In this document: piece by piece, positions 1-64,000 of the stretch
Numbering within the stretch: position 1 is the first letter of the stretch
Layout: the number at the start of each line of letters is the position of its first letter
Assembly: GCF_013432195.1 (NCBI RefSeq)
Contig: NZ_JACCDB010000006.1
Coordinates: 49,843-113,842 of the forward strand
Direction: 5' to 3'
Length of the DNA: 64,000 nt
Origin: Tepidicella baoligensis
Lineage (GTDB): Bacteria; Pseudomonadota; Gammaproteobacteria; Burkholderiales; Burkholderiaceae_C
Position numbers and translations under genes: made by a program
The notes under the pieces: generated by a model
Told to the model about the DNA's origin: nothing
Databases searched by the model: none
What the model saw: the letters and a program-made list of their open reading frames with translations, nothing else

Positions 1-404
1 TTGTGGACATGGTGCTGCAAGGTGCTGAATTCGCGTGAGAGCTGCTCCAGCCGGTCGAAGGGCAGCACGCACACCTCGGCGTCTTCGAGCGCGATGGCGG
101 CGCAGGCGTGCTTGTCATGCACGATACCGTCCAGGCCAATGATTTCTCCGGCCATCTGGAAGCCCGTGACCTGATCCCGGCCATCGGCGGTGGTGACGCT
201 GGTTTTGAAAAATCCCGAGCGGACGGCGTAGAGTGAGGTGAATGGATCGCCTGCATTGAACAAGGCGCTGCCCCGCTTCACCCGGCGGCGGGACGAGACG
301 ACATGGTCCAACTGCTGCATTTCGTCCGCGTTGAGGCCCAGCGGCAGGCACAGCTCGCGCAGGTTGCAACTGGAACAGGCGACTTTGATGCTTTCGATAT
401 CCAT
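1..404 (-). CDS. fnr: FNR-type oxygen-sensing transcriptional regulator (5' part, runs off window)
   Basis: N-terminal 134 residues of a Crp/Fnr-family regulator; the C-terminal helix-turn-helix lies beyond the window edge. The start codon is the ATG read on the minus strand at 404-402. Residues 10, 13 and 19 form the cysteine cluster CxxCxxxxxC typical of FNR, and a further cysteine in the segment AEVCVLPFDRL matches the fourth FeS ligand (E. coli Cys122). Family knowledge: the 4Fe-4S cluster keeps the dimer active without oxygen, and oxygen destroys it. The gene diverges from hemN, and a perfect FNR box lies between them, so autoregulation and hemN control are both likely (inference). No strong Shine-Dalgarno sequence is visible before the ATG. 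Anr/Btr/FnrL are equivalent names used in relatives. Confidence 0.93.
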   Translation of the reverse strand, partial: MDIESIKVACSSCNLRELCLPLGLNADEMQQLDHVVSSRRRVKRGSALFNAGDPFTSLYAVRSGFFKTSVTTADGRDQVTGFQMAGEIIGLDGIVHDKHACAAIALEDAEVCVLPFDRLEQLSREFSTLQHHVH

Positions 405-481
405 GACGGTGATAACCCAGTGGGCCACCCATGGCCCACGCGCCAATCATAAACCCGCAACGTGACGGATGGCGCCGTTGT

Positions 482-495
482 TTGACTCATGTCAA
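482..495. promoter_or_regulatory. FNR box between fnr and hemN
   Basis: TTGACTCATGTCAA is a perfect inverted repeat (TTGAC, 4-nt spacer, GTCAA) differing from the consensus TTGATnnnnATCAA only in the two symmetric inner bases. It is centred at about 488.5, 58 bp before the chosen hemN start and 84 bp before the fnr start. If it acts as a class II activator site (centre near -41.5), the hemN transcript would start near 530, just before the GGAGA ribosome-binding site at 535-539. Confidence 0.8.
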
Positions 496-546
496 TGGGA
501 TGCGAGGCAAATTGAGGCACATTCACGGAAAATTGGAGAACGGTTC

Positions 547-1926
547 GTGAAACATGTGATCGATGAAGGGTTGCTGCAGCGGTTCGACGTGCCGGGGCCG
601 CGCTATACGTCCTACCCGACGGCGGATCGCTTCGTGGAGGCGTTTGGAGAGCGCGACTATATCCAGGCACTGGAGCAGCGTCGGGCGGGCTCGCTGGCAC
701 TGCCGTTGTCGGTCTATGTGCACATCCCTTTCTGTGCATCACTGTGTTACTACTGCGCCTGCAACAAGGTCATCACCAAGCACCACGGCAAGGCCGCGGA
801 ATACCTGCGCTATCTCGCGCACGAGCTGGAGCTGCAGGTTCAGTACGGTGGCCGAGGGCATCATGTGTCTCAAATGCACTTGGGCGGGGGCACCCCTACG
901 TTTCTGAGCGACGCCGAACTGGAAGATCTGGTGTCCATGCTGCGCCGCCAGTTCACGCTGGTGCCGGGGGGAGAGTATTCCATCGAGGTCGATCCGCGCA
1001 CCGTGACCGAAGAGCGGTTGCAGCACCTGCACAGGCTGGGCTTCAACCGCCTGAGCTTTGGCGTCCAGGATTTCGATCCGACGGTACAGAAGGCTGTTCA
1101 CCGCATTCAGCCCGCCAAACAGGTGTTCCGTTTGGTGGAGGCTTCGCGTCACATCGGCTTCGAGTCGGTGAACGTAGACCTGATCTATGGCTTGCCGCAG
1201 CAAACGCCCGAATCGTTTCGCCACACGCTGGATCAGGTCAAGACGCTGCGCCCCGACCGCATCGCCTTGTATGCCTACGCCCACCTGCCGGCGCGGTTCA
1301 AGCCGCAGCGCCGCATCGTTTCGGCGGAACTGCCCAGCCCCGCCGACAAACTGGCCATGTTGTCCGCGTCGCTCGACACCTTCAGCGAGGCGGGCTATGT
1401 GTACGTGGGCATGGACCATTTCGCTCTGCCCAACGACGCCCTGGCCGTGGCCAAGCGTCAGGGGCGGTTGCACCGCAATTTCCAGGGTTACAGCACCCAG
1501 CCCGACTGCGACCTGATTGCCCTGGGGGTGTCGGCCATCGGCCGCATCGGTGCCACTTACAGCCAGAACGCCAAAACGCTGGAGGAATATTACGACGCCC
1601 TCGACCAGGGGCGCCTGCCCATCGTGCGCGGGCTGGCCCTGAGCCGGGACGATGTGCTGCGCCGTTCGGTGATCATGGCCATCATGTGCCAAGGCGTGGT
1701 GGATTTCGAATCCGTGGGGCTGGCGCACCTGATCGACTTCAAGAGCTACTTCGCCCGCGAACTGGAGCACTTGCACGACTTCGAAACCCTGGGCCTGCTG
1801 CGCATCACCGATACCTGCATCGAGGTCACGCCCGCCGGGTGGTATTTGGTGCGCGCCATTGCCATGGTGTTTGACAAATACCTGCAGCTCGACCAGGACC
1901 GGGCGCGTTTTTCCAAGATCATCTGA
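547..1926 (+). CDS. hemN: Oxygen-independent coproporphyrinogen III oxidase (radical SAM)
   Basis: 459-residue HemN, close to the usual 457. It decarboxylates coproporphyrinogen III to protoporphyrinogen IX without oxygen in haem synthesis. The radical-SAM motif CxxxCxxC is at Cys63, Cys67 and Cys70 (segment PFCASLCYYC), preceded by the family signature GPRYTSYPT; GGGTPTFL and the C-terminal HemN domain follow. I chose the GTG at 547 because GGAGA at 535-539 is ideally spaced and the protein then aligns with family length. A longer reading from 469 would put the FNR box inside the coding sequence. Lying beside fnr with an FNR box in front, it is expected to be induced at low oxygen. Confidence 0.95.
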   Translation: MKHVIDEGLLQRFDVPGPRYTSYPTADRFVEAFGERDYIQALEQRRAGSLALPLSVYVHIPFCASLCYYCACNKVITKHHGKAAEYLRYLAHELELQVQYGGRGHHVSQMHLGGGTPTFLSDAELEDLVSMLRRQFTLVPGGEYSIEVDPRTVTEERLQHLHRLGFNRLSFGVQDFDPTVQKAVHRIQPAKQVFRLVEASRHIGFESVNVDLIYGLPQQTPESFRHTLDQVKTLRPDRIALYAYAHLPARFKPQRRIVSAELPSPADKLAMLSASLDTFSEAGYVYVGMDHFALPNDALAVAKRQGRLHRNFQGYSTQPDCDLIALGVSAIGRIGATYSQNAKTLEEYYDALDQGRLPIVRGLALSRDDVLRRSVIMAIMCQGVVDFESVGLAHLIDFKSYFARELEHLHDFETLGLLRITDTCIEVTPAGWYLVRAIAMVFDKYLQLDQDRARFSKII

Positions 1927-1954
1927 TCGGCCTCGCGCCTGATACAGTCCCTCC

Positions 1955-2626
1955 ATGCTGGAATCCATGATGGTCTCGGCCCTGCTGATGGGGCTGGTCG
2001 GTGGCCCCCATTGCGTGGCGATGTGCGGGGCCGCCTGCGCCGGCATTGCCCGTGGGGCGGCTCCCCACAGCACCCGCGCGTTGTGGGTGTTTCAGTTCAG
2101 CCGTTTGGCGGGCTACAGCCTGCTGGGCGCGCTGGCTGGCGGCACCGTGCAGGGGCTGGCCTGGATGGGCCAACAGACGGCCGTCATTCGCCCGCTGTGG
2201 ACGCTGATGCATGTGGCGGCCCTGGTGCTGGGCTTGGCCTTGCTCTGGCAGGCCCGCCAGCCGGCCTTCATCGATGCATGGGCACAAGGACTCTGGCGCA
2301 AGGCGCGGCCGGTCATGGCTGCGCTCGGGCCACGGGCGCCGCTGGTGCTGGGGGCGGGTTGGGCGCTGATGCCCTGTGGTTTGCTGTATTCCGCGCTGCT
2401 CGTGGCCTCGCTGTCGGCCAGCGCGCTCAACGGCGCCGCGATCATGGCGGCGTTCGCTGCCGGCACCATGGTGTCGCTGACGGCAGCCCCCTGGTTGTTG
2501 CTCAAGCTCAAGGATGTCCGCTCCGGTGGTTGGGGTATCCGCCTGGCGGGACTGGCGCTGGTGCTCCTGTCGGGCTGGGCGTTGTGGATGGGCATCACCC
2601 ACCCAACCGGTTTGTGGTGCGCCTGA
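1955..2626 (+). CDS. SafE/DsbD_2-like integral membrane protein
   Basis: 223-residue hydrophobic protein with about six transmembrane segments. It starts with the signature GLVGGPHCVAMCG and has a second related motif, LMPCGLLYSALLVA, giving cysteines in two half-repeats, as in the cytochrome c biogenesis/sulfite exporter TauE/SafE-like family (PF13386 type). In betaproteobacteria relatives of this protein are commonly beside fnr, hemN and cbb3-oxidase maturation genes, so a role in metal or thiol handling for respiratory enzymes under low oxygen is plausible but not shown. It follows hemN by 28 bp and could be cotranscribed. The last 32 bp overlap the convergent transporter gene. ATG 1955 is used; ATG 1967 is an alternative. 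Confidence 0.8.
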   Translation: MLESMMVSALLMGLVGGPHCVAMCGAACAGIARGAAPHSTRALWVFQFSRLAGYSLLGALAGGTVQGLAWMGQQTAVIRPLWTLMHVAALVLGLALLWQARQPAFIDAWAQGLWRKARPVMAALGPRAPLVLGAGWALMPCGLLYSALLVASLSASALNGAAIMAAFAAGTMVSLTAAPWLLLKLKDVRSGGWGIRLAGLALVLLSGWALWMGITHPTGLWCA

Positions 2627-3539
2627 GGCGGGGCGCCGTTGCCACCACCAGACCCGCCAGCGCGAGCCCGAAAGCGAGCCATTGGGTAGGCGTGAGCCGT
2701 TCGCCCAGGAACAGCACGCCGATGGCGGTGGCGCTCAGGGGCAGCATCACCGTGAACACGCCAGCCTGGCTGGCCGGTACTTTCTTCAGGCCGGCCATCC
2801 ATAGCCACACGGTCCACACGCTGGCTGCCAGCGCATAGAAGACGAGCAATCCCCACAGCTCCAGGTGCAGTGTCGAAAAATCGAAACTCCGGGCGGCCCA
2901 CAGGCCGAATGGGGTCATCAGCGCCAGTCCCCAGAGGTTGATCAGTGCCGAAATGCGCCGGGGACTCATGCAACCAGCCAGCCGTTTGCCCATCACCACA
3001 TAGGATGCCTCACACACCACGGCCGCCAACACCAGGGCATTGCCGATGAGCGGCAGCGGGATGCCCCACCAGGTGTGGCCCGGTCCGGGGGCGGGCGCTC
3101 CCGCTTTATCCAGGGAAAACAGGCCGATGCCGAGGAACGCGAGTCCGATCGCCAGCCACAGCCGCGCCGAGATCGATTCGCGCAGAAATACCCAGCTCAG
3201 CAACGCGACCACGGCCGGAATGGACGACAGAATCACCCCCGCCGCACTGGCCGTGGTGAGGCTGACGCCCCAGAGCATGCAGATCGAAAACAGGAAATTA
3301 CCGAAAAAGGATTCGGCGAACAGCAGCATGCGCGTGCGAACATCCAACGGCCCTTCTTCAGCAGGCTTGCGCAGCCAGTGCGCCATGGCAGCCGCACCGA
3401 TTCCGAACCGCAGCCAAGCCAACAAAAAGACCGGCATGGCCGCCACGAGTGGTTTGGACAGGGCCACGTAGCTGCCCACCAGCGCCATGCTGAGGGCGAG
3501 CGCGCCGTAAGCAGTCCAAGGTGTCGGGGACGGATTCAT
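2595..3539 (-). CDS. DMT-superfamily transporter (EamA family)
   Basis: 314 residues with ten predicted membrane helices in two EamA half-repeats (first about 10-150, second about 165-300). The N-terminal half has the pattern GSYVALSKPLVAAMPVFLLAWLRF split across TM1-TM2, typical of drug/metabolite exporters; the repeat recurs near YALAASVWTVWLWMAGLKKV. The substrate cannot be read from sequence; family members export amino acids, nucleosides or drugs. It is convergent with the SafE-like gene and overlaps it by 32 bp. It diverges from aceA across a long AT-rich spacer. No operon partner is visible. Confidence 0.85.
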   Translation of the reverse strand: MNPSPTPWTAYGALALSMALVGSYVALSKPLVAAMPVFLLAWLRFGIGAAAMAHWLRKPAEEGPLDVRTRMLLFAESFFGNFLFSICMLWGVSLTTASAAGVILSSIPAVVALLSWVFLRESISARLWLAIGLAFLGIGLFSLDKAGAPAPGPGHTWWGIPLPLIGNALVLAAVVCEASYVVMGKRLAGCMSPRRISALINLWGLALMTPFGLWAARSFDFSTLHLELWGLLVFYALAASVWTVWLWMAGLKKVPASQAGVFTVMLPLSATAIGVLFLGERLTPTQWLAFGLALAGLVVATAPRLRRTTNRLGG

Positions 3540-3890
3540 GCAGAGGGCTCCGTGCAGGTTCGATCATGCCAAAAAACCAGCGTCAGCCTTGTCCAACCAC
3601 CCAGTGCTGGGCCCAGCCTCATTTCATATTGCAGAAATAAAATTTCTTAATGTGGAAAATAAAATGCTGCAATGCAAAAAAATTTTTCATCACGAAAGAA
3701 AAATTTCTACTATGCGGGATATACTTTGTAAGTCATTGATATTCAAAGAATAAAAAAATGTCTTCTATAAGACATAAGATTGTTTTTTGGTCTTATAGAA
3801 GACTAAACTCAGTTCCAACGGCACCGGGATTGCATGCTGAACCAACGCACCGGGCCGCACCGGTTTGTTTTCAACCTTCAGGAGAGCGTC
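3540..3890. promoter_or_regulatory. aceA upstream regulatory region
   Basis: A 351-bp gene-free stretch, strongly AT-rich from about 3,625 to 3,820 and unlike the surrounding DNA. It holds two loosely similar TGCA-rich blocks (about 3,629-3,645 and 3,665-3,685), reminiscent of RamB/short-chain-fatty-acid-regulator sites (weak resemblance only). A possible promoter is TTGTAA at 3726-3731 and AATAAA at 3749-3754 with a 17-bp spacer. The paired operator-like repeat is listed separately. The aceA ribosome-binding site AGGAGA is at 3880-3885. Confidence 0.55.
3760..3803. repeat. Operator-like inverted repeat pair upstream of aceA
   Basis: GTCTTCTATAAGAC at 3760-3773 and GTCTTATAGAAGAC at 3790-3803 are exact reverse complements. 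Each copy is also an imperfect palindrome of its own (GTCTT...AAGAC), so the region reads as two binding sites with centres 30 bp apart, about three helical turns. They lie at or just after the predicted start of aceA transcription, a repressor-like position. The factor is unknown; a dimeric GntR-type regulator would fit. Confidence 0.6.
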
Positions 3891-5222
3891 ATGTCATCCG
3901 CCATCAACCCGCAACTGAGCCGCCAGCAGCAGATCGAAGCGCTGGAAAAAGACTGGGCCAACAACCCCCGCTGGAAAGGCGTCAAGCGCGGCTACACCGC
4001 TGCCGACGTGGTGCGTCTGCGCGGCAGTGTGCAGCCCGAGTACACCTACGCCCAGAACGGTGCCCGTAAATTGTGGGAGAAGATCAACGGCGGCGCCAAG
4101 AAGGGCTATGTGAATGCCTTCGGCGCCATCACCGCTGGCCAGGCCATGCAGCAGGCCAAGGCGGGCCTGGAGGCCGTGTATCTGTCGGGCTGGCAAGTGG
4201 CCGCCGACGGCAACACCTCCGAAACCATGTATCCGGACCAGTCGCTGTATGCCTATGACTCGGTGCCGACCATGGTGCGCCGCATCAACAACACCTTCAA
4301 GCGTGCCGACGAAATCCAGTGGAGCCGCGGCATCGGCCCGGGCGATGAGGGCTACATCGACTACTTCCTGCCGATCGTGGCCGATGCCGAAGCCGGTTTC
4401 GGCGGCGTGCTGAACGCCTTCGAGCTGATGAAGAACATGATCGCCGCCGGCGCCGCAGGTGTGCACTTCGAAGACCAGCTGGCTGCCGTCAAGAAGTGCG
4501 GCCACATGGGTGGCAAGGTGCTGGTGCCGACCCAGGAAGCCATCGAGAAGCTGATCGCCGCTCGCTTCGCCGCCGACGTGATGGGCGTGCCCACCCTGAT
4601 CCTGGCCCGTACCGACGCCGAAGCCGCCAACCTGCTCACCTCCGACCACGACAGCCGCGACAAGCCCTTCCTCACGGGTGAGCGCACTCAGGAAGGCTTC
4701 TATCGCGTCAAGAACGGTCTGGAGCAGGCCATCAGCCGCGGCGTTTCCTACGCCCCGTATGCGGACCTGGTGTGGTGCGAAACCGGTACGCCGGACCTGG
4801 GCTTTGCCCGCGAATTCGCTCAGGCCGTGCATGCCGCCTGCCCCGGCAAGCTGCTGTCCTACAACTGCTCGCCGTCCTTCAACTGGAAGAAGAACCTGGA
4901 CGATGTCACCATCGCCAAGTTCCAGGACGAGCTCTCTGCGCTGGGCTACAAGTACCAGTTCATCACCCTGGCCGGCATCCACGTCAACTGGTTCAACACC
5001 TTCAAGTTCGCTCACGCTTACGCCCGCGGCGAAGGCATGAAGCACTATGTGGAAATGGTGCAGGAGCCAGAATTCAAGGCACGTGAACTGGGTTACACCT
5101 TCGTGTCGCACCAGCAGGAGGTGGGCGCTGGCTACTTCGACGACGTGACCACCGTGATCCAAGGTGGCTCTTCCAGCGTGAAAGCGCTGGCTGGCTCGAC
5201 CGAGGAAGAGCAGTTCCACTGA
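3891..5222 (+). CDS. aceA: Isocitrate lyase
   Basis: 443-residue isocitrate lyase, which cleaves isocitrate to glyoxylate and succinate in the glyoxylate shunt for growth on acetate and fatty acids. The catalytic signature KKCGHMGGK is intact, with the active-site cysteine; [22 protein letters not shown] and the C-terminal [12 protein letters not shown] segment also match the family. Start ATG 3891 is preceded by AGGAGA at 3880-3885; an upstream in-frame ATG at 3834 lacks a ribosome-binding site and would add 19 non-family residues. The gene stands alone behind the AT-rich control region and ends at a strong terminator (5252-5278). No malate synthase gene is adjacent. Confidence 0.97.
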
Positions 5223-5251
5223 TCTGCCACCCCCGGCAGGGGGACGCATGC

Positions 5252-5278
5252 AGCCCGGGCCCGTCCCGGGCTTTTTTG
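5252..5278 (+). terminator. Rho-independent terminator after aceA
   Basis: AGCCCGGG, five-base loop CCCGT, CCCGGGCT, followed by a run of six T. It lies 30 bp after the aceA stop and insulates the thrS operon. Confidence 0.9.
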
Positions 5279-5292
5279 TGGGAAAATGGCTG

Positions 5293-5321
5293 ACGCGGCC
5301 CCGAGCCGCGTTTCGTTTTTT
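5293..5321 (+). terminator. Second terminator-like hairpin immediately before thrS
   Basis: ACGCGGC, loop CCCGA, GCCGCGT, then TTCGTTTTTTT. The T tract ends 12 bp before the thrS ATG. It could be a back-up terminator for aceA or, if the thrS promoter lies upstream of it, an attenuator or translational control hairpin for thrS. The sequence does not settle which. Confidence 0.6.
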
Positions 5322-5332
5322 TGGTTCTGCCC

Positions 5333-7243
5333 ATGCTCAACATCACGCTCCCCGACGGTTCCCTGCGCCAATTCCCCGGCCCGGTCACAGTGGCCGAAGT
5401 GGCGGCTTCGATTGGGACCGGTCTGGCCAAAGCCGCTCTGGGCGGCAAGGTCGACGGCCAGCTGGTGGATACGTCCTACACCATCGAGCGGGATGCCAGC
5501 TTGGCCATTGTCACCGCCAAGGACCCCGAAGGCCTGGAGATGATTCGCCACTCCACCGCCCACCTCTTGGCCTACGCTGTCAAGGAGCTGTTTCCGGATG
5601 CACAGGTCACCATCGGTCCGGTGATCGACAACGGCTTCTATTACGATTTTTCCTACAAGCGCCCCTTCACGCCCGAAGACCTGGTCGCCATCGAGAAAAA
5701 AATGGCCGAACTGGCTGCGAAGGACGAGCCCGTGGTCCGCCGTGTGCTGCCACGCGACGAGGCAGTCGCTTACTTCAAGGGGCTGGGCGAGCACTACAAG
5801 GCCGAGATCATCAGCAGCATTCCTGCAGGGGAGGAGGTCAGCCTGTATCGAGAGGGCCGCTTCGAGGACCTGTGCCGAGGGCCCCATGTGCCCAGCACCG
5901 GCAAGCTCAAGCACTTCAAGCTCATGAAGGTGGCCGGTGCTTACTGGCGCGGCGACCACCGCAACGAGATGTTGCAGCGCATCTATGGCACGGCCTGGGC
6001 CACCAAGGACGATCTGCAGAACTACCTCACCATGCTCGAAGAGGCCGAGAGGCGGGATCACCGCAAGCTCGGTCGAGAGCTGGACCTGTTCCACATCGAC
6101 GACCACGCGCCCGGGCTGGTGTTCTGGCACCCCAAGGGCTGGACGCTGTGGCAGGAGGTGGAGCAATACATGCGCCGGGTTTACCGGGAAAACGGCTACC
6201 AGGAAGTCAAGGGGCCGCAGATCCTGGACAAGACGCTGTGGGAAAAAACCGGCCACTGGGACAAGTACCGGGAGAACATGTTCACCACCGAATCGGAAAA
6301 GCGCGACTACGCGCTCAAGCCGATGAACTGCCCGGGCCACATCCTCATCTTCAAGCAGGGCATCAAGAGCTACCGCGACCTGCCGCTGCGCTACGGCGAA
6401 TTCGGCCAGTGCCACCGCAACGAGCCCTCGGGCGGCTTGCACGGCATCATGCGCGTGCGCGGCTTCACGCAGGACGATGGCCACATCTTCTGCACCGAAG
6501 ACCAGATCCTGGCCGAGTGCGACACCTTCACCCAGGTGCTCAAAAAGGTGTACGCCGACTTCGGCTTCAGCGACATCCTCTACAAGGTCTCCACCCGCCC
6601 GGCCGCGCGCATCGGTTCGGACGAGCTGTGGGACAAGGCCGAAAAAGCGCTCATGGACAGCCTGCGCCATGCCGGCTGCGAGTTCGTGGTTTCCGAGGGC
6701 GACGGCGCCTTCTACGGGCCGAAGATCGAATACACCCTGCGTGATGCCATTGGCCGCGAATGGCAGTGCGGCACCATTCAGGTGGACTTCAACCTGGCCG
6801 AACGGCTCGACGCCGAATACGTGGCCGAAGACGGCAGCCGCCAGCGCCCCGTCATCCTGCACCGCGCCATCGTTGGCAGCATGGAGCGATTCATCGGCAT
6901 CCTGATCGAGCAGCATGCCGGCGCGCTGCCCACGTGGTTGGCTCCGCTGCAGGTGGCGGTGCTCAACATCACCGATGCACAGGCCGAATACTGTCGCGAA
7001 ATTGCCAAAACACTGGAAAATCAAGGCTTTAGGGTGGCATTGGATTTGCGCAACGAAAAAATCACATATAAAATCCGGGAGTTTTCGCTGCAAAAGCTGC
7101 CTTACATCCTCGTCGTGGGCGACAAGGAGAAGGCGGCCGGGTCCGTTGCCGTGCGTGCGCGCGGCAACAAAGACCTCGGCATGCTATCCCTTGACGAATT
7201 CATTCAGCGCCTGCGTGCTGACATTCACGCCCGGGTTTCATGA
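5333..7243 (+). CDS. thrS: Threonyl-tRNA synthetase
   Basis: 636-residue class II synthetase charging tRNA-Thr. Order: TGS domain (about 1-62), editing/SAD domain with [15 protein letters not shown] (about 70-225), catalytic core with motif 2 ([20 protein letters not shown]) and motif 3 near [16 protein letters not shown], and C-terminal anticodon-binding domain (about 540-636). Start ATG 5333 gives the family N-terminus [10 protein letters not shown]; an in-frame TTG at 5321 inside the upstream T-tract is less likely. First gene of the classical thrS-infC-rpmI-rplT-pheST-ihfA cluster. The E. coli gene is autoregulated through its leader; the hairpin just upstream is the only candidate element here. 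Confidence 0.97.
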
Positions 7244-7304
7244 GCGTCGAGGCTGTTTTTGTGGTTGTGCTGCTCGTCAGCGTGTTTGAATAAAGGATTT
7301 CACC

Positions 7305-7913
7305 ATCGCTACCTCTGCCCCGAATTTCCGCGACCGCCGTCATCGGGAGGAACGCGCCCATCGACTCAACCGTGAAATCAACGCTCCTGAAGTGCGTTTG
7401 ATGGGACCCGACGGCGAAGCCATCGGCATCGTCAGCATCCAGGAGGCCTTGCGCATGGCCGGCGACCTCGATGTCGATCTGGTCGAAATTGCCGCGATGG
7501 CCAAGCCGCCGGTGTGCCGCCTCATCGACTACGGCAAGTTCAAGTACGCAGAGCAGAAAAAAGCGGCGGAGGCCAAAGCCAAGCAAAAGGTCATCGAGGT
7601 CAAGGAAGTCAAGTTCCGCCCCGGTACCGACGAGGGCGATTACCAGATCAAGATGCGCAACATTCGCCGCTTCCTCGAAGATGGCGACAAATGCAAGGTG
7701 ACCCTGCGGTTCCGGGGCCGTGAAATCACGCACCAGGAGCTGGGCTTGGCTTTGTTGCAGCGCATACGCGACGAACTCGGTGACTCGATCGTGGTGGAGC
7801 AGTTCCCCAAGCTCGAAGGTCGCCAGATGATCATGATGATCGCGCCCGGCCGTAAGAAGGCCGGGGGCGGCAAGCCGGCGTCGGAAACGGCGGCGGTCAG
7901 CCAGGGAGCCTGA
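7305..7913 (+). CDS. infC: Translation initiation factor IF-3 (AUC start codon)
   Basis: 202-residue IF-3, which binds the 30S subunit, prevents 50S joining and checks the initiator codon. The family N-terminus ([19 protein letters not shown]) begins upstream of the first ATG (7392), so that ATG would delete the start of the N domain. The ATC at 7305, preceded by AAAGGA at 7292-7297, fits as the true start. Non-canonical AUU/AUC starts are conserved in infC because IF-3 discriminates against them, giving autoregulation. N domain to about residue 85, lysine-rich linker, C domain ending in a basic tail. Confidence 0.93.
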
Positions 7914-7929
7914 GGTTCGCTGGTATCAG

Positions 7930-8000
7930 GGCGGTGCGGGTCGGTCACCCGCATTGCCCCAAGTGGCTCGGGGCCAACAAGACCGTGATGGGTTTCACGG
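7930..8000 (+). promoter_or_regulatory. Structured leader of rpmI-rplT
   Basis: The 120-bp gap between infC and rpmI contains a 12-bp stem (7930-7941 with 7947-7958, two G-T pairs), a 5-bp stem GCCCC/GGGGC (7956-7960 with 7970-7974) that shares three bases with the first and cannot coexist with it, and a 6-bp stem CCGTGA/TCACGG (7983-7988 with 7995-8000). Such leaders commonly bind ribosomal protein L20 for feedback control; that function is inferred from position only. Confidence 0.45.
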
Positions 8001-8033
8001 CGCCTCGCGAGCACAAACCATAAGGAGCATGTC

Positions 8034-8237
8034 ATGCCCAAAATGAAGACCAAGAGCAGTGCGAAAAAGCGTTTTCGCGTTCGTCCCGGTGGCACCGTCA
8101 AGCGCGGTCAAGCCTTCAAGCGTCACATCCTGACCAAGAAGACCACCAAGAACAAGCGCCAGTTGCGCGGTGCGGTGAATGTGCATGAGACCAACATGGG
8201 TCACATGGCGCAGATGCTGCCCTTTGCCGGCCTGTAA
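8034..8237 (+). CDS. rpmI: 50S ribosomal protein L35
   Basis: 67-residue, highly basic L35 beginning with the family pattern [14 protein letters not shown] and containing [14 protein letters not shown]. Component of the large ribosomal subunit. Ribosome-binding site AAGGAG lies 7 bp before the ATG. It is followed after 27 bp by rplT, the conserved pair order, and is preceded by a structured leader. Confidence 0.97.
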
Positions 8238-8264
8238 TTCAACGCGACGAACAAGGAGTAAGCT

Positions 8265-8624
8265 ATGCCTCGCGTCAAACGTGGTGTCACCGCACGTGCC
8301 CGTCACAAAAAAGTTCTGAAGCTGGCCAAGGGTTTCCGTGGCCGCCGCGGCAATGTCTTCCGCGTCGCCAAGCAGGCGGTGATGAAGGCGGGCCAGTACG
8401 CCTACCGCGACCGTCGCACCCGCAAGCGCGTGTTCCGCCAGCTGTGGATCGCGCGTATCAACGCCGGTGTGCGTGAACTGGGCCTGACCTACAGCCAGTT
8501 CGCCAACGGCCTGAAGAAAGCCGCCATCGAAATCGACCGCAAGGTCCTGGCCGATCTGGCCGTGAACGACAAAGCCGCTTTCAGCAGCATTGTCGAGCAG
8601 GTCAAGGCCAAGCTGGCGGCTTGA
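8265..8624 (+). CDS. rplT: 50S ribosomal protein L20
   Basis: 119-residue L20, usual length. It opens with [18 protein letters not shown], the basic RNA-binding N-terminal arm, followed by the globular domain ([25 protein letters not shown]). L20 is essential for early 50S assembly and in many bacteria represses its own operon by binding the upstream mRNA. AAGGAG precedes the ATG. Confidence 0.97.
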
Positions 8625-8664
8625 TGGACGACGGGTTTTTCTGAGCGAAAATACCCGGCTTGAG

Positions 8665-8695
8665 GGGCCAGCGCTGTACGGCACTGGCCCTTTTT
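8665..8695 (+). terminator. Terminator/attenuator between rplT and pheS
   Basis: GGGCCAG (8665-8671), 12-nt loop, CTGGCCC (8684-8690), then TTTTT, 24 bp upstream of the pheS ATG. In E. coli pheST is attenuated by a leader hairpin at this place. No clear Phe-rich leader peptide is visible here, so it may instead partly terminate the ribosomal-protein transcript. Confidence 0.75.
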
Positions 8696-8718
8696 CATTT
8701 TCCCTTGTGGACCGTGAG

Positions 8719-9789
8719 ATGAACGACCTCGATGCCCTGGTGCAGTCTGCGCGCGAACTGTTCGCGCGGGCCGCCACCCCCGCCGATCTGGAAAACGCCA
8801 AAGCCCAGTTTTTGGGCAAGAGCGGCCGCATGACCGAGCTGATGAAAGGCATGGCCGCCCTCAGCGTGGAGGAGAAGAAGACCCGGGGCGCGGCCATCAA
8901 CGTGGCCAAACAAGCGATCGAGGCAGCGCTGAACGAGCGCCGCCATGAGTTGGCCGAGGCGGAACTGCAGCGCCAGTTGCACGCCGAAGCGCTGGACGTG
9001 ACCCTGCCTGGCCGCCAGCGTGGCACAGGCGGTCTGCACCCCGTGAGCCTGACGATGGAGCGCATCGAGGCGATTTTCGGCTCCATGGGTTTCGAGGTGG
9101 CCGACGGCCCTGAGATCGAGTCCGACTGGTTCAACTTCACCGCGCTCAACACGCCCGAAGACCACCCGGCGCGCTCCATGCACGACACTTTCTACGTGGA
9201 AGGGGGCAGCGAAAAAGCGCCCAATCTGCTGCGCACGCACACCAGCCCCATGCAGATCCGCCATGCGGTGCAACACGTCAAACGTTACAAGGCGCTGGCG
9301 GGCGCTCCAGCCGACGGCCTGTTCAGTGGTGACATGCCCGAGATCCGCGTCATCGCGCCGGGCCGCACCTACCGGGTGGACAGCGATGCCACCCACTCGC
9401 CCATGTTTCACCAGTGCGAAGGCCTGTGGATTGGCGAAAACGTGAGCTTCAAGGACCTGAAGTTCGTGTTCACCGATTTCTGCCGCACCTTCTTCGAGTC
9501 GGACGACCTGGTGCTGCGCTTTCGCCCCAGCTTCTTCCCTTTCACCGAGCCCAGCGCCGAGATCGATATCCAGTTCCAGACGGGCCCGCTGGCGGGCCGC
9601 TGGCTGGAGGTGGCGGGCAGCGGCCAGGTGCACCCGAACGTGGTGCGCAACATGGGGCTGGACCCCGAGAAATACATTGGCTTTGCCTTCGGCATGGGCC
9701 CCGATCGCCTGACCATGCTGCGCTATGGCGTCAACGACCTGCGCCTGTTCTTCGACGGCGACATCCGCTTCCTGAGCCAGTTTCGCTGA
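8719..9789 (+). CDS. pheS: Phenylalanyl-tRNA synthetase alpha subunit
   Basis: 356-residue catalytic alpha subunit of the alpha2-beta2 enzyme charging tRNA-Phe. N-terminal coiled-coil arm (about 1-90, beginning [15 protein letters not shown]), then the class II core with motif 2 ([15 protein letters not shown]) and motif 3 [20 protein letters not shown] 8719 is chosen because it gives the family N-terminus; the in-frame extension upstream runs through the terminator hairpin. Followed after 29 bp by pheT. Confidence 0.96.
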
Positions 9790-9818
9790 TCTGCCAACGC
9801 ATTCCGAGAGTCTGAAAC

Positions 9819-12239
9819 ATGCAATTCCCCGAGTCCTGGCTGCGTGAATTCTGCAACCCGCCCCTGACCAGCCAGCAGTTGGCCGACACCCTGACCATGG
9901 CTGGTCTGGAGGTGGAGGCGTGCGTGCCCGTGGCACCCCCGTTTTCCAAGATCGTGGTGGGCGCCATTGTGCAAGCCGAGCAGCACCCCAACGCCGACCG
10001 CCTGCGCGTGTGCAAGGTGGATGCTGGCACGGGCGAACTGCTGCAGATCGTCTGCGGCGCACCGAACGCCCGTGTCGGCATCAAGGTGCCGTGTGCCTTG
10101 GTGGGGGCCGAACTGCCGCCTGGCGAAGACGGCAAGCCTTTCCAGATCCAGGTGGGCAAGCTGCGCGGCGTCGAGAGCTTTGGCATGCTGTGCTCGGCCC
10201 GCGAACTCGGCCTTTCGGACGACCATGCTGGCCTGCTGGAATTGGCGGCCGATGCGCCGGTGGGGCAGGATGTCCGCGAGCACCTCAAGCTCGACGACCG
10301 CCTGTTCACCCTCAAGCTCACGCCCAACCTGGCGCACTGCCTGAGTGTGTATGGCATTGCGCGTGAGCTGGCTGCCTTGACGGGTGCACCGCTGAACGAG
10401 CCCGTCTTCCCCAGGGTTCCCGCCGCACACACCGACAAGTTGCCCGTCAAGGTGCTGGCCCCCGACTTGTGCGGCCGCTTCACCGGGCGCATCGTGCGCG
10501 GCATCAACCCGCAGGCACCAACGCCCGCCTGGATGGTGGAGCGCCTGGCCCGCTGTGGCCAGCGCAGCGTGTCGGCGCTGGTGGACATCTCCAACTACGT
10601 GATGTTCGAGCTGGGCCGTCCTTCGCACATCTTCGACCTGGACAAGATCCACGGTGGCTTGCAGGTGCGCTGGGGCAAAGCCGGTGAACAGCTCAAGCTG
10701 CTCAATGGCAACACCGTCACGGTGGACGAAACGGTGGGCGTCATCGCCGACGACCAAGCGGTCGAATCGCTCGCCGGCATCATGGGTGGTGACGCCACGT
10801 CCGTGGGCGACGAGACGCGCAACGTCTTCGTGGAAGCGGCGTTCTGGTGGCCCAAGGCGATTGCAGGCCGTTCGCGCCGCTACAACTTCAGCACCGACGC
10901 GGGCCACCGTTTCGAACGTGGTGTCGATCCGCAGCTCACCGTCGAACACGTCGAGCGCATCACCGACCTCATCCTGCAAATCTGCGGCGGCCAGGCTGGC
11001 CCCATCGACGATCACATCGTCCACATGCCCGAGTCCAAACCGGTGACGCTGCGGGTGGCGCGTGCGGCCAAGGTCATCGGCATGCCGGTCACGCAGCAGC
11101 AGTGTGCCGACGCGCTGCGTCGCCTCAGCCTGCCCGTGAGCGAAGGCGATGGCACAGTCACCGTCACGCCGCCGTCTTTCCGTTTCGACCTGCAGATCGA
11201 GGAGGACCTGATCGAAGAGGTGGCGCGCGTCATCGGCTATGACCACCTGCCGCACACCCCACCGCTGGCGCCGGTGACGGCCAAGATCCGCCCCGAGAGC
11301 CGCCGCGCGCCGTTCCAGCTGCGCCGCCAGCTGGCGCAACTCGGCTACCAGGAGACCATCAACTACAGCTTCGTGGAAGAGCGTTGGGAGCGCGATTACG
11401 CGGGCAATGCCGACCCGATCCGTCTGCTCAACCCCATCGCCAGCCAGATGAACGTGATGCGTTCGTCGCTGTTGGGCAGCCTGCTGGCCGTGCTCAAGTT
11501 CAACACCGACCGCAAGGCGCACCGGGTGCGCGTGTTCGAGCTGGGCCGGGTGTTCATCAAAGACGCTACGGTGGCCGACAGCGACACCACCGTGGCCGGT
11601 TTTGCGCAACCCATGCGCGTGGCTGGCCTGGCTTATGGCGACGATGCCAGCCTGCAGTGGGGGCTGCCTGCGCGAGCGGTGGACTTCTATGATGTGAAAG
11701 GCGACGTGGAGGCCCTGCTGGCCCCGCGGGTACCGACTTTCGAGTCCGCCGCTCACCCCGCGATGCATCCCGGTCGTTGCGCCCGCGTGTGGCTGGACGG
11801 CGAACCCATCGGTTTCGTGGGAGAACTCCACCCCCGTTGGCGCCAACTGGAAGGCTGGCAGCAGGCCCCGGTGATGTTCGAGTTGGATTTGCCCGCCGTG
11901 CTGGAGCGGCCGGTGCCCGTGGCGCGACCGGTGACGCGCCACCAGCCGGTGGAGCGTGACATTGCGGTGGTGGTGAAAGAGGGCGTGACCCACGCGGCCC
12001 TGATGGCCGCCGTGCATGCCGCCGCCACCCATGGCTGGCTCAAGCAGGCGACGTTGTTCGATGTCTATCGCCCCAAGAAGGGTGCGGAATCGGCCGGTCT
12101 GGCCGCGGATGAAAAGAGCCTGGCCGTGCGCCTCACGCTGGAGCGCGGCGACGCCAACCTCACCGACGAAGAGATCGACGGCGTCGTCAAGGCGGTGCTG
12201 GCCTCCCTGGCCGAGCGCGTGCAGGCGCGATTGCGTTAA
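9819..12239 (+). CDS. pheT: Phenylalanyl-tRNA synthetase beta subunit
   Basis: 806-residue beta subunit, normal length. N-terminal tRNA-binding OB domain (about 40-150), B3/B4 editing domain (about 210-390), B5 domain, catalytic-like core, and C-terminal FDX-ACB anticodon domain beginning near RHQPVERDIAVVV. It pairs with PheS and edits mischarged Tyr-tRNA-Phe. The gene is unbroken and lies 29 bp after pheS and 24 bp before ihfA. Confidence 0.96.
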   Translation: MQFPESWLREFCNPPLTSQQLADTLTMAGLEVEACVPVAPPFSKIVVGAIVQAEQHPNADRLRVCKVDAGTGELLQIVCGAPNARVGIKVPCALVGAELPPGEDGKPFQIQVGKLRGVESFGMLCSARELGLSDDHAGLLELAADAPVGQDVREHLKLDDRLFTLKLTPNLAHCLSVYGIARELAALTGAPLNEPVFPRVPAAHTDKLPVKVLAPDLCGRFTGRIVRGINPQAPTPAWMVERLARCGQRSVSALVDISNYVMFELGRPSHIFDLDKIHGGLQVRWGKAGEQLKLLNGNTVTVDETVGVIADDQAVESLAGIMGGDATSVGDETRNVFVEAAFWWPKAIAGRSRRYNFSTDAGHRFERGVDPQLTVEHVERITDLILQICGGQAGPIDDHIVHMPESKPVTLRVARAAKVIGMPVTQQQCADALRRLSLPVSEGDGTVTVTPPSFRFDLQIEEDLIEEVARVIGYDHLPHTPPLAPVTAKIRPESRRAPFQLRRQLAQLGYQETINYSFVEERWERDYAGNADPIRLLNPIASQMNVMRSSLLGSLLAVLKFNTDRKAHRVRVFELGRVFIKDATVADSDTTVAGFAQPMRVAGLAYGDDASLQWGLPARAVDFYDVKGDVEALLAPRVPTFESAAHPAMHPGRCARVWLDGEPIGFVGELHPRWRQLEGWQQAPVMFELDLPAVLERPVPVARPVTRHQPVERDIAVVVKEGVTHAALMAAVHAAATHGWLKQATLFDVYRPKKGAESAGLAADEKSLAVRLTLERGDANLTDEEIDGVVKAVLASLAERVQARLR

Positions 12240-12263
12240 TCTACGCCAGCAGGAGATTCGAGC

Positions 12264-12626
12264 ATGAGCGATCGACTCACAACCGCCAGCGGCACCCCGG
12301 TAGATCTGGAGAGCGGCGCTTTGACCAAGGCGCAGCTCGCGGAAATGCTTTATGAGCAAATCGGCTTCAACAAGCGCGAATCCAAAGACATCGTCGATGC
12401 GTTTTTCGAGGTCATCAGCCAGAGCCTGATCCGAGGCGAAGATGTGAAACTGTCGGGCTTTGGCAACTTTCACATTCGTACCAAGGCGCCGCGGCCTGGG
12501 CGCAACCCGCGCACCGGCGAGCCGGTGGCCATCGAGGCCCGCCGGGTGGTGACCTTCCATGCCAGCCCGAAGCTGAAGGAAGCGGTTCAGGCTGGCGGCT
12601 CCATGCTTGGCCCTGAGGAGCCCTGA
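12264..12626 (+). CDS. ihfA: Integration host factor alpha subunit
   Basis: 120-residue HU/IHF-family DNA-bending protein. The core ([21 protein letters not shown] through [24 protein letters not shown]) is typical of IHF-alpha with the beta-arm proline in [11 protein letters not shown]. It carries about 18 extra N-terminal residues ([18 protein letters not shown]) compared with the roughly 99-residue E. coli protein, a feature shared by some betaproteobacterial homologues. ATG 12264 has AGGAGA upstream. Position directly after pheT is conserved across proteobacteria. Confidence 0.94.
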
Positions 12627-12659
12627 CGCCTTTGGGCCAGCCGCCGCCTCCGGTGGGGC

Positions 12660-13166
12660 TCAAGCGTGCCTCGCCTCCAGGGCCAGCAGGGCCCGCTTGC
12701 GCGCCAGCCCCCCGGTGTAACCGGTGAGTGCCCCCTGGCGGCCAACCACCCGGTGACAGGGGATGACGATGCCCAGCGGGTTGCGTCCGATCGCGCTTCC
12801 GGTGGCGCGCATCGCCCCTGGCCTTCCGATGGATTGTGCAACGGCCGCATAGCTGGTGGTCTGGCCGTATGGGATGGCCAGCAGGGCCCGCCAGACGGAT
12901 CGCTGAAAAGGTGTGCCACCATGCAAGCGCAACGGCAGGTCAAAAGATGTCTGTCGCCCGGCGAAATAGCGCCCCAGTTGGCGCACCGCCTCGGCCAGCA
13001 CGCCATCGGCCGGTACTCGGGGGGCATCCGAAGCCCACGTCGGGATGTTTGCCTGATCGCTGAACCACACCCCCAACAAATCGTGGCCCTGACGTGTGAG
13101 CAGCAAGCGCCCCAGCGGGCTGTCCCATTCGGTGGTCTGGATCGGATCGTCAGAGGCGAACGTCAT
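12660..13166 (-). CDS. ogt: Methylated-DNA-[protein]-cysteine S-methyltransferase
   Basis: 168-residue suicide repair protein that transfers methyl groups from O6-methylguanine to itself. The acceptor cysteine lies in IPCHRVVG, and the helix-turn-helix region is FQRSVWRALLAIPYGQTTSY. No Ada-type N-terminal zinc domain is present, so it is Ogt-like. The ATG at 13166 (MTFASDD) is preceded by AGGAG; a GTG/ATG further out at 13193 would have no ribosome-binding site and would nearly collide with the divergent phosphomannomutase. Convergent with ihfA. Confidence 0.92.
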   Translation of the reverse strand: MTFASDDPIQTTEWDSPLGRLLLTRQGHDLLGVWFSDQANIPTWASDAPRVPADGVLAEAVRQLGRYFAGRQTSFDLPLRLHGGTPFQRSVWRALLAIPYGQTTSYAAVAQSIGRPGAMRATGSAIGRNPLGIVIPCHRVVGRQGALTGYTGGLARKRALLALEARHA

Positions 13167-13178
13167 GATCGGAGCTCC

Positions 13179-13184
13179 TACAAT
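13179..13184 (+). promoter_or_regulatory. Probable -10 box for manB
   Basis: TACAAT lies in the 44-bp space between the divergent ogt and manB genes. A transcript starting about 7 bp later would have a leader of only about 20 nt before ATG 13211. No convincing -35 element is seen. The same CTAnAAT-type hexamer precedes several other genes in this window. Confidence 0.35.
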
Positions 13185-13210
13185 GTGGCCCATCGCACAT
13201 TGTGAACCCT

Positions 13211-14605
13211 ATGACCGAAGCCGTCACGTTTCCAGCCAGCGCCTTCAAAGCCTACGACATACGGGGTGTGGTACCCGATGTCCTCAACCCGGCATTTGCC
13301 CATGCCCTGGGGGGCGCTTTCGGCGCCCGGGCGCTCGCCTTGGGCGAATCCACCGTGGCCGTGGGGCGTGACGGTCGGCTCAGCAGTCCTGAACTTTCGG
13401 CCGCCTTGATCGAAGGCTTGGCCCAATCGGGGGTCGATGTGATCGACGTGGGCATGGTGACCACCCCCATGCTCTACTTCGCGGCCCACACGCTGTGCCG
13501 CAGCGGCATTCAGGTCACCGGCAGCCACAATCCGAAGCACCACAACGGCTTCAAGATGGTGCTGGCCGGCAAGGCCATTTATGGCGAAGACATCCAGGCC
13601 CTGCGGCGCGACATGGAGGCCGGACCTGCTCCCGCCGCACGTCAGGGGCAGGTCCGCCGGCTGGATGTGCTCGCCGACTACACCGCCCGCATCGTGGGCG
13701 ACGTGAAGCTGCAACGGCCGCTGCGCATCGTGGTGGACAGCGGCAACGGGGTGGCCGGTGCCTCAGCCCCTCAGCTCTTTCGCGCCTTGGGTTGCGAAGT
13801 CATCGAGCTGTTCAGCGAGGTGGATGGTCACTTCCCCAACCACCACCCCGATCCCTCCAAGCCCGAGAATGTGCAGGATCTGGTCCGGACCCTGCAGGCC
13901 AGCGGCGCCGACCTGGGCTTGGCCTTCGATGGCGACGGCGACCGGCTCGGCATCGTCACGCCGAGCGGGCAGACCATCTACCCGGATCGCCAATTGCTGC
14001 TCTTTGCCCAGGACGTGCTCACTCGCGTGCCCGGCGGCACCATCGTGTTCGACGTCAAATGCAGCCAGCGCCTGGCCCCGGCGATCCGCGCCGCAGGCGG
14101 CGTGCCCCTGATGCACAAGACGGGGCATTCGCTCATCAAGGCCCAAATGAAAGAGGTGCAATCCCCGCTGGGTGGTGAGATGAGCGGCCACATCTTTTTC
14201 AAGGAACGCTGGTTCGGCTTCGACGACGGCACCTATGCCGGCGCGCGCCTGCTGGAGATTCTGAGCCGCCATGCCGACCCTGCAGGCGTGCTCGAGGCCT
14301 TGCCCACCAGCCATTCCACCCCCGAACTGAACGTGGCCTGCGCCGAAGGGGAGCCGCACCGCCTGGTGGCCGAGTTGCAGGCGATCGCCCGCTTCGAGGC
14401 GCCTGCCGAGGTCAACACCATCGACGGCCTGCGCGTGGACTGGCCGGATGGCTTCGGCCTGATCCGCGCGTCCAACACCACCCCCGTGCTGGTGCTGCGT
14501 TTCGAAGGGCAGACGCCGCAGGCGCTGCAGCGCATTCAAACCGAGATGCTGGCGTTGTTGCGCCGGGTCAAGCCTGGGGCTACCTGGGGGCAGTCGGCGC
14601 ATTGA
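13211..14605 (+). CDS. manB: Phosphomannomutase/phosphoglucomutase
   Basis: 464-residue alpha-D-phosphohexomutase interconverting mannose- or glucose-1- and -6-phosphates for polysaccharide precursors. All four family loops are present: phosphoserine loop TGSHNPKHHNGFKM, metal loop DGDGDRLGIV, sugar-specificity loop GGEMSGHIFF, and phosphate-binding loop RASNTTPVLVLRF. AlgC-like proteins have the same architecture and dual specificity. No strong ribosome-binding site is present; ATG 13211 is used, with an in-frame GTG at 13202 possible. It heads the LPS sugar cluster, 35 bp upstream of gmhA. Confidence 0.9.
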   Translation: MTEAVTFPASAFKAYDIRGVVPDVLNPAFAHALGGAFGARALALGESTVAVGRDGRLSSPELSAALIEGLAQSGVDVIDVGMVTTPMLYFAAHTLCRSGIQVTGSHNPKHHNGFKMVLAGKAIYGEDIQALRRDMEAGPAPAARQGQVRRLDVLADYTARIVGDVKLQRPLRIVVDSGNGVAGASAPQLFRALGCEVIELFSEVDGHFPNHHPDPSKPENVQDLVRTLQASGADLGLAFDGDGDRLGIVTPSGQTIYPDRQLLLFAQDVLTRVPGGTIVFDVKCSQRLAPAIRAAGGVPLMHKTGHSLIKAQMKEVQSPLGGEMSGHIFFKERWFGFDDGTYAGARLLEILSRHADPAGVLEALPTSHSTPELNVACAEGEPHRLVAELQAIARFEAPAEVNTIDGLRVDWPDGFGLIRASNTTPVLVLRFEGQTPQALQRIQTEMLALLRRVKPGATWGQSAH

Positions 14606-14640
14606 CCGACCTGCTCACGTTCCGTCATTCCGAGGTTCAC

Positions 14641-15231
14641 ATGAACGTACTCAAAGCCAGTTACCTTCAATCGCTGGAACGCCACCGAGCGGCTTTTGCC
14701 ACCGTGGAGCAGTACCAGGACCAGGCCCTGCTGCTGCTCGAAAAAGTGCAAGCCTGTCTGGCTGCCGGTGGCAAGGTCGTATGGATGGGCAACGGGGGCA
14801 GTGCAGCCGATGCCCAACACCTGGCTGCCGAATTCATGGTCCGCTACAAACGGGAGCGTGCTCCGTTGGCCTCCATGGCCCTGACCACCGACACCTCCAT
14901 CCTCACGGCGCACGCCAACGACTACGATTTTTCCACCGTCTTCGAACGGCAGGTGCAGGGTATCGTGAAGCCCCAAGACGTCGTCATTGGCCTGACCACG
15001 TCGGGCAACAGCGCCAACGTCAACCTGGGGCTTCAGGCAGCCAACGCCATGGGGGCTTACACAGTGGCGCTGACGGGACGCGACGGCGGCAAAGTGGCCA
15101 GCATCGCCCAGTTACCGATCATCGTTCGCAGCGATGAAACCGCTCGCATCCAAGAGGTCCACATGTTCCTGGGCCATTGGCTTTGCGAAGCGCTGGATCT
15201 GCTGAACGCTCAACCGGTGCCTTCCGAATGA
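14641..15231 (+). CDS. gmhA: D-sedoheptulose 7-phosphate isomerase (SIS domain)
   Basis: 196-residue SIS-domain isomerase, the first step of ADP-heptose synthesis (sedoheptulose-7-phosphate to D-glycero-D-manno-heptose-7-phosphate). Family motifs [15 protein letters not shown] and [11 protein letters not shown] bind the sugar phosphate. GAGG at 14632-14635 precedes ATG 14641. The close paralogue DiaA (replication initiation) has the same fold, but the next gene, overlapping by ATGA, is hldE and the whole heptose pathway follows, so GmhA is the better reading. Confidence 0.88.
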
Positions 15232-16673
15232 ACATTGACCCCAGCGTCTTCGAACGTCTGCCCTTGGGGCGCATTCTGGTGGTCGGGGATGTCATGCTCG
15301 ACCGCTACTTCTCGGGCGATACCTCCCGCATATCGCCCGAAGCACCGGTGCCGGTGGTCAAGATCACGCAGGTGGAAGACAAAGCCGGTGGCGCCGCCAA
15401 CGTGGCGCGCAACATCGCCCATCTGGGCTCCCAGGTGGGTTTGCTGGGCCTGGTCGGGCAAGACGCACACGCGCAACACCTGCAAGACCTTCTGGCGGAT
15501 GATCACATCCAGACCCACCTGATCGCGTTGCAGAACCAGCCCACCATCACCAAGACGCGTGTGCTCTCACGCCATCAACAGGTGGTTCGCCTGGATCATG
15601 AGATGCTGTTTTCTGCCGCTGCGGGCCAGCAGGTGGCCGAACGGTTTGTGCAGGTGCTTGGGCAGTACGACATGGTGGTGTTCAGCGACTACAGCAAAGG
15701 CACCTTGCAGCAGTTGCCCAGCATGATCCAGGCCGCGCGTGCGGCGGGCAAGCCCGTCCTGGTGGACCCGAAAAATACCGATTTTGCTTTTTACCGGGGG
15801 GCCGACATCATCACCCCCAACCTGTCGGAATTCAAGGCAGCCGGCGGCCGCACGCAGACCGAGGCCGACATGCTGGCTTCTGCGCGACACCTGTTGGCAG
15901 CCCACGGTATCGGCGCCATCCTGCTCACGCGCAGCGAGCAGGGCATGACCTGGATCACGCCGGATCATCACCATCACTATCCGGCCCAGGTGAGGGAGGT
16001 GACGGATGTCACCGGTGCAGGCGATACGGTGCTGGCCACCCTGGCGAGCTTCGTGGCGGCCGGCCTGGATCCCGAAGGAGCCTGTCTGGTGGCGAACACA
16101 GCCGCCGGTCTGGTGGTGGGCAAACTGGGCGCAGCGACGGTCACGCCGCATGAGCTGTCGCATGCGCTGGCCCGTTTCGGGTTCTCGGCGGGTTGGGAGC
16201 CGGTCGCCCAGGCGCTGCAACAGATCCAGCAGGCCCGCAAAGCGGGCGAGCGCATCGTGTTCACCAACGGCTGTTTCGACCTGCTGCATGCCGGCCATGT
16301 GCGTTACCTCGCGCAAGCCCGCTCGCTGGGTGATCGGCTGGTGGTGGGCTTGAACAGCGATGCTTCTGTGCGGCGCTTGAAAGGCCAGGGGCGCCCGGTC
16401 AATGGCTGGGCTGACCGGGCCACGGTGCTCTCTGCCCTGCAAAGTGTGGACTGGGTGTTGCCTTTCGGCGATGACCCCGAGGAAGCGGACACGCCTTTGA
16501 GGCTGATTCAACAGGTCAACCCGGATGTGTTGGTCAAGGGGGGCGACTACACGCTGGATCAGATCGTGGGGGCCGACTACGTCCTATCGATGGGGGGCGA
16601 AGTCCAGGTGCTGGACTTCGTGGAAGGGCGCTCCACCAGCCGCATGATCTCCCGGATACAGGGTGCCTTGTAA
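15228..16673 (+). CDS. hldE: Bifunctional heptose-7-phosphate kinase / heptose-1-phosphate adenylyltransferase
   Basis: 481-residue HldE (RfaE), full-length fusion. Residues about 1-320 form the PfkB-type kinase ([21 protein letters not shown] and the anion-hole [12 protein letters not shown]); residues about 345-481 form the nucleotidyltransferase with [17 protein letters not shown] (HxGH) and the C-terminal EGRSTSRMI. It phosphorylates heptose-7-P at C1 and, after GmhB removes the C7 phosphate, adds AMP to give ADP-D,D-heptose. Start ATG 15228 overlaps the gmhA stop. Confidence 0.96.
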
Positions 16674-17750
16674 GTGCAATCCATCTGCGTCTTGCGGCTG
16701 TCGGCCATTGGCGATGTGTGCAACGCGGTAGCCGTGGTGCAGGCGATACAGCGGCACTATCCGCAAGCGGCCATCACCTGGGTGATCGGCAAGGTAGAGG
16801 CAGAACTGCTCCAAGGCTTGCCAGGGGTACGCCTGGTGGTGTTCGACAAACGGCAAGGCTGGAAGGCCTACTGGACGCTCTGGCGCGATCTGCGCGGGCA
16901 GCGTTTCGACGCCCTGTTGCACATGCAGGTCGCGTTCCGCGCCAACCTGGCCTCATTGTGCATACGCGCAAAACGCAAGATTGGTTTCGACTGGCGCACC
17001 GCGAAGGAGCTGCACGCGCTGTTCATGCGCGAGCGGGTGGCCCCTGTGCAGGGTATGCATGTGCTGGAAGGCTTCAGGGAATTTGCGCGCGCGATCGGTG
17101 TGCCCATGCAGTCACCGCAGTGGTCCATGCCCATCGCGCCGGAACACCAGGATTGGGCTCGGTTGCTGTTGGACAACAGCGGGTTCAGTCGCCATCTGGT
17201 CTTGTGCCCCAGTGCGTCTTTGCCTCACAAGAACTGGTTGCCCGAACGGTATGCGGCGGTGGCGGACCATGCGGCCAGCAAAGGCTTCGCCATCTGGTTG
17301 GTCGGTGGGCCCCACCCGGCCGAAAAAGCCTTGGCCCAAGCCGTGGTGGAATGCAGCCACACCGACAAGACGCAATTGTTCAATTTGGTGGGGCAGACCC
17401 ACCTGAAGCAGTTGCTGGCGCTGATACAGCAGGCCACCATCGTGCTGGCCCCGGATACCGGGCCGGCCCACATGGCCGTGGCGGTAGGGACGCCGGTCAT
17501 CGGTCTGTACGGCATACACAATCCGGCCCGTACCGGCCCGTACGGCAGCCCCTATGTGGTCGAGGTCTATCACCAGCACTTGCTGGCTCAGACCGGCAAA
17601 ACGGCGGCACAGATCAAATGGGGGACGCGGGTGAAGGGAGCGCGCGTCATGGAGAGTATTTCGGTGGATGCCGTGGTGTCGATGTTTGACCGTGTGCTCC
17701 TGGACCTTGGTTTGGATACGGGCGATGCAGGTTCGCCACCACACCCATGA
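16674..17750 (+). CDS. GT9 glycosyltransferase, heptosyltransferase I-like
   Basis: 358-residue family 9 glycosyltransferase. N-terminal ICVLRLSAIGDVCNAVAVVQAIQ is the GT9 signature; the C-terminal nucleotide-sugar site includes LVLCPSASLPHKNWLPERYAAV and LAPDTGPAHMAVAVGTPVIGLYG. It most resembles WaaC-type enzymes that add the first heptose to Kdo, but acceptor specificity cannot be read. The start is GTG 16674, directly after the hldE stop, and the 3' end overlaps gmhB by 4 bp, so it is in the heptose operon. Confidence 0.88.
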   Translation: MQSICVLRLSAIGDVCNAVAVVQAIQRHYPQAAITWVIGKVEAELLQGLPGVRLVVFDKRQGWKAYWTLWRDLRGQRFDALLHMQVAFRANLASLCIRAKRKIGFDWRTAKELHALFMRERVAPVQGMHVLEGFREFARAIGVPMQSPQWSMPIAPEHQDWARLLLDNSGFSRHLVLCPSASLPHKNWLPERYAAVADHAASKGFAIWLVGGPHPAEKALAQAVVECSHTDKTQLFNLVGQTHLKQLLALIQQATIVLAPDTGPAHMAVAVGTPVIGLYGIHNPARTGPYGSPYVVEVYHQHLLAQTGKTAAQIKWGTRVKGARVMESISVDAVVSMFDRVLLDLGLDTGDAGSPPHP

Positions 17751-18340
17751 ACAAAGCCCTGTTTCTGGACCGCGACGGCGTCATCAATGTCGATCACGGA
17801 TACGTCTTCCAGCCCGAGCAGTTTGAATTCATCGAAGGCGTGTTTGACGCCTGCCTGACATTTCAGCAACTCGGCTACCGACTCATTGTCGTGACCAACC
17901 AGTCGGGGATCGCGCGGGGTTACTACACCGAAGCGCAGTTTCACCGACTCACGGCCTGGATGTGCGAGCAATTTGCCATCCACGGCGTGCAGATCGATGG
18001 CGTCTATCATTGCCCGCATCACCCCTCCCAAGGCGTTGCACCCTATGTGCAACGGTGTACTTGCCGCAAGCCTGCCCCGGGCCTGCTGCTGCAAGCAATC
18101 GCGGAGCATGGCATCGACCCTGCGCAAAGCATCATGGTGGGTGACAAGGCTGACGATATGCGGGCAGCCGCCTCGGCAGGGGTGGGTCTGAGAATCCTGG
18201 TGCAGTCAGGCCAAGCCTTCACCGCCGAAGAGGCCCGAACCAGCCACGCGGTTTGGCCCAGCCTGTATGCTTTTGCTCGCGCCTTCCCGCCGTCGAGTAG
18301 AGGGCCTGAAACCTCCAGTCACCATCGCAAGCCCGCTTGA
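17747..18340 (+). CDS. gmhB: D-glycero-D-manno-heptose 1,7-bisphosphate 7-phosphatase
   Basis: 197-residue HAD-family phosphatase. Catalytic DRDGVIN near residues 8-14, TNQSGIARGYY, the zinc loop CPHHP...CTCRKPAPG, and GDKADDMRAA match GmhB. It dephosphorylates the C7 position between the two HldE reactions. ATGA overlap with the preceding glycosyltransferase indicates translational coupling. Confidence 0.93.
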   Translation: MNKALFLDRDGVINVDHGYVFQPEQFEFIEGVFDACLTFQQLGYRLIVVTNQSGIARGYYTEAQFHRLTAWMCEQFAIHGVQIDGVYHCPHHPSQGVAPYVQRCTCRKPAPGLLLQAIAEHGIDPAQSIMVGDKADDMRAAASAGVGLRILVQSGQAFTAEEARTSHAVWPSLYAFARAFPPSSRGPETSSHHRKPA

Positions 18341-18348
18341 GGTTCTCC

Positions 18349-19134
18349 ATGCACACCTTGCCCATCCACCTGGCCAGTAAACTCATTCGACTGGTCGGCA
18401 ACCTGCTCAAGCTACTGGCCTATCCGTTCCACTGGGTATTTCCTCGGCTCCGCTTTACGATTCCAGAGTATTCCCCCGCCAAGATCAGGCGAGCGGCCAC
18501 CAGCCCCATTCCCCGGGTCATCTGGCAGACCAATTACTCCAATCGGTGCACATTGCCGATCTACCTGAACTATTTGTTCAATCGCCTGCTCTCGCTGGAC
18601 TGCGATTACCGATACGTGAGCACCGAGGCCCGCGAGGACTATTTGCGCAATCATGCACCTGCCGATGTCTATCATGCGTATTGCAAATTGACAGATGGGG
18701 CCGCTCAAGCCGACCTGTGGCGGGTCACCAACCTCTATCAACAAGGGGGCATTTACCTGGACATTGATGCCACTTTGGTCTGGCCACTGCGACGGTTGCT
18801 GAGGGGTGTGGCCCCTGCGCTGTACATCAAAGCCCAAAAAAATGATGAAATCACCAACTACTTTCTGGCCACTGTGCCAAATAACCCGCACTTCTTTCAG
18901 GTGATGCAGCAGATCGTGCACCAGATCAACCACTATGACCCCAAGCGAGGGGTCTATGGCACCACTGGCCCTGTCGTTTTTAACGAGGTTCTGGCCGGTC
19001 AATCAATCGAGTGCCGTTATCGCACGCTGGTCTGTATTCAGGGGGCTTTCACCAACGAGCATTTTCAGTACCTTGACAAGCCTCGAGGCAAATGGGTGCA
19101 TCAGAATCCCGAAGACCTCATCAAAAAAACATGA
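18349..19134 (+). CDS. GT32-like glycosyltransferase with DxD motif
   Basis: 261 residues. The central motif AQADLWRVTNLYQQGGIYLDIDATL is the sugar-binding DxD region of GT32/Och1-like and capsular mannosyl- or galactosyltransferases; PRVIWQTNYSNRC near residue 55 is the usual N-terminal strand. A hydrophobic helix at about 10-30 suggests membrane association. Start ATG 18349 has GAGG six bases upstream; the in-frame TTG at 18337 overlaps the gmhB stop. Likely adds a core or O-chain sugar; donor and acceptor are unknown. Confidence 0.75.
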   Translation: MHTLPIHLASKLIRLVGNLLKLLAYPFHWVFPRLRFTIPEYSPAKIRRAATSPIPRVIWQTNYSNRCTLPIYLNYLFNRLLSLDCDYRYVSTEAREDYLRNHAPADVYHAYCKLTDGAAQADLWRVTNLYQQGGIYLDIDATLVWPLRRLLRGVAPALYIKAQKNDEITNYFLATVPNNPHFFQVMQQIVHQINHYDPKRGVYGTTGPVVFNEVLAGQSIECRYRTLVCIQGAFTNEHFQYLDKPRGKWVHQNPEDLIKKT

Positions 19135-19184
19135 CAGACTCCTCCGCGGTGGCTTCGGAAGGGCTCGCGATCGACCTGCGGCGC

Positions 19185-19190
19185 TAGAAT
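19185..19190 (+). promoter_or_regulatory. Probable -10 box for hldD
   Basis: TAGAAT in the 86-bp gap before hldD, about 31 bp upstream of ATG 19221. It suggests that hldD-waaF can be transcribed apart from the gmhA operon. The -35 is not recognisable. Confidence 0.35.
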
Positions 19191-19220
19191 TCCAGGATCG
19201 ATGATGATGTGGAGCAGATG

Positions 19221-20183
19221 ATGATCGTGGTGACCGGGGGGGCTGGTTTCATTGGCAGCAACATAGTCAAGGCCCTCAACCGCCAGGGGCACACCGACAT
19301 CCTCGTGGTGGACGACCTGACAGACGGCTCCAAGTACATCAATATTGCCGACTGCCAGATTGCGGACTATCTCGACAAAGACCTGTTCATCGAGCGGGTG
19401 CGCGCTGGCACGCTGGGCGACACGATTTCTGCTGTGTTCCACGAAGGGGCTTGCTCCGACACGACCGAGTGGAACGGCCGCTTCATGCTCGACAACAACT
19501 TCGAGCATTCCAAAACGCTGTTGCACTTTTGCCAGAAGCATCGCATCCCCTTCATCTATGCCTCCTCGGCTGCGGTGTACGGCGGCAGCCAGATGTTTGT
19601 GGAGGATCCTGCTCACGAAAAGCCGCTGAACGTCTATGGCTACTCCAAATTGCTGTTCGACCAGTATGTGCGGCGCCACCAGAAGGTGCATGGTTTCAGC
19701 GCCCAGGTGGTGGGGTTGCGTTACTTCAATGTGTACGGGCCTAGGGAGCAACACAAGGGGAAGATGGCCAGCGTCGCCTTCCATCTGAACACGCAGATTC
19801 TGGCTGGCCAGAACCCGCGACTCTTTGGCGCTTTCGACGGTTACGCAGCCGGGATGCAGAGCCGGGATTTCGTGTACGTAGGCGATGTTGTCTCCGTCAA
19901 CCTTTGGTTCTTGGCCAATCCCCAGGTGAGTGGCATTTTCAACCTGGGCACAGGCCGTGCCGAGCCGTTCAAGGCAGTGGCGGAGGCCGTCATTGCCTTT
20001 CATGGTCAAGGTGAAATCGAATACATCGATTTCCCTGAATCGCTCAAAGGTCATTACCAGAGCTACACCTGTGCCGACATATCCGCCCTGCGTGCAGCCG
20101 GTTACAGCCAACCGTTTTTGACCGTGGCGCAAGGAACGGCACAGTACATGCACATACTCAATGGCGCCAGCCACGATGGCTAG
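19221..20183 (+). CDS. hldD: ADP-L-glycero-D-manno-heptose 6-epimerase
   Basis: 320-residue extended short-chain dehydrogenase. NADP-binding [13 protein letters not shown] at the N-terminus, catalytic Tyr-Lys in [12 protein letters not shown], and [17 protein letters not shown]. It converts ADP-D,D-heptose to ADP-L,D-heptose, completing the pathway begun by gmhA. ATG 19221 gives the family N-terminus MIVVTGG with GGAG six bases before; ATG 19218 and GTG 19209 are in-frame alternatives. The last 8 bp overlap waaF. Confidence 0.95.
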
Positions 20184-21195
20184 GATTTTGGTGGTCGGCC
20201 CCTCCTGGGTGGGCGACATGGTGATGGCGCAAAGCCTCTTCAAATTGCTGAAGCAAGGCCGACCCAGTTGTACCATCGACGTATTGGCTCCAGCCTGGTC
20301 TCACCCGATATTGGAGCGTATGCCCGAAGTCAGCAAGGCCCTTGAATTGCCATTGGGTCATGGGGAGTTGGGTCTCAAAACCCGCTGGCAACTGGGTAAG
20401 AGCTTGGCCCAATCGGGGTACACACAGGCGATCGTGTTGCCACGTTCGTGGAAGTCGGCGCTGGTGCCCTTTGCCGCAGGCATTCCGCAGCGCACGGGCT
20501 ACCTCGGGGAGCAGCGATACTTTTTGCTGAATGACAGGCGCTCGCTCAACAAACAGGTACTCAACCAGACCGTGAAGCGTTTTGCGGCCTTGGGTCTGCC
20601 CAAGGGACAGCAAGCCACTTGGTTGCATGAGCGTGAATTGCCCCAGCCCCTGCTACGGGTTGATGTGCTCAACCAGCAGCGTTTGCTGGCAGGTCTGGGC
20701 TTGAATACCTCACGCCCTGTGGTGGCGATGATGCCTGGTGCCGAATACGGCCCTGCCAAACAGTGGCCGCTCGATTCGTTTAGAACATTGGCCACACAGC
20801 TGGCCCAGCGGGGTTATCAAGTCTGGGTGCTGGGGAGTACCAAAGACCAGCCAGCAGGCCAATATATCGCACAAGGGCAAGCAGGCGGCGTGATGAACCT
20901 GTGCGGTCGAACCCAATTGGCGGACACCGTAGACTTGCTGGCTTGTGCCCAGCACGCTGTGACCAACGACTCAGGGTTGATGCATGTGGCTGCGGCCGTG
21001 GGTACGCGCGTACATGCGATCTATGGATCATCTTCGCCCGAGTTTACCCCGCCGTTGACTGAGAACAAGGTGGTGCATTATCTGGGGCTCCCTTGCAGTC
21101 CTTGTTTCAAACGCACCTGCCCATTGGGGCATTTGGAGTGTCTGCGAGGCATTAAGCCTGGTGATATAGCACCGGATCGGGTCGGTCTTCTTTGA
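20176..21195 (+). CDS. waaF: Lipopolysaccharide heptosyltransferase II
   Basis: 339-residue GT9 enzyme adding the second heptose to the LPS inner core. [20 protein letters not shown] is the WaaF N-terminal signature; C-terminal [16 protein letters not shown] and the WaaF-specific [12 protein letters not shown] are present. ATG 20176 aligns with the family start; ATG 20161 is also in frame. It overlaps hldD at its start, and its 3' end overlaps the convergent GT2 gene by 44 bp. Confidence 0.93.
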
Positions 21196-22012
21196 TGATG
21201 CCGTGACGAGTCCAAGTCCGGTTTTCAGCTTGTGCGTGCTGAAATATTCCCAGGCCATTGCTGTTCGATGTCTTCATTTTTTCGCGCTTGAAGTATGACG
21301 AGTCGAAGTGAATCATGCTTGCCTGGTAGCGCAGGTTAACTATACCTACCCCTGCCTTTCTTAGCCGACGATCAATGTCAGAGTCTTCTGCGCCCCATTG
21401 CACATCTGCGCGCTCGTCAAAACCATTTATCGCCAATAAATCCTGCTTGCAGACTGAAAAGTTACAACCTACCAACGACCAGGGTCGGCCTCTAGGAAGC
21501 ATTTTGGCTATGGTGTAGGGGAGCCTTATCCCTTTTTCCACATTACGCGCCTTTCCCTGCGCAGCCCATATCAAAAATCGAGCCCAGTGTTTTCTGAACA
21601 GCAGGCATGGTGGGGTATCATCAAGTAGGGCGAGCCCCTCGTGAAATGCATCAACGCGACGACCTGCTTGGCACAAACCTGGTTCGATGTTGCGCAAATG
21701 ATCATTCACAAAATGCTGCTGCGGTACACAGTCTGCATCCATGAAAATCAAGTAATCGTACTGGGCGGCCAGTACTGCCCGATTCATGATGACTGGTTTG
21801 CGGAAGCCATTGTCAGGGTGCCATAGGTGTTGACTGCTAAAGGTGTATTGGGTTAATATGAATTTAAGCTTGGCCGTGATTGCTGTTTTTGATCCATCGT
21901 CAGCAATCAAGACTTCGAATTGTCCAGTGTATTGTTTTTGAAGTGCATCCAGTACTTTTTGCAAGAGGGGTAAGTCGTTATAGAAAGCGATGATGATTGA
22001 TGCTTTTTTCAT
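21152..22012 (-). CDS. GT2 glycosyltransferase
   Basis: 286-residue GT-A fold enzyme. KASIIIAFYNDLPLLQKVL at the N-terminus, nucleotide-binding IADDGS, DxD-type DADCVPQQHF, and the acceptor-site motif WGAEDSDIDRRL. ATG 22012 overlaps the stop of the O-antigen-ligase-like gene as ATGA, so the two are one unit. The longer open frame upstream reads through that gene. This pair is on the opposite strand and clearly richer in A+T than its neighbours, typical of exchanged LPS genes. Sugar specificity unknown. Confidence 0.85.
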   Translation of the reverse strand: MKKASIIIAFYNDLPLLQKVLDALQKQYTGQFEVLIADDGSKTAITAKLKFILTQYTFSSQHLWHPDNGFRKPVIMNRAVLAAQYDYLIFMDADCVPQQHFVNDHLRNIEPGLCQAGRRVDAFHEGLALLDDTPPCLLFRKHWARFLIWAAQGKARNVEKGIRLPYTIAKMLPRGRPWSLVGCNFSVCKQDLLAINGFDERADVQWGAEDSDIDRRLRKAGVGIVNLRYQASMIHFDSSYFKREKMKTSNSNGLGIFQHAQAENRTWTRHGIIKEDRPDPVLYHQA

Positions 22013-23241
22013 CGAGAAAATCCGCGAGCCAGTGCTATAAAAAAGATCAAAAACAAAAAAGCAAAATGAGGTAGAAGGGTGTAGGTTATGCCGGTAACCA
22101 AAAAGCAGAGCAGTAACGGAGCTGCAGACCATGATTGAGTCATGGATTTTTCTTTTTCAATTGGACCAATGGCAAACCAGCCCAATATAAATAGGCTACC
22201 AAGGGTCCATAAGATCCCATTTCGGAAAATGGATTCGAGGTAAGAGTTGTGAAAATCGGTTATTTTCCAATTGTATTCTTTCAAGATTCCGGGCTTGATT
22301 TTGGCTTGATCAATGAATTCATTATAGTAGAATTCATTGGCAAGGTCTCCTCTGCCTTTCTTTTTGTAGCCAAACCAAAAACCTTTTTCTCCGCTAAGCA
22401 TTTGCTTTTTGATGAGGGCGTATCCAGTTTCCCACATGGCTAAACGCAGATAGTTGGATGCGTCAGTTTGGGTGTCTGTAATAGAGTAAACTCTTTGTTC
22501 AAATTTCTCAAATTGAGTTGGCCAAAATAATTGGGCAGCCAAAATAGACGCTATAGTCAATACGCTCAACGACAATAAGGCGCTACGCTGCCTCATGATC
22601 AAATAGACGAACACGCCAGCAGCCGCACCCAGCCATGGACCTCGTGCGCCGGTGGTTACAAGCATGACCACTGCGCCTAAGAGCGTGGCTATCAGCACTG
22701 TTCTCCAGAGGTTGTTGGATGTGGCAATGAATACCAGCGGGGTCAGCAAGGCAATCAGCAGGGCACATATAACTGCCCAGGCGTCGATCAGCCAAGTTGC
22801 GCCCTCATAACGCTCGCCAGTCCAGCTCCAATTGTGCATGCGGGCAGTCAGGAAAAATGCAATCCAGAAACCCAATACGACACCGGCAATGGCTGCTGAT
22901 CGATTGGTTTCTTGTCTGAAAGCAAACAAGAGCGGAACCGCCACTGGAAGCAACATGGTTTTGTTGAACATCCATCCAATGTCTTCGGCATTTCCGGAGC
23001 CAATGACTGTAGAAATCAGTCCAAATAGAAATACACCTGTGCTTGTCCAGAATAGGCGGTTATTAAAAATTTCAATTCTGTATTCTCGATCCATGGCGAT
23101 TTGCGCCAAGATGACTGCCATCAGTAGCAGTATGCTTATATAGATTAAGGGCTTGGAAATGAATATCGACATGCCGAGCAGGAAAATTAAAGCCGTTTGA
23201 GCTTTTTTTGTCGCTGCAAGGTTTGTTGCTGTGTAACTCAT
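22009..23241 (-). CDS. O-antigen ligase/polymerase family membrane protein
   Basis: 410 residues with about 10-12 hydrophobic helices. The large periplasmic loop contains ARGPWLGAAAGV before it and NSYLESIFRNG after it, matching the Wzy_C/WaaL family; FHNSYLE carries the conserved histidine. Such proteins join undecaprenyl-linked O-chains to lipid A-core, or polymerise them. Sequence is low-GC compared with flanking genes. The upstream space (23242-23368) is shared with a divergent glycosyltransferase. Ligase and polymerase cannot be told apart here. Confidence 0.75.
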   Translation of the reverse strand: MSYTATNLAATKKAQTALIFLLGMSIFISKPLIYISILLLMAVILAQIAMDREYRIEIFNNRLFWTSTGVFLFGLISTVIGSGNAEDIGWMFNKTMLLPVAVPLLFAFRQETNRSAAIAGVVLGFWIAFFLTARMHNWSWTGERYEGATWLIDAWAVICALLIALLTPLVFIATSNNLWRTVLIATLLGAVVMLVTTGARGPWLGAAAGVFVYLIMRQRSALLSLSVLTIASILAAQLFWPTQFEKFEQRVYSITDTQTDASNYLRLAMWETGYALIKKQMLSGEKGFWFGYKKKGRGDLANEFYYNEFIDQAKIKPGILKEYNWKITDFHNSYLESIFRNGILWTLGSLFILGWFAIGPIEKEKSMTQSWSAAPLLLCFLVTGITYTLLPHFAFLFLIFFIALARGFSR

Positions 23242-23333
23242 TTTATTTAATCGTCCGGCAATGTGTTGGGGCTTCTGATTTGATTTTTCGGTTGGGGCAT
23301 ATTTTTAGGTATTGTAAATAATTTTTCATGTAC

Positions 23334-23362
23334 TTGAAAATAATACTGCTTTGCGCTATGAT
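23334..23362 (+). promoter_or_regulatory. Strong sigma70-type promoter, possibly giving a leaderless mRNA
   Basis: TTGAAA at 23334-23339, 17-bp spacer, TATGAT at 23357-23362. The best start site (about 7 bp downstream) coincides with the ATG at 23369 of the glycosyltransferase, which would leave no 5' leader. Confidence 0.65.
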
Positions 23363-23368
23363 CCAGGA

Positions 23369-24499
23369 ATGAATTCTTCGGTTTTGCACGTTTGTCTGTC
23401 CAAAGGCTGGGGGGGGCTTGAGCAGTACCCTTTGTCGTTGGCCTCTGAACTCAAAGAACAGGGGGTCCCTGTATGTTACTGCGCCCTTGCGGACAGTCGT
23501 TTCGCACAGAAAGCACGTTCAATGAATGTGCCCATGATGATTTTTTCGAGTCGTACTTCGGTCTGGTTACGCTGGCGCACGCTGCAGCGGTGGGTTCGTG
23601 AGCATCATATCCAGGTCGTTCACTTCCACAAGTCCAGCGACCTGCGCTTGGTTCCCCTGTTCACCTGGCTGTTCCCTGGCGTCCGTCTCGTCTTCACCGA
23701 GCATATGAACGCCAAAAAGCCCAAGCACTCCTTCTACCACCGCTGGGTGTACCAGCGACTGTATCGTGTCATCGCGATCAGTGACTATACGTTGGCCAAT
23801 AACTTGCGAGCGCTTCCGGTGGCTGCAGGGCAGATCGAGCGTTTGTATGCTGGCATCGATCTAAAGGTTTTTCGCCCCAGTTTGTCGTCGGGTGAACGCG
23901 AAATTTTACGGGCCTCTCTGGGCTTGCGGCCTGATGATGTGGCATGCTGCTTGCCTGGGCGTATTTCGCCCGGCAAGGGACACGCGGTGTTCGTGGATGC
24001 GGTGGTGGAGTGGGCGCATCAGCATGCAGGCCCGGGTCGGGTTCATGCGTTTGTCGTAGGAGGGTTGAAGGCCGACGAAGGAGCCGACGAGGCGCTCGTC
24101 GTGGCTCTGCGCGCCCACATTCGCCAGCTAGGGGTGGAGCCTCTGTTTACGTTCACGGGGTACTGCGCTGAGTTGCAGCGCCTGTTGCAAGCCATGGACA
24201 TGGTCTGCATACCGTCTGCCCAGGAAGCGTTTGGTTTGGCCGTGGTTGAGGCCATGGCCCTGGGGTTGCCGGTGGTGGGGTCCAACAGCGGGGCCATCCC
24301 TGAAATTCTGGGGGAAAATGGCGAATGTGGACTGCTGGCCCAGCCGGACGACCCGCGCTCTTTTGCAGCCGCCTTTGCAAGACTGGCATCGTCGCCAGAT
24401 CTGCGGCGCAGCATCGGCTTGCGAGCACTGGAAAAGGTGAAAACCACATTCAATCTGACTCAGCACGTGTCTCGTCTCAAGAAAATTTATCAGCTGTGA
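23369..24499 (+). CDS. GT4 glycosyltransferase
   Basis: 376-residue GT-B fold enzyme. N-terminal VLHVCLSKGWGGLEQYPLSLA (glycine-rich acceptor loop), central PGRISPGKGHAVFVDA, and the GT4 E-x7-E donor site in PSAQEAFGLAVVEAMALGLPVVGSNSG. Likely adds a hexose in LPS core or O-chain. ATG 23369 follows a near-perfect promoter directly; an in-frame TTG at 23351 would overlap the -10 region, so it is unlikely. First of four consecutive plus-strand glycosyltransferase genes. Confidence 0.87.
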   Translation: MNSSVLHVCLSKGWGGLEQYPLSLASELKEQGVPVCYCALADSRFAQKARSMNVPMMIFSSRTSVWLRWRTLQRWVREHHIQVVHFHKSSDLRLVPLFTWLFPGVRLVFTEHMNAKKPKHSFYHRWVYQRLYRVIAISDYTLANNLRALPVAAGQIERLYAGIDLKVFRPSLSSGEREILRASLGLRPDDVACCLPGRISPGKGHAVFVDAVVEWAHQHAGPGRVHAFVVGGLKADEGADEALVVALRAHIRQLGVEPLFTFTGYCAELQRLLQAMDMVCIPSAQEAFGLAVVEAMALGLPVVGSNSGAIPEILGENGECGLLAQPDDPRSFAAAFARLASSPDLRRSIGLRALEKVKTTFNLTQHVSRLKKIYQL

Positions 24500-24509
24500 C
24501 GATTGCACC

Positions 24510-25577
24510 ATGCTCAGAAAACTGCTTGATCAGGTCCGCCTGAAGCGCGACTTGCTCCGTCGTCGAATGGCCATGTGGCGGTGGGATGGTCCCCTGCCGT
24601 CAACCGGTTCGTTTGTCGACAGGGTGGTGTTCATCCGTTGGGATGCCAAGCTGGGCGACGCGATTGTGCTCTCTTGGGTCATGCGCGAGCTAAAGCGCCA
24701 GCGTCCCGACCTGGAGATCACAGTGATTACCGGCCCCGAGTTGGAACGGCTGTTCCGTGAAGGTTTTGGAATTGATTCTGTTTTTCTGGCCAGCAAAAAA
24801 CACGGCTGGAGCCAACTGCCACAGATCGCTCAGACGCTCAAACATTCTCGTTATGTGGTTCATATGAGTGAAATTTGGCGCCCACGTGACTTGCGTTTTG
24901 TGCGACAGGTGTTGCCGCAATACGTGGTGGGGCTGGACGACGAATTGGAAGTCATCAATGTCAAGTTGGGGAGGGTCACGCAAGGATGGCATTTTTCTGA
25001 ACGACTACTACCGTGGCTGGAGCAGCTGGGCATGGACACCACTCAACGCCAGTACTGGGTACCCCGGGATGCCCATGCACAGGCCAGGCTGGCACAGGGT
25101 TGGCCTGAAGGCAGGATGATTGGATTTTGCCCTTTTGGCGCGAGCAAAAGCCGCCAATTGTCTGTCAACCAGATCGTTTTCTTCGCTGAGCAGGTATTGG
25201 CGAAAAACGACCAATGGTTGTTGTTGATCGTTCAACCTTCACAAGTTCAGCCGCTTCAGCATCAACTCGCGGGAAGATTTTGGTCAGACCGTCTGTTATT
25301 CAGACCAACGAATGAAATTATTGAATTGTGTGAGCAGGTCGCTCGATGTGTTGCGTTGATATCTGTCGATACTTCCGTTGTTCATATCGCCTCTGGTCTT
25401 CGCAAGCCGACATTGGCTATATATACAGCTGGAAGTGCTGATTCCGATAATTTCAAAAGCTGGCATCCGAATAATCCATTGGCTTTTTGTGAATTCATAG
25501 AAATTGGCGTTGAGGAAATTTCGCAAGAAGAGCGAAATAGGCTGGTTATTGGCCTCGAGTCAATCGATGCTATTTGA
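24510..25577 (+). CDS. GT9 heptosyltransferase-like protein
   Basis: 355 residues. Basic N-terminal stretch (LKRDLLRRRM), then GT9 signature VVFIRWDAKLGDAIVLSWVMRELK, and a C-terminal donor site with ISVDTSVVHIASGLRKPTLAIY. It resembles WaaQ/heptosyltransferase III-type enzymes. The last 300 bp are richer in A+T than the first part, suggesting a mosaic origin. It lies 10 bp after the GT4 gene and is probably cotranscribed. Confidence 0.82.
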   Translation: MLRKLLDQVRLKRDLLRRRMAMWRWDGPLPSTGSFVDRVVFIRWDAKLGDAIVLSWVMRELKRQRPDLEITVITGPELERLFREGFGIDSVFLASKKHGWSQLPQIAQTLKHSRYVVHMSEIWRPRDLRFVRQVLPQYVVGLDDELEVINVKLGRVTQGWHFSERLLPWLEQLGMDTTQRQYWVPRDAHAQARLAQGWPEGRMIGFCPFGASKSRQLSVNQIVFFAEQVLAKNDQWLLLIVQPSQVQPLQHQLAGRFWSDRLLFRPTNEIIELCEQVARCVALISVDTSVVHIASGLRKPTLAIYTAGSADSDNFKSWHPNNPLAFCEFIEIGVEEISQEERNRLVIGLESIDAI

Positions 25578-25607
25578 TGGTTCTTCGTTTCGTAAATATA
25601 TCCAGAC

Positions 25608-26390
25608 ATGACCACCCTCTCCGCCATCATCATCACCAAAAACGAGGAGGCGCATCTGGCGCAGTGCTTGCAAACCTTGCAGTGGGCCGATGAAATCATC
25701 GTACTGGATTCGGGCAGCACAGATGCCACGCTCGACATTGCCGTGCGCCATGGTGCCCGTGTGGAACAGGCGTGCGACTGGCAGGGGTTTGGGGTTCAGC
25801 GCCAACGTGCCCAGGCCTTGGCCACTTGCCAGTGGGTGTTGATGGTCGATGCCGATGAGCGTGTCACACCCGAGTTGCGGCAGTCCATCCAGCGCGCCAT
25901 TCGAGGCAAGCCCATCATCGGGCGCATGGCCCGCCTGAGTTGGTGCTTCGGGGGATTCATACGCCATGCGGGCTGGTACCCCGATCCTGTCGATCGCCTC
26001 TACCCTCGGGAGGCGGCGCATTACAACGCCGATCTGGTCCATGAAAAGCTACAGAACCCGCATGGTTTGCCCGTCCAGACGCTGCAGGGTGACTTGCTTC
26101 ATTTCACCTACGACAGCATGCGCCATTACCTGGTCAAGTCGGCCCAATACGCTGAGTTGTGGGCGCAGGCAAGGCATGCGCAAGGTCGAACGTGCAGTCT
26201 GACCACAGCGTTTCTGCACGGTTTGGGCTGCTTCGTTCGCATGTACCTGCTCAAAGCCGGCTTTCTGGATGGCCGGCGTGGACTGCTGCTGGCCTTGCTC
26301 TCCAGCCACTCCACCTATGTGAAATACGCGGACCTCTGGTTGCGGGGGCAAACCCAGCGTCACCAGATCGATCAACCACCCCAGTCATGA
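25608..26390 (+). CDS. GT2 glycosyltransferase, LPS core (WaaE-like)
   Basis: 260 residues. SAIIITKNEEAHLAQCL, VLDSGSTDATLDIA and MVDADERVTPEL are the nucleotide-sugar motifs, and the C-terminal LVHEKLQNP and SVSQYAELWAQAR-like region match the WaaE/KdtX-type beta-1,4-glucosyltransferases that decorate heptose I. It overlaps the next gene by ATGA. Exact linkage is inferred from family only. Confidence 0.85.
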   Translation: MTTLSAIIITKNEEAHLAQCLQTLQWADEIIVLDSGSTDATLDIAVRHGARVEQACDWQGFGVQRQRAQALATCQWVLMVDADERVTPELRQSIQRAIRGKPIIGRMARLSWCFGGFIRHAGWYPDPVDRLYPREAAHYNADLVHEKLQNPHGLPVQTLQGDLLHFTYDSMRHYLVKSAQYAELWAQARHAQGRTCSLTTAFLHGLGCFVRMYLLKAGFLDGRRGLLLALLSSHSTYVKYADLWLRGQTQRHQIDQPPQS

Positions 26391-27406
26391 ACGCGCCACG
26401 CATTCTCGTCATCCGCAACGACAAGCTGGGCGATTTCATGCTGGCCTGGCCGGCGTTGGCTTTGCTCAAGCGGTCTTTGCCACAAGCAACCCTCAGTGTG
26501 TTGGTGCCGCGCTACACGCGAGAGCTCGCCGTCATCTGCCCCTGGGTGGATGCCGTGTTGACCGATCCCGACGATTTGGATCAGGTGAGCCGTGAACATT
26601 TCGATGCGGTGTTGACGCTGTTTTCGACCTCCCGCATAGGCTGGCAGGTGTTCAAGGGCCGCATCCCCTTGCGCATGGCGCCGGCCACCAAGCTGGCGCA
26701 GTTTTTTTACAACCATCGGGTGGTACAACGCCGCTCCCGTTCCGAGAAGCCGGAATATGTTTACAACCTCGAATTGGCGCAGGCGCTTTTGCAGCGGCTG
26801 GGCGCAGAGCCTCTGGAGCATGGCGCCCCGTACTGGCCGTTGCCGGCTGAGCAGGTGAGCCGACAGCGAACGTTGCTCGCCCAAAAGCTGGGCTTGGATC
26901 CCGACAAACCGTGGTTTTTCGTGCACTGTGGTTCGGGCGGGTCTGCGAACAATTTGTCTGTCGCGCAGTATGCCGCGTTGGTGAGTGCCATCCACCAACG
27001 CTGCGCGGCGCGTTTTCGACCGGTTCATTGGGTGTTCACCTGTGGGCCAGGGGAAGAGGCCAAGGCGGAAGAGCTCCAGCTGCGCTGTGCACAAGCGCAG
27101 GGTGTGGTTTACCGCTCGACCGAGGGTTTGTCGGCTTTCGCGCTCAGTCTGTCGGCAGCGCAGTTGTTCATAGCGGGTTCTACCGGGCCGCTGCACGTGG
27201 CGGGCGCGTTGGACGTGCCCACGGTGGGTTTCTTTCCGGCCAAGCGATCGGCTACATCCTTGCGGTGGCGGCCGTGCAATGGACCGGGCCGGACGCTGGC
27301 TTTCAGCCCGGATGCCCGAAGTGACCAACCGGATGACATGGGCGCTATGGACATGGGCCAATGTGCGGTTGCCGTTCTGGACTGGTATCAGGGGCTGGCC
27401 TCGTAG
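26387..27406 (+). CDS. GT9 heptosyltransferase family protein
   Basis: 339 residues. RILVIRNDKLGDFMLAWPALALLKRSLP at the N-terminus is the GT9 pattern; the C-terminal GSTGPLHVAGALDVPTVGFFP is the donor site. ATG 26387 overlaps the preceding stop. The 3' end overlaps the convergent Kdo transferase-kinase gene by 19 bp. Possibly adds an outer heptose or a related sugar. Confidence 0.85.
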   Translation: MNAPRILVIRNDKLGDFMLAWPALALLKRSLPQATLSVLVPRYTRELAVICPWVDAVLTDPDDLDQVSREHFDAVLTLFSTSRIGWQVFKGRIPLRMAPATKLAQFFYNHRVVQRRSRSEKPEYVYNLELAQALLQRLGAEPLEHGAPYWPLPAEQVSRQRTLLAQKLGLDPDKPWFFVHCGSGGSANNLSVAQYAALVSAIHQRCAARFRPVHWVFTCGPGEEAKAEELQLRCAQAQGVVYRSTEGLSAFALSLSAAQLFIAGSTGPLHVAGALDVPTVGFFPAKRSATSLRWRPCNGPGRTLAFSPDARSDQPDDMGAMDMGQCAVAVLDWYQGLAS

Positions 27407-29457
27407 CCAGACAGCAGCGCGGGCCAATCGTCGGCTTCAATCCAGTGCAAGGCATGCCGACCCAGTTCTTTTTGCAGTGAGCGTTTGAGCCGGGCGAGGT
27501 TTGCTGTTTTCCAAACGGCTCCCGGGCGTCGCTCGCACTTGTCAAAGTCCACCACAAACGCTTCGCCGCCGGCATTCAGCAAGAGGTTGTGGGCGTTGAG
27601 GTCGGCGTGGAAGATCTGGTGTCGGTGCAGGGCCGCAATGGCCCGTCCCACCGCTGCCCATTCTGGCGCCGTCATGCGCCGGGTGCGCAGAAGCTGGACC
27701 AGGTTTTGCGTTGCAGGTAGCCACTCGATCGCAATGTCGGCTCGGTATCGGCTGTACCGCCCCCAATGCGGCTGTGTTCTGCGGTAGTGGGCCGCCACTG
27801 GGGTAGGCACGGGCAAGCCCATGCTGCGCATCGCGCGGAGCAGCACCAACTCTTGCATGGCACGGGTTTGCGCCACTTGGGCTGGTGGATAGGTGTCGTG
27901 GATGAATCGAGCCATCCAGCCGCCTCGGCGGTAATGCCGGAGCACCCAATACCGGCCTTGGTGCTCGACCCGGTAAGCTTGGCCCCGGCCGCTGCCCGTG
28001 GCCAGGTTCTGGGCAGTCTGGCCCCGATGGTCAGGGGTCAACATTTGCAGAGGCAGGGTTTCCGAAGCAGGCAGGGTGGTCCACCAGGTGTCGGCGGCAG
28101 TGCCCAGTACCCGGATGGCTGGCATGGGGTGGTGCGGCCACGACGGCAGGGTGCGGAGGGCCTCGATGGTCCGGTGAGCGCTGCCTTGCTGTCTGGCCAT
28201 GAACTGGCGCCCAGCCGATTGCATGGCGCTGTGTTGGGCGGGGTTGCTGCTCAGCTCCAGCACCGCCTCCCAGATGTCCGGCGGTGCAACGCAGACGCCG
28301 CATTGCGATTCACGGATCTGAGCATAGAGTTCGGGGAATTGATGGGTGTGGGGGCCGAAAATCACTGGGCAGCCCGCCGCCAGGGGTTCCAAGGCATTGT
28401 GACCGCCCACAGGGGCCCAGGTGCCCCCCATCAAGCAAAGTCGGGCCGATGCATACAGTTGGGCCAGCTCGCCTATCGAATCCAGCAGCCAGATTTGTGT
28501 CCGCTCCCCTACGGGGTGGCCTTGGCTGCGGATCGCCAGCGCTTCACCCGGCTGCAGCCCCATGCCGTGCTGAAGGCGATGGGCCACATCGCCAAACCGC
28601 TGCGGATGCCTGGGCGCCAGCACCAGAAGGGGCTGGGGTGCGTCGGGCAACGAGTGGGCTTGCCAAGCCTGCAGAAAACGTCGCCAGCCTGGAAGCAGGG
28701 CGTCTTCATCGCCCTGGTGCGTGCTTGCAGCCACGATCACCAGGCGACCGGCCAGGGCGGAGACCAGATCACCTGATGAGGCCACAGGCGGGAGCTGATC
28801 GAATTTCAGATTGCCCAAACGATGTATGCGCTCTCGTGGCAGTCCCAATTCAAGGAAGTGGTCGGCGCTGCCCGGGTCTGCGCACAACACCAGATGCAGG
28901 CTGTGGAGGCGCTGACGCATCCACCGTGAACGGTAAGGCCAGCGCCGGGCGCTGGCGGAGCGCAGCCGGGCGTTGATCACCGCCACCTCCACCGCGCGCT
29001 GCTCGCATTGCCACAGCCATTCTGGCCACAACTCCCTTTCCAGCAGCAGCAAGGTGCGCGGTTGGGCGCGGCTCAAGAAGCGTTTCACGGCGCCGTGTGT
29101 ATCCAGCGGGGCAAAAAAAACCGGCATGTCCGGTGGCAACTGCTGCGCCAGCAAGCGCTTGGCGGCGGGGGTCTGAGTGGTCCAGAGCACCGACTCGGCT
29201 CCCCAGTTGGCTTGCAAGTCCTTCAGCAGGGTGAGGCCGGCCTTGGCTTCGCCCACCGAGGCGACATGGATCCACAGCCCCCCCAGCACCGACGGATTCG
29301 GACGCACAAAGCCCAGACGTTCCGCCAGGCCCTGGCGGTAGCCTGGTTCTTTGAGGCCGCGAAACCAGAGCCAGATCAGTGCCGGCAGGGCCACGGCGCA
29401 GGCAGCCAGCCGGTAGATCCAGTGCCCCGTTGGCAGTCCAGTGACCCGCTGGCTCAT
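27388..29457 (-). CDS. waaA: Fused Kdo transferase (WaaA) and Kdo kinase (KdkA-like)
   Basis: 689 residues, much longer than WaaA alone (about 425). Residues 1 to about 430 are a complete GT30 Kdo transferase: N-terminal membrane anchor, WIHVASVGEAKAG, LLLERELWPEW, AASTHQGDEDAL, and GGTWAPVGGHNALEP. Residues about 455-685 match Kdo/WaaP-type sugar kinases: GQAYRVEHQGRYWVLRHYRRGG, catalytic HADLNAHN with Asp619 and Asn624, and metal-binding DFD at 637-639. Inferred role: transfer Kdo to lipid IVA, then phosphorylate it at position 4, as in species with a single phosphorylated Kdo. ATG 29457 has GGAG 7 bp upstream. No stop or frameshift separates the halves. Confidence 0.88.
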   Translation of the reverse strand: MSQRVTGLPTGHWIYRLAACAVALPALIWLWFRGLKEPGYRQGLAERLGFVRPNPSVLGGLWIHVASVGEAKAGLTLLKDLQANWGAESVLWTTQTPAAKRLLAQQLPPDMPVFFAPLDTHGAVKRFLSRAQPRTLLLLERELWPEWLWQCEQRAVEVAVINARLRSASARRWPYRSRWMRQRLHSLHLVLCADPGSADHFLELGLPRERIHRLGNLKFDQLPPVASSGDLVSALAGRLVIVAASTHQGDEDALLPGWRRFLQAWQAHSLPDAPQPLLVLAPRHPQRFGDVAHRLQHGMGLQPGEALAIRSQGHPVGERTQIWLLDSIGELAQLYASARLCLMGGTWAPVGGHNALEPLAAGCPVIFGPHTHQFPELYAQIRESQCGVCVAPPDIWEAVLELSSNPAQHSAMQSAGRQFMARQQGSAHRTIEALRTLPSWPHHPMPAIRVLGTAADTWWTTLPASETLPLQMLTPDHRGQTAQNLATGSGRGQAYRVEHQGRYWVLRHYRRGGWMARFIHDTYPPAQVAQTRAMQELVLLRAMRSMGLPVPTPVAAHYRRTQPHWGRYSRYRADIAIEWLPATQNLVQLLRTRRMTAPEWAAVGRAIAALHRHQIFHADLNAHNLLLNAGGEAFVVDFDKCERRPGAVWKTANLARLKRSLQKELGRHALHWIEADDWPALLSGYEASP

Positions 29458-29558
29458 TGCAACGCTCCGTGCGGGCGCTGGCACTGGGTGCGAGGCTGGG
29501 CAGACCGCACTGGGAATCCGCTTAACATCTCGGCTGGTTTCATGGATGGGGGGTACTC

Positions 29559-30428
29559 ATGCAACGCAAAGGTCTTATTCTCGCCGGTGGCTCTGGCACC
29601 CGGTTGCATCCGGCCACGCTGGCCATCAGCAAGCAGCTGCTGCCGGTGTACGACAAACCCATGATCTACTACCCGCTGAGCACGTTGATGCTGGCGGGTA
29701 TGCGCGATGTGCTGGTCATCAGCACCCCGCAGGACACACCGCGTTTCCAGCAATTGTTGGGTGACGGCTCGCAGTGGGGCATGAACCTGCAATACGCCGT
29801 GCAGCCCAGCCCCGACGGGCTGGCGCAGGCCTTCATCATCGGGGAGCATTTCATTGGCAACACCCCCAGTGCCTTGGTGCTGGGCGACAACATTTATTAC
29901 GGGCACGACTTCCAGCCCCTGCTCAAAGCCGCCGACGCGCAAATCAACGGAGCCACCGTTTTTGCCTACCATGTGCACGACCCCGAACGCTACGGTGTGG
30001 TGGAATTCGACCGTGCGGGCCGTGTCGTCAGCATCGAAGAAAAGCCCAAGCAGCCCAAGAGCCACTACGCCGTCACGGGCCTGTATTTCTACGACCAGCA
30101 GGTGGTGGACATTGCCAAGGCGGTCAAGCCCAGTGCCCGGGGCGAGCTGGAAATCACCACCGTGAACCAGACCTATCTACAGCAAGGCCAGCTCAACGTG
30201 CAGACCATGGGCCGAGGCTATGCCTGGCTGGACACCGGCACCCACGACAGCCTGCTCGATGCCAGCCAGTTCATTGCAACGCTGGAGCGCCGCCAGGGGC
30301 TGAAGGTGGCCTGCCCGGAAGAAATCGCCTGGCGCAATGGATGGATCAATGGCGAGCAACTCGAGCGGCTGGCGCAGCCCCTGATCAAGAATGGCTACGG
30401 GCAGTATTTGCTCGGGCTTCTGAAATAA
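29559..30428 (+). CDS. rfbA: Glucose-1-phosphate thymidylyltransferase
   Basis: 289-residue RmlA, making dTDP-glucose from dTTP and glucose-1-phosphate for dTDP-rhamnose. [22 protein letters not shown] is the nucleotide-binding signature; [29 protein letters not shown] and [13 protein letters not shown] are conserved. A G-rich ribosome-binding site (GGGGGG) precedes the ATG. rmlB and rmlD are not adjacent, so the rest of the pathway must be elsewhere. Confidence 0.95.
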
Positions 30429-30491
30429 TGCGGCCACTGGGACATCGCCATTCGTTGGCGTCGTCATGGGTCTGCTGACCGGCGCACAAAC

Positions 30492-31046
30492 ATGCCCTAT
30501 ACCGTCACCCCCACTGCCATACCAGACGTCCTGGTGCTCGAACCCCGGGTGTTCGCCGACGGACGCGGTTTCTTTTACGAGAGCTTCAACCAGCGCGACT
30601 TCGAGCAGGCCACGGGCCTGCAGGGCGTGCCGTTCGTGCAGGACAACCACAGCAAATCCGCCCAGGGCGTGCTGCGGGGCCTGCATTACCAGATACAGCA
30701 CCCGCAGGGCAAGCTGGTGCGGGTGGTGCAGGGCGAGGTGTTCGACGTGGCCGTGGACATGCGCCGCGGCTCACCCACCTTCGGCTGTTGGGTGGCCGAG
30801 GTATTGAGCGCCGAGAACAAGAAACAGCTCTGGCTGCCCCCCGGTTTTGCGCACGGCTTTCTGGTGCTGAGCGAAACCGCCGAATTCCTCTACAAAACCA
30901 CCGACTATTGGTTTCCAGAACACGAGCGCAGCGTGTTGTGGAGCGATCCGCAGCTGGCCATCGACTGGCCTTTGCAAGGCGCTCCCCTGCTGGCCAAGAA
31001 AGACGCTGAAGCGACCTGTTTCGCGGACGCCGAGGTGTATGCATGA
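30492..31046 (+). CDS. rfbC: dTDP-4-dehydrorhamnose 3,5-epimerase
   Basis: 184-residue cupin-fold RmlC. FYESFNQRDF, VQDNHSKSAQGVLRGLHYQ with the catalytic histidine, and LWLPPGFAHGFLVLSE match the family. It follows rfbA by 63 bp and its stop overlaps the start of the asparaginase gene (ATGA). Confidence 0.95.
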   Translation: MPYTVTPTAIPDVLVLEPRVFADGRGFFYESFNQRDFEQATGLQGVPFVQDNHSKSAQGVLRGLHYQIQHPQGKLVRVVQGEVFDVAVDMRRGSPTFGCWVAEVLSAENKKQLWLPPGFAHGFLVLSETAEFLYKTTDYWFPEHERSVLWSDPQLAIDWPLQGAPLLAKKDAEATCFADAEVYA

Positions 31047-31999
31047 AAGAAGAAAAAATCGTCGTACTGGGCACCGGCGGCACCATTGCAGGGCGAGCCG
31101 CTTCAGCCGCCGACAACATCGGCTACCAGGCGGGGGAGATACCGGTTTCGGAACTGCTGGGCGATGTGCCTGTGCCTGCAGGCTTTGCCGTGGAAGCCGT
31201 GCAGGTGGCCCAGATCGACAGCAAGGACATGAGCGACGACGTGTGGCGCCGCTTGCTGCAGGTCACGCAGCGCCACCTGGTGCGGCCCGATGTGCACGGC
31301 CTGGTCGTGACCCATGGCACCGATACGCTGGAAGAAACCGCCTATTTGTTGCAGCGGGTGCTCAACCCCGCCAAGCCTGTGGTGCTGGTGAGTGCGATGC
31401 GCCCAGCCACGGCCACCCTTCGAGATGGCCCGCAGAACCTGGCCGACGGGTTGCGACTGGCGGCCACGCCAGGTGCGTGTGGAGTGGTGGCGGTGTGCGC
31501 CGGCCGAGTGCACTCGGCGCTGGATGTGCGCAAGGTGCACAACCACCGGTTCGATGCGTTCGACTCGGGAGACGCAGGGCCGGTGGCGGCGCTGGAGGAA
31601 GGCCAGTTGACGCTGTGGCGTCCATGGCCGCAAACCCCAGAAAACTTTCAGCCCGGCTTGCTGGACCGGTTGCTGGCCGCTGCAGCCTGGCCCCGCGTGG
31701 AATGGATCACCAGCCACGGTGGCCAGAGCGGGGCGGTGGTCAGGGCCTTGTTGCTGCAAAACCAGGCCGCCACAGAAAACCGCCCGTTGCGCGGATTGGT
31801 GGTGGCGGGCACGGGCAACGGTACCTTGCACGCCGATCTGCTGGCAGCGCTGCTGGAAGCGAAGGCTTCGGGGGTGGAGGTGTGGCGCACGACGCGGTGT
31901 GCCAACGGCCGGGTGATCGAAGGGGCTGACTGCCCCATTCCCGCCACACCCTTGCCCCCGGCGAAGGCGCGGTTGGAGTTGATGCTGCGTTTGCTCTGA
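31043..31999 (+). CDS. L-asparaginase
   Basis: 318 residues. First catalytic threonine motif VLGTGGTIAGRA near residue 15 and second VTHGTDTLEETAYLL near residue 93 are intact, as in bacterial L-asparaginases hydrolysing asparagine to aspartate and ammonia. No signal peptide is visible, suggesting a cytoplasmic enzyme despite type II-like motifs. Translational overlap with rfbC is unusual, since no metabolic link to rhamnose synthesis is known. Convergent with adk, only 3 bp apart. Confidence 0.9.
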   Translation: MKEEKIVVLGTGGTIAGRAASAADNIGYQAGEIPVSELLGDVPVPAGFAVEAVQVAQIDSKDMSDDVWRRLLQVTQRHLVRPDVHGLVVTHGTDTLEETAYLLQRVLNPAKPVVLVSAMRPATATLRDGPQNLADGLRLAATPGACGVVAVCAGRVHSALDVRKVHNHRFDAFDSGDAGPVAALEEGQLTLWRPWPQTPENFQPGLLDRLLAAAAWPRVEWITSHGGQSGAVVRALLLQNQAATENRPLRGLVVAGTGNGTLHADLLAALLEAKASGVEVWRTTRCANGRVIEGADCPIPATPLPPAKARLELMLRLL

Positions 32000-32002
32000 G
32001 GC

Positions 32003-32683
<681 letters not shown>

Positions 32684-32774
32684 TCAAATCTGTGCGGACG
32701 CCCGTCTCCAAGGCGCCGCGATCCCGCATGGGAAATAACCGCCGGAGGATAGCATGCGCGTCCCCGACACAGGC

Positions 32775-33566
32775 TTACAGTGACGGGTATGCCGTTGCCC
32801 CGAGCAGGGCGCGCACGCGCTCCAGGTCCTGAGGGGTGTCCACCCCCGGGCCCGGGGCCTCGTGGGTGACGTGGACCGCGATGCGTTCGCCATGCCACAG
32901 CACGCGCAGTTGCTCCAGCGATTCGCACTGCTCGATGGGCGCCGGTTCGAGCCGGGGGAAGCGCCGCAAAAACCCCACCCGGTAGCCGTAGATGCCGATG
33001 TGGCGCAGGGCGGGGGGCTGGATGGGCAGGGCCGGGCCCGACGCCGGGCCGGCGGCACCGTCGCGCCACAGGGGAATGGGGGCGCGGCTGAAATAGAGCG
33101 CGGTGTCCTGGCGGTCCAGCACCACCTTGACGACGTTGGTGTTGGCGAAGTCGGTCGCATCGTGCAGGGCGTGGGCTGCCGTGCTCATGACGCAGTCGGC
33201 TCGCTCGTGCAACTGCCGGGCCACGGCATCGATCAGGTGCGGGTTCATCAGCGGCTCGTCGCCCTGGACGTTGACGACGACGGCTTCGTCAGCCAGACCG
33301 ATCAGGTCGCAAGCCTCGGCCAGCCGGTCGCTGCCGCTGGGGTGGTCAGGCCGGGTCAGGACGGCGGCAATGCCGGCGCTCTTGCAGGCGTTGAGGATGG
33401 CGGCGTCATCGGCGGCGACGGTGACCGACAGGGCGTTGCTGGCCAGGGCCCGGCGCGCGACATGAACGACCATGGGCAGGCCGGCGATGTCGGCCAGTGG
33501 CTTGCGGGGGAGCCGGGTCGAAGCCAGCCGCGCCGGAATGAGCACGTGAAAGGGAGGCGCGCCCAT
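32775..33566 (-). CDS. kdsB: 3-deoxy-manno-octulosonate cytidylyltransferase
   Basis: 263-residue CMP-Kdo synthetase. [34 protein letters not shown] and [13 protein letters not shown] are the nucleotide and Kdo-binding motifs. It activates Kdo for the WaaA domain encoded at 27.4-29.5 kb. The gene sits downstream of lpxK and the Trm112-like gene in the order lpxK-Trm112-kdsB-adk. Confidence 0.96.
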
Positions 33567-33574
33567 GCCAGGAC

Positions 33575-33781
33575 TCAGGCAACGGGGCGGGCTGCGGGCG
33601 GGCGGGCGGCCTCTTCCTCGGTGATCTCGCGGGCCTCGTTTTCCAGCATGATGGGTATGCCATCGCGGATCGGGTAGGCGAGCCGGGCGCTGCGCGAGAT
33701 CAGCTCTTGGGTTTCGCGCTGGTAGACCAGTGGCCCCTTCGTCACCGGGCAGACGAGCAGTTCAAGAAGTTTGGTGTCCAT
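33575..33781 (-). CDS. Trm112-family small protein
   Basis: 68 residues beginning [18 protein letters not shown], with the family pattern and [12 protein letters not shown]. Trm112-like proteins are small zinc-ribbon-like partners or stabilisers of methyltransferases in eukaryotes; the bacterial role is unclear. This copy keeps only one clear cysteine (Cys11), so zinc binding is doubtful. It overlaps lpxK by 20 bp, and its place between lpxK and kdsB is conserved in proteobacteria. An upstream in-frame extension to 33817 is inside lpxK and not used. Confidence 0.88.
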
Positions 33782-34877
33782 GGCGGGATGATAGCCCGTG
33801 CAGGGGGGCGAGCGCATCGTCTATCGCATCGAGCAGGGCGGGGTCCAGGGTCTGCTCCAGCGGCACTGCCCATACCTGGTATGGCGTCTGCGGGGAAAGG
33901 GCAGGGAAGAGTTTGACGGCGTCTTTTTCGGTGCAGAGCCAGACCACGTGGGGGTCAAAGCCTGCGATCGTTTGCATCAAGACGGTGGCATCGGCATGGT
34001 CGGGCAGAGCAAGGGTGTGGTCCAGCCGTAGGCCCTGTGCTTGCAGCATGCGGAAAAACGCGTGTGGCTGGGCGATGCCGGCCAGAGCGCCGAGCCGGGG
34101 CGAGTGTAAAAAATCCACCAGTGCACGGGATTCACCCCGGGCGTTCAGGGCATGGGCTGCCAGCCGCCGCGTTGCGGTGTAGATAGGCGCCGCACCAGCA
34201 TGGGGTGGTAGATCGCCTGCCATTGGCCCGCCGGTCTGAAGTACGAACAGCGGCCCGTGGCCCCAGGCCGGTGCCGGCCAGGGCTCGCGCAGCAGGCCAG
34301 CGGGCAGCAGCCAGCCGTTGCCAATGCCGCGCGTGTCGAAGACCACGAGGGTGACGTCGCGATGCAGGGCCCAGTGCTGCATGCCGTCGTCACTGACGAT
34401 GATGTCCACCTGCGGCCATTGCGCCATCAGCGCCTGGGCAGCGGCCACGCGGTGGCGCCCGACCATGACCGGTGCGCCCGTGGCGCGGGCGATGAGAGTG
34501 GGTTCGTCGCCAACCTCGGCGGGCGAGCTCCTGTCCGTGACCTGGGTGGGCGTGCGGTGCCGGCCTCCGTGGCCCCGGGAAATCACCCCGGGATGCCAGC
34601 CCCGCTGTTGCAGGTGCTTCACCAGCCCGATGACGGTGGGGGTTTTGCCCGCGCCGCCCACCACCACATTGCCCACGACCAGCACCGGTAAGGGCAGCCG
34701 GGTGGAGTGCAGCACACCCCGGCGGTAGAGTGCGGCCCGCAGGGCCCACAGGCGGCCGTACAGCCAAGCCACGGGCCAGAGCAGCCGGGCCAGCGGCCCG
34801 CGTTGCAGCCAGGCCCGTTGCAGCGCTTGGCTCCAGCGGTTCAGACCAGGCGTGGGTGGGGGCGTTTCAGCGGCCAC
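33762..34877 (-). CDS. lpxK: Tetraacyldisaccharide 4'-kinase
   Basis: 371-residue inner-membrane-associated kinase making lipid IVA, the acceptor for Kdo. N-terminal hydrophobic region with [14 protein letters not shown], Walker [21 protein letters not shown], and [11 protein letters not shown]. The start overlaps the end of exbD by 11 bp, and the operon reads exbB-exbD-lpxK-Trm112-kdsB-adk. Confidence 0.95.
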
Positions 34878-35292
34878 GCGCTTGCTGGGTGGCGAAGGTG
34901 ATCTGGCTCAGCCCGGAGCGGCGGGCGGCATCCATCACGTTGACCACCGCCTGGTGGGTGGCGGCGGCATCGGCGCTGATGATCAACACGGGTTCGCGGC
35001 TGCCTTGTCTGGCCTGTTGCAAGGCGCGGACCAGCATGTCCACCGTGGCGCCATCCAACACCTGGCCGGCGACGGCGTAGCGCCCGTCCTGGCCGACCGC
35101 GACGACGATTTCCCGGGGGTTTTCACGCGGCTGCTCCGCATCGGCCACCGGCAGGTTGACCTGCAGTTCGGTGTACTTGCTGTAGGTGGTGGTCAGCATC
35201 AGGAAAATGAGCACGACCAGCAGGATGTCGATAAACGGGATGAGGTTGATTTCGGGCTCTTCCCGGCTGCCGCTGCGAAACTGGATGGCCAT
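34867..35292 (-). CDS. exbD: Biopolymer transport protein ExbD/TolR family
   Basis: 141 residues with one N-terminal membrane helix (INLIPFIDILLVVLIFLMLT). Asp22 in that helix is the proton-path aspartate. The periplasmic domain ends with a ribbon-like segment. It works with ExbB to energise outer-membrane transport through TonB, or with Tol. No tonB is adjacent. 14 bp separate it from exbB. Confidence 0.92.
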   Translation of the reverse strand: MAIQFRSGSREEPEINLIPFIDILLVVLIFLMLTTTYSKYTELQVNLPVADAEQPRENPREIVVAVGQDGRYAVAGQVLDGATVDMLVRALQQARQGSREPVLIISADAAATHQAVVNVMDAARRSGLSQITFATQQARGR

Positions 35293-35306
35293 GGCTCGTA
35301 GGGTGT

Positions 35307-35942
35307 TCAGCGGCGCAGGGTGAGCAGATGGTGGGCGAAGCGCTCGGCACCCACTTCCATCTGGAGCAGGTAATTGTCCACCCGGGCGCGGAAGTAGCGC
35401 CAGAAAATCAGCGCCGGGATGGCCACCATGAGACCGAAGGCGGTGTTGTAGAGCGCGATGGAGATGCCATGAGCCAGTTGCTCCGGGTTGCCCCCACCGG
35501 GGGTGAGGCCGCCAGCTCCCGCCTGGGAGCCGAAGATCTCGATCATACCGATGACGGTGCCCAGCAGGCCGATGAGTGGGGCGGCAGAGGCGATGGTGGC
35601 AATGGCGCCGAGGTATTTCTGGAGTTTGGCGGCCGCCAGACGTCCAGCCGATTCCAGGCCGGAGCGCAGCTCGTCTTCGGTGGCATTGGGGTGGTTTTGC
35701 AGGTGGCGCAAGCCCGAAGCCAGCAGTTCGCCCAGAATCGAGTTTTCTGCGAGCTGTTGCACCACCTGAGGCGGTGGAACACCGTGGCGTGAAGCCATGA
35801 TGGCTTCCTCCACCAGCTGCGGCGGGGCGACCCGGTCCGACTTGAGGCTCATGAACCGTTCAATGATCAGCGCTAGTCCGATGACCGAGCAGGCGATCAA
35901 GGGCCAGATCGGCCAGCCGGCGGCTTGTATGATCGAAAACAA
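35307..35942 (-). CDS. exbB: MotA/TolQ/ExbB proton channel protein
   Basis: 211 residues with three membrane helices: about 8-28, 110-135 (SAAPLIGLLGTVIGMIEIFG, the MotA_ExbB signature) and 150-175 (ISIALYNTAFGLMVAIPALIFW). Forms the pentameric channel with the ExbD dimer. First gene of the minus-strand operon leading to lpxK and kdsB. Confidence 0.93.
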   Translation of the reverse strand: MFSIIQAAGWPIWPLIACSVIGLALIIERFMSLKSDRVAPPQLVEEAIMASRHGVPPPQVVQQLAENSILGELLASGLRHLQNHPNATEDELRSGLESAGRLAAAKLQKYLGAIATIASAAPLIGLLGTVIGMIEIFGSQAGAGGLTPGGGNPEQLAHGISIALYNTAFGLMVAIPALIFWRYFRARVDNYLLQMEVGAERFAHHLLTLRR

Positions 35943-36232
35943 TGCAGGACTCCTCGCTCAGAACGTGACATTTCGCAAAGCTCATTATGGCGCAGCCGCG
36001 CCGGGCACGGCGATGCGTGGACTGTGGATAACTTTGTGTGTAAATCGTCGATTTCCGATGGAAAGATCGGGCTTTGCCCCTGTATGCGCTTCTGAGCACG
36101 AGCAATGATCGTGAAAATGTTCTGCAAATCAAGGACTTGTCAATACCCATCTGTCGCGCTCAGCGCCGCGAGGGCTCCTGCCGTCGATGGACACAGGTGT
36201 GGACAGATGGACCTTCGGGCGCCGTGGTGCTG
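35943..36232. promoter_or_regulatory. Divergent exbB/xseA intergenic region
   Basis: 290 bp between divergent genes. It must carry both promoters, but no convincing -35/-10 pair stands out. A perfect DnaA-box 9-mer TGTGGATAA (reverse complement TTATCCACA) lies at 36023-36031. An open frame continuing upstream of xseA runs through part of this region but lacks family similarity. Confidence 0.35.
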
Positions 36233-37528
36233 ATGTCCCGCGATGCCGCCTCTGCCGATGTCGGGCCCCCCGTATGGGCGGTCGGGGCTTTGTTGCGGGC
36301 CCTCTCCGATGCCCTGCAGGCCCGCTTCAATCCGGTGTGTGTTCGGGGCGAGGTGTCCGGTTTCGCGCGCGCCGCCAGCGGGCATGGCTACTTCACCCTC
36401 AAGGATGAACAGGGCCAGCTGCGGTGTGCGATGTTTCGCCGCTCGGCTGCCGCCACCCGGCTGGATTGGCGGGATGGCCAGTTGGTCGAGGTGCAAGGGC
36501 GGCTGGACGTGTATGGTCCGCGCGGCGATCTGCAACTCATCGTCGAGGACGCGCGGCTGGCGGGGCAGGGCAATCTGTACGAGCAATTCCTGCGTTTGAA
36601 GGCCACCCTGGAGGCCGAAGGCTTGTTCGCGTCCGAGCGCAAGCGCCCCTTGCCGGCCCTGCCACGTAGCGTGGGAGTGGTCACTTCACTGGATGCTGCC
36701 GCGCTGCGCGACGTGGCCACCACGCTGCAGCGGCGCGCTCCCTACTTGCCGGTATGGGTATTTCCTTCCCCGGTGCAGGGCGATGCGGCGCCCGAGGCGT
36801 TGTGCGCCGCGTTGGAGCGGGCCTATGCGCACCATCGGGCCACGGGGGCATGTGAGGTGCTGCTGCTGGTTCGTGGGGGCGGTTCCCTGGAAGATTTGTG
36901 GGCCTTCAACAGCCCGGCGCTGGTGCGCAAGCTGGCCGAGGCTCCCATGCCCGTGATTTGTGGTGTGGGGCACGAGACGGACTTCACTCTCGCCGACTTC
37001 GTGGCCGACGTGCGCGCCCCGACGCCCACCGCCGCTGCGGAGCTGTGTGCGCCGGCCCGCGATACCCTGCTGAAGGCCTTGGAAGGGCTGCAAACCCGCT
37101 TGCGACAGGGCCTTTGGCGCTGGCTCGATGCCCAGGCCCAGCGTACCGACCGATTGGCGCAGCGGCTCGGACGGCCGTCGGCCCGGCTGAGCCAGGAACG
37201 CCAGCGAGTGCTGGGGGTGGCGCTGCGGCTGCGTCAGTCCGTGCGGCGCTGGCTGGACCGCGACACGGCCCGGCTGGAGCGCTGGCCACAGAGCTGGTCG
37301 GCTGCGCTGGCGCGGGATCTGCAACGTCGCCGTTGGCGCCTGGATCACTTGGAGGCCCAGCTCAAACTGCTGGACCCGAAGCTGGTGCTGCTTCGGGGCT
37401 ATGCGCTGCTCACCGATGCCTCTGGCCACGCCATCACATCGGTGCACAAGGTCCGGCCAGGGCAAGATCTGACTGCGCAATTGGCCGATGGTGCCGTGGA
37501 GATGACCGTAAAGACTCCAGGAAGCTGA
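36233..37528 (+). CDS. xseA: Exodeoxyribonuclease VII large subunit
   Basis: 431-residue XseA, the catalytic subunit of the single-strand exonuclease with XseB. N-terminal OB-fold ([23 protein letters not shown]), catalytic domain with [13 protein letters not shown] and [28 protein letters not shown], a long arginine-rich coiled coil (about 270-380), and the C-terminal [11 protein letters not shown] segment. ATG 36233 is chosen because upstream in-frame residues do not resemble the family. xseB is not adjacent. Confidence 0.93.
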
Positions 37529-37537
37529 TGCCTTCCC

Positions 37538-37543
37538 TACAAT
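37538..37543 (+). promoter_or_regulatory. Probable -10 box for sodB
   Basis: TACAAT 38 bp upstream of the sodB ATG, in the 52-bp gap after xseA. The -35 is not clear. Confidence 0.35.
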
Positions 37544-37580
37544 CTATGGTGTTTTCAACCACACGATGAGGAAGCCGCAC

Positions 37581-38162
37581 ATGGAACATACTTTGCCCGC
37601 ACTGCCCTATGCGATCGATGCCCTGGAGCCCTACTATTCCAAGGAAACCCTGGAGTACCACCACGGCAAGCACCACAACGCCTATGTGGTCAACCTGAAC
37701 AACCTGCAAAAAGGCACCGAGTTCGAAAACATGGATCTGGAGTCCATCGTCAAGAAGTCCAGCGGAGGCATCTACAACAACGCCGCCCAGATCTGGAACC
37801 ACACCTTCTTCTGGAACTGCATGAAGCCCAACGGCGGCGGCGAGCCGACCGGCGCCCTGGCCGCTGCCATCAACGCCAAGTGGGGCAGCTACGCCGCCTT
37901 CAAGGAAGCCTTCGTCAAAAGCGCGGTGGGCAACTTCGGCTCCGGCTGGACCTGGCTGGTGAAGAAGGCCGACGGTTCGGTGGACATCGTCAACATGGGT
38001 GCTGCCGGCACCCCACTGACCACCGGTGACAAGCCTCTGCTGACCGTGGACGTGTGGGAACATGCCTACTACATCGACTACCGCAACCTGCGCCAGAAGT
38101 TCGTGGAAACCTTCCTGGACAAGCTGGTGAACTGGTCGTTTGCCGAGGCCAACTTCGCCTGA
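37581..38162 (+). CDS. sodB: Iron superoxide dismutase
   Basis: 193 residues. The metal ligands lie in [21 protein letters not shown] and [27 protein letters not shown] and GSGWTWLV fit the Fe-type rather than Mn-type. ATG 37581 is preceded by AGGAAG; an in-frame start at 37566 would add five residues. A clear terminator follows at 38189-38210. Confidence 0.95.
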
Positions 38163-38188
38163 GGCGATCGCCCTGCATGAAAGCAACA

Positions 38189-38210
38189 ACGGCCCTTCAA
38201 GGGCCGTTTT
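38189..38210 (+). terminator. Terminator after sodB
   Basis: ACGGCCC, loop TTCAA, GGGCCGT, TTT. It lies between sodB and the opposite-strand tRNA-Ser. Confidence 0.88.
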
Positions 38211-38226
38211 GCATAGGGGTTCCGGT

Positions 38227-38314
38227 TGGCGGAAGGGGTGGGATTCGAACCCACGAACGGTTGCCCGTTGCCGGTTTTCAAGACCGGTGCAATCGACCAC
38301 TCTGCCACCCTTCC
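38227..38314 (-). tRNA. tRNA-Ser(UGA)
   Basis: 88-nt class II tRNA on the minus strand. Acceptor GGAAGGG pairs with CCCTTCC; the anticodon loop CTTGAAA gives anticodon TGA. A long variable arm and the T-loop GGTTCGAATCC are present, and CCA is encoded. Minus-strand TACAAT at 38329-38334 is its likely -10 box. Confidence 0.95.
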
Positions 38315-38346
38315 TGTATGGGAGCCCGATTGTAAGCGACGCCTCG

Positions 38347-38372
38347 GTGGGAATCCCGTGTGGGAATCCCGT
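38347..38372. repeat. Tandem 13-bp repeat upstream of tRNA-Ser
   Basis: GTGGGAATCCCGT occurs twice without a gap (38347-38359 and 38360-38372). Each unit holds the near-palindrome GGGAATCCC. The pair covers about -25 to -50 of the tRNA-Ser promoter as predicted. Confidence 0.6.
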
Positions 38373-38490
38373 GTAGGAAAAAATCCGACAACCGAAACAG
38401 CCGTTTTCCGACTCTAGCGCACGCCGCACCTGCGTAAAGTGGAACGCAGTCCTAGTTCATCGTGGCACCATGTGCCGGAGGAGAGACGGA

Positions 38491-39225
38491 ATGCATATGC
38501 AGGCTGTGACAGGGGTTGGGGAGCAGGTGTCGAATCCTCAAACGCTACCGTGGTCGGGCATCGATGCCGGTGCAGGTTGCGGGCTACGCACCGAACGCTG
38601 GCCGTTTTCGCTGCGCATCGCGCGCACGCAGGCCGACTTGGCCAAGGTGATCGAGATCCGGCATTCGGCGTATGCACGGCATCTGCCGGAACCGATGTGC
38701 GCGGCATTCCGACGGCCGGAGGCCTCGGATACGGCGCCGGGCTGCTACCTGCTGCTGGCCGAGTCCAAGCTGGACGGGTCGCCTTTGGGGACCATGCGCA
38801 TCCAGACCAATGCCGCCGCACCGCTGATGCTGCAAAGCGCGATCGAATTGCCGGCCTGGATGCAGGGCAAGCGACTGGCCGAAGCGACCCGGCTGGGGGT
38901 GACCAACGCGATGACCGGCCGGCTGGTGAAGGCGGCGCTGTTCAAGGCGTTTTACGCCTTGTGTCTGGACCGGGATGTGGATTTCATGGTGATCGCGGCG
39001 CGCAGCCCGGTGGACCGGCAGTATGTGCGTTTGCTGTTTCAGGACGTGTATCCGGGCATGGGCGGGATTCCGCTGAGTTATGCCTTCAACCTGCCGCATC
39101 GGGTCCTTTACCTGGATGTGAAGCGGGTGCGCGAGCAATGGGAGGCGGCGAGCCACCCCATGCTCGACTTCATGTGCTACACCAACCACCCGGATCTGCA
39201 GATCGGCGAGCCCGGTCGGGCGTAA
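38491..39225 (+). CDS. N-acyl amino acid synthase FeeM-like acyltransferase
   Basis: 244 residues with a GNAT/autoinducer-synthase-like fold: FSLRIARTQADLAKVIEIRHSAYARHL, then a substrate section GTMRIQTN and EATRLGVTNAM, followed by VDFMVIAARSPVDRQYVRLLF. This pattern is seen in FeeM-type N-acyl amino acid synthases and relatives that link acyl chains from ACP to amino acids. GGAGGAG at 38477-38483 sets ATG 38491. It is convergent with a GGDEF-EAL protein. The product cannot be predicted, and no fee-type neighbours are present. Confidence 0.7.
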   Translation: MHMQAVTGVGEQVSNPQTLPWSGIDAGAGCGLRTERWPFSLRIARTQADLAKVIEIRHSAYARHLPEPMCAAFRRPEASDTAPGCYLLLAESKLDGSPLGTMRIQTNAAAPLMLQSAIELPAWMQGKRLAEATRLGVTNAMTGRLVKAALFKAFYALCLDRDVDFMVIAARSPVDRQYVRLLFQDVYPGMGGIPLSYAFNLPHRVLYLDVKRVREQWEAASHPMLDFMCYTNHPDLQIGEPGRA

Positions 39226-39240
39226 GCTGCCCAGCGGCGT

Positions 39241-42225
39241 TCAAGAGCGATGGCTGGAGGGCGAGGGCAGCTCCTCGCCCAGCACCAGGTCCACATGGTC
39301 GAGTTCGCTGCGCGAGAGGGTGCTGAGGTATTGTTTCAGGCGCTCGTTGTCGATGAAGTCGGCACTGGATCGGGCGGTCAGCAGCACTTCGGGTTTTTGC
39401 GGCCGCGCGATCACGAAGCCCTGGACGTAATCCACCCCGATTTCGGCCAGGGACTCGACGGTTTCGCAGTCTTCGGCCCACTCGGCGATCGTCTTCATGC
39501 CCAGGTTCTGTGCCAGGCTGACAATCGCTTCCACGATGGCCTCGTTGGCGGGATGGCGCTTCATGTTGACGATGAAGCTGCCATCGATTTTGAGGAGGTC
39601 GGCGGGCAGGTCCTTGAGGTAAGAGAAGGAGGTGTAGCCGGCCCCGAAGTCGTCGAGCGCGACCTTGGCGCCGACGTCGCGCACCCGGTCGATGAAGCGG
39701 CGGGTGTTGTTGGTGTCGTGCAGGGCCACGCTTTCGGTGATTTCCAGGCAGATGCGGGGCGTCACGTCCCGGTGGCGTTCCAGCATGACGAAGACGTCGT
39801 CGATGAATCGCTCGTCGTTGAGCGACGCGCCACTGAGGTTCATGCAGACGAACTGGTTGTGGCTGAGTAGGTCTTGGTGGCGGCTGAGCCAGTCCAGCGT
39901 GGCGGACAGCACCCAGCGGTCGATCACGCTCATGCGCCCGGCGTTTTCGGCGGCGTGGATGAGCCGCTCGGTCGGGATGCGTTGGCCATGCTCGTCCTGC
40001 ATCCGCAGCAGCACCTCGAAGTTCAGGGAGCCGTAAGGCGAGCGCAGCGACATGATGGGCTGCATTTCCAGATACAACCCATCGATGGACTGGTGGGTGG
40101 CGAGTTGTTCGATCAGGTGCAGCTCGGCCTCGTGTTCGGTGAAAATCTTCGAACCCTGATCAAACACCACCAGCCCGTTGCCCTGTCCCTTCTTGGCCAG
40201 GCGGCAGGCGTGGTCGGCGGTGGAGAGGATTTCCTTGGCGTGGGTGCCGGGCGAGACCTCGATCAGTCCGATGGAGCCGCGCACCTGGAACGCCCGGTCG
40301 CCCACTTGGCAGGGGCTGGCCGACAGGTTGGTGAGGATTTCGTGGCACACCGCCTGGGCTTGGGCCAGCGGGGTCTGCATCATCACGATGAGGAATTCGT
40401 CGCCGCCTACGCGGCCCAGGTGCATCTGGGGGCTCAAGGGGGCCTGGGCGCGTTGGCAGACGGCCTGCAGCACCGCATCGCCGGCAGCGTGGCCGTAGAG
40501 GTCGTTGATGAGTTTGAAGCGGTCCAGGTCCAGGTAGGCGACCGACAGTGGCTTGCCCCGTCCGAGCTGGGCGAGCCCGATGTCGAGGATGCGTTCGATG
40601 CCGCGCCGGTTCAACACCTTGGTGAGCGTGTCGTGGTGGGCGAGAAAGCGCAGGTGCTCGGTGGCCTGGGCTTTTTCGGTGATGTCCTGCAGGGTGCCTT
40701 CGATCTTGTCGCTGGCCAGGGCGGCCTTGACCAGAAAACGCCGCTCGGGTCGCCCATCCTGTGGCACCGCCAGGTCGAGCTCCGCCGTGCCGTCGCGCCG
40801 CGTGCGTTCGATCAGGGCTTCCCAGTCCTGGGCGGTGAAACGCTGCTGCCAGGTCTGCCGGATCAGGGTGGGCTCGTCGGTTTCCAGCATCGCCAGCAGC
40901 GCGGGGTTGGCGCTGGTGAAACGGCCCTGCAGGTCCAGCGCGAACAGGCCGATGGGGGCCACCTCGTAAGTGTGCTGCAGTTCCGCCTGGGCAGCCAGCC
41001 GCTGCTGGTGGGCCTGCCGCATCTGCTCCGCGATGGCCATGGAGGCCAGCAAGCTGGAGGCCAGAGCGGCCGTGACGCTGTTGAACGCCCCGATCAGTCC
41101 CTTGAGCCCCAGCGCTGCCGCCGCGACCTCGTACAGACTGGCGAACAGGGCCACCCCGATCGAGGCTGCATACCATCCGGCCACACGCGAGTTGCACACG
41201 ATGAGGATGCGCACCAGCAGAAAGATCAGCGCCCCCGCTCCCAGCCCGGTGGCGGCCCAGAAGATGGGCAGGAATTGCGGAAAGGACAGCACGAAGGACA
41301 GTGCCAGCAACGGCAGGCACGACCACTTGGCCGCTGTGATCATCCACCGATGACCGACCTGCTCGAGCTCGTGCTGGAACAGGTTGGTGAACAGGGTGAG
41401 GGTGACCAGGTAGTACAACGCCAGCGTGACGAGCCGCATGCGGGGCAGATACGCTTCGGGGATGGTGTAACCCAGCCATTGATGGTCCCACCCCATGGAG
41501 AGGGCTGCCATGCGCAGGTTGACGACCAGCCAGGCGGCGAACAGCAGGTAGGTGCGGTTGCGGTTGATCAGCCCTGCGATGAGGGTGAATAGCGCCAACG
41601 TGAGGATGCCGCCGTCCAGCAGCCCGGAGTGGCGATGGAACTCCCGTTCCTTGATGGTGAGGGCGGTCTCGTCCCAAGACTGCACGGCCAGCCGTGCCGG
41701 GCCGATGAACTCACCGCGGCACAGCACCCGCGAGGCGCCCGACGGGTCGAACGCGAAACCGGCCCGCGAAGGCCGCGCGGCACCCTGGGTACTGGAGCGC
41801 GTGGCTTCCCCGATCGGCTGCAGTCCCAAGGCGTTCCAGCACGTCATGCGTTGGGCGTGGCGGGAGGGGAATTCGATCCAAGTGCCGGGTTGGCCGATCG
41901 GGGGGGAAGGCACGTCGAACAACAACCATACGGGCGCTTCGGACAGCCGTGTCTCGTACCACGAGACGGGGGTGTTTCCGGGCTGATAGAGCTGAGTCAG
42001 CGCTTCCTGAGGCGTCCATTGACGCTGGTCGTCCTGGACGACCTTGAAAAACACGGGGGTACCAGGACCGGTCGCATACTGGTTGGCCCAGACCAGCAGG
42101 GCCAGCGCGGACAGCAGCCCAACCAGCCCCGGAATCCAAAACACGGAAAGCCCCTGCAACAGACGGTCCAAGCTGTTGTTGGCGCGCACCCAGACCGGTG
42201 GCGTGGGGGTGGAGCTAGGGATCAT
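39241..42225 (-). CDS. Membrane PAS-GGDEF-EAL cyclic-di-GMP regulator
   Basis: 994 residues. Helix at about 25-46, periplasmic region of about 160 residues, seven-helix membrane block (about 225-425, 7TMR-DISM-like), PAS (about 440-545), GGDEF (about 570-725) and EAL (about 745-990). The cyclase motif GGDEF is intact in GRVGGDEFLIV, but no RxxD inhibitory site is evident just upstream. The EAL signature reads EVLLR rather than EALLR; the other phosphodiesterase motifs (CLEITES, DDFGAGYTSFSYL, KIDGSF, IAEWAED, VQGFVIARP) are kept. Likely makes and/or degrades c-di-GMP in response to a periplasmic or membrane signal. ATG 42225 is used because residues upstream are antisense to the helicase gene. 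Confidence 0.88.
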   Translation of the reverse strand: MIPSSTPTPPVWVRANNSLDRLLQGLSVFWIPGLVGLLSALALLVWANQYATGPGTPVFFKVVQDDQRQWTPQEALTQLYQPGNTPVSWYETRLSEAPVWLLFDVPSPPIGQPGTWIEFPSRHAQRMTCWNALGLQPIGEATRSSTQGAARPSRAGFAFDPSGASRVLCRGEFIGPARLAVQSWDETALTIKEREFHRHSGLLDGGILTLALFTLIAGLINRNRTYLLFAAWLVVNLRMAALSMGWDHQWLGYTIPEAYLPRMRLVTLALYYLVTLTLFTNLFQHELEQVGHRWMITAAKWSCLPLLALSFVLSFPQFLPIFWAATGLGAGALIFLLVRILIVCNSRVAGWYAASIGVALFASLYEVAAAALGLKGLIGAFNSVTAALASSLLASMAIAEQMRQAHQQRLAAQAELQHTYEVAPIGLFALDLQGRFTSANPALLAMLETDEPTLIRQTWQQRFTAQDWEALIERTRRDGTAELDLAVPQDGRPERRFLVKAALASDKIEGTLQDITEKAQATEHLRFLAHHDTLTKVLNRRGIERILDIGLAQLGRGKPLSVAYLDLDRFKLINDLYGHAAGDAVLQAVCQRAQAPLSPQMHLGRVGGDEFLIVMMQTPLAQAQAVCHEILTNLSASPCQVGDRAFQVRGSIGLIEVSPGTHAKEILSTADHACRLAKKGQGNGLVVFDQGSKIFTEHEAELHLIEQLATHQSIDGLYLEMQPIMSLRSPYGSLNFEVLLRMQDEHGQRIPTERLIHAAENAGRMSVIDRWVLSATLDWLSRHQDLLSHNQFVCMNLSGASLNDERFIDDVFVMLERHRDVTPRICLEITESVALHDTNNTRRFIDRVRDVGAKVALDDFGAGYTSFSYLKDLPADLLKIDGSFIVNMKRHPANEAIVEAIVSLAQNLGMKTIAEWAEDCETVESLAEIGVDYVQGFVIARPQKPEVLLTARSSADFIDNERLKQYLSTLSRSELDHVDLVLGEELPSPSSHRS

Positions 42226-42331
42226 GGGGGGTGTGTTGCCCTGAATGGTGATCGCTCCCTGTGATTTTGAATAGCCGCCATTATGCGGCTTGCCAGCGAT
42301 GCCTGTATCGTTTGTGCCACACTTGCGTGCC

Positions 42332-44542
42332 ATGAACAAGACAGACATGGCGCGGGAGGCATTGGCCGCCTTTGACCGGCTCGTCAGCCGTGCGGCCGGG
42401 CTGCGGCCACGTGCCGGCCAGCGGCTGATGGCCGAACAGGTGGCCGCCACCTTTGCCGCTGCCGATCTCGGCCGGCTGCCGGACGCGGCCGCCGCGGAGG
42501 ACGAAGGCGCACCGGCCCGCTCGATAGCCGTCGTGCAGGCGGGGACCGGTGTGGGCAAATCGCTGGCGTATGGCGTGCCGGCCATTGCGCTGGCGCTGGA
42601 GCGCAACACGCGCGTCCTGATTTCGACCGCCACGGTGGCCCTGCAGGAGCAGCTCGTGCACAAAGACCTGCCGGCCTTGGCCGCGCTCATGCCACAGCCT
42701 TTCCGGTTCGCCCTGGCCAAGGGCCGCGGGCGCTATGTGTGCAGGCTCAAACTGGAGCGCCTGACACAGCACGAGCAAGGCGGGCACGACAGCGAAGAGG
42801 ACACGTCCGAGGAAGAAGATCTGTTTTCTGCGTGGACGCCGGGACCGGCAAGTCTGGACGAGCGCGCCCGCAGACAGGCGGCGTTTGCCAGCATGGCCGC
42901 GGATCTGGCCAGTGGCCGCTGGGACGGCGACCGCGACACCCTGAGCGTGGCGCCCGACCCCCTCATCTGGCAGGCGGTGGCCGCCGATGTGAGTTCTTGC
43001 TCGGCCCGTCACTGTCCGGTGTACGGTCAGTGCAGCTACTTCGAACAGCGCAGGGCGCTGGTGGGGGCTCAGGTCATCGTGGTCAACCACGACCTGCTGC
43101 TCAGTTCGCTCGGCTCACGCGCCCTGCCCGAACTCGACAACTGTCTGTTGGTGATCGACGAGGCACACCATTTGCCGGCCACGGCGCTGGACCAGTTCGC
43201 CAGCCACATGGACCTGAGCCGCCTGACGTGGCTGGACCGACTGACGAGTCGGGCCTTGAAAGCGGGGAGCCAGCTCGGTGTGGAGGAGGTGGCCGACATT
43301 CCGAAGCACGCAGCGCTGATCCGCCAGGCCATGCAAGACCTGGCTCGGCTGGTGATGCACCAGTACGGGGAACAGTTGCGTGTACCGATGCAAGGCTGGT
43401 CGGCGACGGGGCGCTCGGGCGAGCCGTTCGGCCGGGCGCGGGTGGCCGGTGGCCGCCTGCCCGAACCCATGAATGGCCCGCTGGCTCAGCTCGCCCACAG
43501 CACACAAGTGTATGTGGATGCGCTGCGTGCCATCAGCAAGGCTTTGCGGGCAGAGATGCGCGATCAGCCGCTGGAGGCCCGGCGGCTGGCCACACAGTAC
43601 GCCCAGCTCGGCACGCTGGCTCCACGCCTGGAAGCGGTGCATGCCACCACGCGCTGGTTGATGCAGACCCCGCAAGAAGGCGCCTCGCCCGTGGCCAAGT
43701 GGTTTACCCTGCAGGGGGCGGGGGAGGGCATGGCGGCGTTGCACGCCCATGCCAGCCCCACGCTGCCGGGCGGGGCCTTGCGCCATCACCTCTGGAGCGT
43801 GGTGCGCGCGGCCGTGCTCACTTCCGCCACGCTGACGAGCTGCGGCCGTTTCGATTTCCTGCTGCGGGAAATCGGGCTGGCGGACGACCCCGATGTGGTC
43901 ACCCTGGAGGTGCCCAGCCCCTTCGATTTCCAACGCCAGGGCCGGCTGGTGCTGGCCTCGACCCGGGCCGACCCTCGGGATGCGGCCGCCTTCACACGCG
44001 AAATGGTCGAGGCCCTCATCCAGGATTTGCGTGATGTACGCCACGGCGCGCTGGTGCTGTTCACCTCGCGCGAGCAGATGCGGCAGGCCACCGAGGCCCT
44101 GCCGGCCGATCTGCGCGAGCGGGTGTTGGTCCAGAACGACATCCCCCGCCAGCGCCTGCTCCAGCGCCATGCGCAGCGGGTGGCCGACGGGCTGCCTTCC
44201 ATCATTTTCGGCATGCAGTCGTTCGGCGAAGGTTTGGATTTGCCCGGCCGCCTGTGCGAGGATTTGTTCATCACCAAGCTGCCCTTCATGCCCCCCGATG
44301 ACCCGGTGGGCGAGGCGCGTGCCGAGTGGCTGCGCGAAGCCGGGCGCGACCCCTTCATGGAGCTGGTGGTGCCGGCCACGGCGATCCGGCTCGCCCAATG
44401 GGTGGGGCGAGCCATCCGCTCCGAGGAGGATGAGGCCCATGTGGTGTGCTACGACCGTCGGCTGGCCCAGACCAGCTACGGGCAGCGGCTGTTGGCCGGA
44501 TTGCCGCCTTTTACACGGGTGCAGCCCGCCACCGCGCCGTGA
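42332..44542 (+). CDS. dinG: DinG-family ATP-dependent DNA helicase
   Basis: 736-residue XPD/DinG-like superfamily 2 helicase. Walker A QAGTGVGKSLAYG, iron-sulfur cysteines in GRYVC, SSCSARHC and GQCSYF, Walker B VIDEAHHLP, and C-terminal motifs FGMQSFGEGLDLPG and QWVGRAIRS. Unwinds R-loops or D-loops in repair. ATG 42332 is chosen; an earlier in-frame ATG at 42290 adds 14 unlike residues. Divergent from the c-di-GMP protein. Confidence 0.92.
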   Translation: MNKTDMAREALAAFDRLVSRAAGLRPRAGQRLMAEQVAATFAAADLGRLPDAAAAEDEGAPARSIAVVQAGTGVGKSLAYGVPAIALALERNTRVLISTATVALQEQLVHKDLPALAALMPQPFRFALAKGRGRYVCRLKLERLTQHEQGGHDSEEDTSEEEDLFSAWTPGPASLDERARRQAAFASMAADLASGRWDGDRDTLSVAPDPLIWQAVAADVSSCSARHCPVYGQCSYFEQRRALVGAQVIVVNHDLLLSSLGSRALPELDNCLLVIDEAHHLPATALDQFASHMDLSRLTWLDRLTSRALKAGSQLGVEEVADIPKHAALIRQAMQDLARLVMHQYGEQLRVPMQGWSATGRSGEPFGRARVAGGRLPEPMNGPLAQLAHSTQVYVDALRAISKALRAEMRDQPLEARRLATQYAQLGTLAPRLEAVHATTRWLMQTPQEGASPVAKWFTLQGAGEGMAALHAHASPTLPGGALRHHLWSVVRAAVLTSATLTSCGRFDFLLREIGLADDPDVVTLEVPSPFDFQRQGRLVLASTRADPRDAAAFTREMVEALIQDLRDVRHGALVLFTSREQMRQATEALPADLRERVLVQNDIPRQRLLQRHAQRVADGLPSIIFGMQSFGEGLDLPGRLCEDLFITKLPFMPPDDPVGEARAEWLREAGRDPFMELVVPATAIRLAQWVGRAIRSEEDEAHVVCYDRRLAQTSYGQRLLAGLPPFTRVQPATAP

Positions 44543-44568
44543 CTGTCGCGATATCCCGAGGATGCCCG

Positions 44569-45366
44569 ATGCCGAAACTCGCTGCCAACCTGTCCATGCT
44601 GTTTGCGGACCGCCCTTTCCTGGACCGTTTCGAGGCGGCCGCCCGTGCCGGATTCCGGGCCGTGGAGTTCCAGTTCCCGTACCACTGGCCGGTCGAGGAT
44701 CTGGTGCGGGCGCTGCATGAACACCGTCTGCAGGCGGTGCTGCACAACCTGCCGGCGGGCGACTGGGCTGCTGGCGAGCGGGGCATTGCCTGCCATCCCG
44801 ATCGGGTGCAGGAGTTTCGTGACGGGGTGGAACGCGCCGTCACTTACGCGCAGGCGCTGGGGGTGCCCCGGCTGAACTGCCTGGCGGGTGTACCGCCTGC
44901 CGGTGTATCGGCGGCCGCGGCCTGGCAGACCTTGACGGACAATGTGCGCCACGCCGCCGATCGGCTGGCCCGTGCCGGCCTCGTCCTCCTGTTGGAGCCG
45001 ATCAACACCTTCGACATCCCGGGCTTTTTGCTGCACCGCAGCGACCAGGTGGTGGAGCTGATGGACGTGGTCGGAGCCCACAACGTGCGGCTACAGTACG
45101 ACATTTACCATGCCCAGCGCATGGAGGGCGAGCTGGCCGCGACGCTGCAGCGTCTGCTGCCGCGCATCGGGCACATCCAGCTTGCCGACAACCCCGGCCG
45201 CCACGAGCCGGGTACCGGCGAAATCCGCTACCGTTTTCTGCTGGAATGGCTCGACCATCTCGGCTACGACGGCTGGGTCGGCTGCGAGTACCGCCCTGCC
45301 GATGCCGGCCCCCATGGCACCGAGGCCGGCCTGAGCTGGTTGGCCGCGCACGGCGTGGGGCTGTGA
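44569..45366 (+). CDS. hyi: Hydroxypyruvate isomerase (AP-endonuclease-2 fold)
   Basis: 265-residue TIM-barrel isomerase. MPKLAANLSMLFADRPFLDRF, VEFQFPYHWP, LLEPINTFDIPGF, YDIYHAQRMEG and QLADNPGRHEPGTGEI match the Hyi family (hydroxypyruvate to tartronate semialdehyde). Usually next to glyxR or gcl in glyoxylate metabolism; neither is present, so the substrate could be a related keto-sugar. GAGG precedes ATG 44569. Confidence 0.85.
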   Translation: MPKLAANLSMLFADRPFLDRFEAAARAGFRAVEFQFPYHWPVEDLVRALHEHRLQAVLHNLPAGDWAAGERGIACHPDRVQEFRDGVERAVTYAQALGVPRLNCLAGVPPAGVSAAAAWQTLTDNVRHAADRLARAGLVLLLEPINTFDIPGFLLHRSDQVVELMDVVGAHNVRLQYDIYHAQRMEGELAATLQRLLPRIGHIQLADNPGRHEPGTGEIRYRFLLEWLDHLGYDGWVGCEYRPADAGPHGTEAGLSWLAAHGVGL

Positions 45367-45400
45367 GCCGACGGGGCTCGGTACACTGTCGGCTATTGCC

Positions 45401-46006
45401 ATGGATACCTTTCTTCTTGCCTTCCTCCTCGGCCTGGGGTTGTTCACGCTCAAGTGGCGACAGGAGCGCCGCCGCATCGTCTTGCTGGCGACGCATCTGC
45501 GCCCCTACCCGATCGAGCGGTTGATGGAGCAGATCACGCTCGGTTACCAGCGTGCGCTGGACGAAGACGATGCCGAACGGCGGGCGCAGCTCTGGTCCAG
45601 CCTGGAAGGTGCCGAAAAGCAATTGGCGCAGCAGTTCAGCCGTTTCAGCGCCGATATGGCCCGGCTGCCCGCGCAGGACGTGCGCATCTGTCGGTGGGCT
45701 CTGCCCGGTGTAGAGACGTGGTGGCCGCAATCGACCTTCGATCTGCGCGCGGCTCTCGACATCCATGCCCGCGGCTTACAGGCGGCCGTGGACAATGCCG
45801 ATGCCCTCAGTCCCAAGGCCCGAGCGTATCGATTGATGGCCGAAATGCTGTTGATGCAGCACACCTGTCACTGGTTCTGCAAGTCCAAGACCGTGGCCTC
45901 CGCGCGGCTGCTGGCCCGCCACCGCACCACCTACGAACAGGTGCTCGACGCGGTATCCGAAGCCACCCGATCGGCCTATGGCCGATGGGTGTCCGGTCAG
46001 GGTTGA
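45401..46006 (+). CDS. Hypothetical membrane-anchored protein
   Basis: 201 residues. One N-terminal hydrophobic helix (FLLAFLLGLGLFTL) followed by a basic patch KWRQERRR, then an alpha-helical cytoplasmic domain with RAQLWSSLEGAEKQLAQQFSRFSADM. No known domain is recognised. It starts 34 bp after hyi and is the last chromosomal gene before the tRNA-Leu/ICE junction. The frame, codon use and upstream spacing look real. Confidence 0.7.
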   Translation: MDTFLLAFLLGLGLFTLKWRQERRRIVLLATHLRPYPIERLMEQITLGYQRALDEDDAERRAQLWSSLEGAEKQLAQQFSRFSADMARLPAQDVRICRWALPGVETWWPQSTFDLRAALDIHARGLQAAVDNADALSPKARAYRLMAEMLLMQHTCHWFCKSKTVASARLLARHRTTYEQVLDAVSEATRSAYGRWVSGQG

Positions 46007-46022
46007 GCTGGCTGCGGCTCGC

Positions 46023-46028
46023 TAGAAT
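46023..46028 (+). promoter_or_regulatory. -10 box of the host tRNA-Leu gene
   Basis: TAGAAT, 23 bp before the 5' end of the truncated tRNA-Leu. TTGAGC at 46003-46008 is the nearest -35-like sequence, but its 14-bp spacing is short. Confidence 0.45.
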
Positions 46029-46050
46029 GCTTGCTTGGTCCCGTGACCGC

Positions 46051-46094
46051 GCCCCGATGGTGAAATTGGTAGACACAGCGGACTTAAAATCTGT
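46051..46094 (+). pseudogene. 5' half of host tRNA-Leu(UAA), disrupted
   Basis: GCCCCGA acceptor strand, D-arm GTGAAATTGGTAGACAC, and anticodon arm GCGGA-CTTAAAA-TCTGT with anticodon TAA. After the anticodon stem, no variable arm, T-arm (no GGTTCGA) or matching CGGGGC acceptor strand occurs before 46254. The 3' strand of the anticodon stem pairs only with two G-T wobbles, suggesting the junction lies in or just after CTTAAAATC. Read as the chromosomal part of an attachment site within a tRNA-Leu anticodon arm. Confidence 0.8.
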
Positions 46095-46106
46095 TTTGTC
46101 AAGTCC
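46080..46106. repeat. Inverted repeat around the junction
   Basis: GGACTT (46080-46085) and AAGTCC (46101-46106) are exact reverse complements flanking AAAATCTGTTTTGTC. This could be integrase core symmetry or a trace of an intron P1 helix. Confidence 0.45.
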
Positions 46107-46253
46107 TTCCTGCTAGAACTGCCGAGCCAGAAGGTCAATAGTGACAACGGTTTGCGGGCATCCGAGCTGTAGCTTTGCAGCTAGGCTTGACGGCCAGGGG
46201 CCAGCTAGGCGCCAGTAGATGGAGGTAGGTGTTTTCAGTGTGTTGAGCACTAC
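46095..46253. other. Junction spacer between the two tRNA-Leu sequences
   Basis: 159 bp without a gene. It contains a hairpin TAGCT-TTGC-AGCTA around 46170-46183 and a block TGCCGAGCCAGAAGGT (46120-46135) that resembles group I intron core sequence with its middle deleted. No T-arm, no open frame with family similarity and no clear promoter for the second tRNA were found. Confidence 0.5.
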
Positions 46254-46570
46254 GCCCGAGTGGTGAAATCGGTAGACACAAGGGACTTGAACAATTTGAG
46301 CCTTCGGGGGGAAACGCCCGAAGTGAAGCCCGTCAAAGTCGGCGAACGCCCTGGATGCTTTTGCATCCGAGCCAACGCCGAGCCAAGCCCAAGCTACAGC
46401 TTGGGAAGGTGTAGAGAGCAGACGGCGGGCACCTACGGCCGCAAGGCTATGGTGAAGGCGTGCTCCAGACCACGAACGCCCTGCGTTGAGCAGGGCGGCG
46501 GCGAAAGTCGAAGTGGTAAGAAAATCCCTCGCCGAAAGGCGTGCCGGTTCGATTCCGGCCTCGGGCACCA
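46254..46570 (+). tRNA. tRNA-Leu(UAA) interrupted by a group I intron
   Basis: Exon 1 is 46254-46288 and exon 2 is 46521-46570; together 85 nt. The acceptor GCCCGAG pairs perfectly with CTCGGGC, the D-arm is GTGAAATCGGTAGACAC, and the anticodon stem AGGGA/TCCCT encloses CTT-AAAA, giving anticodon TAA. The variable arm is CGCC-GAAA-GGCG, the T-arm GCCGG-TTCGATT-CCGGC, and CCA is encoded. The intron sits between positions 34 and 35, the same place as in cyanobacterial and plastid tRNA-Leu(UAA). It is followed by a terminator, so it looks like an expressed gene carried by the element. Confidence 0.93.
46289..46520 (+). ncRNA. Group I self-splicing intron (IC3-like), 232 nt
   Basis: All core helices can be drawn. 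P1 CUUGAA/UUUGAG (46286-46291 with 46295-46300) has the required U-G pair at the 5' splice site. P2 46302-46308/46317-46323. P3 CCGUC/GACGG (46330-46334 with 46421-46425). P4 CGGCG/CGCCG (46340-46344 with 46376-46380). P5 GGAUGC/GCAUCC with UUUU loop. P6 CCCAAGC/GCUUGGG (46388-46394 with 46399-46405). P7 GAGCA/UGCUC (46416-46420 with 46461-46465). P8 CACC/GGUG with a GCAA-capped inner stem. P9 CGCCCUGC/GCAGGGCG (46477-46484 with 46490-46497). The last base is G46520. No homing endonuclease frame. Confidence 0.93.
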
Positions 46571-46577
46571 ATCCAGA

Positions 46578-46607
46578 GCCGCCCCTGTTCACGCAGGGGC
46601 GGCTTTT
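46578..46607 (+). terminator. Terminator of tRNA-Leu, inside the DUF2274 gene end
   Basis: GCCGCCCCTG, 6-nt loop, CAGGGGCGGC, TTTT, starting 8 bp after the tRNA. On the other strand the same bases encode the last residues (KAAPA) of the DUF2274 protein. Confidence 0.88.
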
Positions 46608-46831
46608 CCGTTCTTGGGCTGTGTGCGCTTGAATCCCCGATCCCCCACCATGAACGCCTCCAGCATGTGCGGGATCAGCGTCACGGCATCGACCGCCTCG
46701 CCATACGCCTGCGCGTGCAGCGCGGCGTAGCGGTCGAGGTCGGCTTTCAAGCTGGCCGGGCAGGCAAAGGTCAGTTTGACGCTTTCGGTCTTGGGCAGCG
46801 GCCCGAGCCGCAGCTTCTTGGTAGTGCTCAT
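46589..46831 (-). CDS. DUF2274 domain protein
   Basis: 80 residues, beginning MSTTKKLRLGPLPKTESVKLTF, with LDRYAALHAQAYGEAVDAVTLIPHML. DUF2274 proteins resemble small ribbon-helix-helix-like proteins and are the usual last gene after trbI in Tn4371-type elements; the role is unknown. It overlaps trbI by 4 bp (ATGA). Confidence 0.85.
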   Translation of the reverse strand: MSTTKKLRLGPLPKTESVKLTFACPASLKADLDRYAALHAQAYGEAVDAVTLIPHMLEAFMVGDRGFKRTQPKNGKAAPA

Positions 46832-48105
46832 TGCGAAGCTCCCCGATTGAAGAACAGCGGCTGGTACGGCCGCAGCACCAGATCCCGGTTGACGATGATT
46901 CGCACGGGCAGACCAGGCCGCTCGGTCAGCGTCGGCTGGATGTTCATGTTGCGTCGGGTGATCTCCTGGCCGACCTGATTGATGCTGTCCTGGGCGCTGT
47001 CACGCCCGGCAATGACGATGCGGTTGCCGTCCTGGCGGTTCTCTGGCGCGGCCAGCTCTGCGCCGACGCCCAGCAGCGTCGTCAGCACCGCACCGGCAAA
47101 GATGCGGTTCCAGTGCCAGTCCACGTCATCCTCCAAGCCCGCGTAGCCGGCCGGGTCGGTGCCGACAAGGTTGTCGAGCGTCAGCGAGGACGTGTCGGGC
47201 AGGATGATCCGGTTCCACACCACCTGCACGCGGCTCTGTCCGTAGCTGACCTGGCTGTTGTAGCGCCCGAGGATGCGCGACCCCTGCGGGATCAGCAGGA
47301 ACTTGCCGGTGGCTGTGTCATAGACCGGCTCCGTCACAGTGCCGATTACGTCGCCCGGCAAGTCCGACTTGATGCCTGTCACCAGCGCACCGGCGATCAC
47401 CGTTCCGGCCATCACCTGATACGGCGACGCGGGCAGCGCCAGATTGCCGGAATTGCGGGTTTCCGTAGAACCGGCTTTCAGGAACGACTCTTTCTGGTCT
47501 TGCCGGTTCTGCACGGCGGTCGGGTCGGCGGGCTGGGCCGCCGTCGAGGCAGGCCCAGCAGCGAGCGGATCGAAGGCCGCAAGCGTACTTGAAGCCCCCG
47601 GCGCTGCCTGCGCGACCGTGGCGGCGGTCTGCCCTTGGCCGCCCGAGCGGAAGAACACCGACGAGGCCGCCGCCGCGTCCGCCTCCTTGCGTAAGGCATC
47701 TTCGGGATCATGGCCTGGCGGCGAATAGCCCGGCGTCACCGGCTGCTGCGAAGCGACGATGGCCGGGCCAAGGTCGCCGGGCAACGGCGGCCCCAGCTCG
47801 GGCACATCGGGCGGTAAGGCTGGTGGCAGCTTCGAGTAGTCCGTCGGCAGCGCATCCAGCCCTTCGGACTTCGAGACGCGATCGACGTTGTAAAGCTCGG
47901 TTTGCTCGCCCGTACCGCGCCGCTGCGGTTGCAGCGACCAGATCGTGGCCCCAAGGACGGCGACCGACAGGCCGCCGACGAGGATGGCAAGCGTGCGCCG
48001 GTTCAGGCGAGTGACCGGACGCGGCTGGGCGCGCAGCGCCACCGCTTCCGGCGCGACCTTGCCTGCCTGCGGCGTGGCGAGGTCGGGGGTGTCGTCTTGG
48101 CTCAT
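46828..48105 (-). CDS. trbI: TrbI (VirB10-like) conjugation protein
   Basis: 425 residues. Short cytoplasmic N-terminus, membrane helix LAILVGGLSVAVLGATIWSL (about 34-55), a proline-rich periplasmic stretch, and the C-terminal VirB10 beta-barrel (GTVIAGALVTGIKSDLPG, LLIPQGSRILGRYNSQVSYGQSRV). It spans both membranes in the type IV secretion channel, bridging TraG/VirB4 energy to the outer-membrane ring. Adjacent to trbG with a 2-bp gap. Confidence 0.95.
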   Translation of the reverse strand: MSQDDTPDLATPQAGKVAPEAVALRAQPRPVTRLNRRTLAILVGGLSVAVLGATIWSLQPQRRGTGEQTELYNVDRVSKSEGLDALPTDYSKLPPALPPDVPELGPPLPGDLGPAIVASQQPVTPGYSPPGHDPEDALRKEADAAAASSVFFRSGGQGQTAATVAQAAPGASSTLAAFDPLAAGPASTAAQPADPTAVQNRQDQKESFLKAGSTETRNSGNLALPASPYQVMAGTVIAGALVTGIKSDLPGDVIGTVTEPVYDTATGKFLLIPQGSRILGRYNSQVSYGQSRVQVVWNRIILPDTSSLTLDNLVGTDPAGYAGLEDDVDWHWNRIFAGAVLTTLLGVGAELAAPENRQDGNRIVIAGRDSAQDSINQVGQEITRRNMNIQPTLTERPGLPVRIIVNRDLVLRPYQPLFFNRGASQ

Positions 48106-48107
48106 GG

Positions 48108-49100
48108 TCAGTTCCTCCGCGCAACGCCGTCCGTGCGCTCAATTCGCACCACGTCGCCCTTGTCCCCGCCCAGGCGCAGTTCGGCGGCACCGAACAGCCG
48201 ATCCACGATGTAGTACGGCGAGCGGAAGCGGTAGTTGACCAGTTGCCCGTCGCCTTCCGGCCCGATCACGAACAGCGGCGGCAGCTCGCCTTGCGCGATG
48301 CCGGCGGGGAACTGGATATAGACCTTCTGCCCGTCGTCGAAGGCGCGCAGCGGCTTCCACGGCGGGTTGCTACCGCTGACCGCGTAGCGGAAGCGCAGGT
48401 TTTCCAGCGACAAGCCGGAGTCCACCGGCGCGGCGGCGCTGGCCGCCTGCGCCTGGCGCTGTAAGGCCAGCATCCGGTCACGCGGATACTCCCAAGAAGC
48501 CGACGCCATCCACGTCTTTTCCGTCGAAGCCAACTCCAGCAGGTACGTCCTGCGGTTGGTGGTAATGACGAGATTGGTCTTGAGGCCTGAGCGGATCGGC
48601 TTGACCAGCACATTGACGCGCAGGTCAGCACCGCTGCCGCTCGACGTATCGCCCACGATCCAGCGCACGGTATCACCAGCGGCCACCGTCACCAGCTCCT
48701 CGCCCGGCTGGAGCGAAATCACGGTCACGCGGCCCACGGCCGCATAGACCTGATAGAGCGCGCCATCGGTGAATGGCCACACCTGAATTGCGTTGACGTA
48801 GCCCTCGCGCGTGGGCGCGACGCGGGCCTCTGCATTGGCGCGCGAGACGCGCACCTTCTCGTCGGCTGGCTCCGGCGTGGGCTTGGCGTCCTCGGCTTCG
48901 GGCAATGGCTTCAACTGCGCCGGCATCGGCAGCACCTCGGGCACCGCCACCACCTCCACCGGCGCGGGTGGCTCGGGTAGCGGCTGGGCCTGCACCGGCT
49001 CATCGAGCGAGATGGTCGGCGGTGGCTTGCCCTGCGTGGCGCAGCCCGCCAGGGCAAGCAAGATCACCGGCAAGGCGGATTTACGGAAAAGATCATTCAT
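48108..49100 (-). CDS. trbG: TrbG (VirB9-like) conjugation lipoprotein
   Basis: 330 residues. N-terminal lipoprotein signal with lipobox LLALAGCATQG, a proline-rich segment (about 27-90), and the VirB9 domain from EARVAPTREGYVNAIQVWPFTDGALYQVY to the C-terminus (FAVIGPEGDGQLVNYRFRSPYYIVDRLF-like). Outer-membrane ring component partner of TrbI. The ATG at 49100 overlaps the trbF stop; a longer open frame to 49940 is only a shadow in trbF. Confidence 0.95.
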   Translation of the reverse strand: MNDLFRKSALPVILLALAGCATQGKPPPTISLDEPVQAQPLPEPPAPVEVVAVPEVLPMPAQLKPLPEAEDAKPTPEPADEKVRVSRANAEARVAPTREGYVNAIQVWPFTDGALYQVYAAVGRVTVISLQPGEELVTVAAGDTVRWIVGDTSSGSGADLRVNVLVKPIRSGLKTNLVITTNRRTYLLELASTEKTWMASASWEYPRDRMLALQRQAQAASAAAPVDSGLSLENLRFRYAVSGSNPPWKPLRAFDDGQKVYIQFPAGIAQGELPPLFVIGPEGDGQLVNYRFRSPYYIVDRLFGAAELRLGGDKGDVVRIERTDGVARRN

Positions 49101-49801
49101 GGCTTGGCTCCTTCGGAAGAATCCAGTTCGCGGCTCCACGACAGGCCGTTGACGTAGATGCCCAGGGGGTTCTTGCGCAGGCGTTCTTCGATGCGCGGCG
49201 GCTGGAGCACGATGGACACCACGGCCGTCCACCTCTCCAGGCCCGCCGCGGCGCCGTTGACGTAGCGGCGCTCCGTCCAGCGCACGTTGAAAGACGTGTC
49301 GCTGGCGCGCACGACGCTGGTGATCTGCACCGTCACCGACTCCTTGCCGATGCGCGCGAACGGGTCGTTGACCCGTGCGTAGTCGTTGAGCACGGCCGCG
49401 CCCTTGTCGGTCGTGTAGTCGTAGGCGTCGAGCCAGTTCTGGCGGACGACGATGGGGTCGATGGACAGCGAACGCACCAGCGTCACGAAGCGCGCGATGT
49501 GGTGCGCGGTCTGCGCATCGTTGGGCCGGTACGGCGTGGCGGCCTCGCCCACGGCGCGCACCTGGCCCGCGTTGTCCACCTCCACGACGTAGGGCGTCAC
49601 GAAGGACTGCGCCGAGCGCCACACCAGGCCGCCGGCCATCAACAGCGCGAGCGTCAGGCAGCCGAAGGCCATCAGGCGCCAGTTCTTCGCCTGCACGCGC
49701 GGCGAGCCGATACGGTCGTCCCACACTTGGCCGGCAGCTTGGTACGGCGTGGCAGGCTGCGGCGTGTCGGCATAGCGCACCTGCGGTTTCTTGAATCGCA
49801 T
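49097..49801 (-). CDS. trbF: TrbF (VirB8-like) conjugation protein
   Basis: 234 residues. Cytoplasmic N-terminus, one membrane helix (LMAFGCLTLALLMAGGLVW, about 43-62), then a periplasmic NTF2-like VirB8 domain (FVTLVRSLSIDPIVVRQNWLDAYDYTT, WTERRYVNGAA). Scaffold linking inner-membrane components. It lies 12 bp after trbL. Confidence 0.95.
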   Translation of the reverse strand: MRFKKPQVRYADTPQPATPYQAAGQVWDDRIGSPRVQAKNWRLMAFGCLTLALLMAGGLVWRSAQSFVTPYVVEVDNAGQVRAVGEAATPYRPNDAQTAHHIARFVTLVRSLSIDPIVVRQNWLDAYDYTTDKGAAVLNDYARVNDPFARIGKESVTVQITSVVRASDTSFNVRWTERRYVNGAAAGLERWTAVVSIVLQPPRIEERLRKNPLGIYVNGLSWSRELDSSEGAKP

Positions 49802-49813
49802 GGTCAGTTCTCC

Positions 49814-51199
49814 TTATGAATCGGAATCGCGCAGGCTCGGCCCCTGGCCGGAGCCGCCGCCATCGCCACCGCGCAGCGCGTGGGCGGTGGTGGTCGCGGC
49901 GTGGGTGAGTTGCTGGCGGCGATGCAGCCGCTTGGCCCAAGCGGGCTGTTCCTGTGTCTGCGCCGTAGCGGCGCCGGATGCGGCCTCGCCTGCGGCACCC
50001 TGACCGGATGCCGCACCCGCGCCGCCATCGGCAGCAGAGCCATTCCAGCCAGCGCGGAAGGGAGCGGCCATGCGTTGCCCGGCAGCGGAAGCGCGGGATG
50101 CAGCGCCTCGCCCGGCTGCCTGCGCGCCGGTCTTGGCGACGTTGCCCAGGCCCACCATCGCGCCCTTTGCGCCGCCGCCAGCGGCGGCGGAACCGGCCTG
50201 GAACGCCGACTTCGCACTGCTGGGCGCCGACGTGGCGGCGCGCGCACCGCTACCGGCCAGCTTGGCGGCAGCCGGGGCCATGCGCGCACCAGCAGCCACG
50301 GCGCCACCCACGCCCGTCGCGGCGGCGCCGATGGCGACGGCCGTGCCGGCAGCGCCGACAGCAGCACCGGCCATTGCGCCCGCGCCGAGCTGCGGCGCAC
50401 CGGAGACGAGGCCCGTGGCGATGCCGGGGCCGAAGATCCCTAGCGCCAGCAAGGTGAGCGAGGCCAGCATGATGACCAGCGCGTGGTCAATAGACGGCTC
50501 GGCGGGATGGACTTGGAACTGAGCGAACAAGCCCGAGCCGATACCGACGATCACGGCCAGCACCAGAACCTTGACGCCGGAGGCCACCACGTTGCCCAAG
50601 ACCTTTTCGGCGAGGAACGCGGTCTTGTTCCAGAGCGCGAATGGCACCAGCACGAATCCGGCGAGCGTGGTCAGCTTGAACTCGATCAGCGTGATGAACA
50701 GTTGGATCGCCAGCACGAAGAAGCACAAGACCACGACCAGCCACGCGAGGAACATCACCACGATGGGGTCGAGGTTCACGAACACTTCGGGAAAGCCCGC
50801 CATCTCGCCGATCTGCTCCAGAATCGGCGCCCCGGCGTCGATGCCGGTTTTCGCCAGCCGGCCCGGCTGCAAGAAGTTCTCCATCGTGATGGCCGAGCCG
50901 GTGGCGGTGATGCCCAATCCCGCAAACGAGCGGAACACGATGCTGGCCAGCCAGTTGAAGTTATTGATGATGTAGGCGAAGGCACCGACGTAGAGCACCT
51001 TGCGCAGCAGCTTGGCGATCACGTCCTCGCCCTGGCCGGTGGCATGGCTCATGGCCCAATACAGGCCGGCGATCGTCATGTCGATGACGATCAGCGTGGC
51101 CGTGAGGAACGCCACTTCGCCCCGCAGCAGCCCGAAACCCGAGTCGATATAAGCGGCAAAGGTGTTGAGGAATTGGTCGATGATGGTCACGTCATTCAT
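49814..51199 (-). CDS. trbL: TrbL (VirB6-like) polytopic membrane protein
   Basis: 461 residues. N-terminal two thirds hold six to seven membrane helices (for example AGLYWAMSHATG..., VVMFLAWLVVVLCFFVLAIQLFITLIEF, ALVIMLASLTLLALGIFG); the C-terminal third is an Ala/Gly-rich, low-complexity tail ending in basic residues. Forms the inner-membrane channel of the secretion system. Starts within the 3' end of the TrbK-like gene (ATGA). Confidence 0.93.
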   Translation of the reverse strand: MNDVTIIDQFLNTFAAYIDSGFGLLRGEVAFLTATLIVIDMTIAGLYWAMSHATGQGEDVIAKLLRKVLYVGAFAYIINNFNWLASIVFRSFAGLGITATGSAITMENFLQPGRLAKTGIDAGAPILEQIGEMAGFPEVFVNLDPIVVMFLAWLVVVLCFFVLAIQLFITLIEFKLTTLAGFVLVPFALWNKTAFLAEKVLGNVVASGVKVLVLAVIVGIGSGLFAQFQVHPAEPSIDHALVIMLASLTLLALGIFGPGIATGLVSGAPQLGAGAMAGAAVGAAGTAVAIGAAATGVGGAVAAGARMAPAAAKLAGSGARAATSAPSSAKSAFQAGSAAAGGGAKGAMVGLGNVAKTGAQAAGRGAASRASAAGQRMAAPFRAGWNGSAADGGAGAASGQGAAGEAASGAATAQTQEQPAWAKRLHRRQQLTHAATTTAHALRGGDGGGSGQGPSLRDSDS

Positions 51200-51516
51200 G
51201 GCGTGTCCTCCGGTTCGGCGGGAACGGCCGGCGCCATGCCATCGGCCGGTTCCTCGAAGCTCGGCGGGATCGGCGGCAGGTCGGCCAGCGTCTGGTATTC
51301 ATCCGGCCCGGCCTGGCCGGAGAAGAAGCGCCGCCGGAAGGCTTCGGCGGCGGCACGGCAAGCGTCCTCGCCCGTGGCCTGCCGGTCGGCCGCGCATTGC
51401 GCGCGCAATGCCTTCAGCCGCACGGGATCGGCGGCCAGGGCATCGGCAAGGTGGTCGGCCGGCTGCTCGCCGCAAGCGGCCAGCAGCGCGACACACAGGA
51501 CGAGGACGCATCGCAT
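51196..51516 (-). CDS. TrbK-like small lipoprotein, putative entry exclusion factor
   Basis: 106 residues. Signal peptide MRCVLVLCVALLAACG with a lipobox (LLAACG), a short helical section with two further cysteines (QCAADRQ and DACRAAAEAF), and a Pro/Glu-rich tail. Position between trbJ and trbL matches trbK of RP4, whose lipoprotein blocks entry of like plasmids; sequence similarity to RP4 TrbK is weak, so this is by context. It corresponds to the short TrbK-alt-type ORF of Tn4371 elements. Confidence 0.75.
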   Translation of the reverse strand: MRCVLVLCVALLAACGEQPADHLADALAADPVRLKALRAQCAADRQATGEDACRAAAEAFRRRFFSGQAGPDEYQTLADLPPIPPSFEEPADGMAPAVPAEPEDTP

Positions 51517-51528
51517 GGCGGCCTCCCG

Positions 51529-52254
51529 TCAGTTGCCGTAGAAGTTCACGGACTGCGGCGTGTACGGCGTGCCGTCGCCGAGGAAGCGCCGCCGCACCTC
51601 GCGGGCGCGCTCCGTGGCTGCCGCCTGCCGCGCCAGCTCCAGCGACGCCGCCCGGTCTTGCGTGATCTGGAGCCGCTGCGACTGGATCGACTGCTTGGCC
51701 TGCAAGGCCAGCAATTGATTCATGGCCTGCATCGCCTGCAACGCACCTTCGGCCGACTGACTCTTGCCCACAAGATCGGCCAGCACGCTTTCGTCTTCGC
51801 CCAGGTTCTGCGACACCTGCGCCTGCATCTGCATGGTGGTCTGCAAGCCGTTGAGCGTGTTCCGCCAACGCTCCTGCGCGTCGCGGTACATCTGGTCGCC
51901 GCTGACGGTGGCGGCGTACTGCTCGGGATACAGGCGCGCGAACTCCCGATCCAGATTCGTCACGTCGTAGGCCAAGCCCCTGGCCTGGGCGATCAGCCGC
52001 TCGGTCGTTGCCAGATTGGCGCGCAACTGGTTCACCACGCTGGACGGCAGGCTGGCGAGGTTGCGCGCCTGGTTCATCAGCATCTGTGCTTCGTTCTGAA
52101 GCTGCTGGATCTGGTTGTTGATCTGCTCCAGCGTGCGGATCGCGGTTAGCGTGTTCTGCACGAGGTTCGTCGGATCGACCACGACCCATTGCGCATGGGC
52201 GGTGGCGGTGCAAAGCATGGCCGCGATGGCGGCGGCGATAAGGCGCTTTTTCAT
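51529..52254 (-). CDS. trbJ: TrbJ (VirB5-like) conjugation protein
   Basis: 241 residues. Cleavable signal MKKRLIAAAIAAMLCTATAHA followed by QWVVVDPTNLVQNTLTAIRTLEQINNQIQQLQN, a coiled-coil-rich periplasmic protein; C-terminal YTPQSVNFYGN. VirB5 family proteins sit at the pilus tip. Overlaps trbE by 4 bp. Confidence 0.93.
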   Translation of the reverse strand: MKKRLIAAAIAAMLCTATAHAQWVVVDPTNLVQNTLTAIRTLEQINNQIQQLQNEAQMLMNQARNLASLPSSVVNQLRANLATTERLIAQARGLAYDVTNLDREFARLYPEQYAATVSGDQMYRDAQERWRNTLNGLQTTMQMQAQVSQNLGEDESVLADLVGKSQSAEGALQAMQAMNQLLALQAKQSIQSQRLQITQDRAASLELARQAAATERAREVRRRFLGDGTPYTPQSVNFYGN

Positions 52255-54704
52255 GACAGGTTCTCCAGGGGTTGGTCAGCGAGGGAGCCCGGCGCGAGGC
52301 CGGGGAACGAGGGCAGCAGGTCGGCCGCCCAATCGAGGCCGCGATGGCGCAGCCAGGCGCCCGCGAAGCCGGGCACGCCGGCGTCCAGCAGCACGCGGTC
52401 TATGTCGCGCTGGTCTTGCGGCGTGGAAGCGCCCGCAAACGCCAGAGCCGCCGGCCCCAGGTCGAGGTCGAACAGGCGGTTGCCGAGGCGGGATTGGTAG
52501 TAGTAGTCGCGCTTGGGCTGCGCGGTGGCGACGATTTCGATCTGCCGCCTGTTGAGGCCGAAGCCCTCGTAGATCGTGCGAATCTGCGGCTCGGTCGCCT
52601 GCGGGTTGGGCAAGAAAATCCGACTCGCGCAGCTCTCGATGATCGCGGGCGCGATGCTCGAATCCTTGATGTCGGCGAGGCTCTGCGTGGCGAAGATGAC
52701 GCTGACGTTCTTCTTGCGCAGTGTCTTGAGCCACTGGCGGATACGCGCGGCAAACACCGGGTCATCGAGGAACAGCCACGCTTCATCGAGGATCAGCAGC
52801 GTGGGCGCCCCGTCGAAGCGTTCATCGAAACGCGCAAAGAGGTAATGCAGCACGGCCATGACGGCGGCCTTGCTGTGCATCAGCTCCTCCATCTCGAAGC
52901 ACTGCACGTCGGCCATGCCCAGCCGGTCGTGGTCGGCGTCCAGCAGCTTGCCGTGGGCGCCACCCAGCACATAGGGCGACAGCGCTTGTCGCAGCGTGTT
53001 CGATTGCAGCAGCACGGAAAGTCCCGTCATCGTGCGCTGCTCCGCCGGCGCACCGGCGAGACTTCCCAGCGCCGACCAGATAGCCGCCTTCTCGTCGGGG
53101 CCGATCGCCACGCCTTCGTGCAGCAAGCGGCCTTCGATCCATTCGGCGGCCCAGGTGCGGTAGCCCTCACGGTCGATGCGCGCGAGTGGCTGGAAGGCGA
53201 TTTCGCCATCCGTGCCCAGGTCGTAGTGTTCGCCGCCCAGGCCGAGGATGGCGGCCCGCATGGAGCGGCCCATGTCGAAGGCGAAGATGCGCGAGCCGCG
53301 ATAGCGGCGAAATTGCATCGCCAGCGTGGCGAGCAAGACCGACTTGCCCATGCCGGTCGGCCCCGCGACCAGCGTGTGGCCCACGTCGCCGATGTGCGTC
53401 ACCAGCCGGAACGGCGTGGCGCCGTCGGTGCGTGTCACGATCAGCGGGGGGCCGTCGAGGTGTTCGTTCTTCTCCGGCCCGGCCCATACCGCCGACACCG
53501 GCATCATGTGCGCCAGATTCAGCGTCGAGACGATGGGCTGGCGCACGTTGGCGTAAGCATTGCCGGGGAGCGAGGACAGCCAGGCATCCACGGCATTGAG
53601 CGTTTCAGGGATGGTGACGAAGCCCCGACCCTGGATGACGCGCTCCACCATGCGCAGCTTCTCGTCTGCGACGGCGGCGTCCTCGTCCATGACGGTGACG
53701 GTCGCCGTCAGATAGCCGAAGGCGACTTGATCGCTGCCCAACTCCTGCAAGGCGGCGTCGGCATCGGCGGCCTTGTTGTTGGCGTCGGTATCGACCAGCG
53801 GGCTTTCCTGCTGGAAGATCGTTTCGCGTAGCAGCGCGATGACGTTCTTGCGCTTGGCGAACCACTGGCGGCGCAGGCGGGAAAGTTCTTTTTCCGCCTC
53901 GGCTTTGTCGAGGCAGAGAAAGCGCGTACTCCAGCGGTACGCAAAACCGAGGCGGTTGAGGTCGTCCAGAATCCCCGGCCAGGTCGAGGTCGGGAAGCCC
54001 CGCACCGACACCACCCGCAGGTGCTGATCGCCTAGCATGGGCGCCAGGCCGCCGATCAGTGCGGAATCGGTGAGCAGCGCGTCGATGTGGAACGGCACTT
54101 CGGGCACGCCCACGCGATAGCGCCGCGTCGAGATGGTCGCGTGCAGGTAGGTCAGCGTCTGCGCGTCATCGAGCCAGTCAATTTCCGGCATCACGCCGTC
54201 GAGCAGGTCAAAGACGCGATCCGTTTCCGCGACGAAGGCTTGCAGCCGCTCGCGCCAGTCCACGCCATTTGTCGGCGTGTTCTCGTAGAGCATCTTGGCT
54301 GCACGAGCGCGGGATTCCTCCGGCGGCAGGTACACCAGCGTCAGGTGATAGCCGCTCTCGAAGTGATGGCCGGATTCCTCAAACGCGGCCCGGCGTTCTT
54401 CCTCCACCAGCCACGAAAGCGGCTCGGGAAACTCCGAGCGCGGATAGTCGGCGGCCGCATGGCGCTCGGCTTCGATGAATAGCGCCCAGCCCGATCCCAT
54501 GCGGCGCAGCGCGTTGTTCAGTCGCGCCGACGTGGCGATCAGTTCGCCTTGCGTCGCGCTGTCGAGGTCAGGCCCGCGAAACCGGGCCGTGCGCTGGAAA
54601 CTGCCGTCCTTGTTCAAGACGACGCCCGGCGCGACCAGTCCGGCCCAGGGCAGCCAGTCGGCCAGCAAGGCCGGGCGCTGGCGGTATTCGGCGAGATTCA
54701 GCAT
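52251..54704 (-). CDS. trbE: TrbE (VirB4-like) conjugation ATPase
   Basis: 817 residues. N-terminal CagE/VirB4 domain (about 1-420), Walker A in VAGPTGMGKSVLLATLAM (about 450), Walker B in LLILDEAWLFLDDP and the Q-rich FATQSLADI. Energises pilus assembly and substrate transfer. Normal length and unbroken. It lies 15 bp after trbD. Confidence 0.96.
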   Translation of the reverse strand: MLNLAEYRQRPALLADWLPWAGLVAPGVVLNKDGSFQRTARFRGPDLDSATQGELIATSARLNNALRRMGSGWALFIEAERHAAADYPRSEFPEPLSWLVEEERRAAFEESGHHFESGYHLTLVYLPPEESRARAAKMLYENTPTNGVDWRERLQAFVAETDRVFDLLDGVMPEIDWLDDAQTLTYLHATISTRRYRVGVPEVPFHIDALLTDSALIGGLAPMLGDQHLRVVSVRGFPTSTWPGILDDLNRLGFAYRWSTRFLCLDKAEAEKELSRLRRQWFAKRKNVIALLRETIFQQESPLVDTDANNKAADADAALQELGSDQVAFGYLTATVTVMDEDAAVADEKLRMVERVIQGRGFVTIPETLNAVDAWLSSLPGNAYANVRQPIVSTLNLAHMMPVSAVWAGPEKNEHLDGPPLIVTRTDGATPFRLVTHIGDVGHTLVAGPTGMGKSVLLATLAMQFRRYRGSRIFAFDMGRSMRAAILGLGGEHYDLGTDGEIAFQPLARIDREGYRTWAAEWIEGRLLHEGVAIGPDEKAAIWSALGSLAGAPAEQRTMTGLSVLLQSNTLRQALSPYVLGGAHGKLLDADHDRLGMADVQCFEMEELMHSKAAVMAVLHYLFARFDERFDGAPTLLILDEAWLFLDDPVFAARIRQWLKTLRKKNVSVIFATQSLADIKDSSIAPAIIESCASRIFLPNPQATEPQIRTIYEGFGLNRRQIEIVATAQPKRDYYYQSRLGNRLFDLDLGPAALAFAGASTPQDQRDIDRVLLDAGVPGFAGAWLRHRGLDWAADLLPSFPGLAPGSLADQPLENLS

Positions 54705-54719
54705 CGCGGCGTCCTCCCC

Positions 54720-54992
54720 TCAAACATCCAGCAGCGGCTTGTGTTTGATGTGGCGGGCGAACACGGCCATGAACTGCGGATCAAGGTGCGCGCCCCAGAC
54801 CGCCAGCGAATGGCCGACGATCCAGAGCACCACGCCCGGTATCCACAATTGCAGGCCCAGCCCGACAGCGGCGGCCAGCGTGCCGTTGGCGATCGCCACG
54901 GTGCGCGGCGCACCGCCCAGCAGAATCGGCTCGGTCAGCGAGCGATGCAGCGGCACCTCGAAGCCGGCGGCGAAGGTGTCCGGGGCACTCAT
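54720..54992 (-). CDS. trbD: TrbD (VirB3-like) conjugation protein
   Basis: 90 residues. Two closely spaced hydrophobic helices (VAIANGTLAAAVGLGLQLWIPGVVLWIVGHSLAV split in two), preceded by FEVPLHRSLTEPILLGGAPR, the VirB3 signature. Inner-membrane partner of TrbE. Overlaps trbC by 4 bp. Confidence 0.92.
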   Translation of the reverse strand: MSAPDTFAAGFEVPLHRSLTEPILLGGAPRTVAIANGTLAAAVGLGLQLWIPGVVLWIVGHSLAVWGAHLDPQFMAVFARHIKHKPLLDV

Positions 54993-55372
54993 ACGACGGC
55001 CCCGCCGGAGAAGCTGAAGAACGACAGGAAGAAGCTAGAAGCGGCGAACGCGATGGACAGGCCGAAGACGATCTGGATCAGCTTGCGGAATCCGCCCGAC
55101 GTATCGCCGAAGGCGAGCGCGAGGCCCGTGGCGATGATGATGATGACGGCCACGATGCGCGCCACCGGCCCCTGGATGGATTCGAGGATGGATTGCAGCG
55201 GGCCTTCCCACGGCATCGAGGAACCGGCGGCCTGCGCGGTTCCGGCCAGGAACAACAGCAGCGCGGCCAGCAGCAGCCCTTGTCCCGCAGGACGGGCCAG
55301 GCAGCGCAGCCGCGCAAGACGCAAAGCCGGATTTGCAGAAAAACGGAAAGCAGGAATGGTCATCTGCGTCAT
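54989..55372 (-). CDS. trbC: TrbC (VirB2-like) pilin
   Basis: 127 residues. Long signal region ending near TAQAAGSSMPWEGPL, then two hydrophobic helices (VARIVAVIIIIATGLALAFG and IVFGLSIAFAASSFFLSFF). In RP4 the equivalent pilin is processed and cyclised; the mature part here is of similar size. It overlaps trbB by 4 bp. Confidence 0.93.
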   Translation of the reverse strand: MTQMTIPAFRFSANPALRLARLRCLARPAGQGLLLAALLLFLAGTAQAAGSSMPWEGPLQSILESIQGPVARIVAVIIIIATGLALAFGDTSGGFRKLIQIVFGLSIAFAASSFFLSFFSFSGGAVV

Positions 55373-56421
55373 GGCAGTTCTCCAAGTGAGTCAGGGGATG
55401 GGGAAGTCGCCGCAGCAGGTGCGGCATCGGGAAGTGGCTGAAGCTCGGGAAACGGCGTTTCCAGCGCGTCCGCCAGTTGGTAGCCCACTCCGTCGAAGCT
55501 GACGACACGGGCGATGCTCTCGATGCGGCGCTTGCGCCCGCGTCCGGCGATGTGGATCACCACGTTGACCGCCTCGGCGATCAGCGCACGGGGCGGATTC
55601 ACCGCCACTTCGAGAATCAGTTGCTCCAGGCGCAGCAGCGCGCCGAGCGCGGAGCCGGCATGGATCGTGGCGATGCCGCCGGGGTGGCCCGTGCCCCATA
55701 CCTTGATGAGATCCAGCGCCTCGGCGCCGCGCACTTCGCCAACGACGACGCGATCAGGCCGCAGGCGCATGGACGAGCGAACCAGCTCGGTCATCGACAC
55801 CACGCCTGCGCGCGTGCGCAGGGGAACGTGGTCACGGGCCGCGCATTGCAGCTCCACCGTGTCTTCGAGCACCAGCACGCGGTCGCCCGTGGCGGCAATC
55901 TCGGCCAGCAGCGCATTGGCCAGGGTCGTCTTGCCGCTGCTGGTAGCGCCGGCGATCAAGACGTTCTGCCGCTCGCGCACGGCGCGAACGAGAAAGCCCG
56001 CTTGCGCGCTGGTCATCATCCCGTCGATGACGTACCGCTCCAGCGGAATGACGCCGATGGCGCGCTTGCGCAGCGCGAAGGCTGGCCCTGGCGCGGCAGG
56101 CGGCAAGATGCCCTCGAAGCGTTCTCCCGTTTCCGGCAACTCGGCCGACAGCAGCGGTTGGCCGCGATGCACCTCCGCTCCGACATGGGCTGCCACGAGG
56201 CGGATGATTCGCTCACCGTCCGCTTCGGACAGTTCCACGCCCATCGGCGCCCGACCACTGGAAAGCCGATCCACCCAGAGGGTGCGATCGGGATTCAGCA
56301 TCACCTCCACCACGTCCGGGTCTTCGAGTGCCGCGGCGATCAGCGGCCCCATCGCCGTGCGCAGCATCTGGATGCGGCGGTCGAGCGACGTGGCGCTCAT
56401 GGACTGCGGAACGGCGCTCAT
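55369..56421 (-). CDS. trbB: TrbB (VirB11-like) secretion ATPase
   Basis: 350 residues. N-terminal domain (about 1-150), Walker A IAGATSSGKTTLANAL, Asp/His box DRVLVLEDTVELQC, Walker B DRVVVGEVRGAEALDLIK, and His box GTGHPGGIATIHAGSA. Hexameric ATPase of the type IV system. The start overlaps the end of the RHH gene. Confidence 0.96.
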   Translation of the reverse strand: MSAVPQSMSATSLDRRIQMLRTAMGPLIAAALEDPDVVEVMLNPDRTLWVDRLSSGRAPMGVELSEADGERIIRLVAAHVGAEVHRGQPLLSAELPETGERFEGILPPAAPGPAFALRKRAIGVIPLERYVIDGMMTSAQAGFLVRAVRERQNVLIAGATSSGKTTLANALLAEIAATGDRVLVLEDTVELQCAARDHVPLRTRAGVVSMTELVRSSMRLRPDRVVVGEVRGAEALDLIKVWGTGHPGGIATIHAGSALGALLRLEQLILEVAVNPPRALIAEAVNVVIHIAGRGRKRRIESIARVVSFDGVGYQLADALETPFPELQPLPDAAPAAATSPSPDSLGELP

Positions 56422-56882
56422 GACGCACGCTCCTGCGCTTGCGCGGCTGCCGCCGCGTCTTCCATCCGCATCGGGTCGGGATGCAGTTCTTCCACCACGT
56501 CGCGCACCAGGCTGCGCCCGCGCAGCAGGTGCCGGCCCAACTGTTCAACGAACTGCTCGAAGCGCGCTTTGCCTTGGGCGCGGGCGGCCTCTTGGTGCGC
56601 CTCGGGGACTGGCGTGCTGACCGTGAGGTAGTAGCGAATGAACAGCGCCAGTGTCTCGATCTGGATGTTCTGGTCGCGCTCCAGGCGTTCGGTTTGGCGC
56701 GACAGGCGATCCAACCGCTTGGCGAGGGCCGCCTCGCGCTGGTCGGCGGCATCGGGCGACAGCCAGGACGCCAAGGCAGCGGCGACGATGGACGACTTGG
56801 ACACGCCTTTCATGGCGGCCAGCTCGTCCAGGCGCTTGGCGTGCTCTGGCTGGATGAATAGGTTGAGGCGGTAGTGGCTCAT
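56418..56882 (-). CDS. Ribbon-helix-helix (CopG-like) protein
   Basis: 154 residues. N-terminus MSHYRLNLFIQPEHAKRLDELAA with GVSKSSIVAAALASWL is a ribbon-helix-helix DNA-binding fold; the rest is helical with arginine-rich coiled coil and a hydrophobic patch ALFIRYYLTV. Located between traG and trbB as in Tn4371 elements; may regulate the transfer operon or assist the relaxosome (inference). It overlaps both neighbours by 4 bp. Confidence 0.82.
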   Translation of the reverse strand: MSHYRLNLFIQPEHAKRLDELAAMKGVSKSSIVAAALASWLSPDAADQREAALAKRLDRLSRQTERLERDQNIQIETLALFIRYYLTVSTPVPEAHQEAARAQGKARFEQFVEQLGRHLLRGRSLVRDVVEELHPDPMRMEDAAAAAQAQERAS

Positions 56883-58891
56883 AGCTCGATTCCGTCGTTG
56901 GGGTCGAGGGAAGCCAGCCGCGCCGTGCGCTGCATGGCCGGGTCAAGCTGGCGAGGAAGGGGAAGCGGCAGGTCGTCGTCGTCATCGAGCAGCGCGAGGT
57001 CGGCAGTCGGCACGGCCAGCTCGGGGGCGTAAGTGACGGTTTCGGAGAGTTCGGGTTGGCGGCGCGGGCCGCCGTCATCCGTGGAACCCAGGCCATCGGC
57101 GGATGCCGTGCCCGGTGCGGCGGGCACGGCGGGAACCGCCAACCCGCTCCAGTCGTCGGGCCGCGATGGCGGCGCGTCTGCGTACTGCCCGCCCGCCAGT
57201 ACGGGCGGCGACAGCACGCGACGCTTGAAATTGCCGTCCGCGTAGTAGCGCAGCTTCTTCGCCTTGATTGGCGCGACGCTGGACACCATCACCACCGCCT
57301 CGTCGGGCGGAAGCTGCATCACTTCGCCCGGCGTCAGCAGCGGGCGCGCGGTTTCCTGGCGCGACACCATCAGGTGGCCCAGCCACGGCGCGAGCCGATG
57401 GCCCGCGTAGTTGCGCTGGGCGCGCAGCTCGGTGGCCGTGCCCAGCGTCTCGGAGATCCGTTTGGCGGTGCGCTCGTCGTTTGTGGCGAACGTCACGCGC
57501 ACATGGCAGTTGTCGAGGATGGAGTGGTTTTGCCCATACGCCTTGTCGATCTGGTTGAGCGACTGCGCGATGAGGAAGCTGCGGATGCCGTAGCCCGCCA
57601 TGAAGGCCAGCGCCGTCTCGAAGAAGTCCAGGCGCCCCAGCGCAGGGAACTCATCGAGCATCAGCAGCAGCTTGTGGCGGCGCGCGATGCCATCGGAGCC
57701 ATCGAGCGATTCGGTGAGGCGCCGCCCGATCTGGTTGAGGATCAAGCGGATCAGCGGCTTCGTGCGCGAAATGTCCGAAGGCGGCACTACGAGGTACAGC
57801 GATACCGGGTGCTCGGCGGAAATGAGGTCTGCAATGCGCCAGTCGCAGCGCGACGTGACTTCGGCCACCGTAGGGTCTCGGTACAGGCCGAGGAACGACA
57901 TGGCGGTGGACAGCACGCCCGAGCGCTCGTTGTCGCTCTTGTTGAGCACTTCGCGCGCCGCAGAGGCCACCACCGGATGCGGGCTTCCACCGTTCCCGTT
58001 CATCAGGTGGGGCGTGGTCATCATCCGGTGCAGGGTCAGCTCGAAGGGACTGGCCGGATCGGAGAGGAAGTTGGCGACGCCGCGCAGCGTCTTGTCTTCG
58101 CCCGCATACAGAACATGCAGGATGGCGCCCACCAGCAGCGCGTGCGAAGTCTTCTCCCAATGGTTGCGCTTCTCCAGCGCGCCTTCGGGATCGACCAGAA
58201 TGTCCGCGATGTTCTGCACGTCGCGCACCTCATGCGCGCCGCGCCGCACCTCCAGCAGCGGGTTGTAGGCCGCCGACTTCGCATCCGTGGGGTTGAACAG
58301 CAGGCAATGCGAGAAGCGCGAGCGCCAGCCGGCGGTGATCTGCCAGTTCTCGCCCTTGATGTCATGGACGACGGCGGACGCGGGCCAGGAAAGCAGCGTT
58401 GGCACCACCAGGCCGACACCCTTGCCGCTGCGCGTCGGCGCGAAGGTCAGGACGTGTTCCGGGCCTTCGTGGCGCAGGTACTGGCGGTCGTGCTGGCCGA
58501 GGAACACGCCGGCCGGCTGCGTGAGGCCCGCCTTGCGAATGTCCTCCGCGTTGGCCCAGCGGGCCGAGCCGTAGGTGGTGACGAGGCGTGATTGGCGCGA
58601 GCGCCAGATCGACATGCCGATGGCGACCAGCACAGCGACAAGGCCGCTGCCGCCGGCAAACGCACCGCCGATGTCGAAAACACGGGGCGCGTAGGCGTCG
58701 AAGAAGAACCACCACTCGAACAACCGCCACGGGTGGTAGATCGGCGTACCCAGGAAATCAAACCAGGGCGAGCCAAGGCGTAGCTGATAGCCCAGAGCGG
58801 CGGCTGTCCATTGCGTGGCGCTCCAGACGCCAGCGATCACGATGCCGAATACCACGGCGATCTGACCGAACAGTACGTTCGTCCCTTGCAT
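56879..58891 (-). CDS. traG: TraG/VirD4 type IV coupling protein
   Basis: 670 residues. Two N-terminal membrane segments (about 9-30 and 75-95), Walker A FAPTRSGKGVGLVVPTLL, VHDIKGENW, Walker B LLLMLDEFPALGRL, and C-terminal tail rich in Asp/Leu. It brings the relaxase-DNA complex to the channel. First gene of the minus-strand module in the window. The upstream region holds an ISL3 element 208 bp away, which may separate it from its native promoter. Confidence 0.95.
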   Translation of the reverse strand: MQGTNVLFGQIAVVFGIVIAGVWSATQWTAAALGYQLRLGSPWFDFLGTPIYHPWRLFEWWFFFDAYAPRVFDIGGAFAGGSGLVAVLVAIGMSIWRSRQSRLVTTYGSARWANAEDIRKAGLTQPAGVFLGQHDRQYLRHEGPEHVLTFAPTRSGKGVGLVVPTLLSWPASAVVHDIKGENWQITAGWRSRFSHCLLFNPTDAKSAAYNPLLEVRRGAHEVRDVQNIADILVDPEGALEKRNHWEKTSHALLVGAILHVLYAGEDKTLRGVANFLSDPASPFELTLHRMMTTPHLMNGNGGSPHPVVASAAREVLNKSDNERSGVLSTAMSFLGLYRDPTVAEVTSRCDWRIADLISAEHPVSLYLVVPPSDISRTKPLIRLILNQIGRRLTESLDGSDGIARRHKLLLMLDEFPALGRLDFFETALAFMAGYGIRSFLIAQSLNQIDKAYGQNHSILDNCHVRVTFATNDERTAKRISETLGTATELRAQRNYAGHRLAPWLGHLMVSRQETARPLLTPGEVMQLPPDEAVVMVSSVAPIKAKKLRYYADGNFKRRVLSPPVLAGGQYADAPPSRPDDWSGLAVPAVPAAPGTASADGLGSTDDGGPRRQPELSETVTYAPELAVPTADLALLDDDDDLPLPLPRQLDPAMQRTARLASLDPNDGIEL

Positions 58892-59099
58892 GACCTTGCC
58901 TCCGATTTCTCCTGCGCTGATTCCTCATGGGAAAAGCGGCACAAGGGCGTGCCGCAGGCGTCAGGATCGGTGTCAGGTCAGTGCCGGTCAAAGACCGTTT
59001 CAGGCAGAAAGATCGAGCAAAAGGAAAGAATTCGTGAAGCGGCGAGTCAAAGAAAAACGCCACAAGAACTGGCGCATTGCGGCGTGTTGAGAAAAATAA
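58892..59099. other. traG upstream region
   Basis: 208 bp of ICE DNA before the ISL3 element. It contains a short inverted stretch around GCGGCACAAGGGCGTGCCGC (58935-58954) and no gene. Any promoter for the traG-trb operon should lie here or has been displaced by the IS insertions. Confidence 0.4.
59092..59099. repeat. Target-site duplication of ISL3 element, left copy
   Basis: AAAAATAA, repeated exactly at 62964-62971. Confidence 0.9.
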
Positions 59100-59113
59100 G
59101 GCTCTGTTGAATT

Positions 59114-60050
59114 TCAAGTGGGTTGCGGGGCATGAGGATTGATGGCCTGGAAGTCGAGCTTGCCGGCGATCAGGAAGATGACGGTTCTGATGGTGGCCAG
59201 GCGCACGAAGCCACGGGCGCGGCGCTTGGCGGCCTGGAACAGGCCGTTGATGGCCTCCAAGAAGCCGTTGGTCTGGCGGGTCTGCGCCCAGGCGACGATG
59301 CCCTCCAGGTGGCGACGCACGAGCGCGGCCACCTCCTTCATCGGTTCAACCTTGGAGTGCATGACGCAAGTGCACCAGTGCTGGAGCATGGTGCGCACGA
59401 CGTTGATCTGCTTGCGCTCGAGGATCTCTCGCAGCTGCTCCTTGTAGACCCAGGCGCGGGCCGTGCGCACCGTGGTCATTCTGGCGATCAAGGCGTCCAG
59501 ATCGGCGGCGGCCTCGGGCCTGAGGCGGCTGCGATCCTTCAGCAGCGACCAGCGCAGACCCTTGAGCGACTTGTCGCTGCGCTGCTCGATGCGGCGCATC
59601 TTGTCCACCGCCGCACTGGCATGCCAGACAACGTGGAACTTGTCGAAGGTGATGCGGGCGTTGGGCAGGAACTCAGTGCAGCCCTTGATGAAGGCGGGTG
59701 ACATGTCGATGCTCACCGAGGTGATCTGCTCGGCCGGGCAGCCGTGCGCAGCAAGGTCCGCTGCCAGCGCTTGGAGCGTCTTGGCGTCACGGCCCTCGGT
59801 GACGAACAGCACCCGGCGTGCGGCGGCGTCGGCAGCCAAAGTGGCGTAGTCGTGGCCTCGGGCACGCGAGGTCTCGTCGATGGCCAGAGCCGTGACCTGG
59901 CTGAAGTCGGCCAGGCCCAGGGCGATCTCAACGTAGCGCTCGCACACGGCCATCACCCGGTGGGCCGACTCGCCCACGATGCGCGCCACGGCGGCAAACG
60001 GCATCTGCTGCGCCAGCATCAGGATCAGCGCCTCGAACAGCAGCGTGAAG
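59114..60050 (-). pseudogene. ISL3 transposase, C-terminal part
   Basis: About 310 codons with the DDE_Tnp_ISL3 region: LAIDETSRARGHDYATLA, SVSIDMSPAFIKGC, ITFDKFHVVWHASAAVD, and the C-terminal TNGFLEAINGLFQAAKRRARGF. The stop lies inside the left terminal repeat. The 5' part of the same gene is at 62594-62903; joining them across a single copy of GCGTGAAG restores one frame of 412 codons. Confidence 0.92.
60043..60050. repeat. Target-site duplication of IS66 element, left copy
   Basis: GCGTGAAG, repeated exactly at 62594-62601. Confidence 0.93.
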
Positions 60051-60107
60051 GTATCCGTCCGGCCAACTCACCTGGACGGATTTGCATTCCTTTGATCTGG
60101 CGCGCTG

Positions 60108-61688
60108 CTACGGGGCTGCCGCAAGCTTCCAGCGATGCGGCAGCAACTCATCAATGCGGCTGGCCGGGTGCGTGGGCAGGCGCTCCAACACGTTCTTGAT
60201 GTAGGCGTAGGGCTCATGCCCGTTGATGCGCGCCGAGTGCAGCAGGCTCATGATGGCCGCCGCCCGCTGGCCTGCGCGCAGGCTGCCGGCGAACAGCCAA
60301 TTCGAGCGGCCGATGGCGATGGGCCGGATCTGGTTCTCCACCCAGTTGTTGGAGATCGGCACATCGCCGTCCTGCACGAAGCGCGTGAGTTGCGTCCAGC
60401 GCTTGAAGCTGTAGTCGATGGCCTTCATCGTGGCCGAGCCCGGCGGCACCAACTGCCGCTGTCTGAGCAACCAGCGATGCAAGACCGCTAGCACCCGACG
60501 TGACTTGCGCTGCCGTATCTTCCTTCGCTCATCGCCAGGCAGTTCCTCGATCTCGCGCTCGATCCTGAACAGCACCTGGAAGTAGCGCAGCGCTTGGTGG
60601 CCGACCGCGCTGGCGTGGTTGGCCCACAGGTCGTTGAATTTCCTGCGCGCGTGCGCCATGCATTGCGCCGATGTCACGCCCTTGGTCGTCGTGGCGGTGT
60701 AGCCGCCAAAGCCGTCGGAAACCAGCGTTCCCTGCCAGGCTCGCGGGGTGTCGAGCTTGAGGAACTGCTGAACGTTCTCGCCGCTGCGGCCCTCGGTGAA
60801 CTGGAAGACCACGGCCTTCGTCGCGTTCAAGCTCGTGGTGCAGTACGACCAGATGTAGGCCTTGTGCGTCTTGCCGTCGCTCAGGTGCTTGGGCTTGAGC
60901 ATGGCCACCGGCGTCTCGTCGGCGTGCAGCACCGCATGGCGGCGCAACTCGTCGGCCAGCGCGTTGACCAGCGGCTGCAATTGCGCCCCGCACTCGCCGA
61001 CCCACTGCGCCAGCGTCGAGCGGGCGATCAGGTGGCCGGCGCGCTCGAAGATGGCTTCCTGGCGGTACAGCGGCAGGTGATCCAGGAACTTGGCAACCAG
61101 CAGGTGCGCCAGCAGGCCGGCGCTCGGGATGCCCTTGTCGATGACGTGTGCCGGCACCGGCGCCTGAACAATCCGCTCGCAGCAGCGGCATGCCCACTTG
61201 CCACGCACATGGCGCTCGACGCTGAACACGCCGGGCTGGTAGTCCAGCCGCTCGGCCACGTCCTCGCCGAAGCGCTGCAGGGGCTGCCCGCAATTGCAGG
61301 TGGTGTCCACCGGCTCGTGCAGCACGTCGCGGCGCGGCAGATGCGCTGGCAACGGGGTGCGCTTGGGCGTCTTCTTCTCGGTCTTGTCCTTGGCCTTGTC
61401 GTCGGCCTGGCCCTGCTCGCGTTCGATCTCCCGTTCGAGTTCGGCCAGGTCGGCGTCCAGCGTCTCCTCCAGCAGACTCCTTTGCTCGGGTGCCAGGCTG
61501 GCAGCGAAGCGTTCGCTGGTGGCGGCGAACTTCATCCGCTTGAGCACGGCCATCTCGTGCGTGAGCTTGTCGATGAACGCCTGCTTGAAGGCGATCTCGG
61601 CGTCGCGCTGCTGGATCTGCGCCAGCAGCGACTGCACGGCCTGGCGCATCTGCGGCTGCAGGGTGTCCAGTTGCTCGGCGCTGATCAT
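60108..61688 (-). CDS. tnpC: IS66 transposase TnpC
   Basis: 526 residues. N-terminal leucine-rich coiled coil (about 1-60, LLAQIQQRDAEIAFKQAFIDKL), a zinc-binding segment with CNCGQP and KWACRCCERI, DDE-type core with VLHADETPVAMLKP, SDGFGGYT and a C-terminal SNNWVENQIRPIAIGRSNWLFAGS. ATG 61688 is used; upstream in-frame Met codons exist to 61745. 64 bp after tnpB. Confidence 0.94.
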   Translation of the reverse strand: MISAEQLDTLQPQMRQAVQSLLAQIQQRDAEIAFKQAFIDKLTHEMAVLKRMKFAATSERFAASLAPEQRSLLEETLDADLAELEREIEREQGQADDKAKDKTEKKTPKRTPLPAHLPRRDVLHEPVDTTCNCGQPLQRFGEDVAERLDYQPGVFSVERHVRGKWACRCCERIVQAPVPAHVIDKGIPSAGLLAHLLVAKFLDHLPLYRQEAIFERAGHLIARSTLAQWVGECGAQLQPLVNALADELRRHAVLHADETPVAMLKPKHLSDGKTHKAYIWSYCTTSLNATKAVVFQFTEGRSGENVQQFLKLDTPRAWQGTLVSDGFGGYTATTTKGVTSAQCMAHARRKFNDLWANHASAVGHQALRYFQVLFRIEREIEELPGDERRKIRQRKSRRVLAVLHRWLLRQRQLVPPGSATMKAIDYSFKRWTQLTRFVQDGDVPISNNWVENQIRPIAIGRSNWLFAGSLRAGQRAAAIMSLLHSARINGHEPYAYIKNVLERLPTHPASRIDELLPHRWKLAAAP

Positions 61689-61752
61689 GGACGTGATCCT
61701 GCCGCGCCGAAGCGCCCTGCGCATCGGCACATCCGGCAATTGCAAGGGTGGT

Positions 61753-62085
61753 TCAGATCACACGGATGATCCCCGCATCGCCCAGCCGCTGCCAGGGCAG
61801 GCCCAGCACCAGGGCATCGAACTGCGGCCGCGTCAGCTGCAGCGTGGCGCTGGCGTCGGCGGGCCAGACGAACTTGCCGGCGTTGAGCCTGCGAGCGGCC
61901 AGCCACACGCCGATGCCGTCGTGCACCAGCACCTTCATGCGGTTGGCGCGCCGATTGGCGAAGAGGTAGGCATGGTTCGGGTGCGCAGCGCCGAAGACGC
62001 CGACCACGCGGGCGAGTGCGGCCTCGGTGCCCAGGCGCATGTCCAGGGGCTGTACGGCCAGCCACACAGCATCGACCTTGATCAT
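61753..62085 (-). CDS. tnpB: IS66 accessory protein TnpB
   Basis: 110 residues. MIKVDAVWLAVQPLDMRLGTEAALARV and HPNHAYLFANRRANRMKVLVHDGIGVWLAARRL are the IS66_Orf2 signature. Required with TnpA and TnpC for transposition; biochemical role is not well defined. It begins 7 bp after tnpA. Confidence 0.93.
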   Translation of the reverse strand: MIKVDAVWLAVQPLDMRLGTEAALARVVGVFGAAHPNHAYLFANRRANRMKVLVHDGIGVWLAARRLNAGKFVWPADASATLQLTRPQFDALVLGLPWQRLGDAGIIRVI

Positions 62086-62092
62086 GCGCGTC

Positions 62093-62515
62093 TCAAGCCA
62101 GTACGTCGCGCAGCCAGGCGGCGCTGCGCGCGTCCATCGGCAGGCTGGCGCTGACACTGGTGGTGCCGCGGCGGATCTCCACCGTGACGCGTTCGGATGC
62201 CGAGGGGGCAGCGCTCGGCTCGGGCGCGGCAGGTGTTCGATCACCGAAGTCGGCCAGCGTCACCGGCACGAATGCGGGTGGGCTCATGGCGGCCTGGGTG
62301 CGCGTCGCCGCGGATGCATCGTCGGCCATCTCCGACTCGCGCACCCAGCGTCGCAGCATGTTCGCGTTCAGGCCGTTGGCAAGCGCCACTGCGGCGACCG
62401 AGCCATGGCCTTGGCGGGCCATCGCGATGACATGCGACTTGAACTCATCGCAGTGCCGCCGCCAGCTCCGCTTGGGTGGCCGCGCCACACCGGGATCGGG
62501 TTGGGAAGTGTCCAT
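62093..62515 (-). CDS. tnpA: IS66 accessory protein TnpA
   Basis: 140 residues. Helix-turn-helix region RSWRRHCDEFKSHVIAMARQ and VALANGLNANMLRRWVRES, as in IS66/IS3-type OrfA proteins. ATG 62515; a perfect 9-bp hairpin (GTGTCCACG/CGTGGACAC, 62516-62541) lies in the mRNA directly before the start codon and may limit expression. The open frame extends further upstream into the terminal repeat but is not family-like. Confidence 0.9.
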   Translation of the reverse strand: MDTSQPDPGVARPPKRSWRRHCDEFKSHVIAMARQGHGSVAAVALANGLNANMLRRWVRESEMADDASAATRTQAAMSPPAFVPVTLADFGDRTPAAPEPSAAPSASERVTVEIRRGTTSVSASLPMDARSAAWLRDVLA

Positions 62516-62541
62516 GTGTCCACGCATTTGTTCGTGGACAC
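62516..62541 (-). promoter_or_regulatory. Hairpin directly before tnpA start
   Basis: GTGTCCACG, loop CATTTGTT, CGTGGACAC: 9 perfect base pairs touching the tnpA ATG in the transcript. It could hide the ribosome-binding site. Confidence 0.6.
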
Positions 62542-62593
62542 AAGCATCCAGGGCCGGCTGCGGCAATTCAAGGTGGGTTGGCCGGACGGTTAC

Positions 62594-62903
62594 GCGTGAA
62601 GCCCGACAGGCGCCCGGCAAAGTCCGGCTCGACCAGGCGCACCGAGCCGTTGGGCAGCTTGACACGAGGCGTGCGCACCTGCAGGTGGCATTCGTGCTGG
62701 AAGAAGTTCAGGTGCCGATAGGTCTTGGTCACGGTGTCGTGCACCGGGTGCGCACCTTCGTGTCCGGAGATCGTGAAGCGCGTGCCCGGCTTGAAGTCGA
62801 TCAGCACCGTCAGCACCTTGGCCGCTTCGTCGAACTCCACCGTGTCCACCACCCAGGGCTGGGCAATCCCCAGCGCCACCTCAAACAGCTTGGCCGTCAT
62901 CAC
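62594..62903 (-). pseudogene. ISL3 transposase, N-terminal part
   Basis: About 103 codons from ATG 62903 (or ATG 62900) to the IS66 junction: MTAKLFEVALGIAQPWVVDTVEF, then HDTVTKTYRHLNFFQHECHLQVRTPRVK, the ISL3 zinc-binding N-domain region with conserved His/Cys. Reading on into IS66 gives an unrelated tail and stop within about 10 codons. Confidence 0.9.
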
Positions 62904-62984
62904 TGCCCCCCGCTTCTATGCCCACCAAGGCCCAAGATTACCCACTCGGAATTCAAGAGAGGCAAAAATAATGAGGTGATGCGG

Positions 62985-64000
62985 CTAAGGAAGGTCTGAA
63001 CAAGTGCATGTTTCTTGCATGAGGCACAGGGTCACGCAGCGGAGCCACATCGATGAGCCAGATCAGTTTCTCGGACGCGGAGCAAGCGGGCAAGAGGAAG
63101 AAGACGCGGCGCGAAGTCTTCCTCGGCGAGATGGAAGTGGTGGTGCCGTGGAAGGCGCTGCTCAAGGTGATCGAGCCGCACTACCCGGTGGCGGGTCGGG
63201 GCCGCAGGCCGTATCCGCTGGAGGCGATGCTGCGAGTGCACCTGATGCAGAACTGGTTCGCGCTGAGCGATCCGGCGATGGAAGAGGCGCTGTACGAGAT
63301 CGCCTCGCTGCGCACGTTTGCCGAGCTGGATCTGGCGGCGATCCCTGACGAGACGACGATCCTAAACTTCCGCCACCTGCTGGAGGCCAACGACCTGGCC
63401 GAGGACATCCTCAAGACGGTCAACGCGCACCTGGCCCGCAAAGGCCTGCTGCTCAAGCGCGGCAGCATCGTGGACGCCACGATCATCGCCGCGCCGAGTT
63501 CGACCAAGAACGCCGAGGGTGGGCGCGACCCCGAGATGCACCAGACCCGCAAGGGCAAGCAGTGGCACTTCGGCATGAAGGCGCACATCGCGGTGGATGC
63601 CGACAGTGGTCTGGTTCACACGGTCACCACCACGGCGGCCAACGAGTCCGACGTCGAACAGATCGGCGATCTGCTGCATGGCAAGGAACAAGACGTGTGG
63701 GCCGACTCGGGCTACCGGGGCGCGCAGCGCCGAGTGACCCGAGATGATCGGCACTGGCACATCGCCGGCCGGCCCAGCGACATGGCCAAGCTGCCCGAGG
63801 GGCGTGCGAAGCAGAGGCTCAGGAAGCAGGAGTACCGCAAGGCCAGCGTGCGCGCAAAGGTCGAGCACCCGTTTCGGGTCATCAAGTGGCAGTTCGGGCT
63901 GGTGAAGGTCAGGTTCCGGGGGTTGGCGAAGAACACGGCCCACGTGGTCACCCTCTTCGCGCTGTCGAACCTGTGGATGGCGCGCAAGAAGTTGATGGCG
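62985..64000 (+). mobile_element. IS5-family insertion sequence, left part (runs off window)
   Basis: The end GGAAGGTCTGAACAAG at 62989 resembles IS5-group termini and is preceded by CTAA (62985-62988), matching the IS5 YTAR target duplication. It contains one transposase frame still open at 64000; the right end is outside. Only 13 bp separate it from the ISL3 duplication. Confidence 0.85.
63053..64000 (+). CDS. IS5-family transposase (3' end outside window)
   Basis: 316 codons from ATG 63053 with no stop before the edge. SDAEQAGKRKKTRREVFLGEMEVVVPW is the IS5 N-domain; GRGRRPYPLEAMLRVHLMQNWF, the first catalytic Asp in IVDATIIAAPSSTKN, the second in ADSGYRGAQRR, and the glutamate in VRAKVEHPFRVIKWQFG complete the DDE triad. 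Only a few residues should be missing, since IS5 transposases are about 320-330 long. It appears intact. Confidence 0.93.
   Translation, partial: MSQISFSDAEQAGKRKKTRREVFLGEMEVVVPWKALLKVIEPHYPVAGRGRRPYPLEAMLRVHLMQNWFALSDPAMEEALYEIASLRTFAELDLAAIPDETTILNFRHLLEANDLAEDILKTVNAHLARKGLLLKRGSIVDATIIAAPSSTKNAEGGRDPEMHQTRKGKQWHFGMKAHIAVDADSGLVHTVTTTAANESDVEQIGDLLHGKEQDVWADSGYRGAQRRVTRDDRHWHIAGRPSDMAKLPEGRAKQRLRKQEYRKASVRAKVEHPFRVIKWQFGLVKVRFRGLAKNTAHVVTLFALSNLWMARKKLMA

Follow-up and report, generated by a model that had tools for sequence, protein, structure and literature searches.

A group I intron in the putative replacement tRNA-Leu(UAA) of an ICE may hide the attachment core from the element's own integrase

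INTRODUCTION

The closest described system is the tRNA-dependent lysogeny of actinobacteriophages (Guerrero-Bustamante and Hatfull 2024, PMC10865867). In the accessible parts of that paper the authors speculate that the carried tRNA gene may act as a second attB, and self-splicing introns are not mentioned there (PMC10865867). The locus described here, from Tepidicella baoligensis, resembles that system in having a short core within a host tRNA, which is rebuilt at neither end of the element, and a tyrosine integrase beside the att site, but differs in that the element is a proteobacterial ICE, the tRNA is tRNA-Leu(UAA) and the carried tRNA is split within the core by a group I intron.

Group I introns in bacterial tRNA genes are described for cyanobacterial tRNA-Leu(UAA) and Azoarcus tRNA-Ile in a 2014 review, whose accessible parts place phage introns in protein genes only (PMC3984707), whereas we find them in phage tRNAs as well; they are also known from proteobacterial tRNA-Ile2 in Acidovorax and Burkholderia, according to the accessible text of a further paper (PMC8450103). 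The intron studied here is, like the known ones, small, located in the anticodon loop and devoid of an ORF, but it lies on an element that appears to have destroyed the host copy of the gene.

Archaeal tRNA introns are removed by proteins. A protective role for tRNA introns is an older idea from archaea, in which an intron-containing tRNA-Thr beside a tRNA fragment was attributed, in the accessible part of the report, to an integrating element (PMC3293823). That case resembles ours in the fragment and the intron-containing tRNA at an integration border and in the view of the intron as a guard against further integration, but there the intron is thought to have entered at attP by recombination, whereas here a ribozyme sits in a separate whole gene on the element. 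In IStrons, as far as the accessible text goes, a group I intron likewise lessens the harm of a mobile element to its host, but IStrons are spliced out of the gene that they entered, whereas here the intron sits in the replacement gene (PMC4227781). Our search of open-access titles and abstract openings, with subscription papers and preprints outside its range, found no report of group I introns in the tRNAs of tRNA-replacing elements, and no open-access paper that brings a group I intron together with tRNA-dependent lysogeny.

RESULTS

An earlier note on the window, by which we mean the whole 64,000-nucleotide stretch analysed (contig NZ_JACCDB010000006.1, positions 49,843 to 113,842), had described a tRNA-Leu(UAA) gene with a 232-nt intron and splice sites at 46288/46521, and ARAGORN in intron mode returned the same gene with the same sites. 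It reported a complete tRNA-Leu(taa) on the forward strand at 46254-46570, read as 'gactt-Intron-aaaat', with a 5' exon at 46254..46288, the 232-nt intron at 46289..46520 and a 3' exon, with CCA encoded, at 46521..46570. Nothing was called at 46254-46570 by ARAGORN without intron mode, and the exons joined in silico gave an 85-nt tRNA-Leu(taa), in agreement with the check on joined exons that the earlier note had proposed. The intron is inserted after position 34 (U34), which we take to be the same site as in the cyanobacterial tRNA-Leu intron; the earlier note also suggested a likeness to the Azoarcus tRNA-Ile intron. A possible terminator hairpin, its extent judged by eye, lies 3' of the tRNA at 46577..46608 (+); a smaller terminator site is listed at 46585-46602, with one found against 0.6 expected, so that the count lends the terminator little support. 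A promoter-like site for the intron-split gene was looked for, and none was found.

The earlier note had also proposed a search with the Rfam group I intron model. On the window RF00028 stayed below its gathering score of 50, but at a relaxed threshold it matched 46279-46468 with 31.2 bits and an E value of 4.9e-6; the Rfam gathering score is a curation threshold and not a structural feature. We drew a structure with P1, P2, P3, P4, P6, P7, P8 and P9 by hand on the window's own sequence and tested this fold on 26 aligned introns that interrupt tRNA-Leu genes, some in bacterial genomes and some in viral contigs. With the drawn structure 94.0% of 1344 cells in the alignment were paired and 32 of the 55 pairs showed changes on both sides; the covariation score was 0.386 against 0.133 in shuffles, none of 500 shuffles was as good, and sliding the partner by one to three columns lowered the score to 0.040-0.069. 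P3 and P7 were 100% paired in the 26 sequences, with changes on both sides in three of six and three of five pairs, respectively, which bears out the P7 covariation that had been pointed to before, and the core helices of the P3/P7 pseudoknot are thus conserved as in group I introns. All 26 introns have the U-G pair at the 5' splice site, the G preceding the 3' splice site is invariant in the aligned introns, and the precursor fold is more stable than that of dinucleotide shuffles (z -3.96). From intron-mode ARAGORN, the relaxed RF00028 match and covariation we assign 46289..46520 (+) to a group I intron that very probably works, i.e. is predicted to self-splice.

The placement of this gene at the end of an ICE was right in the earlier note, but the broken half of a host gene just upstream, at 46051-46091, had been overlooked. 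This 5' half of the host's own tRNA-Leu(UAA) (+ strand, attL side) ends 162 bp before the intron-split tRNA and joins with a 3' half on another contig (C47), which starts with CTTAAAATC and adjoins a tyrosine integrase; joined together, the two halves are an intact tRNA-Leu(taa) by ARAGORN. The 9-bp att core CTTAAAATC (46083..46091, +), common to attL and attR, corresponds to tRNA positions 32-40 and covers the anticodon loop together with the beginning of the stem, and attL and attR each hold half a tRNA only, so that the tRNA is rebuilt at neither end. Between the core and the replacement tRNA lies the ICE end (46092..46253, +), which is shared with two metagenome-assembled genomes (L191 and L207, below) and, by blastn, with Cupriavidus plasmids. 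In the carried gene the intron splits the core after CTT, three bases in, and leaves no core match in the gene's DNA; in a hypothetical intron-less form, the gene would agree with attP along the 9 bp of the core and with the host attB along 13 bp. Next to the same DUF6806 gene in same-family genomes, the tRNA-Leu(taa) is intact and intron-less in 5 of 7 loci, intron-bearing in one and missing from one; the 201-aa gene left of attL was not found at these loci.

RF00005 gave 46 matches in the draft genome, of which 45 were typed by ARAGORN. The host leucine anticodons are CAG (two), TAG, CAA and GAG, and no TAA anticodon occurs among the 45 typed tRNAs of this draft in 47 contigs; the untyped match is only 74 nt and therefore too short for a tRNA-Leu. 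Since the two host halves make up an intact tRNA and the draft yielded no other tRNA-Leu(UAA), the ICE, judged by its sequence, appears to sit in the anticodon loop of the host tRNA-Leu(UAA), having cut that gene in two and brought a replacement, and we regard replacement of the tRNA by the element as almost certain. Among the host-side ORFs of the window, a mechanical choice of 28 contains 17 TTA codons, and with no other tRNA-Leu(UAA) found in the 47 contigs of the draft the reading of UUA would depend on the ICE-borne tRNA, which strengthens the earlier suggestion that a required tRNA may depend on a mobile element.

From 46092 the ICE takes up the remaining 51.0 kb of contig C44, and it has its other end on C47, 12.3 kb from the end of that contig; as further contigs may lie between the two, its size is at least 63 kb. 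Next to the tRNA, Pfam identified trb-type conjugation genes, as expected from the ICE end that had been placed there. They form a block at 46828..58891, wholly on the reverse strand, that comprises TrbI (46828-48105), a CagX/TrbG-like protein (48108-49940), TrbL (49814-51199), DUF4141 (51529-52254), a TrbE-like ATPase (52251-54704), a T2SSE ATPase (55369-56421) and a coupling protein (56879-58891). A DUF3363/relaxase protein is also encoded in the ICE, and the cargo includes a desaturase, a GMC oxidoreductase and an RND pump. The trb genes, the coupling protein and the relaxase, a set that we take to be typical of Tn4371, fit the Tn4371-type ICE named in the earlier note, an assignment made on transfer genes only. 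An ISL3-family transposase gene lies within the ICE at 59114-60019 of the window. The integrase at attR, a protein of 401 aa with PF00589 and an arm-binding domain, starts about 180 bp inside attR, and we infer that the circular form has the order integrase, attP, intron-split tRNA, transfer genes.

Two MAGs, one of Lysobacterales (L191) and one of Hydrogenophaga (L207), contain the same ICE end, in each case after the tRNA half of another host. Identity to the window was 65.6% and 69.8%, respectively, left of the core, 92.5% and 83.8% from the core to the tRNA, 99.1% and 94.2% over the tRNA with its intron, and 90.7% and 89.4% over the next 1.5 kb. The 5' exon is identical in both; gaps aside, L191 has no exon changes and three changes in the 232 intron bases, and L207 has four changes in the 3' exon and 14 in the intron. 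The tRNA and its intron are the best-kept part of this ICE end.

As a separate observation, a blastn query of 46000-46620 hit 1300 plasmid records, almost all of them at 60-80% identity. In the one such record inspected, pCTX-M3 (L004), the matching stretch is an intron-split tRNA-Leu(UAA), flanked by a DUF3883 gene on one side and an AAA ATPase gene on the other, with resistance genes nearby. An att-like core lies 166 bp before this tRNA, and a host half is lacking.

A scan of species genomes for a word of the intron core gave at least 119 stretches, of which 80 were examined and 71 had their splice sites resolved; the sample was chosen by intron and is therefore not a measure of rate against resident tRNAs. 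Splice sites were corrected by rule, with 31 of 163 oriented loci left unresolved, and pCTX-M3 was read by eye. Using a script that required a core spanning the splice junction and an adjoining tRNA arm within 3 kb, we found a broken half beside the intron-split tRNA at 11 of the 71 resolved loci, against 0/71 with a reversed-core control. Because it needs four or more bases right of the junction, the script is blind to Ile2 genes, and three Ile2 loci, in Polynucleobacter (L182), Comamonas (L210) and Gulbenkiania (L246), were added by eye, so that a same-isotype broken half was present at 14/71 in all. The isotypes among these are Leu(UAA), Ile2(CAU) and Thr(UGU), and the hosts are Alpha-, Beta- and Gammaproteobacteria as well as a single Acidobacteria MAG, whose contig, 6.4 kb long, may have been misbinned. 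In L180, L201, L202 and L242 (Pfam alone being weak for L242) the broken half and the intron tRNA are separated by an integrase, and two further Leu cases occur in Burkholderiales genomes (L315, L325). The script found none among 58 resolved viral loci, because free phage genomes hold no host half.

Resident genes with such introns are not rare either. At least 19 of 299 other Burkholderiales genomes have an intron-type tRNA-Leu, and a broken half was not seen nearby at 14 of the 16 resolved loci among them; a copy in an Azonexus tRNA array (L206) has the same 5' exon as the gene of the ICE, and in one same-family genome (L346) the intron is in the resident gene at this very locus. Since resident intron-bearing tRNA-Leu genes are not rare and intron-less replacements exist, it is only suggested that introns are commoner in replacement than in resident tRNAs. 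In two of the 19 genomes (L320, L322) a tRNA-Leu(CAA) holds a group I intron at gactc|aaaat, with C and not U at the 5' splice site; in genome G572 a 14-kb stretch (L362) contains an intact tRNA-Leu(caa) together with a degenerate 3' half that carries the core; in L188 the intron core word is matched twice, once in each orientation, in a span of about 500 bp (5651-6149); and an intron-split tRNA-Lys(ttt) occurs in Microbacterium and Tsukamurella genomes (L227, L228), with no core found within 3 kb.

Intron-blind searches for tandem tRNA-Leu genes, with a pattern of one orientation and one spacing range that missed G558 and G412, both recovered by homology, yielded only this genome and one with two complete tRNA-Leu genes among 369 genomes of the class, and only this genome among 300 of the order. 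In viral contigs the same search gave 12 matches, and at none of them does a replacement tRNA-Leu lie next to a clear core: 10 appear unrelated, one is a tRNA array (L306) and one consists of tRNA-like pieces uncalled by ARAGORN (L307). With an iterated profile of eight seeds, a two-seed profile and a motif scan having been too insensitive, relatives of the ICE integrase were detected in 10 of 300 genomes, this one included. They lie at a broken tRNA-Leu in this genome and in G632, and no T-arm motif was present within 420 bp upstream at the 10 places in the other 8 integrase-bearing genomes. The gene broken in G632 is a tRNA-Leu(CAA), and the single intact copy observed there lacks an intron, which counts against shielding.

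A similar arrangement occurs in phages. In Gordonia phage Daredevil (L008) an integrase is followed by an attP-like core and, 169 bp on, by a tRNA-Lys(ttt) whose intron measures 238 nt; in the 90,490 bp of this phage the core word is present a single time, and the viral contig L139 has the same length and integrase. In the accessible parts of its description Daredevil integrates at tRNA-Lys-TTT, is without a tRNA of its own and forms clear plaques (PMC10865867). Perhaps its tRNA was overlooked because finders without an intron mode cannot see it, and given the clear plaques the intron-split tRNA may not work. L077 has an integrase, a core and an intron-split tRNA-Lys(ctt) in the same order as Daredevil, and L443 shares the core and tRNA of L077. 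Viral contigs were also scanned with four intron-blind patterns, in which a Lys or Ile2 core stands at defined distances ahead of a tRNA D-arm. Of the 62 stretches obtained, 29 have the core inside a complete tRNA; in the remaining 33, a tRNA-Lys next to a free core has an intron in three (L139, L077 and L443, two of them near-identical) and is intron-less in seven, so that on these counts intron-less genes outnumber intron-bearing ones, against the expectation from shielding. The intron-less seven match the attP-like core over 11 bp in six and 9 bp in one, and elements can therefore live without the intron. Phage Whirlwind, too, has kept GACTTTTAA in its tRNA-Lys, which is intron-less. The three intron-bearing genes keep 7-9 bp of the core, none of it across the split; without the intron the match to attP would be 16 bp in Daredevil and 8 bp in L077, against 9-11 bp in the seven. 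A trade-off, in which intron-less phages would swap anticodon stems, fits Daredevil but not L077 and was dropped, and evasion of anticodon nucleases was set aside because the mature tRNA would hold no intron.

More widely, in 45 of 58 resolved viral loci (within the range L060-L139) the tRNA that holds the group I intron has the anticodon UAA. Many of these viral UAA intron tRNAs seem to be far from any integrase. At about 1057-2504 of the viral contig L138, an intron-bearing tRNA-Leu is followed after 103 bp by the start of an integrase gene, as if the 3' end of the intron tRNA were an ordinary att site.

DISCUSSION

We propose that the ICE cuts the host gene and carries an intron-split replacement whose intron likely hides the core from the element's own integrase, and as a whole we give this explanation a probability of about 0.52. 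The integrase would recombine attP with the host anticodon loop and so destroy the host tRNA-Leu(UAA), and the cell would survive as the precursor from the ICE is transcribed and spliced into a normal tRNA-Leu(UAA). An unbroken loop in the replacement would be a second attB near attP, open to self-integration, deletion or tandem insertion; an intron three bases into the core would remove that site from the DNA, with the sequence restored in RNA only. That shielding from the own integrase is the selected function of the intron is, with sequence comparison as its basis, about an even bet. That, across bacteria, several kinds of element have repeatedly recruited self-splicing introns as att shields for same-isotype replacement tRNAs is a tentative extension, to which we give slightly less than even odds. 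Because bacterial tRNA introns sit in the anticodon loop anyway, the splitting of the core is no independent evidence for shielding.

The main rival to shielding is that the ICE replaces the tRNA that it destroys with a captured gene whose resident intron is neutral and irrelevant to integration. The Burkholderiales genomes with an intron-type tRNA-Leu, mostly without a broken half nearby, the 5' exon shared with the Azonexus array copy, the intron in the resident gene of a same-family genome at the same locus and the existence of intron-less replacements all fit such a capture. It would, however, have had to happen repeatedly, as same-isotype halves occur at 14 of the 71 loci, in three isotypes and several classes, with phage tRNA-Lys in addition, and we consider it a real possibility with the odds against it. 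The intron might instead guard the sole tRNA-Leu(UAA) mainly against rival elements that use the same site and not against the own integrase, as already proposed for archaeal element-borne tRNA introns in the part of that report open to us (PMC3293823); resident intron tRNAs without a nearby element would benefit from it too. This reading does not account for the short distance between the intron tRNA and attP, seen in the ICE as well as in Daredevil, and the integrase gene beside the intron tRNA-Leu of L138 indicates that other sites of such a gene may still be used, so that we think it improbable. Least of all do we expect the intron and tRNA to be non-functional, with tRNA-Leu(UAA) supplied by a gene missing from the draft. 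The Rfam score under the gathering cut-off, the failure to find a promoter-like site and the 47 contigs of the assembly would agree with a decayed gene, but the fold is conserved with covariation, the comparison with L191 shows changes at 3/232 positions in the intron and none in the exons, and no other tRNA-Leu(UAA) was found for a host with 17 TTA codons in 28 ORFs; we hold this to be very unlikely.

The gene was missed by ARAGORN without the intron option and by Rfam at its gathering score, which suggests that such intron-split tRNA genes escape common tRNA annotation. Our results further suggest that such a host would depend on the ribozyme of a mobile element to read its UUA codons. If shielding from the own integrase is true, the group I introns of bacterial tRNAs, usually viewed as neutral passengers, would gain a concrete job, and the old idea that tRNA introns guard against integration would become a question of one variable, the element with or without its intron.
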